Source: Spirochaetae bacterium HGW-Spirochaetae-1
Lineage (GTDB): Bacteria; Spirochaetota; UBA4802; UBA5550
Assembly (NCBI GenBank): GCA_002839375.1
Contig: PGXY01000001.1
Location: 62,001 to 126,000, forward strand
DNA length: 64,000 bases
Direction of reading: 5' to 3'
Below, one piece after another: positions 1 to 64,000 of the stretch. How positions within the stretch are numbered: the stretch's first letter is position 1; the number at the start of each line of letters is the position of its first letter. The notes beneath the pieces are model-generated. The model worked only from the letters and a program-made list of their open reading frames with translations. It was not told the DNA's origin and ran no database searches. The position numbers were made by a program, and so were the translations under genes.

Positions 1-1133
1 TTTCTGCCATTTTCCTTTGATTGGTATAATGCCCTGTCGGCCATCGTGATGAACTCCTCGGCGTCACCAGGGTCCAGTTCCGGAATGGAGGAATATCCTG
101 CCGAGACAGTAACATGAAGTGATGTGCCGCTATACTCAATATGCATTAGATCAATCTTTTGCCGGATTCGCTCCATAAAAATTATGGCATCATTTTGTGA
201 TGTTTCAGGAAGTATGACGGCAAACTCCTCTCCTCCATAGCGGCAGGGGATGTCCATGGATCTGCAGTTGTCCTCGATAACGGCCGCGACCTCCTTGAGT
301 ACACGGTCTCCTGCCTGGTGGCCATAGGTGTCATTGAATACTTTGAAATGGTCAATGTCAAACATTGCCAGGGTGAGTGGATGTTTATATCGTCGTGATC
401 GCTTCAGCTCTTCAACCAGGCGTTCCTTGAAATATTTATGGATAAAGAGCCTGGTCATGCCGTCCTTAATTGCCATGGTGTAGAGATCAGCATTTTTAAT
501 GGCAATTGCCGATTGCGTGGAAATATATTGGAGAATTATCAAATCAAAATGAGTAAATTTTCCATTGATTTTATTGATAGCTTCAATAACGCCGATGATT
601 TCACCGTCAACGGTAAGAGGAACGGCGAGAATGGAAGATGTCCGCATATGAGATTTTTTATCTGCTATATTGGAAAATCGGGGATCATTGAGAGGATCAT
701 TGATAATCATGGGAGTACCGTTGCTCCAGACTGTTCCGGCAATTCCTTCCCCTTTTTTCAGGCGGGTGTCCTTCAGCATTTCACCCTCGTCATCCTTGCT
801 GAGAATAGCAAATTTTAGCTGATTTACCTCAACATCGACCAAAAGCATGCTGCTTCTCTCGCATTGGAGGAGGTCCTTTATTTGCTGGAGGATCCTTTTG
901 AGGATTTCCTCCTTTTCGAGGGAATTAGTGATGTAGGTGTTTATTTCGATGAGTTGGCGGAATTTTCGGATATGCTCCTTCCTGATCAGCTGATCCTTTT
1001 TTAGCCTGTTATAGGTTATTTTTAAGGACTGAAGGCCGGCTTCTTTTTTAGTATGCTTATTGTTACTGCTCATAAATCTTTGATAATTGTATATATTGCC
1101 GGTTTTGATGAAATCAAACTTTTTCTGGGACAT
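1..1133 (-). CDS. GAF-GGDEF diguanylate cyclase, C-terminus cut by window edge
   Basis: Makes cyclic di-GMP from two GTP. About 377 codons are visible with no stop before position 1. The start ATG at 1133 follows GAGG with a 9-base spacer. After a short basic, coiled N-terminus comes a GAF-type sensor region (about residues 65-215, with the typical GEGIAGTVW and LAVPLTVDGEIIGVIEA strands), then a GGDEF domain. The active-site loop RYGGEEF lies at about 217-240 on the other strand. An RSMD inhibitory I-site sits five residues before GGEEF, so product inhibition is likely. The domain is nearly complete (ADRALYQSKENG is present), so only a few dozen residues should be missing. The GAF ligand is unknown. 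The gene is transcribed away from the 5S rRNA gene. Confidence 0.93.
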   Translation of the reverse strand, partial: MSQKKFDFIKTGNIYNYQRFMSSNNKHTKKEAGLQSLKITYNRLKKDQLIRKEHIRKFRQLIEINTYITNSLEKEEILKRILQQIKDLLQCERSSMLLVDVEVNQLKFAILSKDDEGEMLKDTRLKKGEGIAGTVWSNGTPMIINDPLNDPRFSNIADKKSHMRTSSILAVPLTVDGEIIGVIEAINKINGKFTHFDLIILQYISTQSAIAIKNADLYTMAIKDGMTRLFIHKYFKERLVEELKRSRRYKHPLTLAMFDIDHFKVFNDTYGHQAGDRVLKEVAAVIEDNCRSMDIPCRYGGEEFAVILPETSQNDAIIFMERIRQKIDLMHIEYSGTSLHVTVSAGYSSIPELDPGDAEEFITMADRALYQSKENGR

Positions 1134-1253
1134 GGTGTATTTACCTCACGGATTACCGGTCAGGCTCATCGGGCATATAAATCAGTTTAATGTAATAAAA
1201 TTCAAAAAAAAATCCAGCAAATAAAAATATTTTTTTATTTTTATAATTTTATA

Positions 1254-1282
1254 TTGACAGAAAATAACCACCAGTCTATATG
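1254..1282 (+). promoter_or_regulatory. Promoter of the solitary 5S rRNA
   Basis: A perfect -35 TTGACA (1254-1259) is followed after 17 bases by TATATG (1277-1282). A long A/T-rich stretch just upstream (about 1200-1253) could act as an UP element, as expected for a stable-RNA promoter. The predicted start, near 1290, lies about 18 bases before the mature 5S end. Confidence 0.6.
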
Positions 1283-1307
1283 GTTACTTACATTGATGAA
1301 AATGATT

Positions 1308-1427
<120 letters not shown>

Positions 1428-1446
1428 TGGCATCATACATAATTAT

Positions 1447-1477
1447 AAAAAAAGGACATCGAAAGATGTCCTTTTTT
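1447..1477 (+). terminator. Intrinsic terminator of the 5S rRNA
   Basis: Perfect stem AAAGGACATC / GATGTCCTTT closed by a GAAA tetraloop and followed by a T run, 20 bases after the 5S end. Confidence 0.92.
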
Positions 1478-1502
1478 ATTTTGCAAAATGTATGAATAAA
1501 AA

Positions 1503-1527
1503 AAAAGGCGACTAAAAGTCGCCTTTT
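1503..1527 (-). terminator. Terminator of the 1553-2008 lipoprotein gene
   Basis: Stem AAAAGGCGACT / AGTCGCCTTTT with a 3-base loop. On the minus strand the stem is followed by a run of T, 25 bases past the stop codon of the lipoprotein gene. Confidence 0.85.
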
Positions 1528-1552
1528 CCGGTTTTAAGGGAAATTAAATCAG

Positions 1553-2008
1553 TTATTCCCAATCAGCAGCAGATACTTTCTTTTTAAGGCCCTTTGCTTT
1601 TACTTCATAGATTATTTCACAGTTATCTTCCGCATCATAAGTCACTTTATATACAGACCCACCTTTAATAGTGCCCTGTATTTCCTGAGCAATGGCAATT
1701 CCGGTCATTTCGAAATTAGACATACCAGCAGCGCCCTCAATTTTAGATCCTTTGAATTTCTCAAGAACCTGATACTGAGCATTAAGAATAGCAGCGCGTT
1801 TGGCAGCTTCTCTTCTCTGAACCTGATTTGTCAGCGTGCGGGTGGGGACACCAGCTGCGGCAATGCGATAGGTATTCTCGTCTATCCAGCCCTCAGTTTT
1901 AAAAGTTTCGCCTTTTACGGTTCCACCCATTTTGCTACCGCCGCATGCGGTCAATGAGAAAAGAATGCCAAAAGAAAGTACCATGGCAACTGCAACAAAT
2001 TTTTTCAT
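1553..2008 (-). CDS. LPP20-like lipoprotein
   Basis: A 151-residue secreted lipoprotein. The signal peptide ends in a lipobox (LTAC, Cys22). The body has the alanine-rich helix typical of LPP20/LPP20-like proteins (RREAAKRAAILNA) followed by short beta strands. The start has a strong GGAGG ribosome site. Its sequence echoes the divergent gene at 2385-2777: GW(I/V)DE(N/D)TY near the middle and KGLKKK at the end, so the two look like paralogues. A good promoter lies at 2138-2166. The LPP20 assignment is by eye and the function is unknown; the expected location is lipid-anchored in the envelope. Confidence 0.85.
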   Translation of the reverse strand: MKKFVAVAMVLSFGILFSLTACGGSKMGGTVKGETFKTEGWIDENTYRIAAAGVPTRTLTNQVQRREAAKRAAILNAQYQVLEKFKGSKIEGAAGMSNFEMTGIAIAQEIQGTIKGGSVYKVTYDAEDNCEIIYEVKAKGLKKKVSAADWE

Positions 2009-2137
2009 CTAAAATTCCTCCTATTTGAAATGATGTAACTTTCATCTATTTGTCTGAACCTTTATTACGAAACAGACAAATTATAAAAGGGGATTGTGAT
2101 CCCCCTTCTATTTCACATCTATGAATAATCGCAAATC

Positions 2138-2166
2138 AGTATAATAATAAAATTGAGAAACGTCAA
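2138..2166 (-). promoter_or_regulatory. Promoter for the LPP20-like lipoprotein; rest of the gap 2009-2384
   Basis: On the minus strand TTGACG (2161-2166) and TATACT (2138-2143) are separated by exactly 17 bases. The predicted leader contains an 8-base inverted repeat TTTGTCTG / CAGACAAA (2049-2056 and 2073-2080). The rest of the 376-base gap up to 2384 is very A/T rich. I see no further gene in it and no convincing promoter for the rightward gene. Confidence 0.6.
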
Positions 2167-2384
2167 CATAAAATTGGTTTTTTTTATTTCAATATGGACA
2201 TAATGCTACATATGGAAATTAATATTAATATATTCATATTATGCGATATGAGAAACATAAAATGGATTTAGTCTGTGCATATAGAAATTCAGAATCATTT
2301 AAATATCAATTATATTTTTTGTTTTATTGTTGAAATATTTTTCAAAGCCGGTAGTTTAATAAAAAAGGAAGAAGGAGAATGTAA

Positions 2385-2777
2385 ATGAAATTTGCACCTA
2401 TCATTTTAATTTTTGTGTTTTGCATATCATGTGCAACGGACAAGACGACTGTAGTACCTAAACCAGGGCAGCCTGGCCAGACTACCGAGGTCAGTGTTAC
2501 GACCGGATGGGTCGATGAAGACACCTATACCGTGAGAGTCACGGCGGAAGATGTTGAAAAGGCCAGGGAGATGGCAAGACACCAGATATTGAAGGATATT
2601 GTCAACGTGCGAGTGAGAAATGGCAGCAGGTACACGGATATAACAAAAATAAACGGTGAATTTGAGAAGCCATTAAAAGAGGGAAGAATTATAAAACAGG
2701 AACAGATCGATGGTGGTGTTGAAGTTTTTTTTCAGATAAACGACAAGGGATTGAAGAAAAAATTTGAGCGGCAATAA
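2385..2777 (+). CDS. Small lipoprotein, paralogue of the 1553-2008 product
   Basis: 130 residues. The start ATG follows GAAGGAG. A short signal peptide ends at a lipobox-like CISC (Cys16). The mature part begins with a Pro/Gly/Thr-rich linker, then GWVDEDTY, a charged helix (KAREMARHQILKDI) and a final KGLKKKFERQ. These landmarks occur in the same order in the divergently transcribed lipoprotein at 1553-2008. The stop codon is only two bases from the end of convergent purN. Function unknown. Confidence 0.83.
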   Translation: MKFAPIILIFVFCISCATDKTTVVPKPGQPGQTTEVSVTTGWVDEDTYTVRVTAEDVEKAREMARHQILKDIVNVRVRNGSRYTDITKINGEFEKPLKEGRIIKQEQIDGGVEVFFQINDKGLKKKFERQ

Positions 2778-2779
2778 AG

Positions 2780-3385
2780 TTATAAAATAGTTACTTTTCT
2801 CCCTTCCACATGTAATTTATCCTGGCAGAAAAGCTTTACTGATTCGGGAAGAATGCGGTGCTCCTCTTTCAGTATTCTTGCTGCAAGAGATGTTATGGTA
2901 TCTTCGGGCGTAACGGGAATGGCCGATTGCAGTATAATGGGACCTGTATCGGTCCCCTCATCGATGAAATGAGTTGTACACCCCGTTATCTTTACTCCGT
3001 AATCGAAGGCCTGCTTCTGGGCATCCACTCCCGGGAAGGCCGGTAGGAGGGCGGGATGAATATTTATTATTTTGTTTTTAAAGGCATGGACGAAGAAAGA
3101 GGTAAGGACGCGCATATATCCGGCAGCCACCACCAGATCGGTGTTATATTTATTCAAAAGCCTGATAATTTTTTCTTCATGGTCCTGGCGGGAAATTTGA
3201 CGGGGATCCACAAAAAAAGCCTCCATGCCGTATTCGCGGGCTTTTTCAAGTGCTTTCGCATCGGCTTTGTTTGAAATAAGGATACCCAATTTTGCCCTGA
3301 TCTCGCCGGATAATATCTTCTCGGCTACTACGGAGAAATTGGATCCTCTTCCGGAAACTAAAAATGATACAACTTTTTTCTGCAT
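2780..3385 (-). CDS. purN: Phosphoribosylglycinamide formyltransferase (GART)
   Basis: Third step of purine synthesis: transfers formyl from 10-formyl-THF to glycinamide ribonucleotide. The protein of about 201 residues starts with the usual strand and phosphate loop (VVSFLVSGRGSNF). It carries the catalytic Asn and His in INIHPALLP and the catalytic Asp in DEGTDTGPI. I chose the ATG at 3385 because AAGGGAG lies 7 bases upstream and the family begins here; the open frame extends to 3448 but that extension lacks a ribosome site. It lies 77 bases downstream of pyrE on the same strand, so the two nucleotide genes probably share a transcript. Confidence 0.95.
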   Translation of the reverse strand: MQKKVVSFLVSGRGSNFSVVAEKILSGEIRAKLGILISNKADAKALEKAREYGMEAFFVDPRQISRQDHEEKIIRLLNKYNTDLVVAAGYMRVLTSFFVHAFKNKIINIHPALLPAFPGVDAQKQAFDYGVKITGCTTHFIDEGTDTGPIILQSAIPVTPEDTITSLAARILKEEHRILPESVKLFCQDKLHVEGRKVTIL

Positions 3386-3462
3386 AAACAGCTCCCTTAT
3401 CATTGCTGAAAATCCTGTTTTTCCGTTAATTGAAAGGTCTGCAGGCATGTCGCAGAGGAATT

Positions 3463-4134
3463 TTACTTAACACCATACATATCCATGTACTCATCTATAC
3501 GGCCCTTAATGGCGTCGTCCAAAATGATTTTTCCGTCGATTTGCCGGTTCAGAAGATACGATACGATCTCCCGGATTGTGACAATTGACATTGTTTTGAT
3601 GCCGAATTCGTCTTCCACCTCTCTGAGAGCGGTCTTATTTCCCTGGCCTCTCTCCATTCTGTCCACGGATATTACCAGACCTGCGATGCTAACCTTTCCC
3701 TGAGCCATGAGTATAGGAACGCTTTCCCGGACCGAAGTCCCGGCGGTAATGACGTCCTCGACAATTATAATCCTGTCACCGTCCTGGGGTTTGTAACCGA
3801 TTAAAGACCCGCCTTCACCATGATCTTTTGCCTCTTTTCTGTTGAAACAGAAGTTCTTATTGATGTTATGATTTGTGTGAAGCGCTATGCTCGTGGTAAC
3901 ACACAGGGGAATTCCCTTGTAGGCAGGACCATAGAGAACGTCAAAATTATCCCCGAGATTGGCCTTGATGCATTCGGCGTAAAAGGAGCCCAGTTTCGTT
4001 ATCTGCTCACCGGTTTTATAATTACCCGTATTTATAAAAAAGGGTGTTTTCCTGCCGCTTTTTGTTGTGAAATCACCGAAAGTCAACACTTTTGAACGGA
4101 CCATGAATTCGATAAATTGTTCTTTGTAGTTCAT
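3463..4134 (-). CDS. pyrE: Orotate phosphoribosyltransferase
   Basis: Converts orotate and PRPP to OMP in pyrimidine synthesis. 223 residues, a normal length. The type I phosphoribosyltransferase fold is clear: the PRPP loop IIIVEDVITAGTS in the middle, the FGDFTTKSGRKTPFF start, and the flexible-loop region NRKEAKDHGEGG. The start has a GAGAG ribosome site. It is followed by purN, and 61 bases separate it from the upstream PP-loop gene on the same strand. Confidence 0.96.
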   Translation of the reverse strand: MNYKEQFIEFMVRSKVLTFGDFTTKSGRKTPFFINTGNYKTGEQITKLGSFYAECIKANLGDNFDVLYGPAYKGIPLCVTTSIALHTNHNINKNFCFNRKEAKDHGEGGSLIGYKPQDGDRIIIVEDVITAGTSVRESVPILMAQGKVSIAGLVISVDRMERGQGNKTALREVEDEFGIKTMSIVTIREIVSYLLNRQIDGKIILDDAIKGRIDEYMDMYGVK

Positions 4135-4195
4135 TTGATTACTCTCATCATAATTTTAAAGGCCATGCATGAGGTGGAAGAGACAGTCAGACGCG

Positions 4196-5194
4196 TCAAA
4201 TGCGCATCCTGTTCAGGATTTCATCAGAAACCCTTTCTCCGGCAAGTATTTTTTTTAGAAATACTCCTTTTTGATAAATGTTGATTTCCCTTGCATCGTC
4301 CCGGGGCTTCCCGTATCGTGCAATTACTGAAGTGATGAAGGGGAACTCTTTTTCATTAGGCAGACCCTTCACAAAGATGTCAGGGCCGCTGAAAAGAGGT
4401 TGGAAAAAATAATCGGCCTCGTCCCGGTGTGTCTCCAGAATGACGTTTTCCTTTTCGCTACGGGAAACAAGAATTTTGACCCGTTCATCAATTCGCACAT
4501 GTCTTCCCACGGTCGTAAGAAATAAATCGAGGGGTGCGTAATCTTCATGGTGCTCCACAAGGTCACGTATCCGCGGAGCCACATTGGGATCGGTGAAGAG
4601 GCAGCCGCCTGCCGGTGATTCATATTCGGTAATGCCGAATTGCTCTGCCAGTTCCATCTGTCGTCGGCGTCCCCTGCCACTGATATCGAATAGCCTGTTT
4701 CGGTCCACCAGTCCCTGTTCTTCCACCAGTGTTGGTTTCAGTATTTTAGCGGAAAGGGGACGCAGAAGTTTGCCCTGCAATCCCGTTTCCTTTATGATAT
4801 GGTTGAGCATGTGTTTCTGCTGTGACATGGGGCGCTGCCCAACCACTTCACCCGTGGCAAGAAAAGACGCACCGGTTTCGTGCATGTATTCTGCAGCCTT
4901 CCTGAAAAAAAATATATGGCAGTCGATGCAGGGGTTAAAATTTTTTCCGTATCCATGGGCTGGATTTTTTATCATGTCAAGGTATTCCCTTCCGCAGCGG
5001 TAGAAGACGAGAGGGAGATCAATCTGGCTTGCCCTTCTGGCTGCCGGGAGATCTTGGGGGTCGCTGTCTGGGGGAACAAAGGGAAGTATGCAATGGAACC
5101 CGATGATGTCCAGTCCCTGCTCCATGAGAATCCTGGCGGCCAGGAGGCTGTCCAGGCCACCGGAATAGAGAACAATCCCCCGGGTTTTAGCCAT
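4196..5194 (-). CDS. PP-loop ATPase, MnmA/ThiI-related, likely tRNA sulfur-transfer enzyme
   Basis: 332 residues. The N-terminal nucleotide-binding PP-loop is SGGLDS (residues 11-16). A CIDCH cysteine pair (89-92) and Cys198 in SPAGGCLFTDP sit where MnmA- and ThiI-type enzymes carry their thiolation cysteines. The region VVGQRPMSQQKHML also fits this family. The C-terminal about 110 residues are less familiar and may bind RNA. By family knowledge it should adenylate a tRNA base before sulfur insertion; the exact base is not clear and it is not standard MnmA. Its ATG shares one base with the moeA stop, suggesting translational coupling. Confidence 0.82.
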   Translation of the reverse strand: MAKTRGIVLYSGGLDSLLAARILMEQGLDIIGFHCILPFVPPDSDPQDLPAARRASQIDLPLVFYRCGREYLDMIKNPAHGYGKNFNPCIDCHIFFFRKAAEYMHETGASFLATGEVVGQRPMSQQKHMLNHIIKETGLQGKLLRPLSAKILKPTLVEEQGLVDRNRLFDISGRGRRRQMELAEQFGITEYESPAGGCLFTDPNVAPRIRDLVEHHEDYAPLDLFLTTVGRHVRIDERVKILVSRSEKENVILETHRDEADYFFQPLFSGPDIFVKGLPNEKEFPFITSVIARYGKPRDDAREINIYQKGVFLKKILAGERVSDEILNRMRI

Positions 5195-6420
5195 CAGATC
5201 TCCTCATGGTTGATGAGTTGAATCAGGACTTTTTCACCTTTGTGAAGCTTTTCAATGGTTTCCGGGAGTATTATCAGGCAGTTTGCCTGACTCATGGAGC
5301 GGAGTATGCCCGAGCCCTGGGGGCCTGTTGTTGAGACTCGCAGATCTCCGGTGACGTCGGTATAAAAAAAGGCCCTGATGTAATGGCGCCGGCCTGGTTT
5401 TTTGGAAATATCCTCGTCGCAGACGGCATTAATAAGCGGTTTATCCACCTGCCTCATCCCCATCATGCGCAGAATAACGGGCCGCACAAATTCAATGAAG
5501 GCGATCATGGTGGAAACGGGATTTCCCGGGAGGCCGAAAAAGAGTGTGTTTCCCAGTGTCCCAAAAACAACGGGTTTCCCCGGTTTCATGGCAATGGTTT
5601 CAATTTTTACATCGATCTGCATATCATGCATCACATTCTTCACAAAATCATATTTGCCCATGGAAACGCCGCCCGTGGTGATGATGATATCGTGCTCCAG
5701 GGAGTCCTGGAACATTCTTTTTGTTTCCTCGAAGGTGTCCCTGGCGATTCCCCGGTAATGGGGGATGGCACCGTATTTTTTAATTTCCGAATAGAGGGTG
5801 TAGGCATTGCTGTTTCTGATCTGTCCTTTCCGTATGGGACTGCCCACATCGACAACTTCATTTCCCGTTGAGATGACCGCCACGGAAGGCCGGCGGTATA
5901 CGCGAACCTGTTCATAGTTCAGGGAGGCCAACAGCCCAACATGGGCGGATCTGAGTATGTCCCCCTGCTTTAGTACTATTTGTCCACTCTGTATATCCTC
6001 ACCGGCAAAACGAATGTTTTCGTTTTTTTTCAGGGTCTTGAATAAAAGGACCTGATCTCCCTCTTCAGTTGTATCCTCCACGGGAATGACGGAATCGGCT
6101 CCCCGGGGTATGGGAGCGCCAGTCATGATGCGAATGGCATGTCCCCGGGTCAATGCGAGGCTATCGCTGAAATCACCGGCCTTTATCTCATCCATGATGC
6201 GTAGTTTAACCGGATTATTTTTCTCCGCTCCCCTGGTGTCTTCAAAGCATACGGCATATCCATCCATGGCTGAATTGTCCAGGGGCGGTACATCTATTTC
6301 CGATTTAATATTATCGTAGAGAACTCTTCCTGATGCGTCAAGGAAGGGAATGGTTTCGGAAGGCAGAGGCGTTGCACACTGGAGCATTATATTCAGGGCT
6401 TCATCAACAGGAATCATCAT
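5194..6420 (-). CDS. moeA: Molybdopterin molybdenumtransferase
   Basis: Inserts molybdate into adenylylated molybdopterin, the last step of molybdenum-cofactor synthesis. About 408 residues. Landmarks are the N-terminal VDEALNIML and PPLDNSAMDGYAV, the MPT-binding segment ISTGNEV, TTGGVSMGKYDFV, and GLPGNPVSTMIAF near the end. The ATG at 6420 has AAAGG six bases upstream; the frame opens further to a TTG at 6462 that I consider less likely. The stop overlaps the start of the PP-loop gene by one base. No other molybdenum-cofactor genes and no molybdoenzyme are visible nearby. Confidence 0.94.
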   Translation of the reverse strand: MMIPVDEALNIMLQCATPLPSETIPFLDASGRVLYDNIKSEIDVPPLDNSAMDGYAVCFEDTRGAEKNNPVKLRIMDEIKAGDFSDSLALTRGHAIRIMTGAPIPRGADSVIPVEDTTEEGDQVLLFKTLKKNENIRFAGEDIQSGQIVLKQGDILRSAHVGLLASLNYEQVRVYRRPSVAVISTGNEVVDVGSPIRKGQIRNSNAYTLYSEIKKYGAIPHYRGIARDTFEETKRMFQDSLEHDIIITTGGVSMGKYDFVKNVMHDMQIDVKIETIAMKPGKPVVFGTLGNTLFFGLPGNPVSTMIAFIEFVRPVILRMMGMRQVDKPLINAVCDEDISKKPGRRHYIRAFFYTDVTGDLRVSTTGPQGSGILRSMSQANCLIILPETIEKLHKGEKVLIQLINHEEI

Positions 6421-6576
6421 CTGCATCCTTTTTTTATTGAAAGATTTAGTGATATGGACCAATTATATCGTATTTCACCGGGAATGGAGTGGTAGTGTCA
6501 AGAGATTTTAAATAGCAGGGTGAATCAAATAGCTGTATCTCCTTGTAGGGAAATATATTACATATTCAAATTGCCA

Positions 6577-6614
6577 TAAGAGATTCTCTTACGATAATGT
6601 AATTTTTTCTCTTA
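6577..6614. promoter_or_regulatory. Candidate operator in the moeA / XRE-regulator gap
   Basis: A 15-base palindrome TAAGAGA-T-TCTCTTA (6577-6591) is followed 16 bases later by a further half-site TCTCTTA (6608-6614). It lies about 120 bases upstream of the XRE gene and could be its autoregulatory operator. The rest of the 310-base gap is A/T rich with no gene visible and no clear -35/-10 pair. Confidence 0.4.
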
Positions 6615-6730
6615 AAATATTAATTTTTCTTGCAAAAAAAGAGTTTTATTGTAAATTTGTTTATATATATAGCACACTATATTCAGAGTGAAGTTATATA
6701 TAAATTCTAATCAAACAGGACAAAAGGAAT

Positions 6731-7159
6731 ATGAATACAACCATGGGTAACGAGAGCAAATACAGGGAAAGATACAGAGATCATGATGTTCTCTCTCAGG
6801 ATGTTTTGGACGAGCAGCAGGAAGCTGAATTTTTCAAACATATCCGGGGAAGGATAAAGGAAGTGCGGAAAGAGCTTAAAATGACTCAGAGGGAATTCGG
6901 TGAGACATCGGGAATTGATCGTCGCTATGTTGCGAAGGTGGAGTGCGGTTCCCAGAATCCGTCATTTAAATTTCTCAGAAGCATCTCGATTAAACACAAA
7001 ATTTCACTGGACTGGCTGCTGTATGGCGTGGGACAGCGATTTGTGAATTCAGGCGACAATAATTACGGCGAAGAGCTTTCTATCTTTAAAAAGCTTCTTG
7101 ATAATGCAACTCAGGAAGATATAGATGTCATCATGAAAATGGTGACAAAAATCCTGTAA
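6731..7159 (+). CDS. XRE/Cro-type helix-turn-helix transcription regulator
   Basis: 142 residues. A helix-turn-helix of the Cro/CI type spans about residues 36-95 (IKEVRKELKMTQREFGE, then SGIDRRYVAKVECG), ending with the DWLLYGVG segment often seen in this group. The N-terminal 35 residues are charged and probably helical. The C-terminal 45 are acidic and may dimerise. An AAAGGA ribosome site sits close to the ATG. It stands alone, with a palindrome upstream (6577-6591) and its own terminator, so autoregulation is plausible. Targets are unknown. Confidence 0.88.
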   Translation: MNTTMGNESKYRERYRDHDVLSQDVLDEQQEAEFFKHIRGRIKEVRKELKMTQREFGETSGIDRRYVAKVECGSQNPSFKFLRSISIKHKISLDWLLYGVGQRFVNSGDNNYGEELSIFKKLLDNATQEDIDVIMKMVTKIL

Positions 7160-7230
7160 TTAAACGGTAAGCAGGATTTTCATATCAGAACCTGCTGTTA
7201 TACTGAATTTATTTCTTTGAGATATATAAA

Positions 7231-7256
7231 AAGGCGACTGTATGTCGCCTTTTTTA
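7231..7256 (+). terminator. Terminator of the XRE regulator gene
   Basis: Stem AAGGCGAC / GTCGCCTT with a 5-base loop, followed by T6, 71 bases after the stop codon. The core is the same GGCGAC stem as the terminator at 1503-1527. Confidence 0.88.
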
Positions 7257-7304
7257 TTAATGACAGTGTGATAGAAATTTTTCAGAAATACTGTTATTTC
7301 CGGG

Positions 7305-7661
7305 TCAATGCTGGACCACGAATTCTATTTCTATCTTCCGATGAATGTCTTTGAAGTTTTCCAGGGATATGACCTGCCAGGAAATATACCGGGAACCGGT
7401 GATTTTAATAAACCTGTCTTTCTCCTTCATTTTAATAATAAACATACCCAGAGCTGCGATGCCCGAACTGTTGAGAGTCTCCAGTTTTGTCAGGTCCAGG
7501 ATGATGGAGCTCTCTTCTGCCATGGTGTGAAAAAGAATAAATTCAATTATCTCATCATACTTTTCCACAGAGGCAAGTCTGAGGTTCCCCCGTACAGCTA
7601 TTTTTTTTTCTTCTTCTATATACCGCAGTGTGTAATCCTGCGTCACTATTTCCGAATTCAT
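7305..7661 (-). CDS. STAS-domain protein (anti-sigma factor antagonist type)
   Basis: 118 residues, one STAS domain over nearly the full length. The phosphorylation-site region is LDLTKLETLNSSGIAALGMF, with two adjacent serines as in SpoIIAA-like proteins. The ATG at 7661 has GGAG five bases upstream; an in-frame TTG one codon earlier is too close to that site. It follows the beta-CASP gene after only nine bases, so they are co-transcribed. SpoIIE-type phosphatases encoded at 12.7 and 61-63 kb are possible partners, but that link is inference. Confidence 0.87.
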   Translation of the reverse strand: MNSEIVTQDYTLRYIEEEKKIAVRGNLRLASVEKYDEIIEFILFHTMAEESSIILDLTKLETLNSSGIAALGMFIIKMKEKDRFIKITGSRYISWQVISLENFKDIHRKIEIEFVVQH

Positions 7662-7670
7662 CAATTCTCC

Positions 7671-9272
7671 TTATAATTCATCAATTATCATGGAAACCAT
7701 GGATTTCACATCCTGTATATCCTCGTGAAGTCTATGCTTATTAACACGGGTTTTTTTGTCCATTTTTTTATGATATTGTCCCTTCAACTCCTCCAGGGAT
7801 TTAAATAAAATATCGATATCGTGATCGATTTCCGTATATTCCTCGCTGATTCCGTATTTGGCCATTTCCGATTCCATAGTATCCAGGTTTACAATTTCAC
7901 CCCACCGGGGTGCGAGGGTTGACAGGCCCAGCTGTTCGGAAATGGATTGGGACATGCTCAGAGTCGATTCCTCTTCACCATGGACGACAAATATTTTCAG
8001 GTCAGGATTTTTTATATTACCTATCCATTCAAGAATGCCTTTTTTATCGGCATGGGCTGAAAAACCGCCCAGGGTGTGGATTTGCGCCCGTATAGCCACA
8101 TCTTCGCCGTAAAGTCTTACCTGCTTGGCACCGTCAATGATGCGCCGCCCCAGTGTACCCTCGGCCTGATATCCTACGAAGATGATGTTGGAATCGGGCT
8201 TATACAGATTGTTCATGAGGTGATATTTGATACGGCCGGCCGTGCACATGCCGCTGGCCGAAATGATCAGGCTGCCACTGGCATTTTCGTTCAGGCTTTT
8301 TGATTCTTCGGCTGAACGGGTGAAATGAAGTGTTTCGAAGTCCAGGGGACTTTCCCCTGTTGACAGTATTTTTCGTGTTTCTTCATCAAAGCATTCCATG
8401 TTGTTCCTGAATATTTCCGTGGCGGAAACGGCCAGCGGAGAATCGATATACACCGGCAGAGCCGGCACTTCACCGGCATGTATCATCTTTGCCAGGGTAT
8501 AAATAATCTCCTGTGTGCGTCCGATGGCAAAGGAGGGGATGACGATATTTCCTTTTGTATCAATGGAATTTTTTATTATTTCCCTGAACTCGGCATAGGT
8601 GTCCTGCTTGTTTTTATGGAGACGGTCGCCATAGGTTGATTCGATGAGAAGGAAATCGGCATCTTCTACAATTTCCGGGTCCCTGATTATGGCCTGATCT
8701 TTCTGGCCCAGATCGCCGGAAAAAACTACTTTAGTCTGTTTGCCCTTTTCATCTATCCACATTTCAATAAAGCTGGAACCCAGGATGTGGCCGGCGTCCC
8801 TGAAACGGACCTTGATCCTGGGGTGTATCTGGATAACTTCACCGTAATTGACGGGTACAAAGTTTTCCAGGCATTTTCCAGCATCTTCTACGGTGTAAAG
8901 GGGATCAACTACGGGGCGCCCCAGCTTACGGTTTTTTCTATTAATGAAGCGGACATCCATCTCCTGGATATGGGCACTGTCGGGAAGCATGATATTGCAC
9001 AGGTCTACGGTTGCTTTCGTCGCGTAGATATTTCCGTAGAAACCCTCCTTTACCAGCTTTGGAATCAGCCCGCTGTGATCGATATGGGCATGGGTCAGAA
9101 GAAGGGCGTCTATTTTGGATGGTGCATAGATAAGCTGCAGTGCATTCCTGTCGCGCAGTTCCTGCCTGCCCTGGAACATGCCGCAGTCAACCATGATGGT
9201 AAAGTCGTCATCTTTAATAATATAGGATGATCCCGTTACTGTCCGGGCGCCGCCGACGAACTCAATTTTCAT
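7671..9272 (-). CDS. Metallo-beta-lactamase / beta-CASP ribonuclease
   Basis: 533 residues. The MBL zinc site HAHIDH is at 61-66, with later DAGHILGSS and FSGDLG metal-ligand segments. The beta-CASP insertion contains the family signature SASGMCTAGR and ends with GFSAHAD. This is the RNA-processing YSH1/CPSF-73-like group, probably an RNA exo- or endonuclease of the cytoplasm. The C-terminal 70 residues after the core are charged and helical, longer than the minimum for the family. The ribosome site is GGAG. It leads a two-gene unit with the STAS protein. Confidence 0.92.
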   Translation of the reverse strand: MKIEFVGGARTVTGSSYIIKDDDFTIMVDCGMFQGRQELRDRNALQLIYAPSKIDALLLTHAHIDHSGLIPKLVKEGFYGNIYATKATVDLCNIMLPDSAHIQEMDVRFINRKNRKLGRPVVDPLYTVEDAGKCLENFVPVNYGEVIQIHPRIKVRFRDAGHILGSSFIEMWIDEKGKQTKVVFSGDLGQKDQAIIRDPEIVEDADFLLIESTYGDRLHKNKQDTYAEFREIIKNSIDTKGNIVIPSFAIGRTQEIIYTLAKMIHAGEVPALPVYIDSPLAVSATEIFRNNMECFDEETRKILSTGESPLDFETLHFTRSAEESKSLNENASGSLIISASGMCTAGRIKYHLMNNLYKPDSNIIFVGYQAEGTLGRRIIDGAKQVRLYGEDVAIRAQIHTLGGFSAHADKKGILEWIGNIKNPDLKIFVVHGEEESTLSMSQSISEQLGLSTLAPRWGEIVNLDTMESEMAKYGISEEYTEIDHDIDILFKSLEELKGQYHKKMDKKTRVNKHRLHEDIQDVKSMVSMIIDEL

Positions 9273-9472
9273 GTAGTATCTCCATGGGGAAAAGAATTAT
9301 GTTTTTATACTACCATTATACATGTATCTCTAAGGAGGTATAATAATTTTTGCAATTAAATTAAATTTAAAAAAAATAGTATCATGGTAAAAATCGGATT
9401 TTCCGATTATATGAATGGGGGGAAAAAGGCAAAAAATATGGTTGTGGGATGAATTGATGTTATATAATGTAA

Positions 9473-9510
9473 TAAACGGCTATAAACGCCAATAAATGCC
9501 TTTAATCGCC
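9473..9510 (+). repeat. Four helically phased decamer repeats upstream of flaB1
   Basis: Related octamers TAAACGGC, TAAACGCC, TAAATGCC and TAATCGCC begin at 9473, 9483, 9493 and 9503, exactly 10 bases apart. A possible -10 TATAAT (9463-9468) lies just before them. A 7-base inverted repeat AATCGGA / TCCGATT (9392-9408) lies further upstream. The phasing suggests one protein bound on one face of the helix, or intrinsic bending. The remaining gap 9273-9560 is A/T rich with no gene. Confidence 0.65.
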
Positions 9511-9559
9511 GTATACCGGGATCAATATATGGGGTGGCAGGACCGAGTTTATAACTGTA

Positions 9560-9617
9560 AAGGCAGGATGCCTTAAGCCGGCAAGGAGGCTGGCTTCACA
9601 TGAGATTCATGGAGGAA
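9560..9617 (+). promoter_or_regulatory. flaB1 leader: two abutting hairpins with GGA loops plus a GGA ribosome site (CsrA-like)
   Basis: Hairpin 1: AAGGCA / TGCCTT (9560-9565 / 9569-9574) with loop GGA. Hairpin 2 follows at once: AAGCCGGC / GCTGGCTT (9575-9582 / 9589-9596) with loop AAGGAG. The Shine-Dalgarno ATGGAGGA (about 9609-9615) supplies a third GGA, seven bases before the ATG. GGA in hairpin loops and over the ribosome site is the known CsrA recognition pattern, and CsrA with FliW controls flagellin translation in other bacteria. Confidence 0.6.
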
Positions 9618-9622
9618 TCAAA

Positions 9623-10468
9623 ATGATTATCAACCACAATTTATCTGCTATTAATAGCCACAAAGTACTCAAATTCAAGCACTGGGACGTTGACAAAAGC
9701 ATGGAAGCCCTTTCCTCGGGCATGAGAATCAACAAGGCCGGGGATGATGCTTCTGGACTCGCCGTATCGGAAAAGATGAGAACACAGATTCAGGGCCTCA
9801 GGCAGGCCGAGAGGAACACGGAAGACGGCATGTCTTTTGTGCAGACCGCTGAAGGTTTTATTCAGGAACTCAGTTCAATCATTCAGCGTATCAGGGTTCT
9901 TGCCGTTCAGTCATCCAATGGAATCTACACACCGGACGATCGACAGCTCATCCAGGTTGAAGTATCGGCACTTGTGGATGAAGTGGATCGGATTGCCTCA
10001 CAAGCGGAATTCAATAAGATGAACCTGCTTCAGGGAGATTTTGCCAGGGCAAGTCTTTCCGCTTCCATGTGGTTTCATATGGGACCCAACATGCATCAGC
10101 GCGAGCGTGTTTTTATCGGCACCATGACAGCAAAGGCTCTGGGCATCAAGGATATCATCGGCAGGCCCATTACCCTCTCAACGCCGGAATCGGCTAACCG
10201 TACAATTGGAATCATGGATGATGCACTGCACCGCATAGCGAAACAGCGTGCAGACCTGGGCGCTTATTACAATCGCCTTGAGCATGCAGCCATGGGTCTT
10301 ATGAATGCCTATGAAAATATCCAGGCGTCTGAGAGCCGAATTCGCGATGCCGATATGGCCGAAGTGACAGTCTCTTTGACCAAGGACCAGATACTTGTTC
10401 AGAGTGGAACAGCCATGCTGGCCCAGGCCAACGCGAAAACACAGGGTATATTGCAGTTATTGAGATAA
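9623..10468 (+). CDS. flaB: Core flagellin FlaB, copy 1
   Basis: 281 residues; builds the core of the periplasmic flagellar filament. The conserved flagellin N-terminus starts [14 protein letters not shown], then [20 protein letters not shown]. The C-terminus has [10 protein letters not shown] and [14 protein letters not shown]. Only the D0/D1 helical domains are present, with no D2/D3 insert, as usual for spirochaete FlaB. The segment [18 protein letters not shown] is typical of spirochaetal FlaB. It is followed by a second, clearly similar copy. No other flagellar genes are in the window. Confidence 0.97.
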
Positions 10469-10487
10469 CTGAGTATATAAATATATT

Positions 10488-10508
10488 GCCGGCCCCGGAA
10501 GGGCCGGC
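10488..10508 (+). terminator. Strong GC hairpin between the two flagellin genes
   Basis: Perfect 8-base stem GCCGGCCC / GGGCCGGC with loop CGGAA, 20 bases after the flaB1 stop. There is no T run behind it, so it may protect or process the mRNA, or only weakly terminate. Confidence 0.55.
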
Positions 10509-10542
10509 GATGAAAACGATCTTTGAAAACGTTCTGATATAG

Positions 10543-10595
10543 TCGCTGCAAGCATTGATTCCTGAATGTAATCCAGGCACATGTGGTTGCAGCGA
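10543..10595 (+). repeat. Nested inverted repeat in the flaB1-flaB2 gap
   Basis: Outer 9-base arms TCGCTGCAA (10543-10551) and TTGCAGCGA (10587-10595) enclose an inner pair CCTG / CAGG. It could form an RNA stem in the flaB2 leader or be a protein site. I found no good promoter next to it. Confidence 0.5.
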
Positions 10596-10650
10596 TGTGA
10601 CCAATGGTATTCCCTGTCTCTAAAAAAAAATTTTTTAAACCTGGTATCAA

Positions 10651-10690
10651 AGGCCTGATATGGAGATCAGGCTTATTAAGAACAAAGGAG
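10651..10690 (+). promoter_or_regulatory. flaB2 leader: GGA-loop hairpin plus GGA ribosome site (CsrA-like)
   Basis: A 9-base stem AGGCCTGAT / ATCAGGCTT (10651-10659 / 10666-10674, one G-T pair) presents the hexaloop ATGGAG. Sixteen bases on, the ribosome site AGGAG (10686-10690) gives a second GGA. The layout matches flaB1 although the stem sequences differ, which points to a conserved function such as CsrA binding. Confidence 0.6.
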
Positions 10691-10697
10691 TGTTACT

Positions 10698-11549
10698 ATG
10701 ATTATTAATCACAACATGAGTGCCATCAATGCAAACAAGGTACTCAAATTCAAACATTGGGACACAAACAAGTCCATGGAAAAGCTCTCTTCAGGTCTGA
10801 GGATCAATAAATCTGGAGATGATGCTTCCGGTTTGGCAGTATCGGAAAAAATGAGAACGCAGATTCAGGGCCTCAGGCAGGCTGAAAGGAATACTGAAGA
10901 CGGTATGTCCTTTGTGCAGACTGCTGAAGGGTATCTTGATCAGACTGCAGGTATTTTGCAGAGGATCAGGGTTCTGTCAGTTCAGTCTTCCAACGGTATT
11001 TATACCCAGGAAGATCGTCAGCTCATCCAGGTGGAAGTATCCGCCCTTATCGATGAAGTTGACCGAATTGCTTCTCAGGCTGAGTTCAACAAATTCAAAC
11101 TTCTCCTCGGTGATTTCTCGAGAACGAATCCCAAGGGAAGTATGTGGTTTCATATGGGAGCCAATATGCACCAGAGGGAGCGTGTGTACATTGGAACTAT
11201 GACATCGCAGGGACTCAATCTGAGAGAGAAAACAGGACGTTTCCTGGCGAACCTCAGTACTGCTGACGGTGCAAACAGAGCGATCGGAGTCATAGACGAT
11301 GCTCTTCACAAAATTGCCAAGCAAAGAGCTGACCTCGGTGCCTATTACAACAGGCTCGAGTATGCTGCTAAGGGTCTCATGACTGCCTATGAAAACATCC
11401 AGGCGTCTGAGAGCCGGATCAGAGATGCTGATATGGCTGAAACCCTGGTCGATCTGACGAAAGATCAGATTCTTGTACAGAGTGGTACTGCAATGCTGGC
11501 TCAGGCAAACATGAAAACAAGAACAGTTCTGCAGCTTCTTGGCGGTTGA
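10698..11549 (+). CDS. flaB: Core flagellin FlaB, copy 2
   Basis: 283 residues, D0/D1 only, very similar to copy 1 along its whole length (for example the identical [18 protein letters not shown] block). The most variable part is residues 140-200, the middle of the molecule, where flagellins expose surface. The C-terminus [18 protein letters not shown] is canonical. It has its own leader hairpin and a strong terminator, so it can be expressed apart from copy 1. Multiple FlaB isoforms in one filament are normal in spirochaetes. Confidence 0.97.
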
Positions 11550-11565
11550 TACATACAACAACAAT

Positions 11566-11594
11566 ATAACAGAGGGAATACTGAAAATAAAAGC
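11566..11594 (+). repeat. 29-base dispersed repeat, copy 1 (after flaB2)
   Basis: ATAACAGAGG-G-AATACTGAAAATAAAAGC; a second copy with 27 of 29 bases identical lies at 14933-14961. Both lie between a gene end and a terminator stem. Confidence 0.6.
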
Positions 11595-11622
11595 CCGCTC
11601 GGAAACGAGCGGGCTTTTTTAT
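11589..11622. terminator. Bidirectional terminator between flaB2 and the AbrB-type gene
   Basis: Perfect stem AAGCCCGCTCG / CGAGCGGGCTT with a GAAA loop, T run on the plus side and a T-rich tract (TTTTATTTT) on the minus side. It serves the converging genes on both sides. Confidence 0.95.
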
Positions 11623-11635
11623 TTTTTTATCAAAC

Positions 11636-11863
11636 TCAACTGAAGATATCTTCCTGGAAGTTAAAGAGTTCCTCGACAATATCCATGTTAAGCAGGGTTA
11701 TACCCCTGCCATCCTTTCGCATGCCGATAAGAAACTGGTCACCTTTTTCGATCCCCATCGCTCGCCGAAGCTCAACAGGTATGGCAATCTGCCCTTTATC
11801 GCTTACTTTTACAGTACCGTAGAATAGCTGTTTAATTTCATCTTTTTGTTTCTTCTCCGCCAT
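11636..11863 (-). CDS. AbrB/MazE/SpoVT-type DNA-binding protein
   Basis: 75 residues. A swapped-hairpin DNA-binding domain spans about residues 15-60: VKVSDKGQIAIPVELRRAMGIEKGD. There is no toxin gene beside it, so an antitoxin role is unlikely. It is more probably a small transition-state-type regulator. The 160-base gap to the divergent membrane-protein gene contains repeated GTAAGA/TCTTAC half-sites that are good candidates for its operator. Confidence 0.9.
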   Translation of the reverse strand: MAEKKQKDEIKQLFYGTVKVSDKGQIAIPVELRRAMGIEKGDQFLIGMRKDGRGITLLNMDIVEELFNFQEDIFS

Positions 11864-11950
11864 TGGTTTCTCCTCTTCTCATAAAATCTTACAACCAACA
11901 GGAATGAACTGGCAAGTACTTAAAAAGTTAGATTTAAGAAAAAATAAATA

Positions 11951-11983
11951 TTGACAAAATGTAAGAAATATCTTACTAGTAAG
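11951..11983 (+). promoter_or_regulatory. Promoter and candidate operator: alternating GTAAGA half-sites
   Basis: A -35 TTGACA (11951-11956) is followed by GTAAGA-aata-TCTTAC (11961-11976) and, overlapping it, CTTAC-TA-GTAAG (11972-11983). A protein bound here would cover the expected -10 area of the rightward gene. One more TCTTAC (11887-11892) lies in the leader of the AbrB-type gene. Confidence 0.55.
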
Positions 11984-12030
11984 AAAATTAATAATAAAAG
12001 ATATCGGGGAACAAATAGGGAGGTATGGTT

Positions 12031-12408
12031 ATGAAGTATATTTTTTTGGTGGTTGGTTTATGGAATACCCTGGGTGGGATTAATTTTCTTTTTTTACCGG
12101 AGTTCCAGGCTGCAACGTACGGCCTTCCGATGGGCAACCGGTGGGAACTTCATTTCATTGGTCTTGTTGCCTTTACATTTGCCGCGATATACTTTTCGTT
12201 TTTCCGCAAAGAGCCATTGCAGGAATATCTTTACCTGGTTGTCATTTTCGGGACGTGCAAGATACTTCTGTTTTTCAGTGGTCTGGTCTGTTATTTCAGG
12301 TATGATATGCCCTTGCGATTTATGATTATTTTCAGCGGCGGTAATCTGGTGATGGGTTCTCTTTTTATAGCCTATGTTTTAAACAGAGTGGGAAAACAAC
12401 GGGAATAA
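12031..12408 (+). CDS. Small four-helix membrane protein of unknown function
   Basis: 125 residues with four likely membrane helices (about 3-20, 42-60, 68-87, 98-117). The ATG at 12031 lies seven bases after GGGAGG; the ATG two codons earlier is too close to that site. The layout resembles small uncharacterised integral membrane proteins (DUF4345-like) but I cannot assign a family. It is controlled from the promoter at 11951, which overlaps the candidate AbrB-type operator. Confidence 0.75.
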   Translation: MKYIFLVVGLWNTLGGINFLFLPEFQAATYGLPMGNRWELHFIGLVAFTFAAIYFSFFRKEPLQEYLYLVVIFGTCKILLFFSGLVCYFRYDMPLRFMIIFSGGNLVMGSLFIAYVLNRVGKQRE

Positions 12409-12700
12409 TTTATTACCTGATAACCGGTTTGCTCCATCAAAAGTGAAAAAAGCCTTGCCTGCCGGATACTTTATGTTATTATCAATTTAATGGTCACCGG
12501 GAATGGGTTCACTTCCGGAATAAATTTTAATTACTCATCCTTCCATTGAAAAGGGGAATGGATAAAGAACCTATTTGTCTGAACATTTGTTATGTTTTTG
12601 AATGGTATCCATTAATGATATAATATACCGGACAACGAGTAGTACATCTGTAACGGGGACTAAAACATTCAGCCCCAATGGCAATAAGCAGGAGATACGG

Positions 12701-14848
12701 GTGAACCTTTCTTTCCGTATATTATTCCTTTCCCTTGCTGCAGCTCTTCTCGTGTCTGCCTGTACTCCAGCATATTCCGGGAAAAAACAACCCGTGGCCC
12801 GGAACGGTGTGCTCGACTTGCGCGGATGGGACTTTGATCTGGACGGGCCGCTGAACCTCTCGGGCGAGTGGTTTTTTTACTGGAACAAGATCCTCAGACC
12901 GGATACATGCAAGGATGACTACTGCCTCCCGGCCTCGGAAATCGCTGTGCTGCCGGGCCGCTGGAGCAGGCACCCCAGGACTGGAGAAGTTCTTCCGGCC
13001 AGGGGAGCAGCGAGCTACTGCCTCACCGTGCTTCTGAACGAACGATATTCCCGGCGAATTCTTTCACTGAAAATCCCTGAAATACGGTCGGCCAGCATTA
13101 TCTATGTTAACGATTCATTGGTCAATCGTGATGGCATTGTTGCCTGTAATGAAAAGGATGAACAATTTGGTGTTTCTCCCGCTGCACAGAGTTTCTATCC
13201 CGGTGTATCGCGTCTCACTGTGATCCTGGCTATTTCCAATTTCAATTACCCGTCGGGCGGATTAACCACGCCCCTTCTCCTGGGGACCGAAACCCAGATC
13301 ACCGGCATGATGAAACGGGCCCTTGCCACGGATCTATTCATGTTCGGGAGCTTGATGATCATTTTTCTTTACCACCTTACTCTTTACCTGTTACGCCGAA
13401 AGGAAAAATCCTTTCTCTATTTCGGTCTTTACTGCCTCCTCGTGGGGATATTCGCCATCGTGAGCGGTAATGTCAGCATTCTCGTCCTTATACCAGCCAT
13501 TCCTCCCGGTCTTGTATTTTTTTTGTTTCATGCTTCCCTTTACTTAACTATCCCTGTATTTGGGCGTTTCCTGTACTGGAATTTTCCCGGTGTCATTCCC
13601 CTCTCTTTCGTGAGAATCATTGATCCCTTTCCCTTTGTTTTTCTCATCATAGAAGCCCTGCTGCCGCACTGGATATGCTCCTATACGCTCAATATCTACC
13701 AGATCTTCATCGTTTTGGTGATAGTGGTGGCTAGCTTCTTCCTCGTGAAGGCCCTCATTCGTGGCTACGAAGGAATGAGGGTTTTCCTGGTGGGCTTCGT
13801 GATACTCATTGCGGCTTTTGCGAATGATGCATTATTTTATAACAGGATTATCCTCACGGGTTATTTCATTTCCCAGGGGCTCCTTCTGTTCATCCTGTTC
13901 CAGTCATTTCTCCTTGCATACCGGTTCTCGAAGGCCTTCCGTTCGGTGGAAACCCTCACTGATAAACTGGCCCTTATGAATGAGGACCTGGCGGATAAGG
14001 TAGAGGAGCGCACCGAGGAACTCAATGTGGCACTTACCGAGATGGAAAGCATTAACGAAAGTCTTATCACTACAAACAAATCATTGGAAGAGGCCAGCCG
14101 AATAGCGGAGAGGGATATGCAGATGGCTGTGAATGTCCAGAACACCATTATTTTTAAAGACCCTCCGGTGAGCGATGAGTGGGATGTGGCCTGCAGCTCC
14201 CGGCCCATGGCGGGCGTATCAGGGGATTTTTATGATTTCTACGAGATCGGAAAAAAGCTTATCGGAGTAGGTCTTTTTGATGTGTCGGGACATGGCATAT
14301 CGTCGGGACTTGTCACCATGATCGCCAAGACACAGTTATTCAGACTGTTCCGTGATTTCCACGAGACGGCCTTTCCCTCCATTTTAAACAGATTAAACCG
14401 TGATCTCTACCGTGATATCGGCGAGGCGTATTATTTCCTCACGGGATTGCTGGTTAAGTTCGAGGGAAATACCGTATATTGTCTCAATGCGGCCCACAAT
14501 GATATGCTGGTGCGCGATTCCGGGGGAGTAAAGCCCGCCGGGGAAAAGGATCTGGCTGGACATTCCGGTTTCCTCCTGGGGATAAAACCTGAAGACTTCC
14601 CTTATGTACCCATGAGCTTCACCGTTCAACGGGGAGACATTCTGGCCCTCTTCACCGACGGCATGGTTGAGAGTCGCAACAAATCCGAGGAACAGTTCGA
14701 TGTGGCGCGCATCAGGCAGGCCCTGACTGATGCACCCCGTGATTCGTCGAGGGCGATTCTGGATCATATACTCCAATGCTTTTATGAGTTCATCGGCGAT
14801 GCCGAGATAAAAGACGACTGCACGCTCATCATCATGCGGCGACAGTGA
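12701..14848 (+). CDS. 7TM-sensor lipoprotein with SpoIIE-type PP2C phosphatase domain
   Basis: About 716 residues. I place the start at the GTG at 12701 because AGGAG lies six bases upstream and a lipoprotein signal peptide follows (lipobox LVSAC, Cys21); the open frame reaches back to 12602. A periplasmic beta-sandwich region (about 35-200, 7TMR-DISM-like) is followed by seven membrane helices (about 207-410), a coiled coil (about 415-480) and a SpoIIE phosphatase (about 500-715) with GLFDVSGHGISSG, ALFTDGMVESRN and DDCTLIIM. It should dephosphorylate a Ser/Thr on a STAS-type partner in response to an external signal. A TATAAT lies at 12619-12624. Confidence 0.9.
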   Translation: MNLSFRILFLSLAAALLVSACTPAYSGKKQPVARNGVLDLRGWDFDLDGPLNLSGEWFFYWNKILRPDTCKDDYCLPASEIAVLPGRWSRHPRTGEVLPARGAASYCLTVLLNERYSRRILSLKIPEIRSASIIYVNDSLVNRDGIVACNEKDEQFGVSPAAQSFYPGVSRLTVILAISNFNYPSGGLTTPLLLGTETQITGMMKRALATDLFMFGSLMIIFLYHLTLYLLRRKEKSFLYFGLYCLLVGIFAIVSGNVSILVLIPAIPPGLVFFLFHASLYLTIPVFGRFLYWNFPGVIPLSFVRIIDPFPFVFLIIEALLPHWICSYTLNIYQIFIVLVIVVASFFLVKALIRGYEGMRVFLVGFVILIAAFANDALFYNRIILTGYFISQGLLLFILFQSFLLAYRFSKAFRSVETLTDKLALMNEDLADKVEERTEELNVALTEMESINESLITTNKSLEEASRIAERDMQMAVNVQNTIIFKDPPVSDEWDVACSSRPMAGVSGDFYDFYEIGKKLIGVGLFDVSGHGISSGLVTMIAKTQLFRLFRDFHETAFPSILNRLNRDLYRDIGEAYYFLTGLLVKFEGNTVYCLNAAHNDMLVRDSGGVKPAGEKDLAGHSGFLLGIKPEDFPYVPMSFTVQRGDILALFTDGMVESRNKSEEQFDVARIRQALTDAPRDSSRAILDHILQCFYEFIGDAEIKDDCTLIIMRRQ

Positions 14849-14932
14849 AGGATGGAAATTTGCAATACTAAATACCATATTGGTCATCAGGAACAGGCTC
14901 TGCTACTCCCTGCTTGTTTATGCAGAAAACAG

Positions 14933-14987
14933 CATAACAGAGGAAATACTGAAAATAACAGCATGTTGTAATCCAAACGTGCTTTTT
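14933..14987 (+). repeat. 29-base dispersed repeat, copy 2, running into a terminator-like stem
   Basis: The repeat at 14933-14961 matches 11566-11594 at 27 of 29 bases. It runs into an imperfect stem AGCATGTT / AACGTGCT followed by T7, which can serve as terminator for the SpoIIE gene that ends at 14848. Confidence 0.6.
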
Positions 14988-15080
14988 TTATGGAAAAAGC
15001 ATTGATAAAAACATACCATGAAATATTTTTGACATTATAAAACATTCTGTTTACTTTATATTTAAATCGCAGGTGTCATC

Positions 15081-15509
15081 ATGTTTGTAAGAAAAAGTAA
15101 AATTGCGCAGCTTATCAAAAAGGAAAGACAGAAGGAACGGCGATTGTGCCTGAAAGAATATGATGAAAAGATCCGTCGAATGAAGAGGGATCTCAATGAA
15201 GAGCATTCCCGCGAAGTGAAGGAGATACGCAGGGAGTTCAGGGAACAGCTCAAGTCCGTTGAACAGGATAACTCGAAACTCCGGCAGGAAATGGACAGGC
15301 ACTATTCAACTTACCAGAAGGTCCGTCAAAGGGAGGAGTACCTGGATCAGCTAAGCGCCGAGATCGAGAGTGTCGTGGGGACCATGATCATCAGGGTCCA
15401 GGAATCCATCCAGCCCTTTTACCGCACCAGGGCAAAGATTGAGTCGACAAAGAGAAAATCAGACAAGCGGAATGAGAAGGTGGAAAACATATTCAGGGCT
15501 ATAAAATAG
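15081..15509 (+). CDS. Charged coiled-coil protein of unknown function
   Basis: 142 residues, strongly basic and acidic with heptad character from about residue 10 to 95 (KKERQKERRLCLKEYDEK, then EEHSREVKEIRREFREQL). No signal peptide or membrane helix, so probably cytoplasmic. The ribosome site (GCAGGTG) is moderate. It is flanked by terminators and so forms its own unit. No recognised family; the low-complexity helix prevents a safe assignment. Confidence 0.7.
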   Translation: MFVRKSKIAQLIKKERQKERRLCLKEYDEKIRRMKRDLNEEHSREVKEIRREFREQLKSVEQDNSKLRQEMDRHYSTYQKVRQREEYLDQLSAEIESVVGTMIIRVQESIQPFYRTRAKIESTKRKSDKRNEKVENIFRAIK

Positions 15510-15546
15510 AAATAGTTATTCATTTTAACAGGGAAAGGAAAAATAA

Positions 15547-15581
15547 AAAAGCCGTCCCGGAATATCCTGGAACGGCTTTTT
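15547..15581. terminator. Bidirectional terminator between converging genes
   Basis: Stem AAAAGCCGT / ACGGCTTTT with an inner CC/GG pair, T run on the plus side and TTTTTTATTT on the minus side. It lies between the coiled-coil gene and the barrel gene at 15604. Confidence 0.9.
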
Positions 15582-15603
15582 AATGTTAGTATGATTTTAT
15601 TTT

Positions 15604-16224
15604 CTAATAATCACTACCGCCGGAAAGAGGAAAGGCAACGCCGATGTGGGCGATAACCCCTGACATTTCAAGTTCGTAATCATGACCGCTAAATTCCTTT
15701 TTAATATCGGTACCTCGATAACCTACTTCCAGGAAAACTTTCATGCCGTTGGCGTTTTCGCCCAGATTGTACGAGGCTCCACCCATGACCTGCCAGGTCA
15801 ATCCTGAAAATGTCCAATCAATTGACGAAGGAGGATCATATATAGTCCATGAATACCCTACGCCACCTGAAAGGAAGGGAACAACAGGTACTTCCTCTCC
15901 CAGGGGAATATTGATAGTTATCACTGCCAGTAATGGAATAGTGTAATAGTTTATAGAATCGCCACTTTGCAAGGCCAGACCGCCAAAAGATGTTTCTGGT
16001 CCATCAATGTCCTTTTTAACCCAGCCAAAACCGGTTTCAAGACCAATGGAAAAATATTGATTAACGTTGTAATCGGCGAAAAATGAGCTGTCAAAGGCAA
16101 CCTGATCAGGTTCATCGGGATAACTTATACCGAGGCCCATACCCACATCCACGCCCTGGGCGCTGGCAAAAGAAACGGTAAACAGAATTGCAAGAGATGA
16201 AAAAAAGATTATTATTTTTTTCAT
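15604..16224 (-). CDS. Outer-membrane beta-barrel protein
   Basis: 206 residues with a Sec signal peptide ending at FASA-Q. The mature chain shows alternating amphipathic strands with aromatic ends (VGMGLGISY, YFSIGLETGFGW, VPFLSGGVGYSW, MKVFLEVGYRG, GVIAHIGVAFPL), as in eight-stranded OmpA/OmpW-like porin-family barrels. No plug or OmpA peptidoglycan domain. The ribosome site is AAGGAG. The upstream region has short direct repeats (16311-16372) that may control it. Exact ligand or role unknown. Confidence 0.82.
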   Translation of the reverse strand: MKKIIIFFSSLAILFTVSFASAQGVDVGMGLGISYPDEPDQVAFDSSFFADYNVNQYFSIGLETGFGWVKKDIDGPETSFGGLALQSGDSINYYTIPLLAVITINIPLGEEVPVVPFLSGGVGYSWTIYDPPSSIDWTFSGLTWQVMGGASYNLGENANGMKVFLEVGYRGTDIKKEFSGHDYELEMSGVIAHIGVAFPLSGGSDY

Positions 16225-16310
16225 TGGAATAACTCCTTAATTTTAAGTGTTAAAAATTATTACTTCAAAGTATGGAAAAATATTGAAAAGTCAAGCGATT
16301 ATAAGGATTT

Positions 16311-16372
16311 TAATCATATTCTAATCATATTGATAAACATTGTTTATATAATGTGCAGATTTGATAAACATT
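16311..16372. repeat. Short direct repeats upstream of the barrel gene
   Basis: TAATCATATT occurs at 16311-16320 and 16322-16331 (period 11). TTGATAAACATT occurs at 16330-16341 and 16361-16372 (31 bases, about three helical turns apart). Together they look like a multi-site operator for the leftward barrel gene at 15604-16224. Confidence 0.4.
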
Positions 16373-16405
16373 TTAGAACAATTTTAATTGGATGGTTTTA
16401 ATTTA

Positions 16406-16702
16406 TTACACCAAGGCATCAAAAAGGGTGCCCGGTTTTGTGTAAAAATCGCTGGCGGTAAATTTACCATCAGGTTTATAGGCCTGTTGCTGGCTGGTTC
16501 TGTATTGATTGATGATGGCTTCCCGTTCCTCATCGGAGGCTTTCGTGTAGTAAATATCCCCTTCGGTTCTGCGTACCACATTTTTTATAGGATCAACACG
16601 ACCTTCTTGGTATGCGGGCCACAGGTAGACCTTGCCGCGCTGGATCGGGCCGCTCTGTCTGTTGCTAAAGGAAATTTCTGATAAACCGCTGGAGATATTC
16701 AT
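16406..16702 (-). CDS. Hypothetical small protein, likely real
   Basis: About 98 residues from the ATG at 16702; the open frame reaches further up to 16858 but that part overlaps the aconitase start and reads poorly. From NISSGLSEISFSN onward the composition is protein-like, polar and charged (EGDIYYTKASDEEREAIINQYR). There is no signal peptide or membrane helix. The ribosome site is weak. It lies between the barrel gene and divergent aconitase. No recognised family; it could be mis-started. Confidence 0.5.
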   Translation of the reverse strand: MNISSGLSEISFSNRQSGPIQRGKVYLWPAYQEGRVDPIKNVVRRTEGDIYYTKASDEEREAIINQYRTSQQQAYKPDGKFTASDFYTKPGTLFDALV

Positions 16703-16819
16703 GTATTTCTTATCGGCAAAAGGCGGGCAGAACTTTAAAAAAATACTTGCCACGTTTCTGCGCCTGTCATTAACTGCGGGCCTTATGAAGGGAATACAAT
16801 TGCAGTCGGGGAGGAATAT

Positions 16820-18748
16820 ATGGGGACCAGCGTAACATACAAGATTCTCAAGGATCACCTGGTTGAAGGGGAACTGAAACCGGGAAATGAAATAGGCATC
16901 CGCATCGATCAGACACTGACACAGGATGCCACGGGTACCATGGCCTACCTGCAGTTCGAAGCCATGGGGATTTCCCGGGTGCGGACGGAAATTTCCGTAT
17001 CATACGTGGACCATAACACGCTGCAAATGGGCTTTGAAAATGCCGATGACCACAAATATCTGCAGACCATGAACGCCGGCTACGGTATATATTATTCACG
17101 GGCCGGGAACGGTATCTGCCACCAGGTTCACCTGGAACGTTTCGGTCGGCCAGGCGCAACGCTCCTGGGTTCCGACAGCCATACGCCCACGGGCGGCGGT
17201 ATCGGCATGATTGCCATGGGTGCCGGCGGACTGGACGTTGCCGTGGCCATGGGCGGTGGACCTTTTTTCATAACTGCGCCGAAGGTGATTAATGTCCGCC
17301 TGACCGGGAAGCTGCGACCCTGGGTGGCTGCCAAGGATGTTATCCTGAAGGTCCTGGAGATTCTGACCACGAAGGGTAACGTGGGATGCGTCGTGGAATA
17401 TACCGGCCCCGGGATAGAAACCCTGTCAGTACCGGAGCGGGCCACCATCACCAACATGGGAGCTGAGCTGGGTGTAACGACATCAGTCTTTCCCAGTGAT
17501 GAAATAACCCGTACTTTTCTCAGGGCCCAGGGACGGGAGCAAGTCTGGAAGGAACTTCTGCCTGATAAGGATGCTCCGTATGAAAGAATAATCGATATTG
17601 ATCTTTCCGGTCTTGAGCCCATGGTTGCCTGTCCTCATTCACCCGACAACATTAAAAAAGTTTCTGACCTGAAAGGGATGTCGGTTGATCAGGTGGCTAT
17701 CGGCAGTTGCACCAATTCATCTTACAAGGACCTTATGATTGTGGCGGGAATATTGAAGGGTAAAAAAATTCATCCCGGAGTGAGCCTGGTGGTTGCCCCC
17801 GGGTCGAAGCAGGTTTTCGAGATGATTTCCCGCAGCGGAGCCCTGACGGACATGATAGCTGCCGGTGCCCGCATCATGGAATCGGCCTGTGGGTTCTGTA
17901 TCGGTTCAGGACAGGCTCCTGTAACCGGAGGGATATCGCTACGGACAAATAACCGTAATTTTGAGGGACGTTCGGGCACGGCATCGGGGCAGATATACCT
18001 GATCAGTCCCGAGACGGCGGCCCTTTCTGCGCTTACGGGAAAACTGGAAAATCCTTTGGATTATACGGCTGCCGATTATCCTGATGTAGCGATTCCCGAT
18101 GCGTTCATCATCGACGATTCAATGATACTTCCTCCTTCAGAGGGGAAAGTTGAAATATTCAGGGGACCGAATATCGGCGATCCTCCTTACACCGATCCCC
18201 TCATGGACGATATCCACGGTGTCGTGGGGCTTAAAGTCGGAGATAAAATCACTACTGACCATATTATGCCGGCGGGCCAGCGATTGAAGTACCGATCGAA
18301 TATACCAAAATACTCCCAGTTTGTTTTTGAAGGGGTCGATGCTGATTTTTCCCGGAGAGCGCTCGATAATAAAGAGAAGGGAATATATACTGCCATTGCG
18401 GGCGGACAGAGCTATGGCCAGGGCTCGAGTCGTGAACATGCAGCGATCTGTCCCATGTATCTCGGTGTGCGTCTCGTTATGGTGAAGTCCTTTGAGCGCA
18501 TCCATTCCGGCAATCTGATCAATTTCGGCATTGTGCCCCTGGTTTTTGCAGATGAAGCCGACTATGACTCAATCGGAGCCGGTGATCCTTTCAGCGTGAG
18601 GGATTTCAGGAGGCAGGTAGCGGAAAATGATGTTATTCAAATTGAGATCGGGGGGAAAGCATTCGGGTTGAAGCTTTTTGCATCTTCGCGGCAGAGAAAG
18701 ATCCTTCTCGATGGCGGACTGCTCAATTATACGAAGAAACAGGCATGA
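16820..18748 (+). CDS. Aconitate hydratase, short (about 640-residue) type
   Basis: Interconverts citrate and isocitrate in the TCA cycle. 642 residues, matching the compact aconitase/homoaconitase-like class rather than long AcnA. The iron-sulfur ligands are the Cys in GSCTNSS and the pair in ESACGFCIGSG. The substrate loops GSDSHTPTGGG and GQSYGQGSSREHAA are present, and the C-terminal swivel domain is fused (about residues 480-642). The strong ribosome site is GGGGAGGA. Its stop overlaps the start of the next gene by four bases. The 3-isopropylmalate or homoaconitate substrates are less likely given the length but not excluded. Confidence 0.93.
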   Translation: MGTSVTYKILKDHLVEGELKPGNEIGIRIDQTLTQDATGTMAYLQFEAMGISRVRTEISVSYVDHNTLQMGFENADDHKYLQTMNAGYGIYYSRAGNGICHQVHLERFGRPGATLLGSDSHTPTGGGIGMIAMGAGGLDVAVAMGGGPFFITAPKVINVRLTGKLRPWVAAKDVILKVLEILTTKGNVGCVVEYTGPGIETLSVPERATITNMGAELGVTTSVFPSDEITRTFLRAQGREQVWKELLPDKDAPYERIIDIDLSGLEPMVACPHSPDNIKKVSDLKGMSVDQVAIGSCTNSSYKDLMIVAGILKGKKIHPGVSLVVAPGSKQVFEMISRSGALTDMIAAGARIMESACGFCIGSGQAPVTGGISLRTNNRNFEGRSGTASGQIYLISPETAALSALTGKLENPLDYTAADYPDVAIPDAFIIDDSMILPPSEGKVEIFRGPNIGDPPYTDPLMDDIHGVVGLKVGDKITTDHIMPAGQRLKYRSNIPKYSQFVFEGVDADFSRRALDNKEKGIYTAIAGGQSYGQGSSREHAAICPMYLGVRLVMVKSFERIHSGNLINFGIVPLVFADEADYDSIGAGDPFSVRDFRRQVAENDVIQIEIGGKAFGLKLFASSRQRKILLDGGLLNYTKKQA

Positions 18749-19434
18749 CAGAATATATAATTCTCTGTCAGCCCGATGACCGGAAGGGATGCTCGATCTG
18801 CTGCGGTCTTTTTAATATAAGGGATCTGAGCCGGGAAAATCTCGTCGCCTATCTCCAGGGAGGCCGTGACAGGGTCGTTGCGCTTCCCGAGGATGATTTT
18901 TTAGAAGCGGAAATACCGATACATACCGTCGCGGATTCTCTGGTCCGGGACAGGACCTCTCATGTATGTCCCTATCAGGGATTCCTCATGAGTGGAAAGC
19001 CGGGATGTCTCCTCCATCCGGCACTCACCGGGGAAGACCGGCGGAATGTGTCCCTCTTCGGCATTAAAATATGTGATGAATTTCTCTGTCCGGCCCACAG
19101 TCTTTTAACGGAAGATGATAAGCGTTTGCTGATAGATATGGTGGATGACTGGTATCTTTATTCTATAGCGGTGCTGGACCCCGAGTCGTTTTTATGGATA
19201 CGGGATATGGTTTCGGGTATGGTGGACCCCGTGAGAGAAAAGGTTCTTTTCAGCGAGATGATTGTTTTTTCCTTAAATCTCCATGCCCGATTTATGAATG
19301 ATTATATTGGATCGGTTTTCTTTTATTCACTGCCTGAATATGATTTATATAAAAAAGAATTCTCTATTTCATATAACAAAGAGCATGCGAAAGAGGTGGC
19401 CAGAACCGTCTATGAGAAGTTTAGACGGAAATGA
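18745..19434 (+). CDS. Cysteine-rich protein coupled to aconitase
   Basis: 229 residues, unknown function. The ATG overlaps the aconitase stop (ATGA), so the two are translated together. A cysteine cluster is visible: Cys8, Cys16, Cys19, Cys20 (GCSICCG), then CPYQG, GCLLHP and CDEFLCPAH, about nine cysteines and two nearby histidines in the first 130 residues. This looks like a metal or iron-sulfur site similar in style to YkgJ-type proteins. The C-terminal half has no cysteine and is probably helical. A role in cluster maintenance for aconitase is a guess from coupling alone. Confidence 0.78.
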   Translation: MTEYIILCQPDDRKGCSICCGLFNIRDLSRENLVAYLQGGRDRVVALPEDDFLEAEIPIHTVADSLVRDRTSHVCPYQGFLMSGKPGCLLHPALTGEDRRNVSLFGIKICDEFLCPAHSLLTEDDKRLLIDMVDDWYLYSIAVLDPESFLWIRDMVSGMVDPVREKVLFSEMIVFSLNLHARFMNDYIGSVFFYSLPEYDLYKKEFSISYNKEHAKEVARTVYEKFRRK

Positions 19435-19456
19435 ATAAGGGTTTTTCCGGCTGCAA

Positions 19457-20068
19457 TCAGTCATTTTTTATGGCAATCCAGTTGTTTCTTTTACTGTCCG
19501 ATTTGATCTTAATATAACCTTTTTTTATGATATCATCAAGAACCGTCATGATTTCGATATTCTCCATACGGTGTTTTTCGTTATACTTCTGCAGGAAACC
19601 GTCAAGCTGTAAGAGTGTCCAGCTTCCGCTCTGGTCTTTTTTGCCAGAGTTTATCATGTCCTTCATCATTTCGCTGAAGACATGCTGAGCCCTGTCGTTT
19701 TCTGTAAGGGCTGTTAGTTGTTCAGTCGTGTCGCGGAGGCGGCTTGAAAGAAACTTGATAAAGCTCAGTGCGAACTGGTGATTATCTTCGATAGTTGTGT
19801 TGAAGGATTCCCTGTTCATTTTGATCAGCTCTGATTCTTCTATGGCGATTGCATCGGCGGAACGGGGGAGTGAATTGATGATGGCCATCTCACCGACAAA
19901 TTCTCCTTCTCCCAGAACCTGTATGCGCTTTTCAGACCGATCGGTACTTTTACAGATTTTTATTTTTCCCTTGTGAATCAAGTAGAGGGAATCGGCCTCA
20001 TCCCCTTCACGGAATATATATTCTCCTTTTTTGATCACGATGCCGTAATATTTAAAAAGTTTGCTCAT
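19457..20068 (-). CDS. Cyclic-nucleotide-binding regulator, CRP-like sensor domain
   Basis: 203 residues. A cNMP-binding beta barrel (about 5-115) shows KGEYIFREGDEADSLYLIHKGKI and the phosphate-cassette region GEFVGEMAIINSLPRSADAIA, where the RSA triplet fits a ligand-binding cassette. The long helix follows, then a C-terminal part (about 130-203) that could be a winged helix but has no clear recognition helix. Ligand and DNA binding are therefore uncertain. The ribosome site is GGAGAAGGA. It converges on the aconitase unit with 22 bases between stops. Confidence 0.85.
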   Translation of the reverse strand: MSKLFKYYGIVIKKGEYIFREGDEADSLYLIHKGKIKICKSTDRSEKRIQVLGEGEFVGEMAIINSLPRSADAIAIEESELIKMNRESFNTTIEDNHQFALSFIKFLSSRLRDTTEQLTALTENDRAQHVFSEMMKDMINSGKKDQSGSWTLLQLDGFLQKYNEKHRMENIEIMTVLDDIIKKGYIKIKSDSKRNNWIAIKND

Positions 20069-20193
20069 CGGTTCCTTCTCCAGTCATGGATTCATGTTAA
20101 GTATGCTGATATATATTATTATCGGATAAATGGAGCGGAAAGGTGATGTTTTACCCTGAGGGAGGTTAATCAATGTGATATTACAAAGTTTAA

Positions 20194-20222
20194 AAAGAGA
20201 GGGGATGTATTCCCCCCTCTTT
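20194..20222 (-). terminator. Terminator of the 20242-20865 membrane-protein gene
   Basis: Stem AAAGAG(A)GGGG / CCCC(C)CTCTTT with a T run on the minus strand, 20 bases past the stop. Confidence 0.8.
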
Positions 20223-20241
20223 ACTCAAAGAGAAATTCCTG

Positions 20242-20865
20242 TCATATCCATTTCAGAATGCCGGCAAAAATGATGAGCATGGCAGCGTTTATGATAAAGA
20301 GGCCGCCGATGAATAGTTTCTGTGTTCGTGGTTTCATATCAAAGGCGAAATTGGCTGCAAGAAAGAAAGGAATATATACTGTGATGAAAACAGGGAAGGC
20401 TCCCCACCAGTTGTAGACCCAATGGAATGCCGGTGTGGAGGCCAGAAAAATTTCAAAAATGGAGAAAAAGGCGGCATTGCCCAGGGCAAAAAATATCCGG
20501 TTGTTGATACCGAGAATTTTCATTTTTGGGTCTTCGGGCAGTATTTTTGAAAAAATGAGGCCTGCCACGGAGAACATCATGCTGAGTTCCCAGCCCACGC
20601 CGATGAGAAGCAGATAGCTGGTGCCTGTAGGGACCGTCCATAGGGCATGCCCGGAAAAATGCTGGATCAGGGCATTGAGTATTTCATAAAACCAGTGAAC
20701 CATGTACAGGGAAAGACCGGCTGCCACACTATTCCAGTTCTTTTTGGATATTTCATTGAAATAGATGTAAATAACAAAGGCCAGCAGGGGAATAAAATAC
20801 CACTGGAAGGTATTACCGTTTCTGAGTATGCCCAGGGCCTGCTGTGTTAATTCCGGTTGATTCAT
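20242..20865 (-). CDS. Polytopic membrane protein of unknown function
   Basis: 207 residues, five to six membrane helices (about 20-36, 44-62, 78-105, 118-136, 145-168, 180-205) rich in Trp, Tyr and Phe. Motifs with possible functional residues within or near helices include VHWFYEILNALIQHFSGHALW and WELSMM. The ribosome site GGAGG is clear. It is a single-gene unit with its own terminator. I do not recognise the family. Confidence 0.72.
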   Translation of the reverse strand: MNQPELTQQALGILRNGNTFQWYFIPLLAFVIYIYFNEISKKNWNSVAAGLSLYMVHWFYEILNALIQHFSGHALWTVPTGTSYLLLIGVGWELSMMFSVAGLIFSKILPEDPKMKILGINNRIFFALGNAAFFSIFEIFLASTPAFHWVYNWWGAFPVFITVYIPFFLAANFAFDMKPRTQKLFIGGLFIINAAMLIIFAGILKWI

Positions 20866-21028
20866 GAGAAACCTCCGAGATGATTTTTTATTGGCTGTAT
20901 TAATATTTCCAGTAAACTTCAGAGAAAGTCAATTATAAATGAACAAAATTAAAAAATATTCATTCATGCTTATAGCAAACAGGCCATTGTAAAGATACGG
21001 ATTGACTCATGTATTGTTTATTGACAGG

Positions 21029-21112
21029 CTCAATCGGTTGTGGCAGTTTAATCCAATCAGGAGTATCAACGGGGTGAAGTCCCTGACGACTGATTCTGAA
21101 AATCCATTGAGA
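21029..21112 (+). other. Structured leader upstream of the PhzF gene
   Basis: Nested complementary arms are visible: CTCAAT (near 21030) with ATTGAG (near 21106-21111) as an outer stem, AATCAG (21054-21059) with CTGATT (21090-21095) inside, and GGG/CCC around a GTGAAGT loop at the centre. The centre ACGGGGTGAAGTCCCTGACGA is suggestive of a structured RNA, but it matches no riboswitch class I can name. There is no T-run terminator after it; the ribosome site AAGGAG begins 23 bases later. The rest of the gap 20866-21028 holds nothing I can identify. Confidence 0.35.
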
Positions 21113-21150
21113 AAAAAATAACCGCTCTATGTTAAGGAGATATATAGCAT

Positions 21151-21930
21151 ATGATTATTTTTAAAGTAGATGCCTTTACGTCGGAACCATACAGGGGCAA
21201 CCCGGCCGGTGTGTGTATTCTTGAGGCGGATATACCTGACAGTGATAAGCAGAATATTGCCATGGAAATGAATCTATCAGAAACAGCCTTTCTGCAAAAA
21301 AGGAATGATGGATATGATCTGCGTTGGTTTACTCCCGCAGCCGAGGTTGAGCTGTGCGGGCATGCCACTCTGGCGAGCGCGCACATACTCTGGGAGGAAT
21401 CCCTTCTTGGTGCAAATGATGAAGCTCGGTTCCATACGCTGAGCGGACTGCTTACAGCGCGCAAGCAAGGTTCCTGGATGACCATGGATTTTCCCGCTGA
21501 ACCGGAAGTGGAAACTGTAATGCCTCCCGATATCGAAAGGGTGCTGGGAATAAAGCCGGTCTATGCCGGGAAGAACAGGTTTGATTTTATTTTTGAGTTT
21601 GAATCGGAGGAACAGGTGAAAGACCTCAGGCCTGATTTAAACCTGCTCGCTATACTTGATTGTCGCGGCGTTATTGTCACGGCTCCAGCCAGGGACGATT
21701 ACGATTTTGTATCCCGGTTTTTTGCGCCCCGCGTAGGTGTCAGCGAGGATCCGGTAACAGGATCGGCACACTGCTGTCTCGGCCCTTTTTGGGAGAAGCG
21801 CACGGGGGAAAAGGCCTTCAGGGCTTTCCAGTGTTCAGCCCGGGGAGGAGAGGTTTCAGTGACAGTAGAAGGAGAGCGAGTCCTTCTGGGCGGCCGGGCC
21901 GTAACGGTAATGGAATGCCGGATGCGATGA
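21151..21930 (+). CDS. PhzF-family isomerase/epimerase
   Basis: 259 residues with the two-fold diaminopimelate-epimerase-like PhzF fold. The N-terminus VDAFTSEPYRGNPAGVCIL is typical. The catalytic Glu is E44 in NLSETAF. Other landmarks are the RWFTPAAEVELCGHATLA block and, in the second half, GVSEDPVTGSAHCCLGPFW. No phenazine genes are nearby, so the substrate is unknown, as for most family members. The ribosome site AAGGAG is 11 bases upstream. A structured leader precedes it. Confidence 0.92.
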   Translation: MIIFKVDAFTSEPYRGNPAGVCILEADIPDSDKQNIAMEMNLSETAFLQKRNDGYDLRWFTPAAEVELCGHATLASAHILWEESLLGANDEARFHTLSGLLTARKQGSWMTMDFPAEPEVETVMPPDIERVLGIKPVYAGKNRFDFIFEFESEEQVKDLRPDLNLLAILDCRGVIVTAPARDDYDFVSRFFAPRVGVSEDPVTGSAHCCLGPFWEKRTGEKAFRAFQCSARGGEVSVTVEGERVLLGGRAVTVMECRMR

Positions 21931-21947
21931 AAGATTTTGTAATTTTT

Positions 21948-24119
21948 TCAGAACGTAAAGGGCGGATATTTATCCACAAGGCCCGTCATGAAGGCCATCA
22001 CCCGTGCCATATACCGGTAATATCGTGATATAATCGAAAAAAGAAAATGTGGCCATCGCGCGGTTATCAGAACTGCAATCATACCCACGAGGTAAAAAAT
22101 AGGGATTGTCATGCCGATGACCAGGAGAACTACGAGATGGGGAAGTGTGGCAATTATAATACCGATAATGCTGAGTCGCAGTGCAGCCAGTATTCTTGAA
22201 TACACCACAGGATAGATGATGTCGAGCTGCATGGCATAATCAATATCTTTCTTTCCTGTGAACAGGGGCATCTCCTCTACAATACCCAAATATGATGTGC
22301 TGGTGGACAGAAAATAGCGAAGAGTCTTTTCGATTATTTCGGAAAAGTCTTCAACGGAATTTTTTGTGGAAAGCACGACGATATGATTGATGAAACCCAG
22401 GATCATGGAAAGGATGCTGTAGACGAAAAGAACGATGAAATGGGGAATCAATCCGATTGAAAACAGTTGTACCAATCTGAGGAAGGCTCCAAGGCGTGAA
22501 TATTTCAGTGAGTAATCAATGGAGAAATTGACTGATCCGCCCTGAACCACATCGCGGTAACGTTTTCTTGAGAGTTCCTCGTCATTGTCGCCATAGGTGT
22601 CGTCGAGTTCCACGATTTCATCGGAAACCCTTACGGGTTTTCTTACAGCGGCTTTTGTCTGCAGGGTATCATATTCGTCAAAATCTATCTCCGGAAGCTC
22701 CTCGTCATCGTCGGTGAGAATGACTTCCGCTTCATGGAGTTCGTTTTCCAGTTCCTGAATACTGAGGTCCGGATCAATTTCATCAATGGTTAGCCGTATA
22801 TCGTCATCGGCATCCATGTCCTCGACGATGTCCGATGTGGCCGAGGCCAGTTCATCGGCAGTAAGTTCGTCCATGGTGAGCCCCGCGTCTTCCAGCGTCA
22901 GTTTTTCATCTTCATCGGGGATTTCACCGCTTTTCAGTTCTTCCGTTTCTTCCAGGGGAATATCCAGCGAATCAAGATCAAGGGTGATGTCCTCATCGTC
23001 GGATAATGATGATGTCGTGTCATCCAGTTCAGGGGAGAGTTCGGGAAGGTCGATGTCTATTCCATCGTCGGGTATTTCTCCCCGTGAGATGGTCTCCTCT
23101 TCCTGGATATCTATATCGAGTGAGTCCAGGTCCAGGGTAATATCCTCATCATCTCTGCCGGCTGTTCTTTTTGATTTTTTCGGTTCATCATCCATCTGGA
23201 GTGAGTCATCAAAATCAATATCGAATTCATCGGAACCCGTATCATCCCGGGGTGTTTCTTCGCTTGCAATGAAATCCTTATCACTCTCTTCAAGCTCTAT
23301 GTCCAGGGTATCAAGGTCGATGGTAATGCTCTCGTCTTCGTCCTCTGCATCCCTGGAATAGACCTCTTCGGTGATTATTTCATCATCAACCATAATTTCT
23401 TCCAATGATTCTTCGGCAAGTATATCTTCCTCAACAGGAGTAAGGTCTTCCAGTGATTCGTCGAGAGCCAGGTCATCGGCGGATATTTCAATTCCCTCTT
23501 CGCCCAGGGTTAAGTCCAGGTCAAGGTCAAGATCGGCCATGCCGTCGTTTTTCTGTGCAGCTTTTCCCGTAGTCTCTGACGCCAGTTCCGCATCAAACCC
23601 GGAGATATCGGAATCGGACAGTTCCAGTTCCAGGTCGCCAAGATCAAGATCGTCCGTATCGGCTGCGGCTTTTTGGGCCGGGGCCTTTTCCGCCAGGGAG
23701 TCGCCGGCACCTGAATCAAAATCCAGGTCTTCCAGGTTGTCGGGAATATCCAGATCCATATCATCTATGGCCGTTTTACTTTCTTCGAGGCTTATATCAT
23801 CAAGGGGAATGTCCGTTGAAAATTCATCGTCCAGAACCGGTTCCTCGCGATGGACTTCCTTCGTTTTCATAGAAGCGGCTTCCATGCGTGGGGCCGGTTC
23901 AGCATCAAAATCAAAATCAGCGGTTGCGGGTTTCCCCTTCATTACAGTAGCCGTGTCGTTTTTTGAAATAGCAGCAAATTCATCGGCCGGAGCACCCTTC
24001 CTGTTATCAAATATGTTCTCATTAGAGCATTTAGGGCACGTAAAGGCGAATCGTTTATTTTCGACTTTGGCATCATCAACTGCAAAGGCGGAGTTGCAAT
24101 TTGAACACCTGACAATCAT
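21948..24119 (-). CDS. Zinc-ribbon / acidic-repeat / DUF4389 membrane protein
   Basis: 723 residues in three parts. Residues 1-40 form an MJ0042-type zinc ribbon (CSNC, CPKC). Residues 45-540 are extremely acidic and repetitive, with variants of DEDITLDLDSLDI recurring several times. The C-terminal about 180 residues have two membrane regions and read as a DUF4389 domain, ending with the family's GLVDKYPPF. The acidic part is probably disordered and cytoplasmic. The upstream 16-base gap to the DUF4234 gene suggests one transcript. Function unknown; the N-terminal ribbon may bind nucleic acid or protein. Confidence 0.85.
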   Translation of the reverse strand: MIVRCSNCNSAFAVDDAKVENKRFAFTCPKCSNENIFDNRKGAPADEFAAISKNDTATVMKGKPATADFDFDAEPAPRMEAASMKTKEVHREEPVLDDEFSTDIPLDDISLEESKTAIDDMDLDIPDNLEDLDFDSGAGDSLAEKAPAQKAAADTDDLDLGDLELELSDSDISGFDAELASETTGKAAQKNDGMADLDLDLDLTLGEEGIEISADDLALDESLEDLTPVEEDILAEESLEEIMVDDEIITEEVYSRDAEDEDESITIDLDTLDIELEESDKDFIASEETPRDDTGSDEFDIDFDDSLQMDDEPKKSKRTAGRDDEDITLDLDSLDIDIQEEETISRGEIPDDGIDIDLPELSPELDDTTSSLSDDEDITLDLDSLDIPLEETEELKSGEIPDEDEKLTLEDAGLTMDELTADELASATSDIVEDMDADDDIRLTIDEIDPDLSIQELENELHEAEVILTDDDEELPEIDFDEYDTLQTKAAVRKPVRVSDEIVELDDTYGDNDEELSRKRYRDVVQGGSVNFSIDYSLKYSRLGAFLRLVQLFSIGLIPHFIVLFVYSILSMILGFINHIVVLSTKNSVEDFSEIIEKTLRYFLSTSTSYLGIVEEMPLFTGKKDIDYAMQLDIIYPVVYSRILAALRLSIIGIIIATLPHLVVLLVIGMTIPIFYLVGMIAVLITARWPHFLFSIISRYYRYMARVMAFMTGLVDKYPPFTF

Positions 24120-24135
24120 GGTTCACTCCTGAAGG

Positions 24136-24441
24136 CTATCGACCTGGAAAATATTTTTCATTTAAATTATGCTGAATGATGATGGGGGACAGGGGCAGAA
24201 AAAATACCATGTACCATTTCATATCCCTTCCGTTCATCATTTCAGATTTTTGCATATATTTGAGACAAATATATATGCTCCACAGCCCCAGGGTAAATAC
24301 GCTGAGGATTATATTCATGACCGGATCATCGCCGAAAGTACGGCTCACCCGTGCCAGCCACCAGAAATAATAGAGCGTGCCGCTCAGAATGAAAAGAAGA
24401 AGAAGAACTACCAGATTGTTCTCGGGAATATATTCTTCCAT
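24136..24441 (-). CDS. DUF4234-like small membrane protein
   Basis: 101 residues with membrane helices at about 10-27, 42-60 and 75-90. The pattern TLGLWSIYICLKYMQKSEMM resembles the DUF4234 core (TLGIYGIYWYY-like). The ribosome site GAGGGA is nine bases upstream. It is first in a two-gene unit with the zinc-ribbon/DUF4389 protein, so the two membrane proteins may work together. Function unknown. Confidence 0.72.
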   Translation of the reverse strand: MEEYIPENNLVVLLLLFILSGTLYYFWWLARVSRTFGDDPVMNIILSVFTLGLWSIYICLKYMQKSEMMNGRDMKWYMVFFLPLSPIIIQHNLNEKYFPGR

Positions 24442-24737
24442 TATTTTATATCCCTCATTTCCTAAAATCAGCTGTTTTCGGGCATTACAGACAATAAAAA
24501 CAGCAAAAAGGCCTCTTTATTAACTATTAACGGTATATAAGGCCGAATTACTTACAATTTTTTCACTGAATGGTCTCTTCTGCTCCCTTCAGGCATTAAT
24601 TAATATAGTACAGAACAGGGTATTTTACAAGTATTAAAAATATCATATACATGGCGATATCATGCCGGGTATAGAGTCCACGGTAGTCGGTCAGAACCTG
24701 TGGGAGCGGCCGGAAGAGACATGAAAAGAGAAATAAA

Positions 24738-24827
24738 TTGACAAGTAAGTGCTTGTATACTATGGAATTATATATTCGTGTTCAGGTCTAAATTGTACCT
24801 GATGGATCAGGTTCCCCCGTAGGAACC
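24738..24827 (+). promoter_or_regulatory. Inverted repeats in the 24442-24844 gap
   Basis: TTGACA (24738-24743) overlaps an inverted repeat ACAAG / CTTGT (24741-24745 / 24752-24756), a TetR-operator style. Two further palindromes lie just before the gene: CCTGAT-gg-ATCAGG (24798-24811) and GGTTCC-cccgta-GGAACC (24810-24827). No convincing -10 is at the right distance. The rest of this 400-base gap is A/T rich and I see no gene in it. Confidence 0.35.
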
Positions 24828-24844
24828 GATAAAAGCAAAACAGC

Positions 24845-25846
24845 ATGTTTGAAAAATACCTGCATAATGACCCCATCCCCTGGCTGCTTGAAAAGAATGA
24901 TCCTGTAGTGCGCTACCTGACACTGCGCGATATCCTTCAGGACGGCAGTCATGAAAAGGAATTTTCCTCTCTGGAAGGGGCCGATGGAATAAAAAAAATT
25001 CTGGCCCGGGAAAAGAATGGTGTCCTGGGTGACCGGAAGCGCTATGATCTCTATCATTCAGGGATGATGTGGTACTTTGCCGAAGCAGTGGAGCGCGGCC
25101 TTGACGGACGGCATGCCGTGGTAAGAGAAACCGCTTCGGCAATTGTTGAAAGGAGCCAGATGCCCTCGGGGGGCTTTACCCTGAACTGGAAACCCATGGT
25201 GGAAACGGCCTGCAGGACCGGCGACATGGTCCGCTTTCTTATCGCATCCCGCGTCGAGGATGAGGCCGTTAGAAAGGGTATTGCCTGGATTGAGTCCCAT
25301 CAGCGTCATGACGGCGGCTGGCTTCATTGTCCCCTGGCCGGTTTCTGTGATGCCATGAAACTGGCCCTGTTTAAAAGATCCGGTTCAGGGTTGAAGCGGG
25401 AAGGGAACAGCGACGTGACGAGTTGTATATATGCCACCATTGCCTGTTCCATGGCCTTGGCCATGTATCCCCGTTCCAACAGGGAAATAACCGGGGGAGC
25501 AGCGGAATATTTCCTGAAGAGAAAAATGTATCAGGACAGGAGCGGGAAACCCATCAAGCCGAAGGCTTCCTGGAATCCCGATTTCAGGCTCCTGGGATAC
25601 CCGCTGCTTTCACAGTATGATGTACTCCACGGCCTTCTTTTTATCGCCAGGGCCGGATATTTCCATGATCCCCGCACAGGCGAGGCCTTTAATATGATAA
25701 TGACAAGGCAGAACAGCGATGGAACCTGGAATTGTGAAAATGACCGGACCGGCATGCTTGTGAGCGGCCGTACAAAGGAATGTGGTTCCCGGAATAAATG
25801 GGTGACACTTAATGTTCTGCGTCTTCTGAAAACGGTAAATCTTTAG
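24845..25846 (+). CDS. Alpha/alpha-toroid (prenyltransferase/squalene-cyclase-repeat) protein
   Basis: 333 residues, probably cytoplasmic. Repeats with the QxxDGxW style of terpene-cyclase and prenyltransferase toroids are visible: QMPSGGFTLNW (about 107-117), QRHDGGWLHCP (about 153-163) and QNSDGTWNCEN (about 290-300). The DxDD or other catalytic motif of a true squalene cyclase is not evident, and the length is half that of a cyclase. It is therefore a toroid-fold protein of unknown activity. The ribosome site is weak; two palindromes lie just upstream. Confidence 0.75.
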   Translation: MFEKYLHNDPIPWLLEKNDPVVRYLTLRDILQDGSHEKEFSSLEGADGIKKILAREKNGVLGDRKRYDLYHSGMMWYFAEAVERGLDGRHAVVRETASAIVERSQMPSGGFTLNWKPMVETACRTGDMVRFLIASRVEDEAVRKGIAWIESHQRHDGGWLHCPLAGFCDAMKLALFKRSGSGLKREGNSDVTSCIYATIACSMALAMYPRSNREITGGAAEYFLKRKMYQDRSGKPIKPKASWNPDFRLLGYPLLSQYDVLHGLLFIARAGYFHDPRTGEAFNMIMTRQNSDGTWNCENDRTGMLVSGRTKECGSRNKWVTLNVLRLLKTVNL

Positions 25847-25852
25847 CCGGGG

Positions 25853-26662
25853 TCAGTTGGAGAAGGCATACCCGGCCGAGAGGATGAAGGCTACGGAGTG
25901 AAATGGTGCGGATTTCCCCTTGTAGGTAAAAGAGTCCGATGTGATGGCATCTGTGTAGGTAAGATTAAGGTTATCCTTGAACTTAAGAAAGTTCATGTTC
26001 CAGTCGAATCCCAGGGAAACATAGAGCCCGCCGCTGAAATAAATGGTAAAGTTCAGTTCTGCGCCCAGCACCAGGTTGCTGACTGTCTGTGTCTTCGTTC
26101 CACTATAGGAACTGATAAGTTTTTTGGCAATGGGTGTGGGAGTAAACGTGGCGATACCGTATCCCAGTACGGGTGTCAGGGTAAAGTCCCATTGTTTTCG
26201 TGTCGTGGCATGGATGGCCGGCCCCACCAGGAAGGAATACTCTCCATAGATGACCCTGCTCCAGTTTTCATAATCGGACCCGAAATCGGTGCGCTGAATG
26301 ACCATGAAACGCTTGATCTTGGTCTTTACTCCCAGGTAATCCATTGGCATATACTCAAAAGAGGCACCGAAAGTAAAGCAGAGATGCGAGATCCAGAGCC
26401 GTTTATAGGTATTGGAATCGCTGAACTCGTATAGGCTGTCTTTGACAAAATTATTTTCCGCGTCATATACGGAACCAACGGGAGCTCCCATGGAGATGAA
26501 ACCGCCAAGAAACATCTGCCCCTTGTGAGCTCCTTCCGGAGGCTTATCGAGTTCCTCAAACTTGGAGGCTAAAACCGGCTGGCAGAAATATAAAATAGCC
26601 AGGAATATATTCAGGGCAGCAAAATTTTTCATTTTTCCGTTTGCGATGCATCTTTTAATCAT
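25853..26662 (-). CDS. Secreted, probable outer-membrane beta-barrel protein
   Basis: 269 residues as drawn; a start at Met11 (26632) would give a tighter signal peptide ending VLA-S and is quite possible. The mature chain has alternating aromatic strands (MFLGGFISMG, WDFTLTPVLGYGIATF, LNFTIYFSGGLYVSLGFDWNMNF) and finishes with LSAGYAFSN, aromatic near the end as in barrels. It converges on the toroid-protein gene with six bases between stops. No family recognised. Confidence 0.75.
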   Translation of the reverse strand: MIKRCIANGKMKNFAALNIFLAILYFCQPVLASKFEELDKPPEGAHKGQMFLGGFISMGAPVGSVYDAENNFVKDSLYEFSDSNTYKRLWISHLCFTFGASFEYMPMDYLGVKTKIKRFMVIQRTDFGSDYENWSRVIYGEYSFLVGPAIHATTRKQWDFTLTPVLGYGIATFTPTPIAKKLISSYSGTKTQTVSNLVLGAELNFTIYFSGGLYVSLGFDWNMNFLKFKDNLNLTYTDAITSDSFTYKGKSAPFHSVAFILSAGYAFSN

Positions 26663-26809
26663 ATGATGTCAATATATAGAGTTCTGACGTGGAATGTCAA
26701 TACCAATACGGAACGCCATAATATTAATGTTGACAAAGAAGTATGTGCGGCCTTTATTTGTCCATATCGGTATCAGTCTTCAACTGATTAAAATAAGGAG
26801 GAATATTCC

Positions 26810-26920
26810 GTGGGAAAGCAGTATAACGCTCGTGTTAAAAGAAAAAGGGCAAAAAAGCAGATAAAAAGAAAGAAGAATGAATTGAAGAGTAAGTTGCTCT
26901 CAGTAAGAAAATCTTCATAA
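26810..26920 (+). CDS. Tiny, highly basic protein with a GTG start
   Basis: 36 residues starting at GTG (26810-26812), with a perfect AAGGAGG ribosome site. The product begins MGKQYNARVKRKRAKKQ and is more than one-third Lys/Arg, with no acidic cluster. The size, the GKQYN start and the Lys/Arg tracts suggest a ribosome- or nucleic-acid-associated peptide. I recall similar very short MGKQYN-type proteins in other spirochaetes but could not check. A TTGACA lies at 26730-26735, and a hairpin (26919-26956) follows the stop. Confidence 0.72.
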   Translation: MGKQYNARVKRKRAKKQIKRKKNELKSKLLSVRKSS

Positions 26921-26956
26921 GGAAACCTCAATATATTTATATATGGATGTTTCCTC
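26919..26956 (+). terminator. Hairpin after the tiny basic gene
   Basis: AGGAAAC / GTTTCCT arms enclose an inner ATATAT / ATATAT pair, starting at the stop codon. A second stem ATCCCCTGA / TTCAGGGGAT lies close behind at about 26970-26991, followed by TT. Either may end transcription; neither has a long T run. Confidence 0.55.
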
Positions 26957-26995
26957 GGCAGTTACCCTGATCCCCTGACCTTCAGGGGATTTCCG

Positions 26996-29900
26996 CTACG
27001 GTTTACTATCGTTATCAACAGATAAAACCAAACTTTGTGATTCAAGTTTATTCAGTTCCATGCAGAAATTCAGGAACTCGGGGTATACCTGTGTCGTTAT
27101 AATATGGGACCTGAGCCTGACCGATTTATGTATGGACATTTTCAAATCACCCCGTTTTTTAATGATGATGATTTCCGCACTGCCGAATGAACTGGCAAGT
27201 TCATGTTTTTTCATCACCTCGGCAGAGCTGTATCGTGCCGGTAAAGTAATTTCGCAGGTATCCTCTTCCTGAATGGGAAAGGATATTACCAGGTCATGAG
27301 TCCTTTCCGGATATTGAATATACCGGTGAATCGAGCTTCTGCTGATAAAGGGCTGCAGAATCATTTTCCCCCTGCCTGCCGTTGCAAAGGCCAAAGCATC
27401 TCCACGGGCCTCTATGGTGAAAGCGCCCCGTGATGTATCGAGATTATTCATGGCGTAGTGATCAATGTTCAGGGATGAAATCATGTTGCCGTAATAGGAA
27501 TTGACGGTATTCTCCAGATATAGCCGGTCTCTGAAATGCTCTCTCAATACTCCGTAAGAGCCTTCAAAAATGGTTCGAAAGGAGCACCGTGCATTCCCCT
27601 GTTCATCTATGGTTATTTTTGCCTCTTCCCTCTTGCGATCCGTTGAAAGGCCATGAACAGTTTTTTGCACCATGGTATCATTATTGATGAGGATGTATGC
27701 AGTGGCACCCTCAAGGGTTGGAGAGACCGTGCCCAGGGGGAGAAAGGTATTGGAAAAATCAAGCCAGTACCCCTGGTCGCCCGTAAGAGGTACAAACAGG
27801 AGCGGTGAAGAAAAGAGTTCGGGATTGGTGATGGAGTCAGCCCGGGGCAGATAGCTGTGGCGTGACAGACCCATATAAGATTCAATTCCCCTCTGGCGGA
27901 GAAGGGTCCTGGCCAGGATAACCTTATCTTCCACCGTGCCGCTTTTCCGGTACCAGGTAGTATCGGAGTCTTCGGGATAATAGAGAACATTTCTTTGCAG
28001 GAAGACATCACGCGAGACAGCATGGTAAACAGAGCTGATTGCTTCTTCCTTCGATGCAGGGGGCGTATCAGCAGCAGGCGGTATGTTGACCGGTTCACTC
28101 ATGTGGTTAACCAGGCCTGCGTACCAGGACATAACTTCCCGGGAATCCTTCATCGTTGAAAAATGAAAGTAGGGCAGGCAGTTGTAATCGCTGCCTGAAA
28201 AGAATTCATTGTAAATGGGCTGCAGGTCTGCTGCGCTGAAGGAGTGAAGCCTGGCTTCATTTATCTCCGTGATTGATGTATCCCAGCCCCTGCTGTTGTA
28301 AAGATGAATATCCATGCCGGGAGGCGTTATAACTGAAACCGACAGGCGTTCTACCGGTTCGTTGTATTCCTGCAGCAGGGTTTCAGGAAGGGCAAAGTGC
28401 CGCGACAGGCGCGGTGTGCGCAGGGGATTGTCTACGATATATTGAAGATGTATAATGGAATTTTTTTTCAGCGTTGAAAGATTGACGAAGTGGGCCTGAT
28501 TTATTTTCTGGATTCGGTAAGAATCGCTCCACGAATTATCCTCATAGTGAACACGGAAGCGTATGGCGTGCAGTTCTCCCTCGAATGGTATACGGTATTC
28601 GCCCCATTTTTCCACGCCCTTCTCATCATTCAGGTGAATGATGTCATTGCAATACACCCTGCTGCTCCCGTCATTCTCCAGTAGAAATATCCTGTTCCTG
28701 AACATGACCTTCGAGGGCAGCACATATTTCTCCATGGACTTAAATAAATACTTTATATCGGGAACATTCTTTTCATATTCCTCAAAGGGATTTCTGAATG
28801 AAGCGTCGGTCATACAGCGCATGTAATCTTTCAGGGGGAAAAAGGAAGGGTCCATGGCGATGACTTTATGCCAGTAAAGGGAGGCGTCATAATTATTGAG
28901 ATGATCTATTAAACCCAGCTTCAGGTAGTACGCGGGAATCCTTCTTGTGGAGACATCCCGGAAGAGGACATGTTTTGCCGTCACATAATCCCCCTTTCGT
29001 ATCAGGGCGTCGATGTATTCATTGTGCAGATGGTCATCAAAACTGAACTGACGGTAAAGGGTGATGATGGCATCGTTGTCATTGCGTTTCTTATAAAATT
29101 GAACCAGGTTGGCAAGTATTTCCCGGTCATAGGCGAGTGAAAGTATTTGTCGGGAGACTTTTTCAAAGTCGGGGATATTTCTTTTTTTAAAGAAAGCAGT
29201 TCCGGTACGGAGGGGAAGAACGGAATGGGGAAATTCTTTTTTGAAGCGCTCTAGTGTTTCCAGGAATTCCTTTTCATAATTAATTGTATCGTAGGATTTC
29301 AGGAGGTCCAGCCATGAGGGGATATGGCCGGGATTATCAGCGATGAGGCGTTGACCGACCGCAAGCGCCTCGGCTGTGTTGCCCGTATCGGCGAGACCGG
29401 CAAAAATTTTATAGCGCGACGGGAAAAATGTTGGATTGTTGTTATTGATGACTTTAAACAGTCTTCCCGCTTCACTGTGGCGCCATGAGCCCATGTTTGA
29501 GTCCTGGCCTTCCAGGGACGAGGCCAGGAAAAACCGGTACTCGTTTCTGTCCCATAACCGGTATGCATGGCGATGGCATTCAATGGCCTGTGAGCTTTCC
29601 AGGAGGTCAAAGTAAGTGCCGGTTCTGTTCCATAACCGCGCCTGATCAGTCGGGTTGACTGCAGTGGTCATTCGTTCTTTCAGGATCGCAAGAGGGTATT
29701 CGTTCTCTTCCAGTTGATCAAAGGAATCAAAGGACCCGGTAATCGGCCTTATGCCGGGCCTGATGATGGTATCCGCATCGTCAGTTAGAATCATTCTGAA
29801 TTTCCAGGAATCGGCCGCCTGTACCTTTATCAGGATGGAGATGTTCCGGGTTTTGTCTATCCTCACGATGCGCATCTTTCTGAAATTGGACGGGTCATTG

Positions 29901-30586
29901 CTCAACACCATTCTGCCGTTCAGAAAAAAGCGGTAAGAGCATGGAGAATATATACGGAGTTTTACCGGCCTGTCATAAGAGAAGGAGCATGAAGCATAAG
30001 CGATACCGTCGCGTGGAAAGAAATGGCGGCTGAAGTCAACAGTGCCGTCACCGGGAGATGTGTCGATAGTGAGCGAGTCCCCGCCACTGACTCCGACCGA
30101 GGTAATTTCCGGTGAAAAGGGATAATCCATGTCGGCAGGTCCGTTCAACCGGTAGGGCCCCCTGATTCGCCAGGCCGACAGGGGGGAGAGCAGCCGGGTG
30201 ATGCGCAGCGCCTCGGGCCTGTTATAGGGATAGAGAAATTGTTCGTAGGCCAGGAGGAAGAGGAGCAGCCTGCTGTTTTTATCCCGTGAGGCGGGTTCAG
30301 CCTCTATGGAAGCCTTTAGTTTCTGCATGGCGTCCATAACCTCGCCGTATCCAACAATACGGGCAAAATCGGCCAGATCAGGGTAATATAGGACCGTGGA
30401 GGCTTCTGTGTGATTGTTCAGTATCATGTCCCTGAGACTTACCCACAGGGAGTGGTAATCGCCGGCAGCAAAATCCTGAAACAGTCTGTCTTCGGCTGTA
30501 TTGAAACTGCTTTTAACCTCTGCTATGCCGCCTGTGACTGTGCAGAGCAGCAGTATGATGGTAATGTAAATTATTTTTTTAATCAT
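26996..30586 (-). CDS. DUF3857 / transglutaminase-like secreted repeat protein
   Basis: 1196 residues with an N-terminal signal peptide (about 1-22). Residues 30-620 are largely helical with TPR-like spacing (for example AEALAVGQRLIADNPGHIPSWLDLLKSYD). A beta-rich DUF3857-like segment follows (about 640-790), then a transglutaminase-like segment (about 840-960, with GTVEDKVILARTLLRQRGI as the core helix), and a final beta-rich part. The catalytic Cys of the triad is not obvious: Ser/Gly occupies the helix start, so it may be inactive. It is expected in the periplasm. The ribosome site is weak. Confidence 0.78.
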   Translation of the reverse strand: MIKKIIYITIILLLCTVTGGIAEVKSSFNTAEDRLFQDFAAGDYHSLWVSLRDMILNNHTEASTVLYYPDLADFARIVGYGEVMDAMQKLKASIEAEPASRDKNSRLLLFLLAYEQFLYPYNRPEALRITRLLSPLSAWRIRGPYRLNGPADMDYPFSPEITSVGVSGGDSLTIDTSPGDGTVDFSRHFFPRDGIAYASCSFSYDRPVKLRIYSPCSYRFFLNGRMVLSNDPSNFRKMRIVRIDKTRNISILIKVQAADSWKFRMILTDDADTIIRPGIRPITGSFDSFDQLEENEYPLAILKERMTTAVNPTDQARLWNRTGTYFDLLESSQAIECHRHAYRLWDRNEYRFFLASSLEGQDSNMGSWRHSEAGRLFKVINNNNPTFFPSRYKIFAGLADTGNTAEALAVGQRLIADNPGHIPSWLDLLKSYDTINYEKEFLETLERFKKEFPHSVLPLRTGTAFFKKRNIPDFEKVSRQILSLAYDREILANLVQFYKKRNDNDAIITLYRQFSFDDHLHNEYIDALIRKGDYVTAKHVLFRDVSTRRIPAYYLKLGLIDHLNNYDASLYWHKVIAMDPSFFPLKDYMRCMTDASFRNPFEEYEKNVPDIKYLFKSMEKYVLPSKVMFRNRIFLLENDGSSRVYCNDIIHLNDEKGVEKWGEYRIPFEGELHAIRFRVHYEDNSWSDSYRIQKINQAHFVNLSTLKKNSIIHLQYIVDNPLRTPRLSRHFALPETLLQEYNEPVERLSVSVITPPGMDIHLYNSRGWDTSITEINEARLHSFSAADLQPIYNEFFSGSDYNCLPYFHFSTMKDSREVMSWYAGLVNHMSEPVNIPPAADTPPASKEEAISSVYHAVSRDVFLQRNVLYYPEDSDTTWYRKSGTVEDKVILARTLLRQRGIESYMGLSRHSYLPRADSITNPELFSSPLLFVPLTGDQGYWLDFSNTFLPLGTVSPTLEGATAYILINNDTMVQKTVHGLSTDRKREEAKITIDEQGNARCSFRTIFEGSYGVLREHFRDRLYLENTVNSYYGNMISSLNIDHYAMNNLDTSRGAFTIEARGDALAFATAGRGKMILQPFISRSSIHRYIQYPERTHDLVISFPIQEEDTCEITLPARYSSAEVMKKHELASSFGSAEIIIIKKRGDLKMSIHKSVRLRSHIITTQVYPEFLNFCMELNKLESQSLVLSVDNDSKP

Positions 30587-30809
30587 GGATGTGCTTGTGA
30601 AAATCTATAATGGGCACCGCTAAAAATTTTATTTTATCAATGTTTGTGCCCGCAAGGGAATATCAAATAATGATATATAGAGATTCCCTTATGATAAATC
30701 ATTATATGCACCGCAGGCCTGGTTGAGGTCAATCACTATTCTGTAAATATTAGCGTAAGGCCACAATGAAATTTCGGAGTTCAGAGTCTCTTGGCAGTTT
30801 CACGAAAAA

Positions 30810-30832
30810 GAACCGACCGGGAAGCCGGTTCT
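30810..30832 (-). terminator. Terminator of uppP
   Basis: Stem AGAACCG / CCGGTTCT with T5 on the minus strand, 50 bases after the uppP stop. The remaining gap to 30586 is A/T rich and holds no feature I can support. Confidence 0.78.
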
Positions 30833-30882
30833 GCAGACTCCAGCGTACGATGTGATAAATTGATACTACGTTTAAATAAAAA

Positions 30883-31683
30883 TTATATAACGAGCCATAT
30901 CAGGACGATGATGCCGAGAATAATCCGGTAATAACCAAAGGGGCGGAAATCGTGACTGGTAATATATTTCATGAAAAACGCGATTACCATCCATGCGACG
31001 AAAAAGGAAACAATAAAGCCAATTGAGAGGGTTACTGCTTCGTGCGCATTCATCGATAAACCGGATTTGAGCAGCGAATATCCCGATGCCGCAACCATGG
31101 TAGGAATGGACAGAAAGAAAGAATATTCAACGGCGGCAATGCGCGAAACACCCAGGAGCATGGCGCCTATTATGGTGGCAGCTGATCGCGATGTGCCGGG
31201 CACCATCGACAGGCATTGGATAAACCCTATGAGTATTGCCGTTGTATATGTAATTTCTTTTATCGAATTGAATCGGCCTGTTCTATCTCCCCTGTCAATT
31301 ATAATTAGAAATATCCCCCAGATTATCAGTGTTATCGATACCACGACCGGCGTAAATAAATATTGTTCAATATAATCGTGAACAGCCGCACCAATTACAA
31401 GAGCGGGTATCACGCCGACTATCGCTTTTTTCCACGTATCAAAAATATCTTTTCTGTCCGATTCGCTCACTTCTTTTCCGAATGGTATAAGCTTTTTTCT
31501 GAAATATATTACAACTGAAAGTATGGCGCCGAGCTGAATGACAATGTCGAACATTTTTGTGAACTGCTCGCCGAAGTAGATATATTTATTTACGATAATC
31601 AAATGCCCTGTGGAAGAAACGGGAAGAAATTCCGTGAGGCCTTCCACGATCCCCAGTATTACAGCACTAACTGCATCAGTCAT
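30883..31683 (-). CDS. uppP: Undecaprenyl-diphosphatase (BacA type)
   Basis: Recycles the undecaprenyl carrier for peptidoglycan synthesis by removing one phosphate from undecaprenyl diphosphate. 266 residues with eight predicted membrane helices. Both family signatures are clear: EGLTEFLPVSSTGHLI near the N-terminus and the phosphate-binding PGTSRSAATI at about residue 160. The ribosome site is AGGAG. It is a single gene with its own terminator. Confidence 0.96.
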   Translation of the reverse strand: MTDAVSAVILGIVEGLTEFLPVSSTGHLIIVNKYIYFGEQFTKMFDIVIQLGAILSVVIYFRKKLIPFGKEVSESDRKDIFDTWKKAIVGVIPALVIGAAVHDYIEQYLFTPVVVSITLIIWGIFLIIIDRGDRTGRFNSIKEITYTTAILIGFIQCLSMVPGTSRSAATIIGAMLLGVSRIAAVEYSFFLSIPTMVAASGYSLLKSGLSMNAHEAVTLSIGFIVSFFVAWMVIAFFMKYITSHDFRPFGYYRIILGIIVLIWLVI

Positions 31684-31782
31684 ACTATCTCCTGAAATGC
31701 TATTTTTGTTTTAGATTTGTATCTTTATTATTAATTCGGATATTTTTGTCAGTGAATCATCCTGTAGATAATTGCATGACGG

Positions 31783-31986
31783 TTATTTTTTTTTGTTTTT
31801 ATCCCGTTCGGTTTTAAATCCGTAGGCATATATGAGCAGGATAACCGTACAGGTGCACAGGACAATAATTGCCATGGTATGCTTCACCGGATCATTGAGC
31901 TTGGTGATACTGTATCCCAGGGCTGCGATGACCAGGACAATATTTATGTATTTATGAGTATTGTTTCTCTTATACTGTGTCTCCAT
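31783..31986 (-). CDS. Small two-helix membrane protein
   Basis: 67 residues with two membrane helices (about 14-29 and 36-55) and a very basic tail KTERDKNKKK. The ATG at 31986 lies six bases after GGAG; an ATG two codons earlier abuts that site. It lies 100 bases upstream of uppP on the same strand. Unknown function. Confidence 0.65.
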   Translation of the reverse strand: METQYKRNNTHKYINIVLVIAALGYSITKLNDPVKHTMAIIVLCTCTVILLIYAYGFKTERDKNKKK

Positions 31987-32286
31987 ATGCATCTCCAGGC
32001 GTTAATGAGTGTTTATAAAAAGAACTGATGCAGTAAGTTCAAATAAGTATTTCCCCGCAGGCGGTTTGCAGTCTGTGAAGAGCTTTTCTATGATCGGTGT
32101 AAAAATTACAATCTGAATCAATACAGCATACACCATGAAAAACATCCTGATCTAAATCAAGAAAAAATTTGGCAGAAAATTGTCATCTGTAAGAAAAAAG
32201 GATAGTATGAGAGAAACAGGTAAATATATTTTCGCTTGACGAATAGCACAACCGATTGTGGGATATATGCAGAAGGAGAATGAACA
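31987..32286. other. 300-base divergent intergenic region
   Basis: No gene seen. A TTGACG (32236-32241) could be a -35 for the rightward gene, but no -10 is properly placed. A sequence CTGAT-ctaa-ATCAA (32147-32160) resembles an FNR-type box at 9 of 10 positions; chance alone could produce that in 64 kb. Confidence 0.3.
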
Positions 32287-32673
32287 ATGAACGCCAGGAT
32301 GAAACATATTTTTTCCCAGTCAAAGAAGAATACTTTTTATCTAATAATCAGCATACTCGTTGCAGTGGGCGCCGGAGCAGTCATGACCATGGCTTTTCAT
32401 TTGTGGTACAGTGCGGTCATCGGTGTCGCCGGGCTTGCTCTTCCTTATTTTATTCGCGACTTCATGGTTGATCGTGTGGAAATTATGAGCAGAATTCTTA
32501 TGTATGCCAGGTACCTTGTGCTTATTCTGATAGCGTCAATGCAGATGCTTTTCGAAGGCGACTATCCCTTTATCTTGCCGGTAGTCGTTTCTTCCTATGC
32601 GTTTTACTGTCTTTATATCGGTTCATTCTTCTGGTTGTTCTCTGATGAGCGTATAATCATGATTAAAAAATAA
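32287..32673 (+). CDS. Small polytopic membrane protein
   Basis: 128 residues with four membrane helices (about 17-37, 41-58, 70-88, 95-118). The ribosome site GAAGGAG is nine bases upstream of the ATG. No motif or family recognised. It precedes the GNAT and SfsA genes by about 50 bases and may share their transcript. Confidence 0.72.
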   Translation: MNARMKHIFSQSKKNTFYLIISILVAVGAGAVMTMAFHLWYSAVIGVAGLALPYFIRDFMVDRVEIMSRILMYARYLVLILIASMQMLFEGDYPFILPVVVSSYAFYCLYIGSFFWLFSDERIIMIKK

Positions 32674-32724
32674 TACGGAATGCGACGGATAAAATGAGAA
32701 TCTGTTTATTCCGGAGAGTGCTTC

Positions 32725-33225
32725 ATGGATAATAAAATTGAGATAGTCTCCCTGGAAGAGAAACCTGATTATGCACCCCTCTGTGCCCATTGGTCCTACA
32801 CGCAGTGGTACCGGGAACGTGATATTCCCTTTGACCTGAACCTGAAGGCTTATCAGCAGCGCACTATCGGCACAACCATTCCTACGGCCTATGTGGCCAC
32901 CATCGACACCCTGCCCGTGGGCATGGGATCTCTCAAGGAAAATGATCTCTGGTCGAGACGTGACCTGAATCCCTGGCTTGCATCGCTCTATGTCATGCCG
33001 GAATTCCGCGGCATGGGCATCGCCGGGAGGCTTATCGATGCTATAATCACAAAAGCCCGGGATCTGGGATTCGAAAAAATATTTCTTTTCCTCGGTCACA
33101 ACGAGGAAATGGATCTGGCGCGTTTTTACGAAATGAGGGGATGGCGGTTTCATGAAAGTACCATTGATAATGACGGTAAGGAAACCGACATTTATTTTTA
33201 TGGACTGAACAAGAGCGACCGGTGA
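32725..33225 (+). CDS. GNAT-family N-acetyltransferase
   Basis: 166 residues. The acetyl-CoA-binding motif A is clear: LASLYVMPEFRGMGIAGRLIDAII (the Q/RxxGxG/A pattern as FRGMGIAG, about residues 90-107). It is followed by a strand and the usual FYEMRGWRF motif B. The ribosome site is GGAGAG. Its stop overlaps the GTG start of the SfsA-type gene (GTGA), so the two are coupled. Substrate unknown. Confidence 0.92.
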   Translation: MDNKIEIVSLEEKPDYAPLCAHWSYTQWYRERDIPFDLNLKAYQQRTIGTTIPTAYVATIDTLPVGMGSLKENDLWSRRDLNPWLASLYVMPEFRGMGIAGRLIDAIITKARDLGFEKIFLFLGHNEEMDLARFYEMRGWRFHESTIDNDGKETDIYFYGLNKSDR

Positions 33226-34343
33226 CGGAATATAGTAATGCCAATGATACGATATCTGGACAGAGCAGTATGGTTCACGGAATTTTTGTTGAACGCCTGA
33301 ACCGTTTCGTCGGCATCGTACTTGTCAATGGCAAAGAAGAGAAGATATATATTCCTAATACGGGTCGACTGTCGGAACTTGCCATTTCGGGAGAACCGGT
33401 CCTCCTTGTTCCCTCGCAGGGGAAGTATTCCCATAAGCTCCTCTATTTTTATTATAACGGAAAACCGGTCCTTATAGATTCCACTGCCAGCAACGGTATA
33501 TTCAGTGCGCTGGTCGCTCGCGGTATGGTCCCGGAATTCAGAGGTTTGACCTTTATAAGACGCGAACCCGCCTTTGAGAATCACCGGTTTGATTTTCTTT
33601 TTCGGGATGTCGGAGGCAACGCTCTCCTTGTAGAATTGAAATCATGTACCCTGGCCTGGAAGGGCGTCGCATCATTCCCCGACGCCGTGAGTTCCCGGGC
33701 TACTGACCATGTCAAGGCTCTGGCACGGGCCGGCGGAGGGACGATGGTCTTTTTCATCCTCCATGAGAATGTGGAGGTCTTTGTTCCCAACTATCATACT
33801 GATTTTATTTTTTATGAAACGCTGAAGAAACATTATGCCGCGATCCGTATTCTTGCCTATTCGGTACGATATGATGAAGAATTCGCCATAACATCACTGA
33901 ATCCAGTTAAGGTAATCATGCCCCCGGTCAGACCCGCAGGTCTGTACTGTCTTGTCTACCGGTACGACGGCTGCGAACGGGCCGGATCAGCGTTAGGCAG
34001 TACAGTAGAACTGAAAAAAGGATATTATGTACGCACGGGCGCGAGTGATGATGATGTTTTTCGAGACATTGATCTTCTTAAACGCAAGGCTAGAAGAGTG
34101 AAAGGAGAAGGCGAGGATATTTTTGCCGCCATGAAAGTCGTTGCCGACATTCCTTTCGTTGATGAGAGCATTGCTCTTGAGGACCTTCATGATCTTCTGG
34201 TGAAAACCGGGGGATCACCGGCAGGCACGTTGGAGTTTATGGAAACGGTTTCGCTCTATTACTTCCGGGACAATCCACTGCGTGATCGCAGCTTCTGGGA
34301 TCGCGTTCTCGAAATGAGATATGGGAAATACAGGTCATTCTGA
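33222..34343 (+). CDS. sfsA: SfsA nuclease domain fused to DUF123-like (GIY-YIG type) domain
   Basis: 373 residues; SfsA alone is about 230. Residues 17-230 carry the SfsA OB-like start (FVERLNRFVGIVLVNG), HIPN-type loop (IYIPNTGRL) and nuclease core (RFDFLF, LVELKSCTLA, FPDAVSSRA). Residues 240-373 begin GLYCLVYRYDG and continue KKGYYVRTGAS, matching the DUF123/GIY-YIG pattern. The coupled GTG start (33222) overlaps the GNAT stop; an internal ATG at 33273 is possible. It may cleave nucleic acid with two different active sites. The stop is one base from the convergent HD-GYP gene end. Confidence 0.85.
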   Translation: MTEYSNANDTISGQSSMVHGIFVERLNRFVGIVLVNGKEEKIYIPNTGRLSELAISGEPVLLVPSQGKYSHKLLYFYYNGKPVLIDSTASNGIFSALVARGMVPEFRGLTFIRREPAFENHRFDFLFRDVGGNALLVELKSCTLAWKGVASFPDAVSSRATDHVKALARAGGGTMVFFILHENVEVFVPNYHTDFIFYETLKKHYAAIRILAYSVRYDEEFAITSLNPVKVIMPPVRPAGLYCLVYRYDGCERAGSALGSTVELKKGYYVRTGASDDDVFRDIDLLKRKARRVKGEGEDIFAAMKVVADIPFVDESIALEDLHDLLVKTGGSPAGTLEFMETVSLYYFRDNPLRDRSFWDRVLEMRYGKYRSF

Positions 34344-34344
34344 A

Positions 34345-35715
34345 TTAGCGTGTGTCTTTTTCGGCCAGCACATAATTTTTATCCCTGAAAAGAGATATGC
34401 AGCACTCCACGGCATCGCTGTCATAGAGGGTGCCGCTCCAGTTTCTGATTTCATTCAGGGCTTTTTCAATGCCTAGTGAAGCACGATACGGCCGGTGCGA
34501 GGCCATGGCTTCAACTACATCGGCCACGGCCATCAACCGCCCCTCCCTGCTGATATTGTCGCCTGTGAGTCCCCGCGGATAACCGGAACCGTCCATACGT
34601 TCGTGATGCTCGTAGACGATGGCGGCCACAGGCCAGGGGAAATCGATGGTCTTTAATATGTCATAGCCGATCTGTACATGACTTTTGACCAGGTTGAATT
34701 CTATGGGTGTCAGGCGTGCCGGCTTGCTCAGGATTTCCGCCGGTATCGATATTTTACCCAGATCATGTATCATACCGGCCATGCGGATGCCTTCGATCTT
34801 GTCGGCGGAGAATCCCATATGTATTGCCATGTTATGTACCAGGTCTGCTACCCGTCGTTGATGTCCGGCGGTATAGGGGTCCCGGCTCTCCACGGTGCGA
34901 TCCATGGCCTCGATAATGCCTCCCATGGCTCTTCTCAGATAGGCCAGTGTTTCCTTCAATTTATCATCGGAAAAAACTCTTTCGGTGATATCCCTGAAAA
35001 CCATGACGGTCCCCAGGGAGCCACCCTTGTCATCTCTGCGGGCGCTGATCTTGTAATCAATGGGGAGGGGATTTCCGGATTTCTGAATTATATAGAGATG
35101 GGAATTTTCGTCTTCCCGTGCAAAGCTGTTTATATTCTTCAGTCTTTTCCCTGCCGTGGTCTCTATGTGTATGATACCGCTGAAGTGACTACCCAGTGAG
35201 GTATGCAGGTTCTGCCCCGTCATTAATTCCGCCACGGGGTTCATGTATGTTATGGTTTCGTCATGATTGACGACCACGACGGCATCGCCGATGCTGTTTA
35301 AAATGGTTGTCATCTGGTATTCGTTTTCCCTGATGGTGTTTTCCAGATCATGCCGGAGTAGCGCCATTTCAATCGCGGTTTTAATATCCTTTTTTGTGAA
35401 TGGTTTTATTATGTAACCGAAGGGATTTGAAGACATGGCGCGGGTAACTGTTTCATCGTCGGTTGATGTGGTGATGAAAATTACCGGTACGTTGGACTGC
35501 CGGTAAATTCTGTCAGCCGCCTCAATGCCGTCGATTTCTCCCTCCAGGGTAATATCCATGAGCACGATATGAGGATCGAGAGTATTTACAGAATTGATCG
35601 CCTCTTCGCCTTTTGAAATGATGTCCACGGCGGTGTTACCCAGTTCGATACAAAACCTTTTCATGAGGAGGGCGGTCACATGGTCGTCTTCAACGATAAG
35701 AATATTTTTTTTCAT
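34345..35715 (-). CDS. Response regulator REC-PAS-HD-GYP, cyclic-di-GMP phosphodiesterase
   Basis: 456 residues. A receiver domain (1-120) has the phospho-acceptor Asp54 in VLMDIT. A PAS domain (about 128-245) has the usual GDAVVVVNHDETITYMNPVA. The HD-GYP domain (about 260-450) has HDLGK and HHERMDGSGYP, the full catalytic signature. It should degrade cyclic di-GMP when phosphorylated or when the PAS ligand binds, countering the GGDEF protein at the left edge. No cognate histidine kinase is next to it. The ribosome site is weak. Confidence 0.95.
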   Translation of the reverse strand: MKKNILIVEDDHVTALLMKRFCIELGNTAVDIISKGEEAINSVNTLDPHIVLMDITLEGEIDGIEAADRIYRQSNVPVIFITTSTDDETVTRAMSSNPFGYIIKPFTKKDIKTAIEMALLRHDLENTIRENEYQMTTILNSIGDAVVVVNHDETITYMNPVAELMTGQNLHTSLGSHFSGIIHIETTAGKRLKNINSFAREDENSHLYIIQKSGNPLPIDYKISARRDDKGGSLGTVMVFRDITERVFSDDKLKETLAYLRRAMGGIIEAMDRTVESRDPYTAGHQRRVADLVHNMAIHMGFSADKIEGIRMAGMIHDLGKISIPAEILSKPARLTPIEFNLVKSHVQIGYDILKTIDFPWPVAAIVYEHHERMDGSGYPRGLTGDNISREGRLMAVADVVEAMASHRPYRASLGIEKALNEIRNWSGTLYDSDAVECCISLFRDKNYVLAEKDTR

Positions 35716-35802
35716 GTAGTGGTTGTATGTACCTTTAATGTATACTATTTATAATAGTGAGATTGTATCATCATTCGTAGCTTTCAGCATAAATGATACA
35801 AA

Positions 35803-35888
35803 GAAATATTTCAAGAAAAAACAAGAAATATTTCAGATTAAGGTAATTTATTTCACCTTGCTGTAAAGTGGTTATTTTCATTTTACAG
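35803..35888. promoter_or_regulatory. Palindromes in the HD-GYP / CoA-activase divergent gap (35716-36012)
   Basis: Two identical 10-base palindromes GAAATATTTC start at 35803 and 35825, 22 bases or two helical turns apart. A further inverted repeat CTGTAAA / TTTACAG spans 35861-35888. They are candidate operators for the divergent genes. The rest of the 297-base gap is A/T rich with no gene. Confidence 0.4.
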
Positions 35889-36012
35889 TTTAATATAACA
35901 GGCGTGATGAATTCATGTTCAGTATGCGTGACAAAATATACTGGACAAAAAAAATGACAGATACTTTTATGTTTTTTTCTTTTTTATCACTCACCGTGTG
36001 TTGGAGGTTTAT

Positions 36013-39000
36013 ATGCACAGTCTGGGTATAAATATTGGCTCTTCAAGTATAAAAATCGTACTTCTTGAGGATGATTCTGTTCTCTGGCATGAGGTCGTTG
36101 CCCATGAAGGCAATTTTCTCGACACTCTGAAGCAAACATTGAATGATAAACATATACCGCATGATTCAATTTCGCTGGCAACGGGTACCGAAGGACGCTA
36201 CCTGCTCAACATGAACAACGTCATCGAATCGGTCTGTATAGAAGAGGCGCTGCATGCCCTGGATTACAAGGTCGATGCCGTGGTTTCACTGGGGGGTGAG
36301 AATTTTGTCGTGTACACCATTGACAGTGAGGGAAAGATAATTACCAATTTTTCCGGCAACAAGTGCGCATCGGGGACCGGAGAGTTTTTCAAACAGCAGC
36401 TTGGTCGTATGAATCTAACGCTCCCCGAGGTTCACACTATTCCCGAAAGCTCCCGCGTTCAGCCCATGGCCTCACGCTGTTCCGTTTTCATGAAAAGCGA
36501 CTGTACACATAAACTGAACAAGGGGGAAGCTACCAAAGGCGATATCGTTCTTTCTTTGAGCGATGTTATGGCCACAAAGGTTGTTGATTTTCTAAAGCGG
36601 GCGAAGATTCAGGACGGTTCAGTCCTTCTTTCCGGCGGTGTGACACGGAACAAATATATAATCCGGTTTCTGAAGGAGAAGCTCCCCAATGTGAAATTTG
36701 TCATTCCCGACGAGGCGGCATACTTCGAGGCCTTTGGCGCGGCACTTCTCGCAAGAACAGCCGGCAGCACTTTCCCAGATGAGGAGAACAGGTACAAGCC
36801 CAATGTAATCGGCTTTTCACGTCTTCCGGGATTGAAGACCGCCGAAGGGCGTGTTACTTATTTGCAGCCGCGGCGGGGAAAGGCGAAGCCCGGTGGCGAA
36901 TATATTCTCGGTGTAGACGGCGGTTCCACGACGACAAAGATCGCACTTATTGACATCGAGACCGATGAAATTGTCGCCGAGCATTACGGGAGAACCCACG
37001 GAGACCCGGTGCGGGCTCTGAAGAATTGTATAGTTGAAGTAAAGAAACAGCTCAAGGAACAGATCGGCGATGCGCCGATCAGCATAACACTTACTTCCAC
37101 AACGGGTTCGTCGCGGGAGATCCTGGGCGTATTTCTTGAAACACCGGCCGTATATAACGAGATCATAGCACATGCCGTGGGAACGACCTATTTCAAGGAA
37201 GATATTGACACCATATTTGAAATCGGCGGCCAGGACGCCAAGTATGTATACCTGAAGAACAAGGTCCCCATCGACTATGCAATGAATGAGGCCTGCTCGG
37301 CCGGAACCGGTTCGTTTATCGAGGAATCGGCCTCGGGGGACCTGAATATCACCAGGGTAGAAGAAATCGGCGAGATAGCGGTCCGGGCCGAATCCCCTCT
37401 CAAATTCGGTGAGGCCTGTTCGGCATTTATCAATTCCGACATACGCAAGGCTATACAGCACGGCGCCTCTCGCGAGGACATTACGGCGGGGATCATAACC
37501 TCCATTGTCTCCAATTATCTCAACCGGGTTGTGGGCAACAGGGCCATCGGGAAGAACATTGTTCTTCAGGGCGGCGTTGCCAAGAACAGGGCCATTCCGC
37601 TGGCATTCGCCATGCTTCTTGACAAGGATATCATCGTGCCTCCCGATCCCGAGCTCCTGGGGTGCTTCGGTGTGGGTATTCTTGCCAGGCAAAAGTTTAA
37701 TGACGGCTTCATAGAAAAGGCCTCCTATGACCTGGACAAGATGCTGGCCTCGGAAATCGTCTATGAACGTGAGTTCAACTGCAAGGCCTGCGAGAATCTC
37801 TGTTCCATCAGGGTGCTCAATGTAAACGGCAACAAATATATGTTCGGCGGACGATGTAACAAGTACACCAATATACGAAGAAAGAAAACATTTGATGAAT
37901 CCGGTGTCTTCAACTATATAGACAGACGAGAAGAGCTTCTGTTTCAGGTTTGCGCACCCGCGCCCGGTTCACTGGAGCGCAAGCGCGACTATGTGGTGGG
38001 AGTTCCCAGGGCCTTTTCCGTGTACACCCTCTGGCCCCTCTACTCCTGGTTTTTTCATGAGTTGGGCATCGAAACAAAACTTTCCGAAACCATCGAGCAT
38101 GAGGGCATAGCCAGAACAGAGGGAGCGTACTGCTTCCCTGCCGAAATCGCCCACGGGGCCGTTCAGTCCATCATCAACAGCGGCACCGATTATATCTTTG
38201 TTCCCCATTTCCGCGACATGCCCAGCTACGAGGAGGATGTCCATGCAAACTTCTGTCCCATCACGCAAAGCCTTCCTTACTATATAAAAAAGGCCTTCAC
38301 CGATGTGCCCGAGGACCGGCTGCTGGCGCCTGTGGTCACCTTCAAGTACGGCATCGAAAAGGCCCTGGAGGGATTTATCGCCATGGGGAAACAGCTCGGT
38401 ATCGGCGAGTCCGAAGTGCGCAAAGCCTTCAAGATCGCCAATGCCAAGCAGCTGGAGTTCGGCGATAAATACAAGGCCATGGGAGCCGAGGCCCTTGAGG
38501 CCGCGAGAAAGGCCGAGCGCCCCGTCATAGCACTGCTGGGAAGACCGTATAATGCCTTCACGCGCGACGCCAACATGGGGATACCCCTGAAGTTTACCAG
38601 CCGGGGATATTCCGTGATTCCCTTCGACATGCTTCCTTTTGAAGACACGAAGATTTTCAGCAACATGTACTGGTATTACGGTCAGCAGGATATGAAGGCC
38701 AGCGCCTTTCTTAAGAAGGAAGATAATATTTTCGTAACTTATATTACGAATTTTTCCTGCGCTCCCGATTCCTTCATGCTTCACTACATACGGTGGTACA
38801 TGGGCATGAAGCCCTTCCTGGTTCTGGAACTGGATTCCCATTCCGCCGATGCCGGTGTTGACACGCGGGTTGAGGCTTTCCTTGATATCATTGAAGGCTA
38901 CCGGAACATTTCATCCAGTGAAGAGGAGCGGTATGATAACGGACTCCGTTTCATCAATAACGGAAAAGACCCCCTGCATCTCATGGATATTCATGGCAAT

Positions 39001-40326
39001 AAAAGGATCGATATCTTCGGCAACAATAAAGTTAAGATGCTTCTCTCCAATATGGGCAGGCTCTCCTCGGAGCTTCTCGCAGCAACCTTGAGGAGCGCCA
39101 ATGTCAACGCCGAGGCCATGCCGCTTCCCGATGCCTATACGCTGCAGCTGGCGAGAAGCTACATGTCGGGCAAGGAATGCCTGCCTTCGCAGCTGGTTCT
39201 GGGGGCGGCCCTCAAGTACCTTACATCGGAAAAGTACCGGAAGGATGAAATATATCTCCTTTTTGTGCCAACGACAACCGGCCCATGCCGGACCGGCCAG
39301 TACTTCGTGTTCTATGAAAATCTTTTCAAGGATCTCAGGATTGAGAACGTTGTCGTGGTGACGCTGGACTCGGAAAATTCCTATAATGAACTGGGTTCGA
39401 AGTTTTCCAGGCATGCCTGGTGGGGGCTGGTGGCAGCCGATTTTATGAAGGACATCGAGACATCGCTGCGTACCTGCGCCGTGGATCCCCTGGCAGCCAT
39501 TGCAAAATATGATGAGCTCTGGCAGGAACTCATCGATATCGCCGAGACCGACACGAGTAAAATTATTCCTGCCATGAAGAGGATCGCTGGAGAGATAGCC
39601 AAAATTCCGCTGAAACAGAAGATGAAGGACGCACCGAAGGTTCTGGTCGTGGGCGAGATATACGTGCGGCGTGACGACTTCGCCGTTGATGAACTTATCC
39701 GCCTCATGAGCAGGAAGGGCATTATTGCCAAGGTGTCGGGCATCACGGAATGGATCTATTACTGCGACTACATGCGGCGCTATGAAATTGTGAAGCGCCT
39801 GAAGCTTATTCCCTGGTACAGCCGGTATTTCTCAAAGGATTTCAGGGACCTCATCCTCTTTGGAATAGAGGCGAAGTGGAAACACAGCGTGGAACATAAG
39901 GTGAAAAAAGCCCTGGAATCCACAGAGCTTATCCCCGAGACTCCCCATGATATGGACAAAATTATGGGCAACGCCTTTGATCATTTTGTCACATCGGAAC
40001 TCGAATCGGAAATTTCAATTTCAAGCGGCGTGGCATCAACAGCTCTCATGGGCGATTTTTCCGGTGTGGTTAACATATCCCCCTTCGCCTGTCTCATAGG
40101 CAGGGTCATAGAGGGTCTGGTGACTCCCTGGGCCAGGGAGCGCCTCTATCCCATCATATCCGTGGAAATTGACGGTGATATACTTCCTCCCAATATCATT
40201 AACAAGCTGGATATTTTCATGCTCAATGTTCTCCGTTTCAGGAATAACCCCGATGCCATGGACCTGGTGGAAAAAGAGGGGGAACAGGATACATCCCTGA
40301 CCAGAAAGGTAATACGACTGAGTTGA
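36013..40326 (+). CDS. Giant 2-hydroxyacyl-CoA dehydratase activase-like protein (two activase domains + DUF2229)
   Basis: 1437 residues. I start at ATG 36013, five bases after GGAGG; the open frame reaches 35998. Two BcrA/BadF-type ATPase domains occur in tandem: GINIGSSSIKIVLLED with CASGTGEFF (about 4-255), and GVDGGSTTTKIALID with ACSAGTGSF (about 298-560). The Cys in each binds the shared [4Fe-4S] cluster in known activases. A cysteine group (CKAC, C, C; about 588-620), a DUF2229-like region and a dehydratase-like C-terminal half follow. Known activases drive electrons into 2-hydroxyacyl-CoA dehydratases; no separate dehydratase subunit is in the window. Substrate unknown. Confidence 0.9.
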   Translation: MHSLGINIGSSSIKIVLLEDDSVLWHEVVAHEGNFLDTLKQTLNDKHIPHDSISLATGTEGRYLLNMNNVIESVCIEEALHALDYKVDAVVSLGGENFVVYTIDSEGKIITNFSGNKCASGTGEFFKQQLGRMNLTLPEVHTIPESSRVQPMASRCSVFMKSDCTHKLNKGEATKGDIVLSLSDVMATKVVDFLKRAKIQDGSVLLSGGVTRNKYIIRFLKEKLPNVKFVIPDEAAYFEAFGAALLARTAGSTFPDEENRYKPNVIGFSRLPGLKTAEGRVTYLQPRRGKAKPGGEYILGVDGGSTTTKIALIDIETDEIVAEHYGRTHGDPVRALKNCIVEVKKQLKEQIGDAPISITLTSTTGSSREILGVFLETPAVYNEIIAHAVGTTYFKEDIDTIFEIGGQDAKYVYLKNKVPIDYAMNEACSAGTGSFIEESASGDLNITRVEEIGEIAVRAESPLKFGEACSAFINSDIRKAIQHGASREDITAGIITSIVSNYLNRVVGNRAIGKNIVLQGGVAKNRAIPLAFAMLLDKDIIVPPDPELLGCFGVGILARQKFNDGFIEKASYDLDKMLASEIVYEREFNCKACENLCSIRVLNVNGNKYMFGGRCNKYTNIRRKKTFDESGVFNYIDRREELLFQVCAPAPGSLERKRDYVVGVPRAFSVYTLWPLYSWFFHELGIETKLSETIEHEGIARTEGAYCFPAEIAHGAVQSIINSGTDYIFVPHFRDMPSYEEDVHANFCPITQSLPYYIKKAFTDVPEDRLLAPVVTFKYGIEKALEGFIAMGKQLGIGESEVRKAFKIANAKQLEFGDKYKAMGAEALEAARKAERPVIALLGRPYNAFTRDANMGIPLKFTSRGYSVIPFDMLPFEDTKIFSNMYWYYGQQDMKASAFLKKEDNIFVTYITNFSCAPDSFMLHYIRWYMGMKPFLVLELDSHSADAGVDTRVEAFLDIIEGYRNISSSEEERYDNGLRFINNGKDPLHLMDIHGNKRIDIFGNNKVKMLLSNMGRLSSELLAATLRSANVNAEAMPLPDAYTLQLARSYMSGKECLPSQLVLGAALKYLTSEKYRKDEIYLLFVPTTTGPCRTGQYFVFYENLFKDLRIENVVVVTLDSENSYNELGSKFSRHAWWGLVAADFMKDIETSLRTCAVDPLAAIAKYDELWQELIDIAETDTSKIIPAMKRIAGEIAKIPLKQKMKDAPKVLVVGEIYVRRDDFAVDELIRLMSRKGIIAKVSGITEWIYYCDYMRRYEIVKRLKLIPWYSRYFSKDFRDLILFGIEAKWKHSVEHKVKKALESTELIPETPHDMDKIMGNAFDHFVTSELESEISISSGVASTALMGDFSGVVNISPFACLIGRVIEGLVTPWARERLYPIISVEIDGDILPPNIINKLDIFMLNVLRFRNNPDAMDLVEKEGEQDTSLTRKVIRLS

Positions 40327-40396
40327 AATACGGTGCAAGAGGACGGTGGTTAGCTGCTCCTTTATAGCATAGGTTTCTCTATCACACCCCTACCAT

Positions 40397-40417
40397 CCTC
40401 CCCCATCAAGGGGGAGG
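40397..40417 (+). terminator. Terminator of the CoA-activase gene
   Basis: Perfect 8-base stem CCTCCCCC / GGGGGAGG with loop ATCAA, then GGTTTATCTTTT, 70 bases after the stop. Confidence 0.82.
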
Positions 40418-40427
40418 GGTTTATCTT

Positions 40428-41477
40428 TTATTTATTGTCTATTTTCGGTTTTACATCACCCATGTTCAAATCGTTGAGTATTTGATTTCTATCATTCTGG
40501 AATTTTCCCATTATCTTTTCATAGGCCTTGCGATGGGCTTCCCTGACAGCCTGAATTGCCTCATAGTTTTTTTTCTGCTGTTCAAGGACTTTATTCGATT
40601 CCTCTTTCAGTTTTTTGAACTTCTTGTAGATCGAGTTGTTTCTCGCTTCAAAGTCCTTCATGATATTTTCCAGTGAAGCGCTGGAGGCCTCATTGAGAAG
40701 AAGATCGTTCTGGATGGACTCTTCGGCGGTATCGATATTCTCACCGGCCTTTTCAAGGCTTTTCTGGTCTCCGGCTTTTTTAACCATTTTTTTATAGGTG
40801 TCCATGGAATCGCTGGTACTTTTATTTCTTACCCTGAAGGTGCTGACATGGGCGTCGTACTGATCACTTTTTTCTTCAGGATTTTCCACGAGCTCTTTAT
40901 TCTTTTCAGCCTGCCAGTTCTCCACTGTTGAATCATCGGCGGCCTTTTCCGGTTTCTGTGAAACAATGGTGTCGGCCCTTTCATCGGGATTGAGCTCCAT
41001 GGAACCATAGGGATTGTCCAGGGCGAGTTTTCCCTCGGCGAGATCAATACGTGAATCGCCGCCGTCGCTGACGGAAACCGTGAATTCCGTTCCCCGGACA
41101 GCGCAGATGATGGTGGGCGTATAAACCTTGTGACTGCCTTTTTTCAGCTTTTCGAATTTACCCGTGATATTCCCGGAGATAAGCGAGATACTGTCTGAAT
41201 CCTTTATGTTTTGGCTCCCAACCCGGACCGTGCTTTTTTCAAGGACGGTTATTTTGCTGCCATCCTGGTATACGAGCTCCACGGTGGATTTTGCACCGGT
41301 CTTGATACTATCACCGCTATTGATCTCTGTTCCCATGGTGATATCAATTTTTTTGTTGTCTCTTACGGCACTGACATCACCAATATAAAATGATACGGAC
41401 AGTGCCATGAGTTGAAGCGGAACTATGAGCATGGTGCAAACAACAATCGCAATCATCATTCCTTTTTCTTTTATCAT
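40428..41477 (-). CDS. FecR-domain secreted protein
   Basis: 349 residues from ATG 41477, which has GGAGG four bases upstream; the open frame reaches 41573. A signal peptide covers about the first 25 residues. A FecR domain (about 28-150) shows GDVSAVRDNKKIDI, INSGDSIKTGAKSTVELVY and AVRGTEFTVSV. The C-terminal 150 residues are charged and coiled-coil. FecR domains of this kind are envelope proteins rather than sigma regulators. It is 96 bases downstream of the giant TPR/CHAT gene and probably in the same operon. Confidence 0.88.
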   Translation of the reverse strand: MIKEKGMMIAIVVCTMLIVPLQLMALSVSFYIGDVSAVRDNKKIDITMGTEINSGDSIKTGAKSTVELVYQDGSKITVLEKSTVRVGSQNIKDSDSISLISGNITGKFEKLKKGSHKVYTPTIICAVRGTEFTVSVSDGGDSRIDLAEGKLALDNPYGSMELNPDERADTIVSQKPEKAADDSTVENWQAEKNKELVENPEEKSDQYDAHVSTFRVRNKSTSDSMDTYKKMVKKAGDQKSLEKAGENIDTAEESIQNDLLLNEASSASLENIMKDFEARNNSIYKKFKKLKEESNKVLEQQKKNYEAIQAVREAHRKAYEKIMGKFQNDRNQILNDLNMGDVKPKIDNK

Positions 41478-41573
41478 ATTTCCTCCCTGTAATTTTATCA
41501 ATTTTAATAATATTTCATTCAGATTCCTTATAATATAATACAATATCAAAGGAACCGGTATAAAGCAAGGCAT

Positions 41574-44500
41574 TTACAGGCCATTGCAATATAAACGAAT
41601 CCCCCACCAGTATGCCGGGTGCCTGAACTCCTTTTTATCTTTCAGGGACTGTATCGCCTTTTCAAAAGATATGCGGATGTCGCCACCCCTGGCCAGTTGT
41701 GCATACAGTGAATTGATGAACCATGCATTGTTATTGTCATGGACCGTACTGTTGTTGAAAATGATAAAATTAATGCCCAGCTGTGAGTTTGTGAGGGAAA
41801 AAATACCAGGACCTGATCCGGTGAGATCGAGGAATGGGAGATACAGGCTCGTACTTCGCTTTGCGATTTCACCAAAATTTGTATCCTCGCAGTATAGTAT
41901 CCTCTCGTCCTGATTATAGAGAACCGGATCAAAGAGGTGGGCGATACTGCCGGTCGCTATGCCGGAAGAGAGGGGTAGACCGCTTTCCCGCAGGGCTATT
42001 TCTTCAACACCGGTAAAAATTTTATCCCTGCTCCTGCCAATGATTTCGACGCTCCGGACATTTGGAGAAATATTTTTCAATGCCGTTGCCAGCGATGGAA
42101 GGAAATAGACTCCGTGCGTTTCAACGAGGAAATTTTTTTCCCCCATGATTTCAAAGGGAACCTGTTCCATGAATTCATCGGTAATAAAAATTATTGTTTT
42201 TTTATCCTTATAATATTTCTTTAAAGATGTAAATATTCTGTCCAGTGCGAGTGACGTGTTGGCCGTATTTTGCAGAGAAAGGAGGTTTTCTTTATACCGT
42301 GCAAGCTCATCTGTCAGCCCGGGGATCACGTCTTTGATTATTTCCGTGTTTTTAGCAGTTTTCGTCAAAATCCAGGCAAAGATATCCTTCTTGTTTTTTG
42401 TGATGCAGATCAGGACCGCATCGGAAGGTATTTTTTTCTGTATTTCCACGAATGGAAGGGAACGAATGGTTTTAAGCTGGCCGGTCGTGGCGGCATATTT
42501 TAATCGTGCCGAGATATGCTTTTTCATATCTGAATATAGCAGGGCATCGGTCCTGTTGCCGGTTTTCATTTTATAATTTATGTACTCATCGATGACCTCT
42601 TCCAGAAGATCAACGGATGTGATGGAGCCGTACAGCCCGGGATCCGAATCCAGCCGGTCCATGGCCGTTTGGAAGAGCTGTTCGAAAAGCCTGCCTTCCT
42701 CCGCCGTGGCAGTTTTTAACGTTGCCAGCCTGTTGAGTTCCAGGCGTGTCTGCAATAGAAGGAGAGTAAAGGCATGAACGCCTGACAGGGTTTTATCCAG
42801 GAGAAGTTCACTGATGCGATTCTCAGCGCGTTCTTTTTGTACCAGCCTGGTTTCGCATTCCAGCAGGAGAATCTGAATCTCCTGAAAGAAACGCTCATCC
42901 CTGCCAGTCATTTGTTCCAGCTCCAGCGTGTTTTTATAGGCGTCGGAATAGAGGCCCTGTCGGGCAAGGATATTCCCCCTGTTTAGCATCAGTTCCTTTG
43001 TCAGGTTGATGTTTCCCCTGTCCTGTAAGCGGGCCAGCAAAGAATCAATAATCTCAATGGCATGTGTCGGTTCGCCGGCGCCGGTATAAAGCCGGGAGAG
43101 CGTTTTCAGCAGGAGAATCGCATCAAGACGGGATGTATTGCCCCACAGGCTGTCTATGTCCATGTTTTCAAGTGAGGACATTATATCAGATTCGAGGTTT
43201 CTATGGCGGGACTGTTCCAGGAGAACTGTCCAGGCAGGTGCTGTGAGACGGTCGAATCCTCCCAGTGACACGGAATACTCGAGAAGACGGCGAGGGGATA
43301 TTTTCTCATTGGTAAGGAGTTCATCTCCTGTATTTACGATACCGGCTGCACGTTCTGACTGGCCGGCTATGGAATTTTTCGATCCCCCGAGAAAGCCGTA
43401 GCTGATGGTTTCACGATCCGACATGGGGAAGTCACCCTGCCGGTTTTTCAATATGGAACGGGCCGTATCGCGGCCTTCGAGCATAAGAAGGTATTCGGCA
43501 AAGAGAAGCTGCAGCCTTCCCATGGGCAGGACTTGTTTATGTCCGTCCATTTCAGGGGAGTCGGCATTGTCAGAACTTTCCAGCTCTCTGTATAATTTTA
43601 ACGATTTATCCAGGGACCCTGCTGCAGCCTCAATAATTGCATCGAAGATACCTGTCTCGGCGTATGTCCGCAAACGGGGATTGTTTTGCAGGACCTGTGA
43701 GGCCGATGCAATATCACCCTGGTAAAGATCAAGATATATTTTCAGTATGAGCAGCGGTTCCGTGGGGACAGCGTCACCGGAAAACGATGACAGGACGTTT
43801 TTTACCAGGTCTGAAGCCTTTACAATATCTCCCTGGAGCAGGTGCAGTATGGCGCCGTCGCAGGCATACCGAATTTCCGTTTCCGTGTCTTTGCGGGAAA
43901 GTTCATGCCATCGGTTCAGCTCGATGCGGGCCAATTCATAGGAGCCTGCCGAAACATAGTGATCATGCTTTTCCATTGCCTCGGCGGCTTTTTTCAACTT
44001 TTCTTTCTCGTTGAGGACGATTCCTTTTCCGCCGATGAAATGGCCGAAGGGAAGAACTACTAATCCGGTTTCAGCACGGTCTGCCAGAGAGGGAAACCCT
44101 CCTCCGGCAACAAGCCTGATTGTTGCGGCAAGATCTGATTGGCCGGATCGCAACGTTATGATCGTTGAGGGAATATCTGCATAGAGTGATGCCTCGAAGA
44201 ATGAAATTATCGATTCATAGCCCAGGTCCTGGATATTTTTTATGATCAGAGCCGGCTTCAGTTTTGTGTTGAAGAGGATTGCGGGAGTGAAGAGTTCATT
44301 CTCCCCTTCATCAACAAGGAGGGAAAAGGGCGTGTAATCAACGGGTTCCTTTTTGTATTCAGTTACGGGAAGCGATTTCGATGACAGGTGCCCGGCAAGG
44401 CCGGTCCCTGTATAAAAAACATTGTAGAGGGGACGGTCCTGCTCCCGGCGGCAGTATGCTATGGAGTTCACTGAAGGAACGAAGGTACACCGGGGGAACC

Positions 44501-47500
44501 GGGGAGCCGGTGAGGATTCTCTGAGAATGCGCATGATGCTCTGATTGAAAACTACATAGATATTTTTGCCGCCGCCGGTTTTCTCAAGGAAGGCTGTTAT
44601 ACGGCTTGCAAGGTCTGCGCTATCACCGGTATTGGCGCCGATCGTGGTGAATGTTATGGTACCTTCCTTTATGATCCACGCATGGAGTTTGTTTTTTGCG
44701 AGGAAAAACGAAACAGCCTGAACGCTTTTGTCGGGAAGGCTTTCGGAATTATGCATGGAAAGATATGATGCCAGAAGCGGCCTGTCTTTCCGAAGATTAC
44801 GCGTAAATGTATCCAGTTCATTTTTCCGGCTTTCGAGGTTTTTTGTCTGCAGCGCCCTGACTCCCTCGTCAAGGTTTTCATCCTGTGAAGATATCTCGTT
44901 CATGGATCGGCGGATTTCCGCCAGAATTTTCTGATACCGGTGATAAGCGCGAACATCATTTTTATCGCTGAAATCCGGTGATAACCTGTTTATGACGATG
45001 ATTTTTACTGCGGCATATTGTCTTTCCGACAGATGGAATGCATTTTTCCACTTGCCCGCCTGAATGTATATTTCGGCCAGACTGTCATAGAGGTTTTCGA
45101 TTTTGCTCAGGCTGTCAGAATAAAAAACAGGATATTTCTCCACCAGTGAAAGCGCCTTTTCATAATAATCGGCGGCTACGGTGAGGAAATCATCACCTTC
45201 GACGGACCTGCCCTGTTCCTTCAGGAAACGGGCCGTTTCAAGGTACGTCGAGAACTGGAGCAGAATGGATTGACGGCTGTCGGCCAGTGTTACGGCATCA
45301 CTATACATGGCATAGGCCTTATCGTAAGCGCCCATTCTGGTATAGCAGACAGCGGCATTCAATAAGAGTTTAACCTGAAGTCCGGGGTTCTGGCGGTTTT
45401 CCGCCTCCTCCCGTGATGATTGAAAGGCCGAGAGGGCCTCGTTGTATATTGAGAAAAGCCCTTCGTGATTTTTATAAATTTTATAAGCGTCATCGGTTGC
45501 GCCGGTCAGAAGGTTCATGCGGGTCAGTTCCGCTTTATAGAACAGCAGTATTCCCCGGGCCACATCGAGGCGGTAGTATGTCTGGCGGGATTCCCGGGAA
45601 ATCTCTTCGCGCAGGGCATCCTCCTCGCTCTTCAGGATCTTTCGGTTCTGACTTTTTGCCTCTTTTGACAGTTCATCGTATCGTATGGTATAGAGATTAT
45701 TTTCATATCCCTGACGATAGGACGTGATCCGGTCGATCATGGCGTCGGCATCTTTCAGCGGATTCTGAATGAGGCCGGGTTTGTTCTCTATTGAAAAGGC
45801 AAAGAGGGTTGTCAGGTTGAGAATAGATGTAAGGGCGCCCTCGGGGCTGCCTGTCTTCATGGCGAGTTTCCAGGCATTTTCAAAATGCTCGCGCGATTGC
45901 ATGTAGTTGCCCGATTTGAAACTGTAATATCCCAGGTTATTGTGAGTGGTGATGAGAGATTCGAGGTCGACCTGAGTGTCGCGCTTTTCCAGGTATTTAA
46001 TTTTCTTTTCCAGAAATTGGGCGGCCTTGCCGTAGTTTCCCGTGTCGGCATGAATGGATTCCAGCAGGGAGAGGTTGAGGAGCCTTTTACTGCGGGTGTC
46101 GAGTTTTGTGAAAAATTTACTTTCACCGATTACAGCGTTGTCCAGACCGAGATCATAGAAGGAAAAGGGAATAATATCAAAAAAACGGAACTGAAATTTG
46201 TACGTTTGTTCGTCATCGGGATACCTGTTCAGGAGAAGACTGGCCTGTTCAAGGTATCTGATAGCGCTGTCATAATCGCCAGATTCCCGATGGCACTGAG
46301 CAATTTCCTGGAGATACCGGGCCCTGTCTATTCTTATCCGGTATTTCGAAGCGAAGGAGAGGATCTTCTGATACCAGTCTATGGCTTCCCCGTAGTTTTC
46401 CTCCCAGCGGAAAAAGAGGGCATAATATTTATAAAGGGTAATGAGCTGATTTTTATACCGGGATATGTTGCTGCCCTGGGAGAGTGATTCATATATGAAG
46501 AGGGATTTTCGTATCTCCCGGCGCCCCTTTTCGATTTCATCGTTCTGCCAGTAGCAGTAACCCAGGTGAAAATAGAAGAGAGCCTCTTCGATTTTTGAAT
46601 TGAAGCTTGTCTTATATTTCTGTGTCATGGCGTAATGGTTGAGCGCTTCGGGATAATTGTTGAGAAGAAAGTAATTGTTCGCCATATTGAGATGAATATT
46701 CCCTTCTTTTTCTCCGTGAATCGTCTCATTGTTGATGTCAAGGGCAAGTTCCAGTATGGAGATATTTTTTTCCCACAGAAAAGAAGGGAAATACCTGTTG
46801 AAAAGCCTTTCATTTTCGCCCTTGTCTTCCGAACGGCGAAGATCGACATACTGGTAGATCCAGCTTTTCAAAATATGCGATTCGATGAAGGTGTCATCGA
46901 TAAAAACAGCCCAGTCGATGTGGGCGATGGCCTCGGAAAAATTGGCCAGCAGGGCTTGCAGCCCCACAGCCTCCTGAGGGTTTTTAACCTGTTTTTTATA
47001 CTCCTGTTGAAGGGCTTTCAGGGTATAGATATATCCAAGACCATACAGGTGGGCCTTGTCGAAATCCATCCGTGCCTTGGTGAGCCCATCGCTGTATTTT
47101 TTCTCCAGTTCCCTGATTCCTTCGTCTTTCTTAAGCTGTGTGCTGGCATTAATATAATAGATATGGGCCCGCGGGCCATACTCGTCATAGAGATCATCAA
47201 AGGCCCTTTTGCGGTGTACTACACTCATGAGCGTGGCATATTTGTCATAGAGTTCCACTGCTCCACTGAAATCTCCCGAGCTCTCGGCTCTTTGACCGTA
47301 TTCTTCGTAAAAATTGATGAGCCACTTAAGGCGGTCCCGGTAATCGGGTTCATGCCACAGGAAGAGATAACCCCGTGCTGCGGTAGCGAAATAAATTTCC
47401 GCCTCACGGAAATGTTTTTGTCTCAGGGCCAATTCTCCCAGGAGTATTTGTGAACGATAAAAGAGGAGTTCGATATTGCGCGTTGATTTCAAAGTTTCCT

Positions 47501-49343
47501 TGAGATATTTTTCCGCTTCTTCGTTTCGGTTCCGCTGCATGGCCGTTACTGCCAGCGTATAGTTGAAAAAGGATTTCAGCTGTGGAGTTTGATCATGAGT
47601 TGAAAGCAACTTCCTGAGAATGCCGTCTTTATGTGCCGTGTTTTTTTCTTTTTCATACAGGCTAACCAGGTACTTGGTGAGCTGTACCCTGTTATACGAT
47701 GATCCGCTTGTCAGAATGTAAAGCGTTGACGGTGACAGCGTATCTTGCATTCTGTCATTCTCAAGAAACGCTTTTCTGAAATGAACGGACTCTATGCCCT
47801 TATAGGATGGATATTCCCGGATAATCCTGTCATATGCCGATACGGCCGATGACTTCTCGCCCCACGCCAGTTCCTCGGTTCCCAGTTCTTCCAGTAGATA
47901 GGGCATATATCGTTTTTCATTGTTATTTTTTTCGATTCTCTTTATGGCATCATGCAGGACGGACAGGGTGCTTTTCCCCTGAACCCGGTTTTTTGCCATG
48001 GCATGGAGAGCCGATATGTAAGGATCGCCGTCACTGGACATTTTTTTCAGAAGTCCCAGGTATCGTTCTTTTGCCGCTGTCTCCCGGGATTCCCCGACAA
48101 GAAGGGCAAGGGCCCTGGCCGAATAAATCCTGGCATTCATGTCTTTCTGGTTCCGGAAAAACTGGTGCACCCTTTCAAGGGCCAGCAGGTATTTTCCCTC
48201 ATCCTGGAATTCTTCTCGATAGCGCTGGGCCAGGGTATACTGGGAATAGGAGTCTCCTTTTTTCGGGATGATGCCGTTTTCCGGGATGATGTTCAGGTTG
48301 ATGTTATCACCCTGCTGATTGGAGTAAAGAAGAATGGCATCATATGTTTTAGATTTGAAAACTTTGATGGGCAGCCACCGGGCATTGAAGGACGACTGGG
48401 TATAAAGGGTCAGGGGATATTCCTCGCCGGTCCTGGTGTTATGATACTGCAGAACAGCGTTGTCTTTCAGGTCTATGCTGCCATTGCCATTGGTATCCCG
48501 GTCGATAAGGGTATATATGATTTCATCCGTATCGGCAAGATAGGACGGGAAGAGCACTATCCCCCGTGAAGTGATGAGTTTTTTCTCTTTTCCTGTTTCA
48601 AGGTGCACCGAGTAGATGTCGCCCCCGGGATTGTCGTCGCGGTAGGAGATAAATATCACATCTTTCCCGTCGGCGGAAAAACGGGGATACACGCCGCCCT
48701 TTTCGGTAATTTTGCGGGGACGGTCCCCGTCATCCTCCATAAGCCAGATATTCTCAATGCCATCCCTTTTTGAAGAGAAAACGATGAATTTTCCGTTGGG
48801 AGACCAGCAGGGGCCGGCATCTCGTGATATAAGAATCGTGCCTGCCGACGGGTCCTGTATCTGTGTGAGGTTGCGGGCCGAACTGTCCTGGGACGGCAGG
48901 CGGGAAACGGATTGTTTCGCCTTGTTGATTATATTTTTTGCATCGAGCTTAATGAGGTAAATGTCGCCTTCAGGGTCCTCGCGGTTTGAAACAAAGGCCA
49001 CCCGCTTGCCGTCGGGAGACACCACGGGCTCCGAATCCTTCGAGGCATGATGGGTGAGACGCACCGTGGTTATGCCGTCGAGCTCACGCAGGTAAATATC
49101 AAAGTTGCCGTTTTCGCGGTTGGATGCATAGTACAGGTAATCACCGTCGGGAGAAATATCTCCTTCGGTTTCAATGGATCGTTCAACCGTGACGGGAATC
49201 ACTTCGCCTACGTCATATCGAAACTCCTTGTCCATGATGGCCTTGTAGCTGAAGCTGACCTCATCGCCCTTTTTATTTTCGCAGGTGATAATGAAGGGGA
49301 AAAGGATCGTATAGATAAATATAAGGAAAGAAAGCTTTTTCAT
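41574..49343 (-). CDS. Giant lipoprotein: TolB-type propeller, TPR arrays, two degenerate CHAT domains
   Basis: About 2589 residues. ATG 49343 overlaps the stop of the preceding gene (ATGA); a GTG at 49355 is in frame. The signal peptide ends with lipobox IITC (Cys21). Residues about 50-330 are a WD40/PD40 propeller (EGDISPDGDYLYYASNR, VSPDGKRVAFVSNRE, WSPNGKFIVFSSKRDG). Residues about 370-1490 and 1780-2250 are dense TPR repeats. CHAT-like segments lie at about 1515-1770 and 2290-2589, the last ending HPAYWWGIRLYCNGL. The caspase-type Cys is not evident (FNNSTV where LSACET is usual), so proteolysis is doubtful. Probably an envelope scaffold. Confidence 0.88.
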   Translation of the reverse strand: MKKLSFLIFIYTILFPFIITCENKKGDEVSFSYKAIMDKEFRYDVGEVIPVTVERSIETEGDISPDGDYLYYASNRENGNFDIYLRELDGITTVRLTHHASKDSEPVVSPDGKRVAFVSNREDPEGDIYLIKLDAKNIINKAKQSVSRLPSQDSSARNLTQIQDPSAGTILISRDAGPCWSPNGKFIVFSSKRDGIENIWLMEDDGDRPRKITEKGGVYPRFSADGKDVIFISYRDDNPGGDIYSVHLETGKEKKLITSRGIVLFPSYLADTDEIIYTLIDRDTNGNGSIDLKDNAVLQYHNTRTGEEYPLTLYTQSSFNARWLPIKVFKSKTYDAILLYSNQQGDNINLNIIPENGIIPKKGDSYSQYTLAQRYREEFQDEGKYLLALERVHQFFRNQKDMNARIYSARALALLVGESRETAAKERYLGLLKKMSSDGDPYISALHAMAKNRVQGKSTLSVLHDAIKRIEKNNNEKRYMPYLLEELGTEELAWGEKSSAVSAYDRIIREYPSYKGIESVHFRKAFLENDRMQDTLSPSTLYILTSGSSYNRVQLTKYLVSLYEKEKNTAHKDGILRKLLSTHDQTPQLKSFFNYTLAVTAMQRNRNEEAEKYLKETLKSTRNIELLFYRSQILLGELALRQKHFREAEIYFATAARGYLFLWHEPDYRDRLKWLINFYEEYGQRAESSGDFSGAVELYDKYATLMSVVHRKRAFDDLYDEYGPRAHIYYINASTQLKKDEGIRELEKKYSDGLTKARMDFDKAHLYGLGYIYTLKALQQEYKKQVKNPQEAVGLQALLANFSEAIAHIDWAVFIDDTFIESHILKSWIYQYVDLRRSEDKGENERLFNRYFPSFLWEKNISILELALDINNETIHGEKEGNIHLNMANNYFLLNNYPEALNHYAMTQKYKTSFNSKIEEALFYFHLGYCYWQNDEIEKGRREIRKSLFIYESLSQGSNISRYKNQLITLYKYYALFFRWEENYGEAIDWYQKILSFASKYRIRIDRARYLQEIAQCHRESGDYDSAIRYLEQASLLLNRYPDDEQTYKFQFRFFDIIPFSFYDLGLDNAVIGESKFFTKLDTRSKRLLNLSLLESIHADTGNYGKAAQFLEKKIKYLEKRDTQVDLESLITTHNNLGYYSFKSGNYMQSREHFENAWKLAMKTGSPEGALTSILNLTTLFAFSIENKPGLIQNPLKDADAMIDRITSYRQGYENNLYTIRYDELSKEAKSQNRKILKSEEDALREEISRESRQTYYRLDVARGILLFYKAELTRMNLLTGATDDAYKIYKNHEGLFSIYNEALSAFQSSREEAENRQNPGLQVKLLLNAAVCYTRMGAYDKAYAMYSDAVTLADSRQSILLQFSTYLETARFLKEQGRSVEGDDFLTVAADYYEKALSLVEKYPVFYSDSLSKIENLYDSLAEIYIQAGKWKNAFHLSERQYAAVKIIVINRLSPDFSDKNDVRAYHRYQKILAEIRRSMNEISSQDENLDEGVRALQTKNLESRKNELDTFTRNLRKDRPLLASYLSMHNSESLPDKSVQAVSFFLAKNKLHAWIIKEGTITFTTIGANTGDSADLASRITAFLEKTGGGKNIYVVFNQSIMRILRESSPAPRFPRCTFVPSVNSIAYCRREQDRPLYNVFYTGTGLAGHLSSKSLPVTEYKKEPVDYTPFSLLVDEGENELFTPAILFNTKLKPALIIKNIQDLGYESIISFFEASLYADIPSTIITLRSGQSDLAATIRLVAGGGFPSLADRAETGLVVLPFGHFIGGKGIVLNEKEKLKKAAEAMEKHDHYVSAGSYELARIELNRWHELSRKDTETEIRYACDGAILHLLQGDIVKASDLVKNVLSSFSGDAVPTEPLLILKIYLDLYQGDIASASQVLQNNPRLRTYAETGIFDAIIEAAAGSLDKSLKLYRELESSDNADSPEMDGHKQVLPMGRLQLLFAEYLLMLEGRDTARSILKNRQGDFPMSDRETISYGFLGGSKNSIAGQSERAAGIVNTGDELLTNEKISPRRLLEYSVSLGGFDRLTAPAWTVLLEQSRHRNLESDIMSSLENMDIDSLWGNTSRLDAILLLKTLSRLYTGAGEPTHAIEIIDSLLARLQDRGNINLTKELMLNRGNILARQGLYSDAYKNTLELEQMTGRDERFFQEIQILLLECETRLVQKERAENRISELLLDKTLSGVHAFTLLLLQTRLELNRLATLKTATAEEGRLFEQLFQTAMDRLDSDPGLYGSITSVDLLEEVIDEYINYKMKTGNRTDALLYSDMKKHISARLKYAATTGQLKTIRSLPFVEIQKKIPSDAVLICITKNKKDIFAWILTKTAKNTEIIKDVIPGLTDELARYKENLLSLQNTANTSLALDRIFTSLKKYYKDKKTIIFITDEFMEQVPFEIMGEKNFLVETHGVYFLPSLATALKNISPNVRSVEIIGRSRDKIFTGVEEIALRESGLPLSSGIATGSIAHLFDPVLYNQDERILYCEDTNFGEIAKRSTSLYLPFLDLTGSGPGIFSLTNSQLGINFIIFNNSTVHDNNNAWFINSLYAQLARGGDIRISFEKAIQSLKDKKEFRHPAYWWGIRLYCNGL

Positions 49344-49945
49344 TTTCTGCCCCACCTTCCATTGTCATCCTGTATCCATTCGTTTTTTAGTGCCAGGGCC
49401 CTCTGTTCTTTGGCGAACTGGTTTCCAAAGGAAGCGATTTCTTCTTCCGTTGCCTCGCGCTTCAGGGCCAGGAAGGTGCTTCGTCTGAATATAGTCATGC
49501 GTGCGTCGTTTTCATTTTTTATCACACTGAGAAGGATCTCCCTGCGATCCCTGTTCTTTTCGTATTCATCGACAGGTATATACTGGACAAGTCCCGTGCG
49601 TGTCTCGCCCAGGGACCCTTCCTTTTTATACGCCGATATTTTTTCCAGGTGGAATTCCCGGATCTTCAGGGCCATAAAGAGCTCCTGGTCGGCGCTTGCG
49701 GCCGGTTTGGCCTGTTCCGTTTCGCGGGGAAGGGTCTTGACCGATGAGACAGCCCAGGCGTCCTTTTCTACCTCGTTGTAGTCTCCCGTGATCTGGCGTT
49801 CTATGACGGTCTTTTCTCCCGTGATGTGAATAGCCGGCGGCTTGATGCTGATGCAGCTGGGAAAGTTGGGAGTTGATGAACAACCGCCGAATATAAACAG
49901 GCACAGGGAAAATAGTATCGATATAATCATGGTTCTCATAATCAT
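49340..49945 (-). CDS. DUF1318/YdbL-like lipoprotein
   Basis: 201 residues. A signal peptide ends at lipobox FGGC (Cys22). The C-terminal half fits DUF1318 as in E. coli YdbL: GET (113-115) and a following TG, a central helix with Asn144 and Arg148, then the closing EWIQDDNGRW (W190, W198). The middle segment (KTVIERQITGDYNEVEKDAW) is an addition. It overlaps the AsmA-like gene upstream and the giant gene downstream by four bases each, so the three are co-translated. In E. coli YdbL works with the AsmA-like YdbH in lipid transport; the same pairing is inferred here. Confidence 0.82.
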   Translation of the reverse strand: MIMRTMIISILFSLCLFIFGGCSSTPNFPSCISIKPPAIHITGEKTVIERQITGDYNEVEKDAWAVSSVKTLPRETEQAKPAASADQELFMALKIREFHLEKISAYKKEGSLGETRTGLVQYIPVDEYEKNRDRREILLSVIKNENDARMTIFRRSTFLALKREATEEEIASFGNQFAKEQRALALKNEWIQDDNGRWGRK

Positions 49946-52758
49946 TCTCCTTCTCTCACTCTTCGTAGATACTCCTGGATGGGCATCCTGTCAAAAGTGA
50001 TTTCATCCTTGTCAATTTTAATAATGGGGCGGAAAAAACCCTGTGAAATTTTTACCGTGGTATACACGTTGCCCTTGTCCAGTGAGAAGTTAAAGCCTTT
50101 GACTTTAACGGTATTGTCTACCACGGCCTGGGTCAGGTTCCCCAGCTTCGATTTGCCTTTTTCCTCGCTGAGGCCCTTCATGAGCTTTCCGGCAAACTCT
50201 TTGCCGATTTTGTAAATATTAATATAGCCCCGGGCATCGAGTTGCTTTTTGATGTTCACATTACGGCCCGTGAAATTGGCTGTAAGGGAAAGCTCGGCGT
50301 CCCTGGCCTTTTTGCCGGTTCTCCATTCATCGAGCTTCCCGATATCCACATTGGTCAGGTCAACGATGAGCTTGTACTCCATGTTTGCCGGTTTCATATC
50401 GGCCATGTTGAAGAGGATGCTCCGTGCCTGGAGCGATCCGTCCATGACATAGGCCTTCATATTGGATATCTCGAAAATGTTGTTGCGGAAGGCCATGAAG
50501 GCCTGGAAATCCTTCATGTATTCAAAGGTCACATTTCGGGCAGGGTGTTTTCCCTTGATTGAGCTGATGGTGAAATTTGGCTTTTCCCTGAAGTTATCAT
50601 TGTCTATGAGCTGGTCCTTGCCCACGCTCAGGAGGGACTCACTCTGTTTCCTGGCGGCGAAGGCATACCGGAAGGGAAAGTCCAGGTTGAAACCACGGAC
50701 CTCGGTTTTTTTCTTTGCGCTGGATGCATTGAAGTTATCTATCTTAAGCAACCCTGCGGCATTACCGCTGTCCAGGTCGCCTGTGATCCTCGTGGAGAGA
50801 TCCATCATCCCCGACACGAACCAGTCGTCGTAGATGTTCCTCTTTTCCGGGGAATCGAATTTCATGGTAAGGTGGATGTCCGAATCGGAAAAGGGAGCCT
50901 TCTGCATCTCAAGAAAGCCCCGGGCCTGGAAAGAGGAGTTCCAGGTTTTACTGCCCAGGGCTACATTTTTAATTATGATTTTTTTTCTCACCTGGTCCTG
51001 CACCACCTGCGCTGACAGCCGGAGGTCCATGAGGTCATAGTCGGGTATCTTCGCCAGCATCTGCAGGTCGGCCGCCATTGCTTCCCGGGACTGGCTGAAG
51101 TCCAGGTCAATGTTCATGGTCACGGGATTTTTCAGTGGAATGGATGATATTTTCTTATGATACCGGTCCGGTGTCATGGAGAGCAGGGGGTCGCGGGAAA
51201 AGGTGATATCTTCCACATGCAGAACCGCCTTCAGTGTGTCGCCCAGGAAAGCCCGTCCCCTGGTCCGGAATGACAGGGCGGAGCGGCCCGAGGCGGGTTC
51301 AAAAAACCGGAAGGAAATGCCCTTGATCAGAACCGCACGGAAGCTCTCCGTTACGGACATTTCAGCGGTGAGGTCCAGCCCGTTGTCACCGGACTTGCCT
51401 CCCTGGTATGTGTAGAAGAGATGGGGAACCTTCAGCGACGTATTCAGATCGACATCATCCCCTCTTTTCCTCGCCGTATAGGAGAGATTCATATAAGGGA
51501 TGGAGACGTCTGCTGACGGCGACGGGACCCGGGCGTAGAAGTTTTTCAGCACCACGGACCCGTCCAGAGTCAGGGCTGAAGCAGTGCCGCTGATCTTCAG
51601 GGGCATGAAGGAGATGCTGCCGCCGAAGCGGGTCTTGCGGTCGCCGGTAATGATGGCATAATAGGGATATAACTCATCGATGAGGATGGTGCTCTCACTC
51701 ATCTGCAGGTCAAGCAAGGCGTTTTTCGTCACATTCCGGATCTCGCCGCCCAGGTATATCCACCGCCGGCTTTTGAAAGTGATACTCAGGTTGTTGATGG
51801 CCAGGTAATCATTCAAAGGATTATAATATATGTTATATGAGACAAGAAAATTGAGAGGGGCAAGATGGGACTGTTTGAAGCGCACCGGCGTCCGGTAGGT
51901 GCCCAGTTTAAGCTGACTGTTAAAGCGCGGAGGCTGTCCTTTCCCATTGGCAAAATTGAGTTTCCACATAACAATAAGGGGCGGGCTTACTTCGGCATCG
52001 CGGGAATAGAATGACACGTCCAGTTCTTCCCGGGGGTTCAGGCTCATTTCCATGGTTTCCAGGAGGCGCAGGGCCTCCAGGGAGAGTGGAAGTCTCTTAA
52101 AGGGCGGAACACGCATGTCGGCCGTGAAGGTCAGGCCCTTCATGGACGCGTCGAACCCGCTTCCCCGGACATGGACATCCATGTCCTTAAGGATGAAATG
52201 CAACAAAAAATCCAGTGAGATAGGGAAGGATATCTCTTTTGCCAGGGGACCGCCTGTATCTTTCTTGGCACTGGTTTTTTTTTCAGGCTTTTTATCCCCC
52301 GCCTTCATGAGAACGTCGGTATTCCATCGCCCCTTTTTTTCCACGAGGTAAATCTTCGGCTCATAAATGCCTATTTCGGGGAAACGGACACTGCCCGTGA
52401 AGAGGCGGAAGAAGCTGTATTTGAAGACCAGTTTTTTAATACTGACAAAGGTACTCCGGTCGAATTCCGTGCCGTTTTTTATAACCAGGTCTTCCATGAC
52501 AAAACCGCTATAAGGGCTGAATTCCCGCACCGCAACGGTCAGGGTGCCGTGGGAGCTCTTGTTGAAGGTATCCGTCATAAGGGACTGCACCCTGCCGGGA
52601 GTGAGATATATCTTCAGGAAAAGGAGGGTCAGGGCAATGATAATACCCAGGGCCAGGGGAATTCTTATAAACAGGGTCTTCAGCACCTGTTTCAGTATTT
52701 TATTCCTTCTATCATCGGGAAGGGGCGGCCTGTTGTTTTTTTCTTCCATTTCATCCAT
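49942..52758 (-). CDS. AsmA/YdbH-like intermembrane protein
   Basis: About 938 residues from ATG 52758; the open frame reaches a TTG at 52833 and the ribosome site is weak, so the start is uncertain. A short basic cytoplasmic tail and one membrane helix (about 28-48) precede a very long beta-rich periplasmic chain, typical of AsmA-like lipid-transfer proteins. The region just after the helix (LTPGRVQSLMTDTF, then a FSPYSGFVMEDLVIKNG strand) is the AsmA-type start. The neighbour is a DUF1318 lipoprotein, as with E. coli YdbH and YdbL. It probably bridges the inner and outer membranes. Confidence 0.83.
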   Translation of the reverse strand: MDEMEEKNNRPPLPDDRRNKILKQVLKTLFIRIPLALGIIIALTLLFLKIYLTPGRVQSLMTDTFNKSSHGTLTVAVREFSPYSGFVMEDLVIKNGTEFDRSTFVSIKKLVFKYSFFRLFTGSVRFPEIGIYEPKIYLVEKKGRWNTDVLMKAGDKKPEKKTSAKKDTGGPLAKEISFPISLDFLLHFILKDMDVHVRGSGFDASMKGLTFTADMRVPPFKRLPLSLEALRLLETMEMSLNPREELDVSFYSRDAEVSPPLIVMWKLNFANGKGQPPRFNSQLKLGTYRTPVRFKQSHLAPLNFLVSYNIYYNPLNDYLAINNLSITFKSRRWIYLGGEIRNVTKNALLDLQMSESTILIDELYPYYAIITGDRKTRFGGSISFMPLKISGTASALTLDGSVVLKNFYARVPSPSADVSIPYMNLSYTARKRGDDVDLNTSLKVPHLFYTYQGGKSGDNGLDLTAEMSVTESFRAVLIKGISFRFFEPASGRSALSFRTRGRAFLGDTLKAVLHVEDITFSRDPLLSMTPDRYHKKISSIPLKNPVTMNIDLDFSQSREAMAADLQMLAKIPDYDLMDLRLSAQVVQDQVRKKIIIKNVALGSKTWNSSFQARGFLEMQKAPFSDSDIHLTMKFDSPEKRNIYDDWFVSGMMDLSTRITGDLDSGNAAGLLKIDNFNASSAKKKTEVRGFNLDFPFRYAFAARKQSESLLSVGKDQLIDNDNFREKPNFTISSIKGKHPARNVTFEYMKDFQAFMAFRNNIFEISNMKAYVMDGSLQARSILFNMADMKPANMEYKLIVDLTNVDIGKLDEWRTGKKARDAELSLTANFTGRNVNIKKQLDARGYINIYKIGKEFAGKLMKGLSEEKGKSKLGNLTQAVVDNTVKVKGFNFSLDKGNVYTTVKISQGFFRPIIKIDKDEITFDRMPIQEYLRRVREGE

Positions 52759-53061
52759 TTCTTTTATACCGGGTGGTCCATTTTTACAATTTGCAATAAG
52801 GAGAAAAGTATTCTTCCGATTCCAGGTTGGCAAGTAAAAATTGATCTAATAGTGTGAAGAGATCGCTATTCATAGTATAACATCAGGAACGGTTCCATGC
52901 AATTGATCCGCATAAAAATATTAAGGAATACTATCAATATTAACCTCAGGGTACATGGCCATGGGATTACTTCAATGGACAGGTATAAAATTACGGAAAA
53001 GGCTTGCAGGATAGTGATAATTTTTGTATATTTTCACGATGCTTTTGTCAGCAAAAACTTC

Positions 53062-53090
53062 TTGCTAAAATAGTCAACTGTTACGATAAT
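53062..53090 (+). promoter_or_regulatory. Promoter for the M23 peptidase - SprA-like unit
   Basis: TTGCTA (53062-53067) and GATAAT (53085-53090) are spaced by 17 bases, giving a start near 53097 and a leader of about 47 bases. The rest of the 385-base gap 52759-53143 contains no gene I can support. Confidence 0.55.
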
Positions 53091-53143
53091 GTACAGAGAA
53101 GAGTATTTGTAGACTTTCACCGGGAAAAATTTAAAAGGCAACA

Positions 53144-54139
53144 ATGAAATTTAAAATAAAAGATTTATCCAGCAGACTTAGAATGAAAATTATGGAAAGT
53201 TTTTATGTTTTCCGCAAGAAGGCCATCCGGTACTGGGACGGCTATGTGGAGAAAGGCCATGAAAAAATGACCATTATGTTCATTCCCCACAACGAGAAGA
53301 ATATCTTCAATTTTCAGATATCCAAGTTCACCATATCATTTTTTGTATTCCTTTTTGTTGTCATCATTGTCACGTCATCCTATGCCCTGATAAAAAATGC
53401 CGCGGTGAAACGTGAGGAGCAGCGCCTCATGATGACCTATGAGGATATCCGGTCCCATCTCATTCGTTTTGAGAAGCTGACAAACGACGTGGAAACTCTC
53501 ATGGAGGATGTGAAGCCTGAAGTGGAGGAGCTCTATGAGCTGGCCGCCGGTACTGACGATGTGGATAAACTCTGGACCGTAGAAGACTTCGATAAAGAGG
53601 ATATGGAAGCGCTGAAGAAAATGAAAAATATCCTGCCCGATGAGATATTCACTATAAAGGAACTGCAGAAGGACCTGGTCTGCACCACCAATACAATCAA
53701 GACGGTGAAAAATTTTATCGATGTCCGCAGCAAGGTTATTCAGGATACACCATCGATAATATCAAACTCCGGTCACATAACGTCTCTTTTCGGATGGCGC
53801 CGTTCCCCCTTCGGCCACGGCAGGGATTTTCATACGGGCATCGATATCGCCGCTGCCAGCGGTACCGTTATCCAGGCCACGGCTCCGGGCGTCATAATGT
53901 CGGCGGGATGGGGTGGTGGATACGGACACATGATTCGCATTCAGCATAAATACGGTTTTGAGACCATATACGGGCACTGCCGGTCGATCATCGTGGCCCA
54001 GGGTCAATCCGTTAAAAAGGGACAGATCATCGGCTATGTGGGACAGACGGGAAACGCCACGGGAAATCACTGTCACTATGAGATTCGTCTGGGCGGCATA
54101 CCCATCAATCCCTATCCTTATATGAGCAGAATCTGGTAA
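53144..54139 (+). CDS. Membrane-anchored M23 (LytM-type) peptidase
   Basis: 331 residues. One membrane helix (about 64-86) is followed by a periplasmic coiled coil (about 90-200) and a C-terminal LytM domain. The zinc-binding sites are visible: HTGIDIA (His and Asp, about 230-236) and HCHYE (about 308-312), with the usual GYGHMIRIQHKYGFETIYGH block. All metal residues appear intact, so it can be an active peptidoglycan endopeptidase rather than an activator. It is 114 bases upstream of the SprA-like gene and shares its promoter. Confidence 0.92.
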   Translation: MKFKIKDLSSRLRMKIMESFYVFRKKAIRYWDGYVEKGHEKMTIMFIPHNEKNIFNFQISKFTISFFVFLFVVIIVTSSYALIKNAAVKREEQRLMMTYEDIRSHLIRFEKLTNDVETLMEDVKPEVEELYELAAGTDDVDKLWTVEDFDKEDMEALKKMKNILPDEIFTIKELQKDLVCTTNTIKTVKNFIDVRSKVIQDTPSIISNSGHITSLFGWRRSPFGHGRDFHTGIDIAAASGTVIQATAPGVIMSAGWGGGYGHMIRIQHKYGFETIYGHCRSIIVAQGQSVKKGQIIGYVGQTGNATGNHCHYEIRLGGIPINPYPYMSRIW

Positions 54140-54253
54140 TTCGCTGCTGCAGTCTTAATAAACAGGCACCAGTAAGGGAAAAATCCTCCGGGCTGAAATC
54201 CCGCCTCGTCATATTTCTGTTGCAAAAAAGACCGATACCATGAAAATAGATCC

Positions 54254-57200
54254 ATGTGGAAAAGGCCCTACACTGTCCTCCTTACACTCTCCATCGGCGC
54301 TGTAGTCTTTGCGCTGACTTACGCGTATACGGAAAACAAAGGATTTAAAACACAGCTCGAGGATTACATTGAACGTCATGCCATTGCTGAAACGGCGGAA
54401 TCTGCTGAAATTAAAAATGACGAGGATAACACTTATTCATCGACAGTGATTATCCTCCCGCCGATTTCCATGGGCACGGATTACCGGGAAGGCGACTGGG
54501 ACCGGTATATCGTTGCTCCGGGATACCGGTCCATGGAAGATCGGCAGGGCGTCACTACGCTATATCGCGGCGCTGACACGGAGTTTATATCCTACGGTTC
54601 CATGAAGCTCAATCTTGCTTATGGGGGTTCCGTTTTTGCCAATGATAAATACCGCCTCTCCGATCAGGACAGGGCGACCTCATCCCTGGTGCAGTCGGGA
54701 TTCATGCCGGAACAGGAAATGCAGTTGCACATGGAAGGGAAAATCGGCGACCGCATGACCGTGTATATAGATCATGACAGTCAGAAGCAGGATAATCATT
54801 ACCTCATGCAGTACCGCGCCGTCAAGGATGACGAAGTTATACGGGAAATCAATGCCGGTGAAATCGATATAAAATTCAACGCTTCAAAGTATGCTGTCTA
54901 TGATAACAATACCAGCAAAGGCCTCGGTGTTGATATAACTTTAAGAAAGAAAAACCTCCAGGTGAAGGCCTTCGGGAGTATTTCCCGTGGTGAGACCACC
55001 GTGGAAACTTTCCGGGGCAACTCTTCTTCGGGCAGCACGCACCTGGCGGAATATCAGTATGTTAAAAGGATGTATTATCAGGTTGAGCCCTATATACGCT
55101 ATGATGGGGCAGGGAACGTACCGTCTTTCCCGGGAGCCTATACGTCTTTCAACACGTTCACGTCGGACCAAGCCTCCTTCACTCCCCATGCGGTAAACCT
55201 GGAACCCTCGGGTTTTGAAGTATATCTCGACGATCAGAACCCGAATAACAACTCTGACGCGATACAGCTTTCCATCGACCAGGGATATTATTCAAGACTC
55301 AGGGACGGCGTCGATTATACGGTTAACTACACCACGGGTCTGATCAAATTTCTCAGGGATATTCCCGAAAGCGGAAGGATATTTGTGTTGTACAATCTGA
55401 AAGGGGGATCGTCAGCCTCCACTGACCCGGCCGCGCTGTACAACACGGTATACCCGGGCCGCTTTTTTGTGTTCATCAAATACGGCGCTATTATCAATGA
55501 GGATGCGGACCGTAATGGCGCCATTGACGGCGACCGCAACGGTGACGGGGTCATGAATCTTGATGTCTATGAAGTCAGGTCCTTTTATTACCTGGGAGAC
55601 CGGCAGCTCCTCTCCAGCGATTTTTCCCTGCAGTTTTATCGTGAAAACAGCATCATGACTAAAACGGATATAAGTGCCCTGGGCGCTTATATCATTGATT
55701 ACACAACGGGGACCATTTCTTTTTCCCACAGGGAACCCTTCAGATCATTGATCGACAGCGCATCCCTCGATGATATATATACGGAGAAACAGCCGGCGGG
55801 AGTTGCCACTGTATCACGATACGCTATGCTGGCCGATTATTACCGCGAGGCCAGGACTTTCCAGCTCAAAAATTTTAATATCATCCCCGGCAGCGTGCAG
55901 GTGAAGGTTAATGATCGCGTGCTTGCCGAGTCCCTCTATTCCCTGGACTATACCACGGGATACCTCATGTTCACCGATCAGAACAATCCACAGATCAGCA
56001 GCGAAACAGCTATAGAAGTACGGTATGAATATCTTCCCCTGGGCGGGCAGTCCCAGGATTTTATCGGCGGCGTCCGGGCCGATTATGAGTTTAACCGTAA
56101 TCTTTCCTTTGGAGGAAGCATCCTGTTAAACAGGAGTTCGGGGTCTGAGATTATCCCCCAGCTCGGGGCCGAGTCATCCCAGACCTTTCTTTTTGAAGGG
56201 GATACCACCCTGAAGCTGGACGGCAGAAGGATCGCCGAGGCCGTAAATATCTTCACCGAAAAGAAAAGGGATTATGTACCCGTGGAGATAACGGGCTACG
56301 CTGAAATCGCCAGAAGCTATCGCGATGTGAATACCTTCGGCAAGGGCCTCCTGGATAACATGGAATCATCGAATGAGATTACTACGATCTCTCTCTCTGA
56401 GAAGGACTGGGTCCTTTCCTCCATGCCCGGCGGCACCTTGCAGGCCGACCGGGGACTTTTATATTATTACTATTATCAGGACCCCTTCAATCCCGGCAGC
56501 CTGAAGGGCACATCGTATAACGCCACTGCCGTGGCCTATGCTGTAAAACCGGGACCCTATAATGTGGCCACGGGGCATGTGGCAGATTCCATAGAAGATA
56601 CGTCTGCCCAGAGGTCGCTTGTCTTTGATTATGAATTCACCGGTGGGACAACCTGCGTGTCCGTGGCGAGCAGGCAGTTTTCCGGAGGTGCCGTGGATTT
56701 TTCCGGTCTCCAGTATGTGGAGATATCGTACCGTTTTGAAGGAACTAACGATGTTAATCTTTTTCTTGACCTGGGGAAAATAAATGAGGACAGCGACGGC
56801 GACGGCATTCTCGACACCGAGGATACCAACCTGAACGGGTATCTCGACGTGGATCCCGATTCGAATCTGACCGAGGATGACGGATATCCCTTTAACGGAA
56901 ATTACAGCACGGTAGTGGGATCGGGCCCGGGACTCAGTTCCTATATCAGGGGCGACGGGGTTCTCAATACGGAAGACCTGAACCGAAACGGCTCTCTCGA
57001 TACCGGTGAAAACGTGATAACCCTGCCGGGAGCAGATACCAGCCCGGCGTCGCTTACGATAAGCGCCATTGATACATCATGGAAAAGGGCGCGTATCTAC
57101 ATGAATACATCTCTCACAACGGCCCAGATTGAGCTGCTGAAAGAGATATGGACCGTTCGTCTTTATATGAAGGGAAATGCTGGAGAGAGTGGTAAACTGT

Positions 57201-59914
57201 TCATTGACGATATCCGCTTCGTCTCCTCCCGATGGAAAGATCCACGGATAAACGGCGTTACTGCCAGTCCGGCGAATCTCCAGATCACCACGGTGAACAG
57301 CATCAATGACAGTGATTACCGGGCAAATGCCTTTATTTTTGAACAAAGTGGCGTCTATAAATCTCTCTATGGGGAAAAAACCGCCGATGAGCTGGCACGG
57401 GAGACCGAATCGGCTATGCAGGTCTGGTATAATGGAACCTCCGGCGATGAATTCTCCATGGAAAGGCGTCTCTCCAGTCCCGTGGATCTACGATTTTACC
57501 GGACGCTTAACCTGTGGCAATACTGTTTTCAGAGCGGTGACGAAATGAGTGTCATTATAGGCTCCTCGGACACGGATTACCGGGAGTACCGCTATACCAT
57601 GGATTTTCCCAATGTCTGGCGTGAGACGAAATTGAAACTTCAGGAAGACTCTTCCGGGGACGTGGAGATATTCAGCCAGACCGGTGATCCCGACATGAAG
57701 AGAATAAATTTTATTAAAATCATTGTACGTTCCGGAAACGCCGCGGGGAAGATATGGATCAACGATATATACGCCTCGCAGCCGGAAACGCAGAAAAGCA
57801 ACGCTCACTGGGTCGAGAGCGATATTAAAATAAAACGCCCTCTTTTTAAGACCGAAAAGGGAACACCGGTTTTTTCCGATATTGATGTGAAATTCGTGCA
57901 GAAGGGCCATGGGTCCCAGTTTAGCTCCGTCGGCAAAGCCGGCACGGATATGAGTGAGCAGTACTATGAAATCTATTCTTCTATGAATGTTCTTCCCCGG
58001 TGGAAAACCATGTTCGACTTTATACGGGAGGACTCGGTCACGGACAGTCTTAATGAAGACGTGAGTGAAACAAAGAGGGGAGAAACGGTCAGAAATTCAT
58101 TTTATGTAATGTCGGACTATGTTTCGGATACAAGCGGCATTCCCAGTATTCAGCTTTCCTGTAAAAGCGATTTTTATGATAATATGCGCGATGAATCAGC
58201 CCTGAGCAATGATATAAGCAGGAGAACAGGAAAAATATCCCATACCCCAACTATCCTGATAAATGAAAAGATAGAAAATTTCCTTTCAGGCATTCTCACT
58301 ACCCGGCTTCTCATGAATATGCTGTTCAAAGAAGAAAAACTTGATCGCATGTCGGGGACCCTCGATTCCGCCAGTCTTTCATTGATCGTCCCTCTTGAGG
58401 AATCGGAAAAGAGCCAGAGAGTCGATACCAGTGTTGAAATGAGTTATTCCAATAAGGTATTTTTTATACGACCTGTGTTCACGATGGCCTCGGAAGAAAT
58501 CGTCGAGTATACAGGGAAGTCTTCATATAACGACTCCTCGCTGCTCGGTGATCTGCGGGGAGATTTTCATTTTCCATTTATATTAAGTGATGACGCAAGG
58601 CTCGTGGAGAGGAACAAGGGTTTGAACTGTTCGTTGGGTATAACCGATTACGGGTACATCTCACCCGTTTACTCCATGGAGATGTATTACCGGGAGAACT
58701 CCTTCCGCGATTATAATGACTCGGAACTCACGACAAGCGGATCTTTCGTAAGGGCGAAGGATGCGCGGAGTTCCGCAATCAGCAGGATAGATGTTCCCGT
58801 AAACCTGAATAAAATCAGTACTGTAAAAAAGGCCGGATTTATAAAGGGACTTAACGCGTCTTTTGCCAGGTCGGTCTATTTTTCTGAAACAGCCATCCCC
58901 TACGAGGGAGAGGGATATGATGCCTTTGACGAACAATATGGATTGAAAAGATCATCTTCGGGGATACTAAACGAAGGGCTCAACGTAATACAATTTTTCC
59001 CGGGATATTTCTTTCTCGGACGGAAAACCGCTTCGAAGGGAAGGGACTATGTGTACAAAACATTGAACTCTTCAATAGATTATGCGACGGGAACTACTGT
59101 GGCCGATTATAACAATGGTTTGAAGATTATTGAAAATTTTTCCCTTAATCTTCTTTTTGATTTTTCACTTTTTACGGCCGACACGGGCGCCGGACTCAAT
59201 CAGATATGTGAACGTCAGAATATTTATGGTATTCCACAACAGATAATAACCCGCACTTTCAATACACGCTTCAGTTTTGACCTGATGAAAATATTTGATT
59301 TCTGGTTTTTCCGTCCCAACAGCCAGGACCAGCCCTATCATGCAGCGTTTTTTGAATTGGGATATTCTCTCAATAACAGTATGATAATAACGGGAAATTT
59401 ATACGAAAATACCCATACACCGTCAATCGGAATTACTTTCAAGTGGGATCGTTCCCACCTGGGCATCATAACCGGTGTAGACATTCGAAGCAAAAAGTAT
59501 CATGAATTCATTTCAGCGGAAAGTACTGCCGATGCGATTTATTATGACGCTATTACCATCAACCCGGGTTTCAGTGAGGTTGATACGGGGTATACTTTTT
59601 CGGTGGTCTATGAGACCGATGTAAAGTGGATATATGACGCCTTCTCGAAGGTGTATGCCCTTGTGGCCTTTCCTATTTTTACGATAGAGTATTCCATGAA
59701 GCTTAATCGCTATGATTATTCGCTGACAGCCATACCTGAACCCTATGACATGCACCTGCTCCAGGGAAAACTGACAATGGATCTGCACCGGAATGTGCAG
59801 GGAGGTATGACAGGGAAGATGGCCCTGGAAAATTACCGGAGCCGCGAAACAGGGGAAGTCATAAGAAGTATCATTTCATATGAAGTAGCGGCCCAGATGA
59901 CACTGCTGTTTTAA
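54254..59914 (+). CDS. SprA-like giant outer-membrane protein
   Basis: 1886 residues with an N-terminal signal/anchor (about 5-25). Segments match the SprA (T9SS translocon) family: GKIGDRMTVYIDHDSQ (162-177) followed by EVIREINAGEI, the repeated strand pair NIIPGSVQVKVN (542-553) with YSLDYTTGYL, and KPGPYN (about 765-770). Acidic Asp/Asn-rich calcium-binding style loops occur near 416-436 and 844-873 (DSDGDGILDTEDTN). The last third is strand-rich and the chain ends in Phe, as outer-membrane barrels do. Shorter than typical SprA (over 2,300 residues). No other T9SS gene is in the window. Confidence 0.85.
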   Translation: MWKRPYTVLLTLSIGAVVFALTYAYTENKGFKTQLEDYIERHAIAETAESAEIKNDEDNTYSSTVIILPPISMGTDYREGDWDRYIVAPGYRSMEDRQGVTTLYRGADTEFISYGSMKLNLAYGGSVFANDKYRLSDQDRATSSLVQSGFMPEQEMQLHMEGKIGDRMTVYIDHDSQKQDNHYLMQYRAVKDDEVIREINAGEIDIKFNASKYAVYDNNTSKGLGVDITLRKKNLQVKAFGSISRGETTVETFRGNSSSGSTHLAEYQYVKRMYYQVEPYIRYDGAGNVPSFPGAYTSFNTFTSDQASFTPHAVNLEPSGFEVYLDDQNPNNNSDAIQLSIDQGYYSRLRDGVDYTVNYTTGLIKFLRDIPESGRIFVLYNLKGGSSASTDPAALYNTVYPGRFFVFIKYGAIINEDADRNGAIDGDRNGDGVMNLDVYEVRSFYYLGDRQLLSSDFSLQFYRENSIMTKTDISALGAYIIDYTTGTISFSHREPFRSLIDSASLDDIYTEKQPAGVATVSRYAMLADYYREARTFQLKNFNIIPGSVQVKVNDRVLAESLYSLDYTTGYLMFTDQNNPQISSETAIEVRYEYLPLGGQSQDFIGGVRADYEFNRNLSFGGSILLNRSSGSEIIPQLGAESSQTFLFEGDTTLKLDGRRIAEAVNIFTEKKRDYVPVEITGYAEIARSYRDVNTFGKGLLDNMESSNEITTISLSEKDWVLSSMPGGTLQADRGLLYYYYYQDPFNPGSLKGTSYNATAVAYAVKPGPYNVATGHVADSIEDTSAQRSLVFDYEFTGGTTCVSVASRQFSGGAVDFSGLQYVEISYRFEGTNDVNLFLDLGKINEDSDGDGILDTEDTNLNGYLDVDPDSNLTEDDGYPFNGNYSTVVGSGPGLSSYIRGDGVLNTEDLNRNGSLDTGENVITLPGADTSPASLTISAIDTSWKRARIYMNTSLTTAQIELLKEIWTVRLYMKGNAGESGKLFIDDIRFVSSRWKDPRINGVTASPANLQITTVNSINDSDYRANAFIFEQSGVYKSLYGEKTADELARETESAMQVWYNGTSGDEFSMERRLSSPVDLRFYRTLNLWQYCFQSGDEMSVIIGSSDTDYREYRYTMDFPNVWRETKLKLQEDSSGDVEIFSQTGDPDMKRINFIKIIVRSGNAAGKIWINDIYASQPETQKSNAHWVESDIKIKRPLFKTEKGTPVFSDIDVKFVQKGHGSQFSSVGKAGTDMSEQYYEIYSSMNVLPRWKTMFDFIREDSVTDSLNEDVSETKRGETVRNSFYVMSDYVSDTSGIPSIQLSCKSDFYDNMRDESALSNDISRRTGKISHTPTILINEKIENFLSGILTTRLLMNMLFKEEKLDRMSGTLDSASLSLIVPLEESEKSQRVDTSVEMSYSNKVFFIRPVFTMASEEIVEYTGKSSYNDSSLLGDLRGDFHFPFILSDDARLVERNKGLNCSLGITDYGYISPVYSMEMYYRENSFRDYNDSELTTSGSFVRAKDARSSAISRIDVPVNLNKISTVKKAGFIKGLNASFARSVYFSETAIPYEGEGYDAFDEQYGLKRSSSGILNEGLNVIQFFPGYFFLGRKTASKGRDYVYKTLNSSIDYATGTTVADYNNGLKIIENFSLNLLFDFSLFTADTGAGLNQICERQNIYGIPQQIITRTFNTRFSFDLMKIFDFWFFRPNSQDQPYHAAFFELGYSLNNSMIITGNLYENTHTPSIGITFKWDRSHLGIITGVDIRSKKYHEFISAESTADAIYYDAITINPGFSEVDTGYTFSVVYETDVKWIYDAFSKVYALVAFPIFTIEYSMKLNRYDYSLTAIPEPYDMHLLQGKLTMDLHRNVQGGMTGKMALENYRSRETGEVIRSIISYEVAAQMTLLF

Positions 59915-59929
59915 AGGAACCTGTCGGAA

Positions 59930-61015
59930 TTATTTGAAAATACCTTTGATTGTCCCGCGGACTTTTGTGAAAAATCCTTTAAGCTCGGTAATAAGAATCT
60001 CGTCGCGCTGCTGCTTCAATGATTCCAGGGTGGACAGGTTCAGAACTTCCCAGAGCATGTCGCGGTCCGGGCATACACCAAGAAAATCAAGCGGTACCTG
60101 GAAGGCACCCTTGTATTTCCGCGCCCCCCCGTCCGGCGTTATTCCCTTTATAATGTTGTTTAAATTGAGATTATCATTATTTGTCCTGAAAGACGCGTCC
60201 AGGGTCAGTGACTTTCCGTTCCTGCCTGTAACAGAGGCATAAACTACAACCACTGAAACATTTTCCCGGTTGAGAAGAAAGTCCGCGATTATGGCAATAC
60301 TGTCCCTGTCTGTTTCGTCAATAAAGCCTATTCCGTAGATAAGCCAGTTTTTGTAGATGATTTGCCTGTCCGAAGCCATGGAAAGATATTTGGCGGTGTT
60401 CTGCGACATGGGAAGTCCGGCGATGTCATTGATGATATCATTGTCGGCATACCGGGAAAGGTAGTTGATGGCCTCGTAGTCATAGCGTGAGGCGTGACGG
60501 TATTTGTCCGTATCGGTCTGAATGCCGAACAGAAGGGCCGTTGCCATGGTTGTTTTCTGTGCATCGCTCATCTGAGGATTTAATTCATGGAGCAGGAGCG
60601 AGATTATGGTGCAGGTGGAGCCCATATCTTTACGGATCAGTCTGAAATCGGCGGGAATATGTTCGTCTGACTTTTCGTGATGGTCAATGTGGGCGGCACA
60701 GGGAATAATCCCTGTTATGTGGTCAATCATGGCGGACTGGTGGTCAACCACGATATAGGCATCGTATTTGTCTATTTTCTCGATCTCACGGGTGATTTTA
60801 ACCGGGATATCAAGCTTGCGGATGAAGAGCTTGTTCTGGGAGAGGGAAAGCTTTTTTATCGCTACTATGTTCGTCTTGACATTGAGAGTGTCACAGAGAT
60901 ATTTAATTGCCAGGGAAGAGGCTATTGCGTCGGGATCAGGTGATCCCTTGATATAAATCAGAATATGGGAGTATTTTCCCAGGGCATGTACCAGTTGCTG
61001 TGCCAGTTCTTTCAA
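59930..61015 (-). CDS. DHH-family phosphoesterase (NrnA/RecJ-like)
   Basis: 361 residues with a TTG start at 61015, preceded by GCAGGA. The metal-binding motifs are in order: SPDPDAIAS (about 25-33), IVVDHQSA (about 90), HIDHHEKSDEH (about 110) and a further DTDKYRHA (about 170). A DHHA1-type substrate domain follows, with GGARKYKGAF near residue 300. Such proteins cleave short oligonucleotides or cyclic dinucleotides; with cyclic-di-GMP enzymes in the window, a pGpG-type role is possible but unproven. It follows the SpoIIE gene by 19 bases. Confidence 0.9.
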   Translation of the reverse strand: MKELAQQLVHALGKYSHILIYIKGSPDPDAIASSLAIKYLCDTLNVKTNIVAIKKLSLSQNKLFIRKLDIPVKITREIEKIDKYDAYIVVDHQSAMIDHITGIIPCAAHIDHHEKSDEHIPADFRLIRKDMGSTCTIISLLLHELNPQMSDAQKTTMATALLFGIQTDTDKYRHASRYDYEAINYLSRYADNDIINDIAGLPMSQNTAKYLSMASDRQIIYKNWLIYGIGFIDETDRDSIAIIADFLLNRENVSVVVVYASVTGRNGKSLTLDASFRTNNDNLNLNNIIKGITPDGGARKYKGAFQVPLDFLGVCPDRDMLWEVLNLSTLESLKQQRDEILITELKGFFTKVRGTIKGIFK

Positions 61016-61034
61016 GCGTGCTATCCTGCAGCAA

Positions 61035-63224
61035 TTATTTTTTAGGGCTTTCCGGGTATGTAACCTTGAATATGATCATGGTTACATCATTTAGCTGTTT
61101 TTTATTCTCGATATGTCTGCTGAAGTCGGCAAAGAGATTCCGGCTTATGACCATGGGTGTCTCGTATCTGTGTTTGAGGATGATATTCCTGGCCCTGTTT
61201 ACGGCATAGGATTCGCCGGTTTCATTTATTGCCGAAGAAAAACCATCGGAGAACAGCATGCCGATACAGCCCGGTGTAAGCCTGAGTTTTTTTGATTCAT
61301 AGACGTTTGATTTATCCACACCGACCGGAATACCCTTCGTTTCATAAGTAGTAAATGAATTATTGTCGGGATAATATATTGTAAGGGGATTGTAGGCTGC
61401 GTCGGAGTATTCCAGTTCACCGTTAGAACCGAGCGTCATGCAGATTGATGGAGCGTATTTACCGGAGAACTCCGTTGAAGAAATGACATAGTTCATCGTG
61501 TTGAGGATGCGTTCCGGGCTCATGGATTTTTTCTGCTGTGAATGCAGTACCGTATAGAGTTCCAGACCCAGAATGGCTGAATCGATACCGCCATAGGATG
61601 TGTCCGACATGAAGATGCACATCCGGTCCCTGCTTAGTCTTATCGTGTCAAAATAATCCCCGCCCGAAACGGAGTTGTTCATGTGAAAGGAGCTTACGCG
61701 TATTCCCGGAACCTGGTGGATGATCTCGGGTGTTATTTTTTTCTTGATCGCACTGACGACCATCCGGTCGTGTTCTATGATTTGTGTCTCTTTTACTTCT
61801 TCTATGGTGAGACGGCTGGACATCTGTCTCTGAAAATGGATGCGGTACAATTCCAGGGCGGAAAGAAAACTTTTTATAAAAGCGCGGCCGTTTTCATGGC
61901 CGCCAAGAAAGAGAACGCCAAACAAGGCTCCCTCCTGGTTCAGAAAGGGGAGAGCCGCTTCATACTTATTGAGATCAAAAAATGAAATCATTATTTCTCT
62001 GTAGGGAATAAAGCGTCTGTCGTTATACAACAGCGACCTGCCTACAACATGGGGATGCATGGTCAGGCAGGAGATGATGTCATTATTCATCATGATGCTG
62101 TTTCTGTCGGGTTTTTCTCCAAAGTTGTAGGTCAGGGAAAAAAGGTTTTCTCTTTTGTTGAGAATAAAGAATGAAGCACGGTTTATATCGAATTTTTCCT
62201 TAAAAGAATAGATGGTGCTTTTATAATAGCTGCTCCACATGATGTCCTGGATATCAGAAGTCACCTCGTCGTCGGCCGGCCTGAAAAAGCCGTTTATAAT
62301 CCCGATAATTCTGCTGTACTCCCTGATGAGAAAATTATCAAACCGGGGTTTCAGAATCCTGTAGGTGATAAAAAGATAGATAAATATCAGTATGGTTATT
62401 GCCGTTACAGCGGTGATGTCGCCGGTCAGTAAATCCTTGATATAATAGAGACCGATGGCGACAGGGAGTGCCATTATATTAAAAAGTAAAATCCATGAAA
62501 AAATGCGAAGATATAACTGCCGGAAATCCACTCCCGGAAGATCGTATACGGCATGATGGAAGATTATGAGGAGAAAAATCTGGGGTGCATAGGTAAAATT
62601 GCTTCTGTACATGGAATAGTCTGTCAAAACAGGCCACAGGAATATGATCGCCAGCATGACTGAATAGCCAAGGATGGTGCCGAGCAGGAGATAGAGCAGT
62701 TCCCTGCGAAAGGCTCGGTTTTCCAGGGTCAGGTATCGGTAAAAGAGGATGATTGTTCCCCCGATGCTGTAGAATGCCAGAACTGCCAAATAGATGCTGA
62801 CGTATTGTCCTGTTGAAATATTGATAAAACGGTCAACCTGCACATCCTTGACAACATAATCCGTGAGGAAAGCGAAGGCGGCCACGGCGATGCCGGGGAT
62901 ATCGGTCAGTATGATGTATGGTATCCTTTTCCTGATGTCTCCGTCGGGATATATCTGAATTAGATGAAAAACCGTTAATGCCTGTAGTACCAGGAAAAGA
63001 GCGTACATTTTCATTATCAGCAAACGTGAGATAAAAGGAGGATTGAGGAGCTGCAGCAGATGCAGAGCGCTCAGTATGGCCAGCAGCAGGGCTACTATGG
63101 CGAACAGCCGGTTCAGGTTAAAAGCAAATCGTTTGATTATATTAATAAAAAATATGATCAGGGAGAGGATTATTCCCAGAGATGCCAATATTATTTCAGT
63201 GTAGAAAAATTCCTGGAAAAACAA
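61035..63224 (-). CDS. Multi-TM sensor with SpoIIE-type PP2C phosphatase domain
   Basis: 729 residues; the start is TTG at 63224, with GCAGGTG five bases upstream. The first about 300 residues contain eight membrane helices. A GAF-like intermediate region follows (about 310-480), then SpoIIE phosphatase motifs: GGDYFDTIRL, FMSDTSYGGIDSA, GMLFSDGFSSA (about 510-729). It probably acts on phosphorylated STAS partners. The domain order differs from the 12701-14848 phosphatase, which has a periplasmic N-domain. It is the first gene of a unit with the DHH phosphoesterase. Confidence 0.88.
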   Translation of the reverse strand: MFFQEFFYTEIILASLGIILSLIIFFINIIKRFAFNLNRLFAIVALLLAILSALHLLQLLNPPFISRLLIMKMYALFLVLQALTVFHLIQIYPDGDIRKRIPYIILTDIPGIAVAAFAFLTDYVVKDVQVDRFINISTGQYVSIYLAVLAFYSIGGTIILFYRYLTLENRAFRRELLYLLLGTILGYSVMLAIIFLWPVLTDYSMYRSNFTYAPQIFLLIIFHHAVYDLPGVDFRQLYLRIFSWILLFNIMALPVAIGLYYIKDLLTGDITAVTAITILIFIYLFITYRILKPRFDNFLIREYSRIIGIINGFFRPADDEVTSDIQDIMWSSYYKSTIYSFKEKFDINRASFFILNKRENLFSLTYNFGEKPDRNSIMMNNDIISCLTMHPHVVGRSLLYNDRRFIPYREIMISFFDLNKYEAALPFLNQEGALFGVLFLGGHENGRAFIKSFLSALELYRIHFQRQMSSRLTIEEVKETQIIEHDRMVVSAIKKKITPEIIHQVPGIRVSSFHMNNSVSGGDYFDTIRLSRDRMCIFMSDTSYGGIDSAILGLELYTVLHSQQKKSMSPERILNTMNYVISSTEFSGKYAPSICMTLGSNGELEYSDAAYNPLTIYYPDNNSFTTYETKGIPVGVDKSNVYESKKLRLTPGCIGMLFSDGFSSAINETGESYAVNRARNIILKHRYETPMVISRNLFADFSRHIENKKQLNDVTMIIFKVTYPESPKK

Positions 63225-63350
63225 GATATCACCTGCATGTGGTTATTGATGCGTCCTGATATTAATTATCTTCTATTATTTATTATCGATAGCTTGAGAC
63301 TAATTCTATATATAAAAGCCGGTTATAATAATTAAAATTTTCTATTAAAC

Positions 63351-63956
63351 TCAATAGTGCAACAGCAATTCTTCCACGGAGTTAATAAAGGCATACCTGT
63401 CGTGCCGGCCCACATGGAGATACTCTATGGCGGCACTGTGGGCCGCCTGGGAATCGGACACGGAATCACCAATAAAGAGTGAATATTCAGGAGAGATATC
63501 AAAATATTCCAGACAGGAAATCAGCATGTCCGGGGCGGGCTTGGGTCTGGCATCAAGGGCTGATATTTTAAAGTGAAAATAATCGAAGAGGTTATAATGC
63601 TTCATTACCTTCACAAGCGATTTACTTCTGTTTGAGGCCAGGGCTAGAAAGTACCTGCTCCGGAGATGGGAAAAAACCCGGTGAAAATCAAAAAGCGGCT
63701 CAAGCATGGGAAGAAAATCATCATAGGGCAGATTCTGGCTGACTCTGGATGCCTCATCAGCCCTGACCGGGTCACCCAGAATCTCAAGAAAAAGCTGATG
63801 CACCGACAGGAAAACTGCCCGCGACTTCATGGTTTCCGATAAATGCGGCAGATTAAGCCTCTCAAGGCACAGGTTGAAATAGGCAATATTCGCCCCGGCT
63901 GAATCAAAGAGTACCCCATCGCAGTCAAAAATCAGTAATTGTTTGTTTTCTATCAT
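63351..63956 (-). CDS. HAD-superfamily phosphatase
   Basis: 201 residues. All HAD motifs are visible: FDCDGVLFDS (motif I, about 9-18, nucleophile Asp10), ASNRSKS (motif II), KPAPDM (motif III Lys) and IGDSVSDSQAA (motif IV). A helical cap of the phosphoglycolate-phosphatase/beta-phosphoglucomutase type lies between motifs I and II. The substrate cannot be told from sequence. The ribosome site is weak. The gap to the SpoIIE gene upstream of it (63225-63350) shows nothing. Confidence 0.93.
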   Translation of the reverse strand: MIENKQLLIFDCDGVLFDSAGANIAYFNLCLERLNLPHLSETMKSRAVFLSVHQLFLEILGDPVRADEASRVSQNLPYDDFLPMLEPLFDFHRVFSHLRSRYFLALASNRSKSLVKVMKHYNLFDYFHFKISALDARPKPAPDMLISCLEYFDISPEYSLFIGDSVSDSQAAHSAAIEYLHVGRHDRYAFINSVEELLLHY

Positions 63957-64000
63957 AATCCGATAAATGCGGTTAAATTCTTAATTGTCATAGAATTTTC

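Follow-up and report, generated by a model that had tools for sequence, protein, structure and literature searches.

A distant SprA homologue in Spirochaetota and the export route it may serve

A spirochaete gene that resembles the one for the giant translocon SprA raises the question of how it came into this phylum and whether it belongs to a type 9 secretion system (T9SS). One published description confines this system to Bacteroidetes (PMC4793230) and another to the Fibrobacteres-Bacteroidetes-Chlorobi (FCB) superphylum (PMC11205867); the GldLM motor is reported to drive its translocon (PMC10994853). A search of the open-access literature (subscription papers and preprints lay outside its scope) found no account of spirochaete proteins of the SprA type. 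The gene analysed here lies in a stretch of 64,000 nucleotides from Spirochaetae bacterium HGW-Spirochaetae-1 (the window) and had been assigned to SprA by a sequence-only reading of this stretch. Its parts and its two neighbours are the following:

53144-54139, forward strand: M23 peptidase (Pfam PF01551, E 3.8e-32), syntenic upstream neighbour with a putative functional link
54254-59914, forward strand: SprA-like homologue of the outer-membrane translocon (1886 residues; profiles and predicted fold)
54254-54328, forward strand: N-terminal hydrophobic segment, probable Sec signal peptide (residues 1-25, read directly from the sequence)
54566-55753, forward strand: N-terminal SprA block (residues 105-500, hhalign) with GKIGDRMTVYIDHDSQ at 162-177
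55751-56068, forward strand: block with the IPGSVQVKVN / DYTTGYL repeat (residues 500-605, hhalign)
56069-57253, forward strand: block with LLDNMES, GPYN, KINEDSDGDG and GYPFN (residues 606-1000; hhalign, near-invariant positions)
57251-58033, forward strand: SprA middle block (residues 1000-1260, hhalign)
58016-59911, forward strand: C-terminal beta-barrel part with aromatic end (residues 1255-1886, predicted fold)
59930-61015, reverse strand: DHH phosphoesterase-like protein, convergent syntenic neighbour, probably unrelated (neighbour annotation and synteny)

Homology to SprA and predicted fold

The open reading frame starts with ATG and is uninterrupted. Sov/SprA (TIGR04189) is the sole family that NCBIfam confidently names for its product (E 6.2e-28, 96.6 bits, four stretches), and Pfam yields nothing significant. 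Since 97 bits lies below the curated equivalog cut-off of 200 bits, which the relative from locus L031 does not reach either (167.7 bits), the protein is, as judged from profiles and models, a distant homologue of SprA and not a SprA equivalog. For the Pfam family SprA_N (PF14349) there was no match in the window's genome, with a control Bacteroidota SprA at E 1e-198. Searches of the PDB by sequence, with the single sequence as well as with a profile, did not reach SprA, but structure comparison did.

In hhalign a 30-row spirochaete alignment (relatives drawn from the same phylum together with stretches of more distant genomes) matched 28 Bacteroidota SprA sequences with probability 100 and E 2.6e-62 over 1067 columns. 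Residues ~105-1253 are collinear with SprA (query columns 112-1253 on SprA 166-1594) at an identity of ~17%, and this significant match covers most of the protein. Four blocks are significant each on its own, namely residues 100-500 (on SprA 166-620, E 7.5e-23), 500-605 (on SprA 652-740, E 1.2e-10), 606-1000 (E 2.5e-23) and 1000-1260 (on SprA 1317-1566, E 1.5e-16), and the homology is therefore not that of one short repeat. With both DY-TG repeats deleted the match to SprA still has E 4e-47. A reversed alignment gave no match, and among the column-shuffled controls three of four gave nothing and one a spurious match of nine columns, which is why short hhalign matches were not trusted. A chance match or a match of a single short repeat, the latter being what the sequence-only reading had named as its refutation, is ruled out by the block-wise test and the repeat deletion.

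The blocks named in the sequence-only reading were recovered in family order: GKIGDRMTVYIDHDSQ at residues 162-177, the IPGSVQVKVN/DYTTGY repeat at ~543-570 and GPYN at 767-770 are all collinear with SprA. Over ~1150 residues both proteins show the same order of common blocks (GxIGxRhxVxIDxD, NGxxL..YxVDYxxG, IDDhE, GPYN and GxIxED). GKIGDRMTVYIDHD is aligned onto SprA AQIGKRLKVSANFD, IIPGSVQVKVNDRVL..YSLDYTTGYL onto AQPGSVVVTSGGRKL..YVVDYQIGNV, GPYN onto GSYN (GPYN in the SprA consensus) and KINEDSDGDG (842-851) onto GNISEDILKDG, which includes the SprA motif GNISED. LLDNMES has the family form IDDMES and its SprA counterpart is YIDDFEG; GYPFN is found at 877-881. Giant size and a signal-peptide-like N-terminus are further common properties. 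The spirochaete protein differs from SprA in its length (1886 vs ~2400 residues), in leaving ~165 N-terminal SprA positions unaligned and in the sequence of its C-terminal barrel, which is unrecognisable: for the last third (residues 1255-1886) hhalign gave no SprA match. Behind the signal-peptide-like segment, GFKTQLEDYIERH (residues ~27-45, 54332-54388) recurs across the order of the window's genome in an otherwise variable N-terminus and may be a docking segment.

The fold was predicted with AlphaFold in two overlapping half-models (residues 100-1250 and 737-1886) from an alignment of the window protein and related loci that contained no Bacteroidota SprA. Half-models by their nature cannot close a barrel such as that of SprA with its 36 strands, external cap and lateral opening, and their mean pLDDT of 62.7 and 67.8, respectively, corresponds to moderate confidence. 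SprA is the best-matching fold for both predicted halves. In Foldseek searches of the PDB its chains 8gl8, 8gl6, 6h3i and 6h3j occupy the first four places for both halves, with E-values between 1.7e-37 and 1.8e-26 for the N half, where the first unrelated protein follows at 9e-7, and between 9e-20 and 3e-15 for the C half, where the next protein is at 1e-5. VIA-align 2 places the N half in order on SprA 129-1568 (Z 15.1, 841 residues) and the C half in order on SprA 902-2401 (Z about 13, 784-829 residues). TM-scores to SprA are low (0.3-0.4) owing to a large rigid-body error in the models. For the C half, generic TonB-dependent and Mtr barrels reach Z values equal to or above that of SprA because of the poor rigid-body geometry of the half-barrel, and SprA is favoured over them by aligned length and order, not by Z. 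Since the predicted C half matches SprA structures, the C-terminal barrel is probably SprA-like, too. An aromatic barrel end had been claimed as well and is indeed a family property: the C-terminal residue is aromatic in 28 of 30 relatives, and this part matches SprA in predicted fold but not in sequence.

Distribution, descent and gene neighbourhood

Of 296 Spirochaetota genomes searched with a profile of 23 rows, 96 have a SprA-like protein, usually as one copy of about 1850-2050 residues; by genus the figure is 65 out of 138. A scan of genome contigs revealed relatives also in Elusimicrobia, Aerophobetes, Hydrogenedentota and Poribacteria MAGs and in one 'Clostridia' MAG. All of these relatives stay under the TIGR04189 cut-off, which is surpassed in 40 of 51 Bacteroidota genomes. 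One Flavobacteriales match of the scan (L065) was discarded as a short EDxDxDG-type match away from SprA, and the real SprA of that genome was found separately.

The 23 spirochaete rows together make up a single clade (99% SH-aLRT) on a long stem. In the quick tree a branch separates Bacteroidota SprA from the other phyla; the deep branching order of this tree with its long branches is unsure. In most genomes of the window's order the SprA-like gene is located between the M23 peptidase and the DHH protein, a synteny that is nearly fixed. The history of the gene in Spirochaetota is old and mostly vertical. A recent horizontal acquisition of Bacteroidota SprA could be imagined, as SprA is best known from Bacteroidota and anoxic habitats are common to both groups. 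Such a transfer is hardly credible in view of the single spirochaete clade apart from Bacteroidota SprA, the spread through the phylum, the near-fixed synteny within the order and an identity to SprA of only ~17%, and we reject it on the grounds of tree, spread and synteny. Of the two origins offered in the sequence-only reading, a horizontally acquired or an ancient pore, the first is not supported and the second fits.

The synteny with an M23 peptidase and an AsmA-family protein upstream in the window (49340-52833, reverse strand, 963 residues, then a DUF1318 protein) could hint at an outer-membrane barrel with a non-protein role, i.e. in lipid or polysaccharide transport or in envelope structure. 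We consider this role very unlikely: by far the closest relative in fold and sequence is the SprA translocon, of which protein export is to our knowledge the only known role, and the AsmA neighbour is known from the window's locus alone.

Various other neighbourhoods were noted. Locus L055 (MWDJ01000049.1, titled 'Bacteroidetes bacterium ADurb.Bin145') carries a spirochaete-type SprA-like gene (48% identity) and also the syntenic M23 peptidase (63%), and its Bacteroidetes label looks wrong. One distant group of spirochaetes has genes for an Omp85-superfamily protein of 927 residues (L047:6182-8965) and an M23 peptidase (L047:8962-10326) next to the SprA-like gene, and in L048 an open reading frame of 932 residues is found at the position of the Omp85-superfamily protein. 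Genes of STAS-domain anti-sigma-factor antagonists (~111 residues) lie beside the SprA-like gene in L031 and L036, with open reading frames of similar size in L032-L035 and L037, and in some genomes of one spirochaete group they are present on both sides. A ComF gene directly 3' of the SprA-like gene occurs in Elusimicrobia/Endomicrobia (L058:4943-5575, L062:14834-15550). What adjoins the gene in other phyla (ComF, histidine kinase, STAS proteins) gives no hint of a common pathway. The window itself encodes, on the reverse strand, a protein of 2593 residues (41574-49355) that combines PD40 beta-propeller repeats and a long array of TPRs with a C-terminus weakly matching a CHAT protease and that adjoins a FecR-domain protein (40428-41573), and, on the forward strand, a BadF/BcrA-type activase of 1442 residues that unites two BcrAD stretches and DUF2229 in one chain (35998-40326).

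Carriers, sorting tails, motor subunit and sortase

The sequence-only reading, whose view was limited to 64 kb, had seen no PorV. This is correct for the window but not for the genome, in which profile searches, the basis of all genome-wide statements made here, detected a PorV/PorQ-family protein of 396 residues (G000:C14:37782-38972; NF033709, 130 bits vs a cut-off of 90) and, counting weaker ones, four matches to this carrier family (also Pfam UPF0164) in all. The 396-residue protein is under the cut-offs of the PorV and PorQ equivalog models; it differs from known carriers by an extra C-terminal TPR-like tail and by a gene position far from the SprA-like gene. With the profile of its family the best PDB match is PorV of the SprA complex (E 1.3e-4), and FadL follows just below. 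Among the 296 Spirochaetota genomes a PorV-family match is present in 93 of 96 with a SprA-like protein vs 98 of 200 others, kinship being ignored in this count; matches over the curated cut-off occur in 48 of 96 vs 2 of 200, related genomes not being independent here either, so that p-values calculated from these counts overstate the association. Genomes G012, G025 and G036 have 60-80 first-look PorV-family candidates each, a large expansion of carriers.

T9SS cargo bears a C-terminal domain (CTD; TIGR04183), and a search for such domains had already been proposed in the sequence-only reading. Its outcome is mixed, with few tails in the window's genome and many in the spirochaete G012. The former has one tail over the cut-off, one match that is not C-terminal and one weak C-terminal match. 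The tail over the cut-off belongs to a protein of 130 residues that consists of signal peptide plus CTD only (G000:C8:134252-134644); its gene is directly followed by a second PorV-like barrel gene, and the pair is repeated in genome G007. A secreted-looking protein of 831 residues in the window's genome has a weaker CTD-like C-terminal tail. Por_Secre_tail matches number 53 in G012, 61 in the Poribacteria genome G302 and 14-41 in three Bacteroidota, the spirochaetes in this search being SprA-positive genomes only. Wherever loci were read, in G012 as elsewhere, the proteins look secreted and have the tail at their C-terminus, and in 5 of 10 G012 loci read the tail-bearing gene adjoins a PorV/PorQ-like gene. 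The spirochaete tails resemble type A CTDs of the T9SS: they are C-terminal, have a length of ~75-85 residues and a W...G.Y core, and carry a basic residue close to their end; their rarity in the window's genome and the relatedness in fold to FlgD Ig-like domains have to be set against this. A profile of 18 tails matches the CTDs of PorZ (2.2e-7), PorU, gingipain and the SprA-bound endonuclease I, but also FlgD, a fold relative of CTD tails. Due to this kinship single weak tail matches are ambiguous, and Thermus and Deinobacterium controls give a weak tail signal.

The scarcity of CTD-like tails in the window's genome, the occurrence of PorV-family proteins without SprA and the position of FadL just under PorV in the PDB search would suit a SprA-fold pore that exports via non-CTD signals, with the PorV-family proteins as ordinary FadL-like transporters. 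This explanation is unlikely, as PorV-family members over the cut-off are almost confined to genomes with a SprA-like protein and genes of CTD proteins adjoin PorV-family genes both in G012 and in the window's genome.

GldM had no match at E <= 0.001 in the window's genome or in the 11 other SprA-like genomes searched, with three Bacteroidota as positive controls at E 1e-132 to 1e-184; the only value between 0.001 and 0.01 was a match of about 100 residues in G011 (E 0.008). The earlier statement that Gld genes are missing thus holds genome-wide as regards GldM. The C25 peptidase, i.e. the catalytic domain of PorU, had no match in 13 spirochaetes including the window's genome and was present in all Bacteroidota controls (1e-105 or better) and in Poribacteria. 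Two T9SS-defining features, GldM and C25/PorU, are therefore lacking among the profile matches of the window's genome.

If the GldL/GldM motor and PorU had diverged past recognition, a complete T9SS would likewise agree with the presence of SprA-like protein, PorV family and CTD tails. As the SprA-like protein is itself under the cut-off, other parts could be harder to see, and the genome-wide searches for motor and sortase covered GldM and C25 only. Nevertheless we find a complete but diverged system rather doubtful, since GldM had no match at E <= 0.001 in any of 12 SprA-like genomes and C25 none in 13 spirochaetes, and both were readily detected in the controls.

A putative export route

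In Flavobacterium johnsoniae PorV docks at the lateral opening of SprA, cargo attaches by its CTD to loops of PorV within the pore, and GldLM energy pulls PorV and cargo out of SprA (PMC10994853). The candidate parts of the spirochaete, i.e. pore, carrier and tail, fit the first two steps of this mechanism. The best explanation, which we hold to be fairly probable, is a SprA-PorV-type translocon that would export CTD-tailed proteins and would draw its energy from a source that is not a recognisable GldM. The SprA-like protein would form a very large outer-membrane beta-barrel pore and, by analogy with SprA, have a lateral opening at which a PorV-family barrel would dock. Within the pore a Sec-exported protein would attach to this carrier by a C-terminal T9SS-like CTD, and the two would exit sideways to the cell surface. 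As there is no recognisable GldM for the third step, cargo may be released with another energy source or passively. Starting from the homology demonstrated above, it is the export function, the joint action of the partners and the energy source that we infer. Counting against this explanation are the few tails and the distance between the PorV-like and the SprA-like gene in the window's genome as well as the PorV-family proteins of SprA-negative spirochaetes. The different export route that had been suggested on first sight is only half supported: carriers and tails look T9SS-like, and what is missing is the GldM motor subunit and the C25 sortase domain.

With a chance that we put slightly below even, a SprA-PorV-CTD secretion system without GldLM motor and PorU sortase occurs widely across Spirochaetota and also in several further phyla. 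It would represent either an older core, to which the Bacteroidota T9SS added rotary motor and sortase later, or a lineage that lost both. Part of a machine thought to be special to Bacteroidota and their close relatives thus looks older and more widespread, and, if this is true, the translocon core is older than the other parts of the T9SS or has outlasted them. Such a system would be a natural one for asking what energises the release of cargo from the pore, and spirochaetes would gain a candidate route for surface proteins.

A minor observation concerns Bacteroidota genomes with SprA, many of which show a weak second TIGR04189 match at model positions ~604-655. It lies in a protein of ~1150-1270 residues, a size that suits PorU, and may reflect a repeat common to SprA and PorU.
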